From a virus: a DNA stretch of 24,032 nucleotides. This document shows, one piece after another, positions 1 through 24,032 of this stretch; the stretch's first letter is position 1, and every line of letters starts with the position of its first letter. The notes beneath the pieces are model-generated. The model ran no database searches, was not told where the DNA came from, and was given only the letters and a program-made list of their open reading frames with translations. The stretch is from positions 1 to 24,032 of the IMG/VR virus record IMGVR_UViG_3300024262_000240, one strand, 5' to 3'. A program made the position numbers and the translations under genes.

Positions 1-3000
1 GTGTACCGCTATTGGCTACTGTACTAATTGTAAAATCAGTAATGTTAATAATAGTGTTAACATAATAAACTGTGTTGACTACAATATTTCCGATTACTGC
101 TCCAGTAAATTTGATTGGCATACCTACTGTGAAACCAATTGTAGAACCAGATGAGTTTAACTCACCAGTTGAATCATCATATGGATTTAATCTAATTTTG
201 TTTCCAGTCGCAACAGTGTTTGTTACTCTACGAGCAAACTCAGTGTATAAAATATCTTGGTCATTAGCAGTACTGACAATTTCAAATATGGCGCCTTGTG
301 CTGAAGCAGAAATGTCACCTATAGGAGGTTGAGTTGCTTGTAATGAGATTGCTGAAGATGAAACATTTTCGCTATTAAAGTAACTACCTGCAAAGAAAGA
401 ACCATAGAAAGCATTTGCTTCCCAATCTAAGATTTGACTTGTATATGAAGTTCTATCAAATCGTAATGCGATATTGTTTTCTCTGACTGGCTGTGAACTT
501 GTAATTGCTGATGCTCTTGCGCCAAGACTAAATGAATACTGTCCATCTATAGTTGATGCACTTAATAATATTCTATTTACATTATTGACTGCATCTTTAT
601 AACTAGTAAACAATGCAATAACAACTGTTGGATTGTCTTCCAGCACATTTACATAATACCATTGGTTATTAACTAGTTGATTAACTTTAGCTCCAGTTGG
701 AGACGTTGGTACATGAAATTGTACATTACTGCCAGTAACTAAGTTAGTAGCAAACAATGTAATTGTGTGCAGTGAAGAATCAATGTTTGAATTTGTAAAT
801 GTATAATATTGAGCAGGATCTATTTTAATCTCTGGTAAGACAGCATACCCTTCTCCAGGATTTATAACATTGACACTTACTACTGAATCTACACTCATTA
901 CTGCTTCAAGTTGTGCTTCAACTCTCGGTGCTGGATAGATTGATGTATCAATGTATGCTGTAATTCTTGGTGGTTCAGTGTAACCATTACCACCACTTAA
1001 TAAAAGAACAGCAGGCAAATCCATGTAGATGTTTGCATTTGGTAAATGTGTGGCTGGCGTAGTACCATTTGCGCCTCTTTGTAATCCAGATAATTGATTT
1101 AATGCACGATCAACTGATGAATATGAAATATCTTCGTTATCAATTTTAATTGTACCATTAATTGGAAATCCTCGTACATTGTCAACTAATATAAACGTTG
1201 ACCCAATAGTAACATATGATGCTAATGTTGATAATAGATAGTTAGGTTCACCAGTGATGCTAACTCCGTAATTATTATACCACTCATTGTATTGAGGAGT
1301 TTGCCAAATTGAATCTGCATATAGATATTCATTAACATTATCCGCACTGCTATAAACAAGTTGAGGACTTACAAATCTATTAACACTTGAATTAAATTGT
1401 GCTGGCAAATCAAAGTCAGATATAGTTCCACGATAAGTGTCAAGTCCAGTATACTTAAACAAGAAGTCTTTAATAACAACATGATAAGGTTTTACTTCGT
1501 TTATATAACCTGATAAAAATTCTTGGTTATCTGATTGAAAATTTTGAATTGGTTTTAATTCTCTAATAGTATGGGTGACATCAACAAGAGAAGTTTTGTT
1601 TAACCAAGGCAAGTAGTTTTGAGACTCATCAGATTCAGCCTGAATGTATTCAAATAAAAGAATAAGCGATTTGTTTCTATATGATACAAGTTCATCAATA
1701 TAAATCTGTTCGTTTAACGCACGAATAATCCAGCGTGTTTCTTCACTTGGGTATTCATCAAACGAACTTGTATCGAAGAAGTTTTCTCCGAAGCCTGTTT
1801 TGCCTATAGCATAATCCCATAGATATGTTTTGAATTGAATCGTGCCGTTTTGTAAACCTATACGAGTCCATACTGAGTTGCCATCGTAGCGATACATTTC
1901 CCATTTGCCTTCGCCGTTTGTTTGAACATTGGCAATAGTACCTACTTTGACATTTAATGTTGCTAAGTCAGCATAGAGTAGAACACTTACAGTAGCCTTT
2001 GTGTTATTGCTATATTGTCCAACTGGGTTTGTTGTTGGCAACCACCAGTTAGTGTATTCCCAATAATCTGTAGTGTCGTAATAGGTTCCTGTGGCGAACA
2101 AGAAAGTTGCATTTTCTCTTGTTTCAGAAATTGGAATGTCTGCTAATATTGTATTAGCATATTGTAAATAATTTTGTAATCCTAAGAATCTATTAAAGAA
2201 GAAACTTTGTCTTGGTCTTGCAAGAACACCAGATTGAACTGCTTTTGGTAAGTACGGATTAGGCACAACTCCACCTATCTCATCAACACCTGCTAATGAA
2301 TCTAGCAACCTATCATAGAGTCCTCTAGGATAAATGTTTGTTCCAAATTTTGGAAGCCCAGGTAAGAAATCATCTGCATAGTTTGCACGAATTAAATTAA
2401 ATTCTTGATGAGAAGCATCATCACTCGTTCCTGTTGCATAGCCTATATGGAATACTGAATCTTGTGCGTTGATGTAAGAAGATGAGTTGTAGATTCCAAA
2501 AGCATTTTGTAACAATGGAGTAAAATAAGCAATCCCTGAATTGGTAGGATTGTTAATGTATAATTCTAAATTAGAATCAGATAATGTCTTTTGCGTAGAT
2601 GTCATTACTGTATTTGTATTTCTTACCCAGAAATAATAAACAGGAGTAGCAATGCCTGAAGCATTAAGTTTGCTTTGAATCGTAAATTCTGTTATATTTT
2701 TTGGAGTGCCAACACCTTGATAGTTTTCAGGTGAAACTGGACTTTCAATCCAAGTATAAACAACGACATCAGATCCTGGAAAAACTTGTCCCCAGTAACG
2801 ACTATTATAAACAACATCATCATTTTGGTGATAGTTGATCCATCTAACATTTTTTGTGTTGAACCACAATTCTCCAATATGATTTTCTCCCCAAATAAGA
2901 TTATAATCAATGCTACCTTCAACACCATTATAATTCGCTGGGTCAATGTTACTTACATAATCTAAGTTTTCTCTGACAGCACCTAATAATTTATTTTGCA

Positions 3001-6000
3001 TTGGATCAATGTAATCTAAATTAATTAAAGTATTATTTGTTTCTGCACTATAAATCTGTGCATTTTGTATTTTATTAATATCAACAATAGCAGAAGATTG
3101 TCTATACAATGACCAATTTTGTTTGCCGATAGAGTTTGTATAGAGAACTACTTCATCTAAAATAGGTGTGCCAATAACAACTTGATTGTTATTAAAGTCT
3201 AATGCAGTTCCGTATCTAGGTTCTGAACCAGTATTTTGATCATTAAGATTTAGACTTTGAGCATAAACAAACTTTCCTGGATTTGATAGACTAGCATTAT
3301 AGTTTGCTAATAAGTCAAACATATAAACAGCACCAGCATTTGGATAACCATCAACAAATCGAGTTGCATTATTATCAAATATAGTATCGTTGTCTAAGTT
3401 CTCGTCATCAGTAAAGTCAAATGTTGTTCCTAAGAATCTTTCACCAATCGGTGCTGAGATAACTACTGAATTATTTAATTCATTAAATTTAATTGTATTA
3501 CCAAACAGTGTTCTACTTGTATTATGCGGACATAACAAAAGTTGTGTTTGATTGTATACGTTTATTCCAAGTTCAGATAAAGTATCATCTTCAACTGTTT
3601 GTATAAGTAGTTTTTCATTAATTAATGCTAGACCTGCATTAATGATTGAGATAACAAGTTTCCCATCAGTGGCACTGGCCTGAACATTAGTAATATTACT
3701 TGAATTAATAACATTTGCTACAGTTGTAGCATTGCTACCATTTATAAGATTTACTAAGTAGCCGTTAATTAAAAGTTTTCTGTCAGCAGTAAGTAAGCAC
3801 TCACTTGTGCCTATAACTGTACCGTATTTTCCACCTGAATTGGTATATCGATATACAGCACCATCAGATGATATTTCACCATTAACTCTAGTTTCTCCTG
3901 GAGATCCTACGAGTATTTCACTTGAAGAAGATGTTATGTCACTTGCATAGCCAAACTCTTGTCCAGGGCGAACAAGTTCTGTTGACACAACTGTTTGTAC
4001 CCACTGACTATCTGAAGAACTGACAGTGATTATATCACCTGCTCTAAGTGTTCCAAAGTATCTAAGGTCTCTTGTTCCACCGCCAACTGCATAGTTACTA
4101 TCATCAACAACAGTGCCGTTCACCGAGACTTGTTTGATCAGAGAAGTGTTCTGTGCGTAAATTACACTATTAAGAGTGGCATCATCTACTAATGTGATTG
4201 CTGTACTAGATGATCTAGTTGTTTTGAGTGACATTGTACCAGCGCCAACTTCTTTAACATAATAAACTTGATTTGGACTTATGCCAGAATCTCCAAATAC
4301 TCCAACAGTGCTAAAGACTATTGCTGTATTTTCAACTAGAGCAGTACCAGTGTATGTAATTACGTTGCTTGTTACATCAGTTGCTGTTCTACTAAGAAAC
4401 ACTGTGGTCCATGCCAAATCAAATTCATGTGGTTGATTAGGGACTGTATTATATTGTGATTCAAGGGTTTGTACTGTGCGTGAATATATATACGCACTAC
4501 CATAATTAGTTAAAGTACCAGAAGTTATTGTAGGAGCACCAATGACGATTGTGTCGCCATTACCGTCTGTTGTCACAGAAGAACCAAAACTACCTGTGCC
4601 TACAGGAGATACGATTTCTGTTTCTTCATTGTATGATACTTGATTTGCTGTACCTGTACCAGAGCCTACTCCAGTAGCAACGAAAAGGATTCCTACTTTG
4701 TTGGCGACAGCACCAATTCCCACAAAGTTTGTTGGGTTTTCATAACACTCACCGTTACCTGCTATGAATCCTGCAGGCGGTGTTGTTGCTGTAAATGTTG
4801 TACCGGCATTATTATTGTTAGCACCTAGTTGAGTAAAATCTGTTGAGCCTGGGAATACAATTTCGTAAGTCAGTCCTGTCGTAATATCACTAGCACCAAT
4901 TTGTGTACCTAATGAAGTAATCTCATATGTTTCAGTCGCAGTAAAGTAACCTGCTGTTAAAGGTATGCGTTCTCTGCTAAATCTTTCTACTTTATTATTT
5001 GTTGGGTTACCAACATAAATCCAATTCTGATCATCACTGATAGATACGCAAGTACCTGCTCCTGCATCGACTGTTAATGTTTGTAATAGAATAGGATCAT
5101 CAGATATTATCGAGTCATTTACTGTGTAGATATAAACTTTACCAGATGGGGAACCTCCACCATCAGTTGTCTCTGTTATAACAAACAAACGATCTGAGTA
5201 TGCGATTGCTGTACCGAACGTTGGTCTTGGCCCACTAGCTGGTAATGTGCTGTCTGTATCTTGTACGAGAGTTGCAGTTTCAGTGTCATATGTGTAACGA
5301 TAAACTCTACCTGCATCTGTATCACCTACCCAATAACTTTGTGTTTTCGGAATAGATGCGACAGCACTACCAAACCTTTGTCCGGCTGATTCAGTTAAAG
5401 ATGTAGTTAAACTATAATTAATTGATTTACGATAAACACCCCAATTACCATCTGATGCTTCGTCTACCCAAACAGTGTTTTTAATAAACTCTGCTTCATT
5501 TAACTCTAAATCTGTTATTGCTGAAGGAGTAGCAACACGCTGATTAATAAACGTGAGTCCTAAACCGTTTCCATCAAGTACAAGATTTGTAGAAAAGTTA
5601 TTTGGCAATGTTAGGTTAATAGTAATTTGTGTTATACTATTGATTCTTGTAACAAGATGATACCCATTAACATTTGGAGTTACATTAATGAAAGACACTG
5701 AATCTAGGCGTGATAAATTATGTGGTTTATTAAATGTAATAGTGGTTGTATTATTGATGTTACTGTCTACACCAACAACTCTACCAACAGGTTTCCAAGC
5801 ATAGACTCCCCATTTTTCTTTGAAGTTTGCAAGCCACACATAATCTCTAACATAAAAATCATTAATAGGAACTGTAATCTTTGCTTGATTTTGTGCTGTT
5901 GATAATGTACCATAATAATACGATGACATTTTTACATCATTAAAATTAACATACCCTGCTGTAGGATATAAATTATCTGAATAGACAGTGCTTGACAACG

Positions 6001-9000
6001 TTGGTAATATATTTGCTGAGTCAATTGATCTGTTGTAATTAAATAAATTAGCGATGTTGACTTCTTGTTGAGAACCAACAGTTGCTGTTCCTTGTATTAA
6101 ACTAACAATTGATGGATTACCAGTTAGACTATCTTCATCAAGTTTGAAATCAACAAAGTTGCTATTGAGTGTTCCGCCAAACTCTCCAGCAAGAATTCCC
6201 CAATTTTCGTAAACATCGTAGTCTACGCCACCTTGAGGTAGATTTGCTCCTCTGAATGCAGTTACAGCATTAGGAGTTCCTTTAGTTTTAATTAAATTTT
6301 TATAAACGTTAACTTGTGTAATATCAGTTAAATCTGCTAACTCCATATATGCTCTTGGTCTATAACCAATAAGAGAGAATGCTAATAAATCAGCATCATT
6401 TTCTAAGTTTGCTGTATTTGTATTATAATAAAGCGTACTTTCATAAGAGCGAGTAGAAGGATTTGGCAGTAGACCTTTTTGTATTTGATCATATTCTGTT
6501 TCTACCCAATTCATCTCTACAAAAGTGGCATTTGGTTGTGTAATTCTAATAGCAGTCCAGTATTTGGATTTGTATCGGACAATTTCTCCTCTAGTATATT
6601 TTTGAGAAGCACTCCATTCTTTTATATTGTCTTGGTTAAGAATAAACCCTGAGGCAAAAACAGTTCCATCCCATTCAGCAGATTTTGTTCCTCTGAGACT
6701 AATGCGTGATTGTCTTAGTCCAGTAACTAAGTTATAAATCACATCATTGAATAAGGTTAAATTATCAAACACAATACCGTGTTCAATGCTACCTAAATTA
6801 AAGTTACCGTATGCTAATGTATCACCATCGTTTAATGGAATAATTGTAAAATTAGTTCCTACTCGTTGAATAGATAAGTTTTGTAAAGCAATAGGCGCTA
6901 AATTTTGATTTAGTATATAGTTATTTTCTTGTATTGTCAATGGTTGAACAATGTTATTATCTTTATCAATGACTAACGATCTTGCAGATGGATTTACAGT
7001 AATAACTGCACCATCTTCCCAACCATTTTGTGACCAATAGAGATATTGCTCGGTCATTGTTATCCAGTTAAGTTCTTTTCCAGACTCAATTGTATCAAAG
7101 ATCATTCCTTTTGCTTTTAGCCAAGCACCGTAACTACTTAAGAATTGTGAAAGTGCTTGTCGGGAATAAAATTGTGTGCCGTAAGGAACAATAAGTTCAT
7201 TTGCAATATAGTCATTAGCAACTTTAACAGTCACATCGCCAACTGAAATTTGTTGAACACTACCATTTACTTCTGGTTGATATGTTGTAAAGTATGCTTG
7301 ACTTAACGAATTACCGAAAACGGTCCAACCGTTAATCACTTTTTGAATGATGACACCAGAATAAACTAATTTATCTGTTGATTGATTATCATGTAATATT
7401 AACGAATAACTTTCATCTGGAATAAGCAAAGATGCGTTACTGTTGTTAACTGTTCCTTTTTCTACAAAGAATTTTAATAAATTCTTATCACTAAATCCAG
7501 CAAGTCGATAAACCAATCGTACATCTAAATTATCAAGTAGTGTTGTGATAGTTGTGGTTGCATCTACACCTTGTTGTTTTTCATAATCAACGATCCAGTT
7601 AATGTAACTTGTTTTTGCAGTACCATTACCATAAATCTCAATAGCACTAATATCTAAATGACTTCTATCATTTACTAGATATTGTTTGAATTCTGTGTTA
7701 TACTTGTAATTGTCTAAGTCAGCACCTAAGTTAAAGAAGTCTGCTGGTTTTGTTAATGCGAATGCTCTAATAATATCAAATGGGTATGATGAACTTCTGC
7801 GATATGAAAATTCTGCTGGAGCATCATCACCAACTCTCCAATTTTTCTGAAAGAGATTTTCATCATAGTTGGCTATGACAGTTTCCATAGGAGACAATAA
7901 ATCTCCGTACTCGTCAACTGGTAAAATGTTACTTAATCCTGGTCGTTTTAATTCATTAACAGTAACTGATGCACCTAAAGATCCATTCCAAATAACACCG
8001 TCTTCAATGTCTGTCCACATGATAGTGTTGTTACTTGTATAAGGGGCGGCACCATATCGTGCAGTCCACCAAGTTGGCTTATTTGCAAATCCGAGCATTT
8101 CCCATGGAGCAATATTAGGCTGTGATGAATCGTAGAAGTATTCATATATGCCTCTCCAGTAACCCTGATAAAGAGCAGTGCCAGTTAACTTATTAGATGA
8201 CTCAGTATAGTTGTATGAAAATTTATCCAGACTAGAGTAATTTGAATGTGTTTTGTAATCAATTCTATTTTGTCCTGCCCAATTTAAGAACTGAGGACTA
8301 TAAATTTTTAACCAATCTAAATTACTATAAGTTGAGTCTCTAAAAAATCCAGGTAAAACTTCATATCGTTTAATTGGTACTTCAGTACTTAATTTAATGT
8401 TATTATAGATTCTAGTTTCAAACTCTAATAATGCTTGGTCTCTAAAATCAGTAAGACCTAAAATCGCATTATACTCGCCGTATAATTTTGTATACGATCC
8501 ATCATGTCCTACAATAAAATATGTAGGGGTAGTATAAGTAGAATCTAATACAACTTGTGGAGTATATGCTGGATATAATCCTAATTTACTCGGAGTATTT
8601 GGAACAAAACTTCCATATGTTTGATTGTATTCTTTAATTGTAATAACATCACCTGGTTGTAAGGTAATTGTTACTGTTAATGAAGTTGCTGTTGTTGAAA
8701 CAGTGTATTGTTCATTTCTAATTAATTGCGTAGTTATAGTTGTTGGGCCATCATTAACTTTACGAGTAAGATAAACTAAAACACCATTATAGTTTGCTTT
8801 TGTAAAATCGTATGTTTGTGCTAATGGATAAACTGTTTCTTGTAATGCGTTAGCAAATGTGTAGGTGCTAGTTTTGTATGGTACCTGCGATGGTAACATA
8901 TCACTCCAGAAAAACGAATCAGTATTGTTTTTAGCACTAATAATAGAATCTAATGCTGTGTCTAATATTTCTGCTGGATTGTATCGTTGTTCATAGTCTG

Positions 9001-12000
9001 TATTTTTAACAGTGTCAACAATAGTTTGTTTGAAGGAAACATAACTGTTACTGTTATAGAGTAAAGCCTTAAATAAGTTATGCTCTGACTTGCGTAAAAA
9101 TGTTCCAGGCGTCACTAGAGAAGCAGAGTTTTGAATAATATTTGTACCGTATGGAACAAGATTTCCTAAATCTCTGTAATTATTAGAACCAAATAATTGA
9201 CCTGTTATTCCTGGAGTATTTGTAAAAATACTTTGATACTGAGTTCTAATTTCGCCTAAATCTGCTGACGCTAATGTTCCGTTAAACGGATTATTGTTTA
9301 AGTTAATCGGTATTCTGTAATATGCTGTTTTACTAGTAATAGTACTTAATAGTAAAATTTGTATAGGCGTATCTGTTGTTGGTGCAGTGTTTAATGTTAC
9401 TTTTGTTGTTGTGTCAGTTACATTAACTGTGTAAGTACTAGGCAATTGATACACGTTGTTGAGATAAACTTGTATTCTTGGCCATTTAGCCGTGACAGTC
9501 GGATCTTCTGGTACAGCAGGTACATCACACGTAAATTCGGCTGTGGTCCCTTTAGTATATTCTAGTTCAAAAATTTGATATTGAACTGAGGGGGCAATTG
9601 CTGTTTGCCAACCTAATTCACGTGTTTTTATAGCACGTGTATTATAATTATACACATACCCTGTATTAACTTTTTGTGTAATAGGAGATGTTCCACTTAC
9701 ATACGAAAATGATTCTGAATTTAATGAGACATCAAAGTTTATGTCTCCAATATTGTTAATACTAGAGTACTTGAGGGGGAATCCTAAAACAGCATCAGTT
9801 GCCCCTGTGCCTATAGTATATGCAAATAATTTATTACCTAAAAATGATGTGCCTTGATAAATTGTTGCATCACCAAACGAGATTCCATTAGAGTCATACA
9901 CATCAAACAGTGGTGCTTGATTGACTGTTAGTTTTTGTTGTCCTTCTTCCCAAGTTGATCCGTCAAACCAGAATGTAGAACCTTGGTTGTAATATCCTCT
10001 TAATGAAACAGTTTGATTATCTACTAGAACTGGAGAATCTTCTGATTCTGTTAATGTAATGACTGGTGTTGCTCCAGGAGTAAACACTGAAAAGCCAACA
10101 ACATAAATTTTATTTCTAACTTGTAAGTCAGTGTCTGCTGTAAAAACAATTCTTGCACCAGAGAATAATTGATAGTTGTTGACAGTTGTATCACTACCAA
10201 CAATAGATGCTATAGATGTTCCTGCGAACGTAGAAGCAGTTGCCCATACTACAGTTATAACAGTATTAATTCCAGTTACAGTGATGTCTGTAATCGTTGT
10301 GTTTCTTGGTAACTGATTAGTAGAGTCAGCAACATACTGTCCAACTTGGAATGGCTTAGTAATGTTAGTTGTCGCAACTGTTATTGTTGTAGTTGTAGCC
10401 GCTGTGGCTGCCGCTATCGTTGCGTTGTACGGTGTGTATGACTCGATATCTGGATAATATTGTTGTTGATTAGCAACTTGTGCAAATGCATTTGTTGTGC
10501 GTGTATCAACAAAGTCTACTGGTGCTTTTGCTTCTGTACCAGCATCAAATAATTTTGTATTTGGATAAAACTCAATAATCGGACGTTTTGCTTTGTTAGT
10601 GCCCGTTGCATATGTAGTAAGAATATTTGGATCATCGTTATATGTTGCAGTTGCATTGATGACATCAATATGGAACCATCTGTTTGACCGTGACCAAGCA
10701 TTTCTATTAATTGCATTTCTAGCAATCGTAATATAATCTGGATCAACAGGTATAAACAATTCAACATCGAAGTTACCAATTGAATAGTTTAATGAATCAT
10801 AAGGAATATAACTAGTGCCAGTAAAATCTTCTGGGACTGTTAACTCAGATACTGGAACAAGTTTAATTGCAACACCCACACCTTCAACGTAGTATTCTCC
10901 TGACAGATAACTAGCAGGGAAAACATCTCCACTGAACTGAACTTTAAGTCCGTTAGTAAAAGTTACACCATTAGTTGATGTAAAAGTTTCTTGTCCTATA
11001 ATATCGGTAGTAACATTTAATGTGTTCGTTAAGTTACTATCAACAATTCTTAATATTCCCGCCCTGTTTGCAATTGTGCCATCTTGGTAGTATAATGTAT
11101 CGAGTTGTGCTGACAAATATGGAATTTCTAAAATAGATCCACTAGTAGAACTACGATAGAAATTTAAGCCAACATAACTAGTACCAAATTGTGCTGTGAT
11201 CTTTTCTTCATTTGGAATTGCACCAGCCGGTATTAAACGAATAGTTGGGTTGGTTGCATCGCCAACGTATGTAATTGTATAAAAGTTTTCACTAACGTTT
11301 GTGTAATAGCCTTCTTCAAAAAGACCTTCGTTAATGTTTGCGTTCATTGTTCCAGATTCAGGAGTCAATACCAATGCAGAACTATTCAATTGATCTGAAA
11401 TCTTAAATGATGTTCCATTAACAATTTCTTTTATATAGTAAACTGTATTAACATCTAATCCACCTAATAATGGATCACCATCTGGTTGAGTAAATGTAAC
11501 TGTCTGATTTAGAAATAAGTTAGCAGTTGATCCAGATGTGACAACTGCGTCAGCAGTAGTTGATGTGATTGCTAATGTAACTGCTGGAACAAGATCAGGA
11601 GATGTTAAGTTAACATCATAGTTTGCTCCGTTCTCATCAAAGAATGATTGTACAAAGCCTACTTCATTGGGCTCTTCAGTGGCATAGAACATCACAGTGA
11701 GATTCTCAAGTGATGTAACTCCGTCAATGTTACCTATAGTTGATAATGGTTGTCCGTTGATATCAGAAAAAAGTTTAGTGCTAACAACACCAACTGTGTT
11801 GTTTCCTGGAAACAAATATTGATCTTGTGCATTTTGTTGAGGCACAGTAAATGTAACATACCCCGTAGATGCTCCGTTATTATTAACACCTAATACATTT
11901 CTTGTATTTTCATTACCATCTAACCCAGTAACTCCTGGTACGCCTTGAATCCAAAACTGAGTTGATTGATTGATTGCAAAACGATATGTTCCGCCACGCA

Positions 12001-12547
12001 ACAAACTTAAAGTAGGATTTGTTGCTCCAGCGTTAGATGAAGTACTAATAGAATAGCCAGATGCATCTGGAACAACTGTGTAGTCAGTCTCGGAAAATAT
12101 AGTTCCTGATGCTACTGTAACTGCTGGAGGACCTTCTGGAATCCAATAATATTGATTAAAATTAATTAACTTGTCTAAGTTACTAAACGAATCCCAAGAA
12201 TAAAATTCACTTGTAAATAATTTATTGTTATCTTTAGTAACACTGCCTTCTGTTGAGAGAGCATCAATTATTCCAGGGTAAGTAATAAAATCTTGTGCTG
12301 TTGATTCATTTGTTTTTAAGAACACTACACCAGGATCTAACTGATAATCTGTGCGAACTTTTGACGGCTCAATAACATAATTGTCATCAGCGTTAACGCC
12401 ATAGCCAAATTTACTTCCAATATATCCTTGTAGTCGTTCTGTTTCAGGCGGATTAACTAATTGGTCAAGGGTCGCTCTTAAAAACTGAGAATTGGTCGCA
12501 GTTTGAAAGATTTCTGGTAAAAAACTTAATGTTCTTATATGTGACAT
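1..12547 (-). CDS. Giant virion structural protein next to gp6, partial (3' end outside window)
   Basis: Starts at ATG 12547, 17 nt after the gp6 stop, with AGG seven bases before the start. Reading the frame codon by codon to base 2, I found no stop, so at least 4,182 residues lie in the window and the end is missing. The N-terminus (MSHIRTLSFLPEIFQTATNS) and the W/Y-rich block near residues 1475-1520 (PWEMLGF..KPTWW..RYGAAPY) look like a very large structural protein seen in marine T4-like phages. Residues about 2385-3130 hold seven FG-GAP type units (RFGSA, TFGTA, GTCVS, SFGSS, EFGYA, LFGNT, RYGTA) ending in xVxIGxP and VYxY strands, a beta-propeller fold. Residues about 3780-3910 hold fibre-like modules (GFPINGTIKI, GLQRGANGT, GGNGYTEPP, GEGYAVLPE). 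T4 has gp7 (about 1,030 residues) at this place, so a wedge gp7 equivalent enlarged by adhesin-like modules is possible but not shown. Role inferred: baseplate or fibre structure at the virion surface. Confidence 0.9.
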   Translation of the reverse strand, partial: MSHIRTLSFLPEIFQTATNSQFLRATLDQLVNPPETERLQGYIGSKFGYGVNADDNYVIEPSKVRTDYQLDPGVVFLKTNESTAQDFITYPGIIDALSTEGSVTKDNNKLFTSEFYSWDSFSNLDKLINFNQYYWIPEGPPAVTVASGTIFSETDYTVVPDASGYSISTSSNAGATNPTLSLLRGGTYRFAINQSTQFWIQGVPGVTGLDGNENTRNVLGVNNNGASTGYVTFTVPQQNAQDQYLFPGNNTVGVVSTKLFSDINGQPLSTIGNIDGVTSLENLTVMFYATEEPNEVGFVQSFFDENGANYDVNLTSPDLVPAVTLAITSTTADAVVTSGSTANLFLNQTVTFTQPDGDPLLGGLDVNTVYYIKEIVNGTSFKISDQLNSSALVLTPESGTMNANINEGLFEEGYYTNVSENFYTITYVGDATNPTIRLIPAGAIPNEEKITAQFGTSYVGLNFYRSSTSGSILEIPYLSAQLDTLYYQDGTIANRAGILRIVDSNLTNTLNVTTDIIGQETFTSTNGVTFTNGLKVQFSGDVFPASYLSGEYYVEGVGVAIKLVPVSELTVPEDFTGTSYIPYDSLNYSIGNFDVELFIPVDPDYITIARNAINRNAWSRSNRWFHIDVINATATYNDDPNILTTYATGTNKAKRPIIEFYPNTKLFDAGTEAKAPVDFVDTRTTNAFAQVANQQQYYPDIESYTPYNATIAAATAATTTTITVATTNITKPFQVGQYVADSTNQLPRNTTITDITVTGINTVITVVWATASTFAGTSIASIVGSDTTVNNYQLFSGARIVFTADTDLQVRNKIYVVGFSVFTPGATPVITLTESEDSPVLVDNQTVSLRGYYNQGSTFWFDGSTWEEGQQKLTVNQAPLFDVYDSNGISFGDATIYQGTSFLGNKLFAYTIGTGATDAVLGFPLKYSSINNIGDINFDVSLNSESFSYVSGTSPITQKVNTGYVYNYNTRAIKTRELGWQTAIAPSVQYQIFELEYTKGTTAEFTCDVPAVPEDPTVTAKWPRIQVYLNNVYQLPSTYTVNVTDTTTKVTLNTAPTTDTPIQILLLSTITSKTAYYRIPINLNNNPFNGTLASADLGEIRTQYQSIFTNTPGITGQLFGSNNYRDLGNLVPYGTNIIQNSASLVTPGTFLRKSEHNLFKALLYNSNSYVSFKQTIVDTVKNTDYEQRYNPAEILDTALDSIISAKNNTDSFFWSDMLPSQVPYKTSTYTFANALQETVYPLAQTYDFTKANYNGVLVYLTRKVNDGPTTITTQLIRNEQYTVSTTATSLTVTITLQPGDVITIKEYNQTYGSFVPNTPSKLGLYPAYTPQVVLDSTYTTPTYFIVGHDGSYTKLYGEYNAILGLTDFRDQALLEFETRIYNNIKLSTEVPIKRYEVLPGFFRDSTYSNLDWLKIYSPQFLNWAGQNRIDYKTHSNYSSLDKFSYNYTESSNKLTGTALYQGYWRGIYEYFYDSSQPNIAPWEMLGFANKPTWWTARYGAAPYTSNNTIMWTDIEDGVIWNGSLGASVTVNELKRPGLSNILPVDEYGDLLSPMETVIANYDENLFQKNWRVGDDAPAEFSYRRSSSYPFDIIRAFALTKPADFFNLGADLDNYKYNTEFKQYLVNDRSHLDISAIEIYGNGTAKTSYINWIVDYEKQQGVDATTTITTLLDNLDVRLVYRLAGFSDKNLLKFFVEKGTVNNSNASLLIPDESYSLILHDNQSTDKLVYSGVIIQKVINGWTVFGNSLSQAYFTTYQPEVNGSVQQISVGDVTVKVANDYIANELIVPYGTQFYSRQALSQFLSSYGAWLKAKGMIFDTIESGKELNWITMTEQYLYWSQNGWEDGAVITVNPSARSLVIDKDNNIVQPLTIQENNYILNQNLAPIALQNLSIQRVGTNFTIIPLNDGDTLAYGNFNLGSIEHGIVFDNLTLFNDVIYNLVTGLRQSRISLRGTKSAEWDGTVFASGFILNQDNIKEWSASQKYTRGEIVRYKSKYWTAIRITQPNATFVEMNWVETEYDQIQKGLLPNPSTRSYESTLYYNTNTANLENDADLLAFSLIGYRPRAYMELADLTDITQVNVYKNLIKTKGTPNAVTAFRGANLPQGGVDYDVYENWGILAGEFGGTLNSNFVDFKLDEDSLTGNPSIVSLIQGTATVGSQQEVNIANLFNYNRSIDSANILPTLSSTVYSDNLYPTAGYVNFNDVKMSSYYYGTLSTAQNQAKITVPINDFYVRDYVWLANFKEKWGVYAWKPVGRVVGVDSNINNTTTITFNKPHNLSRLDSVSFINVTPNVNGYHLVTRINSITQITINLTLPNNFSTNLVLDGNGLGLTFINQRVATPSAITDLELNEAEFIKNTVWVDEASDGNWGVYRKSINYSLTTSLTESAGQRFGSAVASIPKTQSYWVGDTDAGRVYRYTYDTETATLVQDTDSTLPASGPRPTFGTAIAYSDRLFVITETTDGGGSPSGKVYIYTVNDSIISDDPILLQTLTVDAGAGTCVSISDDQNWIYVGNPTNNKVERFSRERIPLTAGYFTATETYEITSLGTQIGASDITTGLTYEIVFPGSTDFTQLGANNNNAGTTFTATTPPAGFIAGNGECYENPTNFVGIGAVANKVGILFVATGVGSGTGTANQVSYNEETEIVSPVGTGSFGSSVTTDGNGDTIVIGAPTITSGTLTNYGSAYIYSRTVQTLESQYNTVPNQPHEFDLAWTTVFLSRTATDVTSNVITYTGTALVENTAIVFSTVGVFGDSGISPNQVYYVKEVGAGTMSLKTTRSSSTAITLVDDATLNSVIYAQNTSLIKQVSVNGTVVDDSNYAVGGGTRDLRYFGTLRAGDIITVSSSDSQWVQTVVSTELVRPGQEFGYASDITSSSSEILVGSPGETRVNGEISSDGAVYRYTNSGGKYGTVIGTSECLLTADRKLLINGYLVNLINGSNATTVANVINSSNITNVQASATDGKLVISIINAGLALINEKLLIQTVEDDTLSELGINVYNQTQLLLCPHNTSRTLFGNTIKFNELNNSVVISAPIGERFLGTTFDFTDDENLDNDTIFDNNATRFVDGYPNAGAVYMFDLLANYNASLSNPGKFVYAQSLNLNDQNTGSEPRYGTALDFNNNQVVIGTPILDEVVLYTNSIGKQNWSLYRQSSAIVDINKIQNAQIYSAETNNTLINLDYIDPMQNKLLGAVRENLDYVSNIDPANYNGVEGSIDYNLIWGENHIGELWFNTKNVRWINYHQNDDVVYNSRYWGQVFPGSDVVVYTWIESPVSPENYQGVGTPKNITEFTIQSKLNASGIATPVYYFWVRNTNTVMTSTQKTLSDSNLELYINNPTNSGIAYFTPLLQNAFGIYNSSSYINAQDSVFHIGYATGTSDDASHQEFNLIRANYADDFLPGLPKFGTNIYPRGLYDRLLDSLAGVDEIGGVVPNPYLPKAVQSGVLARPRQSFFFNRFLGLQNYLQYANTILADIPISETRENATFLFATGTYYDTTDYWEYTNWWLPTTNPVGQYSNNTKATVSVLLYADLATLNVKVGTIANVQTNGEGKWEMYRYDGNSVWTRIGLQNGTIQFKTYLWDYAIGKTGFGENFFDTSSFDEYPSEETRWIIRALNEQIYIDELVSYRNKSLILLFEYIQAESDESQNYLPWLNKTSLVDVTHTIRELKPIQNFQSDNQEFLSGYINEVKPYHVVIKDFLFKYTGLDTYRGTISDFDLPAQFNSSVNRFVSPQLVYSSADNVNEYLYADSIWQTPQYNEWYNNYGVSITGEPNYLLSTLASYVTIGSTFILVDNVRGFPINGTIKIDNEDISYSSVDRALNQLSGLQRGANGTTPATHLPNANIYMDLPAVLLLSGGNGYTEPPRITAYIDTSIYPAPRVEAQLEAVMSVDSVVSVNVINPGEGYAVLPEIKIDPAQYYTFTNSNIDSSLHTITLFATNLVTGSNVQFHVPTSPTGAKVNQLVNNQWYYVNVLEDNPTVVIALFTSYKDAVNNVNRILLSASTIDGQYSFSLGARASAITSSQPVRENNIALRFDRTSYTSQILDWEANAFYGSFFAGSYFNSENVSSSAISLQATQPPIGDISASAQGAIFEIVSTANDQDILYTEFARRVTNTVATGNKIRLNPYDDSTGELNSSGSTIGFTVGMPIKFTGAVIGNIVVNTVYYVNTIINITDFTISTVANSGT

Positions 12548-12564
12548 TTATTTACCTATCCACA

Positions 12565-15500
12565 TTAACGGGCATATTGTAGTTCAGTGGGCGTTAGTGC
12601 CGGAATAATAACAACATCTGTTGGCAAGGCACCATTAACAAAAATTTCGTATGGTCTGCATTTAATTTCATAGAGAGTTCCAAAATTTGCGTTAGGATCA
12701 GTTGGAACTAACACTACTGAACCAAGCAAATCTCCGATTGTTTCGTGTAAATACGCACTTAGTTCATCAAAGAAGAAAGTGTCTCCAAAATTCCAATTAT
12801 TAATACTAAAATATGTATCCATTGCTGTAATAACAGCACTTCTAACTTCTGTATCACTTGCATTAGTATCAGTAGATTTTACAATTTTAATACTAGCCCT
12901 CAACGATGCATCTGCTTTAGAACCAAATAATGGTTTGAATGTGACACTATTTAATATCACACTGTCAGAGAGCATTTTATAATCTTGTATTTTTGGATAA
13001 GCAGTTGTTAATTGATTAATCGTAGGCTCTGATGGTTTTGTGACCGTGTTAGTTGTGTCTCTAATCCAATTTTGATAACTTGTATAATAATCTTGTGTTA
13101 CTAAATACAAATCAATAATATTTGTAGTAGCAGGATCAATACGAGTTGTATTATTCGCATTGTGTCTATATTGGAAACTTAAACCTTGACGACCTGATTT
13201 AACTGAGTAATCTGTTTGTAATGTTACAACATAAAATGGTGTGGTAACAGTTGGATCTTGTATAGTTTTATAAAATTTATTTTCTGAATATGCGTAGAAT
13301 AATTGTCCTACAGCAAACTCATACTTTACAGTTTCAATTTGATTTTTAGTACTATAACTATAGTTTACATCTGTATTTGGAACTATTAGTTGTCTTGTTA
13401 AATTGATAGGGTCAGTTACAGTTCTAAAGAACACATAGATGCCGATGTTTGCTCCGTTATTCACATACCCAGTAACATCATTAAAGAAGTCTGGGTCTAA
13501 AATAAGTGTTCGATTATTAACATCTGTCGCCGCAACTTCAACTTGGAAGTCATTGACATAACCATCAGATTCAACTGTCTGTCCTAAAATATTAACTTTC
13601 GTATTTACACCTAACGCAGTAGTTGTACCAAATTGTGCGTTGATACCCAACACATTAATAAAGTCTTGTATGATTTTGCCTGTAAATGGATCGTACACTA
13701 ATTCGTTCTTACTAAAAGTAAATCGTGTATCAGCAACACTACCAAAGTAGTATGTCAGTGATCTATATGTCACTATGTATCGATTGCTTCCTAAACTTGT
13801 AAACTTGACAAAGTAATTAGTTGCTGTAGAGGCACCGATTGACCAACGCTCTTGGTTGATCAACAATGAATTATTAAAGATTAATGTAAAGTCTTGCTGT
13901 AATTCAATTTTAAGAATTGCTTGTTGTATTAAAGTTGATGACAAAGAGTTATCAAAGACAGGAATAACTTGTGTAAGTGTAACGCCGTCTGGTACATAAC
14001 CGTTAATTGTCACAGGGCCTGTACCATTTGCAAATGAACCTTGTCCAGTATTATTGCCATCTCCGACTACATTAGTAATAGTTGACCAAATATAATTCTT
14101 TTCACCAGAAGTTGGAATGCCTGAAACTAATCGATTGCTACTATTAAAATAATAACCAGCGGGAGCGGTTAATTTTACAATTGATCCTGTTGTAATATAC
14201 TTTGCATTTGTTGTAGTAAATGTACCTAAAGGTGCTGGCTGTTGTAAACTTCCACTTAAAGTATAAAAATAACCAGATTCACTTGATGAGTCAACTGAAC
14301 TTGTTTTCCAATACATGGTTGTGCCGCCACCAGTGCCGGGATAGGTGTAACGAGTATAGTTCTGAATATAATATTGATTAGCACGATTTAATGCTAAAGC
14401 AGATGCTAGATCACCAGTAAAGAATCTAATAATACTGCTTGTATTATCTGCTGTTAAGGATAAAGCACCATCTGTATTAGTTTGATATAATGCTCCATCA
14501 CTACCGAAAGAGTTTGTACTAGAATATTTTCCAGTTGGGTCAAGTAAGTCTAAGTTTTTAGAAACGCCGATAGAACTTCTATTGATCGCAGAACTTTTAA
14601 TGATTGAACTATAAAGTGTGTATGGGAAGTTTGTGTAGTCTTCTCCATTTACCATACGATTCTGTGTGTAGTATCGTGTAGGCGCTCGAAGTTTTATCTG
14701 ACCTAACGACTCTCTACCTTGTGCAGTCGAAACACTTGATGGTAGTTGTAAATTTAATGTTAGTGTTTCTGGTTTTCCTGCTCTACTAATATAATTAATA
14801 GCAACGATTACACCAGCCATTTCAGATGGATCAATAACATATGTTAATGAGTTTCCAGAACGCACATATGATCTAAAGTTGCCAACTGGTATTTCAGAAA
14901 ATACTCCATCGCCAAATACATATGTTACTTGATCATTTGTTCGGGAACTTACTGAGAATACTTTTTTATCAGAATTTTCTGTTTGTAAGTACGCATCTGC
15001 AAAAACATTTTCAACTTGTGTCCAAGATGTTCGTGTGCCGTTAGCATTAAGTTCATACAACCAAGTATCACTGTTATTAATTCCTTCAATATTTGAAATA
15101 TTAACCGCTTGATTTGATATTTGTTGTTGTAGATTAAAATTAAAACTCTCTAAAGTTCCTTGTTTGAAATAAAACATAAACCCTGTATTTGGAGATCCAA
15201 ATCCTAACTTATCATTTCTGTATAAAAGATTTAATCGTCCTGTAGGAGTAGGAGAAACTTCGTAGACATAATTTTTGCCTAATGAAGTTGAACTTACTAA
15301 TTCAAAATTCATTGTTTGGTTATCTACAACTGATGTAAATGGGACAACTGGCAAAACAGTATTTGGAATACGAATGCTATATTCACTTGTTTGTACATCA
15401 TCAATTGTTGCTACATTTCCAGGATTTCCAATTTTTTGAGAATCAACAAATGTCGCATTTAAGATAGTATTCATTTGTTCTAACCAATTTGGATTAGAAG

Positions 15501-15939
15501 GATTATTCCATGACACAGGAACATTACTTAAATTTATACCATTGATGTCACTGATGTTTTCAGTGGTTTGTACTTGCGTAACTTTAATAAATCCTTGGCC
15601 AGCGATATTTCTTTTAGGAGTATAACTTACTAGATTAGCAAGTTTAATAACTGAGTCTCTACGTTCAGCAGTATCGATAAAGTTCTCACGTGCGTTTAGA
15701 TCATTTCTGAACGCTAGGCCTTGACCCATAAACGCCATAACATCGAGTAACGCAATAAATTCAGAACTTTCAATATAATCATTGAATGTTTCTGGGTAAT
15801 ATACACGCAGGTAGTCAATAAAACTCTTTCGTAGTGTTTCATAATCATAACTTCTAAAGTCTGCTTCTCTGAAGGTTTGATAGATTGCTTTCCAATCATT
15901 TACCCCAAATAGACTCGATTGTCGTGAACTTGTTGCCAT
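12565..15939 (-). CDS. gp6: Baseplate wedge protein gp6
   Basis: 1,124 residues. The N-terminal 125 residues (SLFGVNDWKAIYQTF, DFRSYDYETLRKSFIDYL, FIDTAERRDSVIKLA, LVSYTPKRN) are the hallmark of T4-like gp6, the wedge subunit whose dimers form the inner ring around the baseplate hub. The C-terminal 120 residues (YFSINNWNFGDTFFFDELSAYLHE, FGTLYEIKCRPYEIFVNGA, here in parts) match the conserved gp6 end. T4 gp6 is about 660 residues; the extra length is a Ser/Thr/Asn/Gly-rich central stretch, roughly residues 430-700, likely an inserted beta-rich domain. ATG at 15939 is preceded by AGGGAA at good spacing and by a late-promoter octamer 19 nt upstream. The giant structural gene follows after 17 nt. 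Confidence 0.93.
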   Translation of the reverse strand: MATSSRQSSLFGVNDWKAIYQTFREADFRSYDYETLRKSFIDYLRVYYPETFNDYIESSEFIALLDVMAFMGQGLAFRNDLNARENFIDTAERRDSVIKLANLVSYTPKRNIAGQGFIKVTQVQTTENISDINGINLSNVPVSWNNPSNPNWLEQMNTILNATFVDSQKIGNPGNVATIDDVQTSEYSIRIPNTVLPVVPFTSVVDNQTMNFELVSSTSLGKNYVYEVSPTPTGRLNLLYRNDKLGFGSPNTGFMFYFKQGTLESFNFNLQQQISNQAVNISNIEGINNSDTWLYELNANGTRTSWTQVENVFADAYLQTENSDKKVFSVSSRTNDQVTYVFGDGVFSEIPVGNFRSYVRSGNSLTYVIDPSEMAGVIVAINYISRAGKPETLTLNLQLPSSVSTAQGRESLGQIKLRAPTRYYTQNRMVNGEDYTNFPYTLYSSIIKSSAINRSSIGVSKNLDLLDPTGKYSSTNSFGSDGALYQTNTDGALSLTADNTSSIIRFFTGDLASALALNRANQYYIQNYTRYTYPGTGGGTTMYWKTSSVDSSSESGYFYTLSGSLQQPAPLGTFTTTNAKYITTGSIVKLTAPAGYYFNSSNRLVSGIPTSGEKNYIWSTITNVVGDGNNTGQGSFANGTGPVTINGYVPDGVTLTQVIPVFDNSLSSTLIQQAILKIELQQDFTLIFNNSLLINQERWSIGASTATNYFVKFTSLGSNRYIVTYRSLTYYFGSVADTRFTFSKNELVYDPFTGKIIQDFINVLGINAQFGTTTALGVNTKVNILGQTVESDGYVNDFQVEVAATDVNNRTLILDPDFFNDVTGYVNNGANIGIYVFFRTVTDPINLTRQLIVPNTDVNYSYSTKNQIETVKYEFAVGQLFYAYSENKFYKTIQDPTVTTPFYVVTLQTDYSVKSGRQGLSFQYRHNANNTTRIDPATTNIIDLYLVTQDYYTSYQNWIRDTTNTVTKPSEPTINQLTTAYPKIQDYKMLSDSVILNSVTFKPLFGSKADASLRASIKIVKSTDTNASDTEVRSAVITAMDTYFSINNWNFGDTFFFDELSAYLHETIGDLLGSVVLVPTDPNANFGTLYEIKCRPYEIFVNGALPTDVVIIPALTPTELQYAR

Positions 15940-15958
15940 AGATATTCCCTGTTAAGAG

Positions 15959-15966
15959 TATTTATC
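15959..15966 (-). promoter_or_regulatory. Late promoter octamer GATAAATA before gp6
   Basis: Minus strand reads GATAAATA, fitting the T4 late box TATAAATA and the NATAAATA form described for T4-like cyanophages. It lies 19 nt before the gp6 ATG, so a start about six bases downstream would give a leader of about 13 nt that still holds the AGGGAA ribosome site. It is in the 60-nt gap after gp25, the only sizeable gap in the baseplate block, and the same octamer occurs before gp25 and gp48. Such boxes are used by the gp55 sigma factor, which is encoded in this window. Confidence 0.65.
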
Positions 15967-15999
15967 ATTACGGAAAACCAAGGTTTTTAATCTAGGATA

Positions 16000-16446
16000 T
16001 TAGATAATTTGTGCTGTATTACTAGTGCTATCAAACAATAGACTAAGATCACCAACTTCATTAAATGGCGTGACAGACAGTTCAATTTGAACTAAAATAC
16101 CGTTATCACGGGCATAAACATTAACTCTGTTTAACATTAGTCTTGGATCTAAGGTAGCGACTCTACGAATTTCTTCTTCTAGTGCTTGTTGAACATTTAC
16201 TGTATTTGGCTCAAATACAAAATCCCAAATGCTTGTTCCATAAGAAGGATTGCCAACTTTTTCGCCTCTTCGTATATTTAATGCATTAAGGAAATCTCGT
16301 ACAACTAACGGAGAATCTACCATTTTGAACTTTTTACCAAAAACGATTGGCTCAGTGATTGTACCTGGACCATACCCGCCATTTTTTTGGCTGGTGGTTC
16401 TAGGTTCTGATGCGTTAATTGATGAAAAGCCTATGTAAGTTGCCAT
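16000..16446 (-). CDS. gp25: Baseplate wedge protein gp25 (GPW/gp25 family)
   Basis: 148 residues; T4 gp25 has 132. Gp25 sits in the wedge core next to gp6 and gp53 and is thought to help start sheath assembly. Family signs: VRDFLNALNIRRGEKVGN, then YGTSIWDFVFEPN, then ALEEEIRRVATLDPRL with the conserved EIRR motif at about residues 89-92, then a beta-rich end (NGILVQIELSV). The N-terminal 40 residues (GFSSINASEPRTTSQKNGGY) are an extension of low complexity. ATG 16446 is chosen because the family match follows and the upstream gene stops eight nt before it. The ribosome site (AAGGGA) lies rather far from the ATG, and a late-promoter octamer overlaps this junction. Confidence 0.93.
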   Translation of the reverse strand: MATYIGFSSINASEPRTTSQKNGGYGPGTITEPIVFGKKFKMVDSPLVVRDFLNALNIRRGEKVGNPSYGTSIWDFVFEPNTVNVQQALEEEIRRVATLDPRLMLNRVNVYARDNGILVQIELSVTPFNEVGDLSLLFDSTSNTAQII

Positions 16447-16451
16447 AGTAA

Positions 16452-16459
16452 TATTTATC
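16452..16459 (-). promoter_or_regulatory. Late promoter octamer GATAAATA before gp25
   Basis: Minus strand reads GGGATAAATA, with five bases (TTACT) before the gp25 ATG. The octamer contains the TAA stop of the preceding 71-residue gene. If it works as a late promoter, transcription would start at or next to the ATG and yield an essentially leaderless gp25 message. The alternative is that stop codon plus ribosome site look like the box by chance; the identical octamer before gp6 and gp48 argues for function. Confidence 0.45.
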
Positions 16460-16670
16460 CCTTATCACCGTTAACTATATTGTCAACTGTATTCTGTGCA
16501 TATTCAGTAGATGTTACTACATTAACAGTTTCTACTCGACTCCCTACATCCTGTGCACCGTTTATTGATGACACGCCAGATGATGACAACGTTGTATAGG
16601 ATTTTTTAGCAGATTGTGTAGTTAACTGTCTTGCTACACTATCTATTAATGTTTTTATATGCTCTGTCAT
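16455..16670 (-). CDS. Small hypothetical protein between the spike region and gp25
   Basis: 71 residues, not recognised. It is polar and Ser/Thr/Val-rich with a predicted helical start (MTEHIKTLIDSVARQL) and a C-terminal acidic/polar tail (NTVDNIVNGDKG). No membrane segment, signal peptide or cysteine. ATG 16670 follows the stop of the 197-residue gene by one base, with AGGAAAC about ten bases upstream, and the gene ends eight bases before gp25. Tight packing in the baseplate block and a plausible ribosome site support it as a real gene, probably a minor tail or baseplate component or assembly helper. The opposite-strand frame here is a shadow. Confidence 0.7.
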   Translation of the reverse strand: MTEHIKTLIDSVARQLTTQSAKKSYTTLSSSGVSSINGAQDVGSRVETVNVVTSTEYAQNTVDNIVNGDKG

Positions 16671-16671
16671 T

Positions 16672-17265
16672 TTATAAGTTTCCTAAAATATCATCAATTT
16701 CGTTAGTCGCAGGAGCTTTCTGTAGCTCTCGGAGTTTTTCTGTTCTTTTAGTCAATGCTCCTACATCAAAATTTGGTAGTGGAATTTTTGGATTACCTAA
16801 CAAAGAAGAAGTTTGTCCTATTAATGCACTTTTGTCAAGTGTATTGAATGCAGATATTGGTAGTTTGAAACTACTGCCTTGAGATGCTAAAGACCCTAAT
16901 GCTCCTTCAATTCCTGCTAATGCACCTCCACCAAGTTTGCCTAATAATGAATCTTTTAGACCATTAACTTTTCCTAACTCCCCGCCTAACGCACCATCTA
17001 CTCCGCCTGACACAGCGTCTGTAATAGATGATATCCCTGGCAATTTAGAACTTATTGCAGATGATTGATTAATAACTGCTCCCAATGAAGAAGACCCGCC
17101 CGGTAAAGCAGAAACACCTGATGCCGCAGCCGCGGCAATTGATGGGACTAATCCTGAGTTTACTTTGTTACTAACGACCTCAGCATTACCAGATGCGATC
17201 AAACTACTTACACTTGCGCCTGTTGTGTCTATGTTTGCATTTGCGATGTTAGTATGTACTGACAT
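16672..17265 (-). CDS. Ala/Gly/Ser-rich hypothetical protein after the gp5 spike
   Basis: 197 residues, not recognised. Nearly the whole protein is low-complexity Ala/Gly/Ser/Leu (SIAAAAASGVSALPGG, LGGELGKVNGLKDSLLGKLGGGALAG), followed by a more ordinary charged end (LTKRTEKLRELQKAP, NEIDDILGNL). No signal peptide is clear; the glycine-rich runs look like helical or collapsed repeats rather than a membrane segment. Its composition resembles the last 280 residues of the upstream gp5-like protein, so it could interact with or derive from that tail. ATG 17265 has AAGGAAAT just upstream and lies nine bases after the gp5 stop. A hub or tail-tip accessory role is inferred from position only. Confidence 0.75.
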   Translation of the reverse strand: MSVHTNIANANIDTTGASVSSLIASGNAEVVSNKVNSGLVPSIAAAAASGVSALPGGSSSLGAVINQSSAISSKLPGISSITDAVSGGVDGALGGELGKVNGLKDSLLGKLGGGALAGIEGALGSLASQGSSFKLPISAFNTLDKSALIGQTSSLLGNPKIPLPNFDVGALTKRTEKLRELQKAPATNEIDDILGNL

Positions 17266-17274
17266 ATTATTTCC

Positions 17275-19572
17275 TTATTTTATATTTTTTTTCGCAATCT
17301 CTACTAAATTTTGCGAAATTCCTGGAGAGAACGGCACATAAGATTGTAGAATAGCATTAAATCCAGATTTTGCAAGACCAGCCGTAAGACTCTTAATGTC
17401 TGAAAAACTTGGTGTTTTTGCGAGTTCACCTAATGATGAAGCAAGTCCAGCCAATGGCCCAGCTCCAAGTGCAATTGATGCTGATAATGTTCCAGATCCT
17501 ATGCCCTTTAATGTATCTAAACTAGGAGTTCCACCTTTTAATGCTGATAATGTATTTGTTGCTGATGTTGCTATTCCGGCTGGATCTGATGCGACAGCAT
17601 TAACCATGCCAGCAATTGCACCTGCTGATTCTTTTCCTGATATTGCTCCAGCAACAGTTAATGCAGACTGTGCTTTTTTCATTCCAGAAACAACAGTCGA
17701 GGCTTGAATACTTGAACTTGACATTACTGCTGTCAATGACGATGCTCCGCCGGATCCAGTAAACATAGATGATGGCATTGACTTTGTTACATCTTTTCCT
17801 GAGTTGATTAATGTATTTACGAGGGTATCTGTTCCTGGTTTCATTACACCTCCAGAAACGAGTTGCTCTGGTGTTAAGCCTGCCGAGCCTACTATTACTG
17901 ATTTTGTTTGTGTCAATGTATCTGTTACGATAGATGTTCCTTTTGATACAGCATCTTTAAGTACAGGGGTGGTGCTAGTTGCTGTTACTTTATTTGAAAT
18001 TAAGCTAGATGTAATATCCTTAGACAACGAGGAACTAATTTCTTCATTGTCTGGAATTGATGCCATCGTAGATACTGCTATTCCTGGGCCGCTTGACCCT
18101 GCACTTTCATTAATAAGGTTTTGTACCCCTGCAGGAGGATCAGCAGGAAGTTCATCTCCAAGTTTTGGAGCATCTCTTAATGTCACGCCTTTGTCCCAAC
18201 TTTCCCAGCCACCTAAGTGAGCAGGAGTCCGCGAACATATAGATAATAAACTAGCCGGTGCACATGCAAATCCTTTTTCAGAACTATAAGCAGTATCTGA
18301 ATGTGGTTGAAGTTTTATGGCTGTAACTCCAGTTGGTTGAGTTGAAGCAATGCCAGAATTCAACATAACTTTTTTTCCTTTAACAAATGCTTTACCTTCA
18401 GCCTGTAATGATGCATCTCCACCACTAGCAAAACTTGTGGCAGAGAGGCCAAAACCTAATAAATTTTTAACTGCATATAATTCTATGTCTTCTGTTGCTC
18501 TTGCTGTAAGAGATTTTCCTGATTCTATTTTAAGTCCTTCTACTGCATACATGTTAAGTTTTTTTGACGCATGTATATTTACATCTTGGTCTGCATGAAA
18601 ATTCAAGTCTCCTTTACTTCGTAGATTAATAGAATTTGTTGCAAAGACATCAATTGTTCCTTCTGGTCCTAATTCTATGAACGACTGACCATTTGAATGT
18701 AATATTGATAATAGTTGGCCATTGTCGCTCATTGATATCTGATGGCCTGCTGATGTGCGAATTCGTATTAATTGATCATTGCCAACAGCGTCTCCATCAT
18801 CCATAACGATTGAATGTCCACCTTGTCTTCCAATAATTTTTTGTTCTGCAAGTGTTGAATCTAATGTAGTAAGTACATCTCCACCACCCGCTTGGTAAAT
18901 TGCTCTGCCAGGAGTGCTTACACCCCAGCCTACTCGACTAGGACTTTCTCTGGACGCACTTGTAGTAATAGGTCCTCTTATAGGATCTCTGATGACTCCT
19001 TGTGTATTCATAGTTTGACCAACATATGAATGTACTGGACTAGCATTTGCATTAGTCAATTTTTTGTTACTTGTATTAATGTTTGTGGTTGGTAAAGTAG
19101 TTGCTCCTCCATAAGCGGATGCCTCTCCTTCATTAACAGTTATATTTTCTTTGCTACCAATAGCAGGAACCATTTGTAACAAATTTGGCTCTGCCACAGA
19201 ACCTAGGTAAAATGCTTGTCCACTATCACCATTACCGTATATTACCATGACTTGAGTACCAACTTCTGGTGGCGAGTTCCATTGTCCGTATGAATGAGGA
19301 GTCGATAAGTAGTCTCCTAATCCATCAGATGGTCCTACAGAGGAAGTTGAACTAAAAAATGAATTTAATCTTTTTGCTTGTGTCCAAGAATTTTTGCTCT
19401 TTGGAGCAAGTTCAAAAGAAGTACTTGGATAAACATAAATAATACCATTCCCAGCAGTATTGCTCATAACGGTACAAATTTCAGGTAATGTGTGACCGCC
19501 AGGATACCCTGCATTTACTTTGTTTCTATTAAGAGTTTTATTACTGCTTTCTGGTCCTAAATTAATACTCAT
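17275..19572 (-). CDS. gp5: Baseplate hub spike, gp5-like, without lysozyme domain
   Basis: 765 residues. Residues about 30-135 form the gp5/VgrG-type OB fold (LPEICTVM, then PPEVGTQVMVIYGNGD and AFYLGSV). Residues about 246-290 carry GRQGGHSIVMDDGD and IRTSAGHQISM, typical of VgrG/gp5 proteins. Residues about 300-400 are short strand repeats (TNSINLRSKGDLNFHA, DVNIHASKKLNMYA, GKSLTARA, DIELYA) of the kind that build the trimeric beta-helix needle. T4 gp5 has a lysozyme domain between these parts; none is visible here, as in several marine T4 relatives. The last 280 residues or so are Ala/Ser/Gly-rich and unassigned. ATG 19572 is preceded by GGAGGAT, which lies inside the last codons of the upstream gene. 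Role: central membrane-piercing spike of the baseplate. Confidence 0.85.
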   Translation of the reverse strand: MSINLGPESSNKTLNRNKVNAGYPGGHTLPEICTVMSNTAGNGIIYVYPSTSFELAPKSKNSWTQAKRLNSFFSSTSSVGPSDGLGDYLSTPHSYGQWNSPPEVGTQVMVIYGNGDSGQAFYLGSVAEPNLLQMVPAIGSKENITVNEGEASAYGGATTLPTTNINTSNKKLTNANASPVHSYVGQTMNTQGVIRDPIRGPITTSASRESPSRVGWGVSTPGRAIYQAGGGDVLTTLDSTLAEQKIIGRQGGHSIVMDDGDAVGNDQLIRIRTSAGHQISMSDNGQLLSILHSNGQSFIELGPEGTIDVFATNSINLRSKGDLNFHADQDVNIHASKKLNMYAVEGLKIESGKSLTARATEDIELYAVKNLLGFGLSATSFASGGDASLQAEGKAFVKGKKVMLNSGIASTQPTGVTAIKLQPHSDTAYSSEKGFACAPASLLSICSRTPAHLGGWESWDKGVTLRDAPKLGDELPADPPAGVQNLINESAGSSGPGIAVSTMASIPDNEEISSSLSKDITSSLISNKVTATSTTPVLKDAVSKGTSIVTDTLTQTKSVIVGSAGLTPEQLVSGGVMKPGTDTLVNTLINSGKDVTKSMPSSMFTGSGGASSLTAVMSSSSIQASTVVSGMKKAQSALTVAGAISGKESAGAIAGMVNAVASDPAGIATSATNTLSALKGGTPSLDTLKGIGSGTLSASIALGAGPLAGLASSLGELAKTPSFSDIKSLTAGLAKSGFNAILQSYVPFSPGISQNLVEIAKKNIK

Positions 19573-19575
19573 ATT

Positions 19576-21645
19576 CTATCCTCCGCCGCCTGGATTATCA
19601 TCGACGGGGCCGAAAAGTAAGTTATTGAATGCGTTATCTGGTGTAGACTTTACTCGTAAGGTGTCGAGGTATTGATCTCGCTCAACTCGCTCAAGATCCT
19701 CCCTATCTTTTACTTTTTTTGTTTCTTCTAAAAAATTGATAGTTGGAGTTGCTGATGGAGTTGGAGTTGCTGATGGTCCAACATAACTATTCAACACTAG
19801 ATCAAGTTCTTGGGAAAATAATCCTGCGTTAAACGTACTAGTAACTTGCATAACTATATAACTTACTCCTTGAATGTTGAGTTCTGGTGGGTAACTGGCG
19901 CCAAACAAAATACTTTCATTTGGAGTTAGCGTACCAGGAGGGTTACCAGCAACGTCATAATCTGTACCTTCATTAAAATTAATTTCTACTAACACTTGAC
20001 CGTAACTAGGGTTAATCTTTCTGTTTAATGAACCTTCTAAGTATTTTCCTGTGTCCTTTGAATCAGTATGCATTAAAAAATCAGGATCTCCAAGTATTTT
20101 TATTTTGGCGGCGGCATATGATGCTGGGTCATTAAGGTTAGTAACATAGTCATCTATTCCGAATCTTGAAAATACGTTTAATTGGTTTTGAGTTTCACCG
20201 CCAGATGCTTGTCCTGCATTTAATGATACAATACCACCTTGTGTTGAGGCATCAGTGTTTGGTAATCCACCTACAATAGGCTGATAATACAAATAATTGA
20301 GTTCTTGTTCATAGTTCATCACTTCTGTATTTTTTCCAGTAAACCAATACTCATATCTTTTATATGGGGAGTACAATTTAGAAGGTTTATTAATAAACGA
20401 ACTTGTTACAACTGGAGTTTTATATGGGTTTACATGATAAGTGATAGTGTATGCATAATCAGCAACTACCGGATCGAATTTTGGGTTTGTAAGTTCAACA
20501 CTTACTGTAAACCACTGGGCTGGTTTACTCGCCGGTTTGGTCTCAAGTTCTATCGTTTCAGTTTTTGAGTTAGGTAATATAGAATCTTCTGCTGTTATAA
20601 CAGCATTTCTCATATAATCACTATTTTTAATCACATCTTCTATAATTTTAACTATAGAAATACCTTTGCCAACACTAAATGATTGAGGCGCTGGGTCTGT
20701 GATTTTTATGTTTTCAGCATCTGTGGATTCGGTAGTGTTTGATATTACAGACCCTTCAAAAAATTCTGGATTTGCAGTAAAGAGCGTAAACGGCGTATCT
20801 GCAATCTCATCGGCTATTACCATGGCGTATGTGTTGGGTATACTTCTTGCTTCTGCATCTTTTTGCTCTGTCTGCGATGTGTTAAGTCTATTCAGCAAAG
20901 AAGAACCAGAACTAACTAATAACTCTTTAACCGTTGATCCAGTAAACTGTGCATCACTTTCAAGCCGACCTCTTTTTGATCCTGACGCCTCTTGAGACCG
21001 AATAACAGATGAAATATTATAAACTACTGAGCCTCCTGTTATCTTAAATTTAATTTCTGTAATCTGAAGGGCATATATAATGTCACTTGTCTTTTCAGAT
21101 ATATTTGCTGGTTCACCGTTTTCATTATATCCTAAAAATCCCAATCGTAGGAAGTAGAGTTGTCTAGCTGGATTAGGATTGTCAGCATTAATAGCAAGAC
21201 CTGCCCTTTGTAGATTAGAAATAAAAGAAAACCCGTATTGTTCAGTGATATTAAATTTGATTTCAGTTGTTTTTATTGCAGTATTACTTCTTTTCGGAGA
21301 TATAACAGAACTTACTTTTATATTATCAATAAAATAATCTAACTTAAACCCTTCTGCTCTCGTCTCTGATTTAGCAATACCACCAGATTGTGCTATGATT
21401 TTAACTTGTTCTAGGTCAACCGTTTGTTTGTTACTCTCGTTCCAGGCATTATAACCAGCTGATGTTGCCATGTATAATGTAGCATTATAAGTATAAGATG
21501 GAAGTTCACTTAACGGATTAGAAAGGGGGTCTGTGGCGGCAACTTCTGTCGTGTTTACAGCAACTTCTGGTGTGGTTGTATTTTCACTAGTCGCATCATC
21601 CTCAGGAGAGGCTTGAATGGGTCCTACAAAGGTATGTTCTGTCAC
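19576..21645 (-). CDS. Baseplate hub candidate (gp27 position)
   Basis: 689 residues from a GTG start; GGAG lies eight bases before it and the gp53 stop is just upstream, which supports this start. Residues about 50-120 (YTYNATLYMAT, KIIAQSGGIAKSE, FKLDYFIDNIKVSSV) and the region near residues 590-620 (NIQGVSYIVMQVTSTFN, LFSQELDLVLNSYV) read like a phage hub protein that holds the spike: a beta-rich body ending in a strand typical of gp27/VgrG-type hubs. In T4-like phages gp27 binds gp5, and this gene lies immediately before gp5, so gp27 is the best guess, but it is longer than T4 gp27 (391) and no decisive motif is visible. The C-terminal 65 residues hold an SATPTP repeat, a charged helix (EETKKVKDREDLERVERDQ) and a GGGG end. 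It could instead be another large baseplate protein. Confidence 0.85.
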   Translation of the reverse strand: MTEHTFVGPIQASPEDDATSENTTTPEVAVNTTEVAATDPLSNPLSELPSYTYNATLYMATSAGYNAWNESNKQTVDLEQVKIIAQSGGIAKSETRAEGFKLDYFIDNIKVSSVISPKRSNTAIKTTEIKFNITEQYGFSFISNLQRAGLAINADNPNPARQLYFLRLGFLGYNENGEPANISEKTSDIIYALQITEIKFKITGGSVVYNISSVIRSQEASGSKRGRLESDAQFTGSTVKELLVSSGSSLLNRLNTSQTEQKDAEARSIPNTYAMVIADEIADTPFTLFTANPEFFEGSVISNTTESTDAENIKITDPAPQSFSVGKGISIVKIIEDVIKNSDYMRNAVITAEDSILPNSKTETIELETKPASKPAQWFTVSVELTNPKFDPVVADYAYTITYHVNPYKTPVVTSSFINKPSKLYSPYKRYEYWFTGKNTEVMNYEQELNYLYYQPIVGGLPNTDASTQGGIVSLNAGQASGGETQNQLNVFSRFGIDDYVTNLNDPASYAAAKIKILGDPDFLMHTDSKDTGKYLEGSLNRKINPSYGQVLVEINFNEGTDYDVAGNPPGTLTPNESILFGASYPPELNIQGVSYIVMQVTSTFNAGLFSQELDLVLNSYVGPSATPTPSATPTINFLEETKKVKDREDLERVERDQYLDTLRVKSTPDNAFNNLLFGPVDDNPGGGG
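19742..19777. repeat. 18-bp tandem repeat, two copies
   Basis: The plus-strand unit GTTGGAGTTGCTGATGGA occurs twice head to tail, the second copy differing only at its last base. On the coding strand it gives the SATPTP/SATPTI repeat in the C-terminal linker of the hub candidate, just before a charged helix. It is a likely site of slippage and linker-length variation. Confidence 0.85.
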
Positions 21646-21648
21646 TAG

Positions 21649-21957
21649 TTATACTCCAAGTGTTGCAACTAACTGTGACTGTAAGGGGATATAAATTTTA
21701 ACTCCCGTTTTGAAATTAAAATACGGATCAGGTCCTAATACATTTGGGTTTCTGGCCGCAAACACCCACCATAATTTTGAATTAGAATATAAATCCTGTG
21801 CTAATAAATCTGGTCTATACTCATACTGTGTTGTGATCGTAAATAACGAATCTGATGAATTTTTAGGAATAGGTCTATAATTTAATACATCTAAAAATGT
21901 GCCGCCAAAAAGTTTCGTATTAGCGTATGGACTAGATGCTGGGTATATTTCTGCCAT
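21649..21957 (-). CDS. gp53: Baseplate wedge protein gp53
   Basis: 102 residues from ATG 21957. The T4-like gp53 family signature is plain: YPASSPYANTKLFGGTFLDVL, then LFTITTQYEYRPDLLAQDLY, SKLWWVFAARNPN and a C-terminal IYIPL strand. Gp53 clamps wedges together around the hub and has a LysM-like core. An upstream in-frame TTG would add two residues, but it lies only a few bases from GGAGGAT, whereas ATG 21957 lies about nine bases from it; the ATG also overlaps the stop of the preceding gene (TAATG). That overlap points to translational coupling. Length matches marine homologues and is somewhat below T4 gp53 (196). Confidence 0.9.
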   Translation of the reverse strand: MAEIYPASSPYANTKLFGGTFLDVLNYRPIPKNSSDSLFTITTQYEYRPDLLAQDLYSNSKLWWVFAARNPNVLGPDPYFNFKTGVKIYIPLQSQLVATLGV

Positions 21958-22790
21958 TACCAAAATCCTCCGCCGTTCAATAATAAGTTACCACTTGCAT
22001 ACTCTTTAAGACTAAAGTCGTTAGCAATTTTGCTTCTACTAATAATTGGAATACATGCAATTGTGATTGACATCTTCGTAGGAACATATGTTTGTGTTAT
22101 GTCATTATCATATCTAAAGTTAGGAAATGGCGAAGCTCCACCAGGCTTTAATTGTCCACCAATAAGACCACCCCTATTGAAATCGCCAAAAGTCGTTTTT
22201 GGTTTGACCTCTGCATTGTCTGCTGTATTAGTTGATAGGATATAATCTACATCGGTTGGTAAACTGTAAGTAAACGTTGTGATGGCTAATGGATTTTTGT
22301 CAAATTGAAATTGTCCTAAACCATACAAATATGAGAGTGGTGGCGGAGTTCCGCCTTTCGGATTTTCATCTTGACCATAAAACATCTTAGTCATTGATCT
22401 AAAAAAGTGAATACATGCTAATAGATAGTTTGCTTCTTTGGTATCTTGGCAAGTAAAATCGCACGTTAATGTTATAGAACCAATCATACTTGATTTATAA
22501 GAGTTAACCTGATAGTTAGTATGTGTTAATGATTGCTGATCGTACTCGGCTTGATAAGCAACATTGATTGCAGGAGTATATGGGAATACAACACCGTCCG
22601 TATCTACTAACGGAGCAAGGATTCCTGGCGTATCAGAGTTATAAAGATACTTAGAGCCTGGTGCTAATGCAAGTCTGACTCTCCAATCTTTCGAGGCGGA
22701 AGCGGCTGCGTCTTCGGCGGCTACATCCGGAGCGGCAATATTGTTTTCACTCTGAGTCTCATCTAAGGCTGTTGGTGTATCTGTAGGCAT
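21957..22790 (-). CDS. gp48: Tail-tube cap / baseplate protein, gp48 or gp54-like
   Basis: 277 residues. The body (DWRVRLALAPGSKYLY, GVVFPYTPAINVAYQA, LTHTNYQVNSYKSSM, ITLTCDFTCQDTKEANYLLACIHFFRS, TYVPTKMSITIACIP) matches the T4-like gp48/gp54 type: tube-protein-like beta barrels that sit on the hub and start tail-tube growth. From sequence alone I cannot separate gp48 from gp54; gp48 is the usual label next to gp53. The first 35 residues are acidic, Ala-rich and probably disordered. ATG 22790 has AAAAAAGGAA before it, and a late-promoter octamer lies about 55 bp upstream. It is the first gene of the leftward baseplate operon and ends overlapping gp53; its last codons (NGGGFW) contain the gp53 ribosome site. 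Confidence 0.85.
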   Translation of the reverse strand: MPTDTPTALDETQSENNIAAPDVAAEDAAASASKDWRVRLALAPGSKYLYNSDTPGILAPLVDTDGVVFPYTPAINVAYQAEYDQQSLTHTNYQVNSYKSSMIGSITLTCDFTCQDTKEANYLLACIHFFRSMTKMFYGQDENPKGGTPPPLSYLYGLGQFQFDKNPLAITTFTYSLPTDVDYILSTNTADNAEVKPKTTFGDFNRGGLIGGQLKPGGASPFPNFRYDNDITQTYVPTKMSITIACIPIISRSKIANDFSLKEYASGNLLLNGGGFW

Positions 22791-22824
22791 TATTTTATTC
22801 CTTTTTTACAGAATATTTTATTCG

Positions 22825-22832
22825 TATAAATA
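22825..22832 (+). promoter_or_regulatory. Late-type box TATAAATA facing gp55
   Basis: Plus strand reads a perfect T4 late box. It points toward gp55, about 130 bp away, and lies 12 bp from the leftward late box, facing it. It might allow late transcription of gp55 or simply be an AT-rich chance match; nothing else in the sequence decides this. Confidence 0.35.
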
Positions 22833-22844
22833 CTCTTACTTGTA

Positions 22845-22852
22845 TATTTATC
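22845..22852 (-). promoter_or_regulatory. Late promoter octamer GATAAATA before gp48
   Basis: Minus strand reads TGATAAATATAC, the NATAAATA late box. A start about six bases downstream gives a leader of roughly 48 nt carrying the AAGGAA ribosome site of gp48. This is the head of the eight-gene leftward baseplate block, where a late promoter is expected, and the octamer is identical to those before gp25 and gp6. Confidence 0.65.
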
Positions 22853-22886
22853 ATAACAAAAACCGTCTATATTTTACCCGTAATAC

Positions 22887-22915
22887 TTGCGTATTCAACG
22901 CAAATATAATATAAT
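22887..22915 (+). promoter_or_regulatory. Sigma70-like promoter of gp55, with dyad over the -35
   Basis: TTGCGT at 22887-22892, a 17-bp spacer and TATAAT at 22910-22915; a second TATAAT overlaps at 22905-22910. The predicted start is near 22922, giving a leader of about 40 nt. The -35 box is the left arm of a perfect 6-bp inverted repeat, TTGCGT-attca-ACGCAA (22887-22903), so an operator or a small hairpin may sit here. A host-sigma promoter suits an early gene such as the late sigma factor. Confidence 0.5.
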
Positions 22916-22947
22916 ATTGTTAACGATACTACATTATTATTAAAATT

Positions 22948-22954
22948 AAAGGAG
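22948..22954 (+). promoter_or_regulatory. Ribosome binding site deciding the TTG start of gp55
   Basis: AAAGGAG lies six bases before TTG 22961. No ATG or GTG occurs in a comparable place, and the conserved gp55 motif begins only eight residues later, so the TTG start is well supported. Confidence 0.75.
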
Positions 22955-22960
22955 CCCCCA

Positions 22961-23905
22961 TTGCCAATTACCCATAAAAAACCAGTAAATTACTTAAACA
23001 ATAAAGATATCTTAAAAGAAATACATAAAAGCAAAACGTCTTATTGTGCTTTCTCTAAAAAAGAATATCATCAATATGATGGTATTATTGATATGGCTGA
23101 TTCTGGTTTAGAAAAAAGTTTAGCATACACTTTAACACCAGAGGCCATAGTTCTTGCTAAAGAGGCAAAAGCATTAAGACTATCAGCAGAGCAAGGATTA
23201 ACTGGTCAACGTAAAATTAACCCAGAAACAATTGAAACAGATAATTTAATATTTCGGGTAATGACTTGGGACCATATTCCAATGTCTCAAAAACAACCTC
23301 GTAAAGTTGTTAAGAAAAAGAAAGCAGTAGACATCATTGATTTTGATGATGAGGAGTCATCTGAAGATTCATTTGCTGATTTAGAAGATAAAAAAACAAA
23401 AGCATTAGTGGATGACATGGTTCATTCTAAAGTAAACTTTCCACCATTTCAACATTATCGTTTAGATGCTGACACAATGACTTTACATTTAATTGGCAAA
23501 TCTCATTGGAAAGGCGGATTGAAGACGGGTGAGTTTAATACTAAGCACGGTAATGTTACAGATAAACTAGCACGTATGTACATCATGCTATGTGAAAAAT
23601 ATGCTATGAAGTTCAACTGGCGTGGTTACACATATAATGATGAGATGAGACAGAGTGCGATCTTACAGTTGACATACGTAGGCTTACGATTCAACGAAGC
23701 AAAGTCTGCTAACCCTTTCGCATATTATACTGCGGCAATCACTAACAGTTTCTGTAGAGTTCTTAATGCTGAAAAACGCAGTCAGAATATCAGAGATGAT
23801 ATCTTAGAAATGAATGGTCTTAATCCTTCTTTCTCTCGTCAGATGAAAGACTATAACGGATTAGGTACACAAGTATCTAAAGAATTTAGCACTTATACTG
23901 AATAA
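22961..23905 (+). CDS. gp55: Late-transcription sigma factor gp55
   Basis: 314 residues from TTG 22961. Gp55 is the small sigma70-like factor that, with the host RNA polymerase core and the sliding clamp, recognises late promoters. The start VNYLNNKDILKEIHKSK (residues 9-25) is the usual gp55 N-terminal motif. Residues about 200-285 form the sigma region 2-like core: DKLARMYIMLCEKYA, NWRGYTYNDEMRQSAILQL, NEAKSANPFAYYTAAITNSF, RVLNAEKRSQNIRDD. T4 gp55 has 185 residues; the excess here is about 170 residues placed between N-terminal motif and core, including a Lys cluster (114-121) followed by an acidic run (128-143). This gene is divergent from the baseplate block whose late boxes it is expected to serve, and is followed by probable gp47. 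Confidence 0.88.
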   Translation: MPITHKKPVNYLNNKDILKEIHKSKTSYCAFSKKEYHQYDGIIDMADSGLEKSLAYTLTPEAIVLAKEAKALRLSAEQGLTGQRKINPETIETDNLIFRVMTWDHIPMSQKQPRKVVKKKKAVDIIDFDDEESSEDSFADLEDKKTKALVDDMVHSKVNFPPFQHYRLDADTMTLHLIGKSHWKGGLKTGEFNTKHGNVTDKLARMYIMLCEKYAMKFNWRGYTYNDEMRQSAILQLTYVGLRFNEAKSANPFAYYTAAITNSFCRVLNAEKRSQNIRDDILEMNGLNPSFSRQMKDYNGLGTQVSKEFSTYTE

Positions 23906-23914
23906 TTTTATTTT

Positions 23915-23953
23915 GGGCAAACAAGGCGTCCAAATGTCTTGCTTTGCCTGCCC
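23915..23953 (+). terminator. Imperfect hairpin after gp55, possible terminator
   Basis: Arms GGGCAAACAAGGC (23915-23927) and GCTTTGCCTGCCC (23941-23953) pair over 13 positions with two A-C mismatches and one G-U, around a 13-nt loop, starting nine bases after the gp55 stop. The run after it (TTATT) is short, so termination may be weak. The right arm overlaps the -35 box of the next promoter. Confidence 0.35.
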
Positions 23954-23967
23954 TTATTGTGTATAAT
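23939..23967 (+). promoter_or_regulatory. Sigma70-like promoter of probable gp47
   Basis: TTGCTT at 23939-23944, a 17-bp spacer and a perfect TATAAT at 23962-23967. The -35 box and spacing match the promoter before gp55 (TTGCGT, 17 bp, TATAAT). The start would be near 23974, about 20 nt before the next ATG. Confidence 0.5.
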
Positions 23968-23994
23968 AGAGGTTGAATACTGGAAAAATTAATT

Positions 23995-24032
23995 ATGTCA
24001 AATCTTTTTAAGAAAGCGGCCGTATTCACAGA
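23995..24032 (+). CDS. Start of probable recombination nuclease gp47, cut by window edge
   Basis: Only 12 full codons are visible: MSNLFKKAAVFT. The context (gene after gp55) and the residues KKAAVFT, which in cyanophage gp47 lead into a D-x-H metallophosphatase motif, suggest gp47, the SbcD-like nuclease partner of gp46. The next codon begins GA, compatible with Asp. A purine-rich GGAAAAA lies about eight bases upstream, and a promoter precedes it. The identification rests on very little sequence. Confidence 0.45.
   Translation, partial: MSNLFKKAAVFT

Follow-up and report, generated by a model that had tools for sequence, protein, structure and literature searches.

A giant virion protein gene beside gp6 in a viral baseplate block and its counterparts in Rak2-like phages and cyanophages

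Introduction

In bacteriophage T4 the gene for gp7 (PHROG 964), a protein of 1,032 aa, occupies the slot after gp6. The wedge of phage XM1, (gp16)2-gp17, equals the (gp6)2-gp7 wedge, and its gp7 counterpart, gp17, has 242 aa and uses flexible or extra parts to bind tail spikes (PMC10457771), so that the size of gp7 is known to vary widely. Giant proteins in the gp7 slot were also known before, since those of cyanophages (Kyanoviridae; PHROGs 701, 2885 and 4406) reach at least 6,405 aa. That length belongs to S-RIM50 gp154, whose annotation reads "baseplate wedge initiator gp7"; further examples are RN05-S (4,337 aa), ACG-2014f gp113 (4,225 aa) and ACG-2014e gp083 (3,495 aa), the last two from phages that retain a separate gp8, and the PHROG 701 profile spans 6,136 positions. 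Predicted proteins of up to 7,694 aa have been reported from huge-phage genomes (PMC7162821).

The closest known systems to the gene described here are found in Rak2-like jumbo phages, where isolate genomes carry versions of 10-13.7 kb. The proteins inspected range from 3,323 to 4,555 aa: Phosso, 4,555 aa; Atu_ph07 gp180, 4,449 aa; PA5oct gp355, 3,857 aa; SCTP-2 gp140, 3,807 aa; CBB gp236, 3,340 aa; XbC2, 3,339 aa; and 121Q gp582, 3,323 aa. Mass spectrometry of purified CBB virions recovered CBB_236 through 21 unique peptides, at a coverage of 7.72% (PMC5259590). The record of PA5oct gp355 carries an ESI-MS/MS note.

Results

The window analysed here is a virus record of 24,032 bases, taken whole (Table 1). 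A minus-strand frame is free of stops from the ATG at 12547 to base 2, at the contig edge. About 307 stops would be expected by chance at the base composition of this ORF (GC 0.347; log10 P of remaining open about -139), and the remaining five frames contain 228-505 stops across the same interval. Third-position GC is low throughout (0.18-0.25) and codon-position GC is even from end to end, as in one continuous coding gene. The preliminary description had reported a single uninterrupted gene of more than 12.5 kb, and this count of 4,182 codons bears it out. Because the window is the entire record, the contig stops inside the gene and the 3' end cannot be read from the window, which carries about two thirds of the gene.

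The end that had been placed beyond the window is supplied by relatives. A scan of IMG/VR yielded 80 of them, and the final 600 residues visible in the window served as the query against 22 of their records. In every one of the 22, many of which come from different samples, with identities of 38-73%, the frame lacks internal stops and is open for 5,377-6,765 aa. Nine complete genes could be read, eight encoding 6,265-6,597 aa and one 5,373 aa, with masses of about 685-718 kDa for the five that were computed. Residues 1-4182 of the window protein align to residues 1-4145 of one relative (L088, 6,419 aa) at 67% identity, which indicates that some 2,275 aa are missing from the window protein and predicts a complete product of about 6,450 aa and 700 kDa. 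Thus the length, given earlier as four times that of T4 gp7 on the visible 4,182 residues, is an underestimate. The giant is among the largest phage proteins known, as had been supposed, but it is not exceptional as a kind, given those in PHROGs, isolates and cyanophages; it is a true giant of an already catalogued family, with a length close to the top of the size range. A break in the frame was seen at one of the 80 related loci (L012), where a single frameshift at about 15500-15670 is followed by homology in the adjacent frame at 82% identity; it may be a sequencing error or real.

The giant matches PHROG 10938 ("virion structural protein", a profile of 3,324 positions) in five stretches, and tblastn recovered matches in 83 phage records, nearly all from Rak2-like jumbo phages. 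The category given to the family in PHROGs is head and packaging rather than tail. By its CBB and PA5oct homologues, we take the protein to be a virion component. The surrounding genes agree with the T4-like baseplate block proposed for this DNA: late sigma factor, gp53-like, gp5-like, gp25, gp6 and giant follow one another in the window as in 121Q, XbC2, PA5oct and CBB, the gp53-like neighbour being annotated in 121Q, XbC2 and CBB, and the order gp25-gp6-giant also occurs in Atu_ph07 and Phosso. All the isolate homologues lie downstream of gp25 and gp6, although in SCTP-2 these neighbours are annotated as hypothetical. The window gp6-like protein itself has a tblastn match to Rak2-like gp6.

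Conservation between the window protein and six isolates is concentrated in three blocks (Table 1). AlphaFold models were made for residues 1080-2279 (mean pLDDT 68) and 2991-4130 (67), about 56% of the visible protein. In the first, PDB fold searches returned small-domain matches only, including a chitin-binding fold: the CBM5/12-like domain superimposes on the chitin-binding domain 2d49 over 43 columns (Foldseek prob 1.00, TMt 0.67, rmsd 2.1), and Pfam CBM_5_12 also matches the PA5oct and Atu_ph07 homologues weakly. The second model gave nothing significant in the PDB fold search, and no meaningful match came from searching PDB sequences, whether with the protein alone or with two profiles. 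The best BFVD fold matches were predicted phage proteins, including an Atu_ph07 structural protein, and that search thus recovers the giant's own family. Between the conserved core and the block at about residues 3120-3720, a Pfam FG-GAP_2 match (E 1.6e-4; 22.3 bits, slightly under the 23-bit cut-off) marks a probable beta-propeller, whose blade number was judged by eye.

The window protein has five copies of a repeat of about 60 residues (approximate consensus NTVYYV...I...TFTIS), which was not found in the six Rak2-like isolates compared. Seven of eight relatives longer than 6,200 aa carry 16-18 copies (the eighth, L094, has 7), mostly beyond residue 4,000. Across 27 proteins, length and repeat number are correlated (Spearman 0.68, a descriptive value as the sequences are related). 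A natural short form of 4,013 aa (L056, 5919-17960) is devoid of most of what corresponds to residues 4019-6206 of L088 and retains the last 210 or so C-terminal residues, which identifies the array as an insert before a conserved C-terminus. What makes the marine forms longer is the probable beta-propeller region together with about 17 repeat copies ahead of that C-terminus.

Table 1. Features of the window, all on the minus strand. Residue numbers refer to the giant protein.
Feature	Coordinates	Strand	Residues or size	Basis or remark
Virion structural protein	21957..22790	-		PHROG 12050, E 5.9e-43
gp53-like baseplate wedge subunit	21649..21963	-		PHROG 7145, E 2.8e-24
Virion structural protein	19576..21645	-		PHROG 11190, E 4.7e-18
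gp5-like hub/spike protein	17275..19572	-		PHROG 13211, E 1e-22
gp25-like sheath initiator/wedge subunit	16000..16446	-		Pfam GPW_gp25, E 6.4e-9
gp6-like baseplate wedge subunit	12565..15939	-	1,124 aa	PHROG 10646, E 2.4e-244; PHROG 219, E 1.5e-19
Giant virion structural (baseplate) gene	2..12547	-	4,182 codons visible	ATG start; PHROG 10938, E 8e-260
N-terminal conserved segment	12068..12547	-	1-160	Common to Rak2-like isolates
YYV repeat copy	11360..11545	-	335-396	Repeat search
YYV repeat copy	10844..10987	-	521-568	Repeat search
Conserved core	5888..10750	-	about 600-2220	Most shared with Atu_ph07, PA5oct, SCTP-2, 121Q, XbC2
Chitin-binding type-3 (CBM5/12)-like domain	6488..6637	-	1971-2020	Pfam, AlphaFold/Foldseek
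KGT motif YKNLIKTKGTPNAVTAF	6236..6304	-	2082-2104	Possible counterpart of T4 and cyanophage gp7 FY.(S/T)KG(T/I)
FG-GAP-type repeats	3158..5386	-	about 2388-3130	Pfam FG-GAP_2, FG repeat positions
YYV repeat copy	4181..4369	-	2727-2789	Repeat search; within propeller region
Second conserved block	1388..3190	-	about 3120-3720	RPRQS and VKPYH motifs
Two small modules	779..1228	-	3774-3860 (GLQRGANGT), 3847-3923 (GGNGYTEPP)	Common to cyanophage giants
YYV repeat copy	614..748	-	3934-3978	Repeat search
YYV repeat copy	8..154	-	4132-4180	Near start of relatives' C-terminal array

Of the earlier proposal that this is the gene at the gp7 position, the slot after gp6 holds, but identity with gp7 is too strong a claim, the homology searches having turned up no more than a short motif. 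The comparison by profile and structure prediction suggested at that time came out negative: a T4 gp7 profile (26 sequences) aligned by hhalign to the whole visible giant in 500-aa windows gave probabilities of at most 0.8%, PHROG 964 went unmatched by the giant in profile searches, and gp7 was not among the PDB fold matches of the two moderate-confidence models. The gp7 N-terminal helix (the helix-turn-helix of the core bundle) was also considered as a shared element and rejected, as the N-terminus of the giant ranks low. No separate T4-type gp7 was found in ten other records searched, five of them fragments, and in Rak2-like records gp8 and gp10 gave fragment matches only, with no full-length match.

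The one gp7-like trace is the KGT motif, invariant in the aligned relatives and in six of six isolates, with candidate counterparts in the KG(T/I) segments of T4 gp7 (FYSTKGIEASYKFLF) and S-RIM50 (FYSTKGTTFSIEYLF). A profile was built from 74 gp7 and cyanophage segments around the motif, which had been picked by eye beforehand. This pre-picked site of about 20 residues was the best of 206 windows, with a score of 22.1 and a probability of 36%; the next independent site scored 14.1 and 60 column shuffles reached at most 14.2. Because the motif was chosen by eye first and the probability is just 36%, the likeness is suggestive. Whole-domain homology between the giant and gp7 was not detected.

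The cyanophage giants resemble the window giant in their gp25-gp6-giant order, their size class, the two small modules and, possibly, the KGT motif. The modules gave hhalign probabilities of 89% and 75% against the ACG-2014e giant and a blastp value of 4.7e-6 against S-RIM50 gp154; in profile comparison they, at about residues 3774-3923, were the only matches, and most of the length matched nothing. The S-RIM50 giant, unlike that of the window, is without the 60-residue repeat. As a separate observation, an insert of cyanophage gp8 (PHROG 438, positions about 185-270) recurs several times within cyanophage giants and within the Atu_ph07 giant (L131:30324-32135, W01), which points to a mobile small module common to baseplate proteins.

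Discussion

What the sequences show directly is the open frame, the membership of a family, the order of the genes, the repeats and the size series. We consider the product to be, probably, a giant wedge protein in the baseplate of a Rak2-like jumbo myophage, where it performs the job of gp7; most likely it is a gp7-like wedge protein enlarged by the insertion of domains. This reading is supported by the PHROG 10938 match, the shared gene order and the detection of the CBB and PA5oct homologues in virions, together with the lack of a separate gp7, the giants in the same slot of cyanophages, the KGT motif and the freedom of size seen in XM1. It is weakened by the negative profile and fold comparisons, by the negative result for the N-terminal helix and by the head category assigned in PHROGs.

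The negative profile and fold comparisons favour a different baseplate protein, a peripheral giant or adhesin that occupies the slot while another protein serves as gp7, and the beta-rich modules, the CBM5/12-like fold and the repeats do resemble parts of fibres and adhesins. We nevertheless regard this explanation as unlikely, if deserving of some weight, as the giant strictly adjoins gp6 in all relatives inspected, no other gp7 candidate was found in the records searched, and the KGT motif and the cyanophage parallel also speak against it. The clearly modular layout of the giant, and the lack in Rak2-like records of a separate T4-like gp7 and of any full-length match to gp8 or gp10, would also suit a polyprotein or fusion cleaved into several baseplate proteins at assembly. 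This we judge to be improbable to a considerable degree, since the mass-spectrometry reports give the homologue as one gene product, intact mass not being shown in them. The idea that misassembly or a chimera accounts for the length can practically be dismissed: the metagenomic contig does end inside the gene and L012 has its frameshift, but all 22 related records, many from different samples, have unbroken frames, the L012 homology resumes in the adjacent frame, and isolates carry genes of 10-13.7 kb.

If the giant does act as gp7, each wedge would, on the model of T4 and XM1, contain a single copy paired with a gp6 dimer around the hub, with gp25 initiating the sheath above the giant-gp6 wedge. 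The conserved core (residues 1-160, 600-2220 and 3120-3720) would form the wedge and its contacts, and the CBM5/12-like domain, the FG-GAP propeller and the 60-residue repeat array past the contig edge would point outward. These beta-domains would either take the place of the peripheral structures that T4 makes from gp8-gp12 or carry them, touching glycans or holding fibres. Orthology to gp7, a single copy per wedge, an outward location and contact with glycans are all features that we infer. The boldest version, in which a wedge protein of about 700 kDa replaces the whole T4 set of gp7, gp8 and gp10 (and perhaps gp11/12) and marine lineages extend it with further copies of the 60-residue beta repeat to form a flexible fringe that surrounds the baseplate and touches glycans, seems to us doubtful.

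The giant connects the large proteins found at the gp7 position in Rak2-like jumbo phages with those in the same slot of cyanophages, a connection that does not prove orthology. With one gene in one slot, the family forms a size series that begins at about 3.3 kaa, where there are no repeats, and extends to about 6.6 kaa, where there are about 17. This series, together with the natural short form, allows the role of the added domains in giant baseplate proteins to be studied by comparison.

Several observations were made on the neighbouring genes. The gp5-like protein of the window matches spike/OB parts, and Pfam found no lysozyme domain in it. Between it and the gp25-like gene, at 16672-17265, is a gene for a 197-aa protein rich in Gly, Ser and Ala that has no PHROGs match; in 121Q a separate lysozyme occupies this slot. 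In relatives, the genes downstream of the giant (L099:198-8902) encode a PHROG 11259 protein, then a product whose C-terminus weakly resembles Peptidase_G2, and then radical SAM proteins, one of which contains a SPASM domain; radical SAM genes are unusual beside tail genes.
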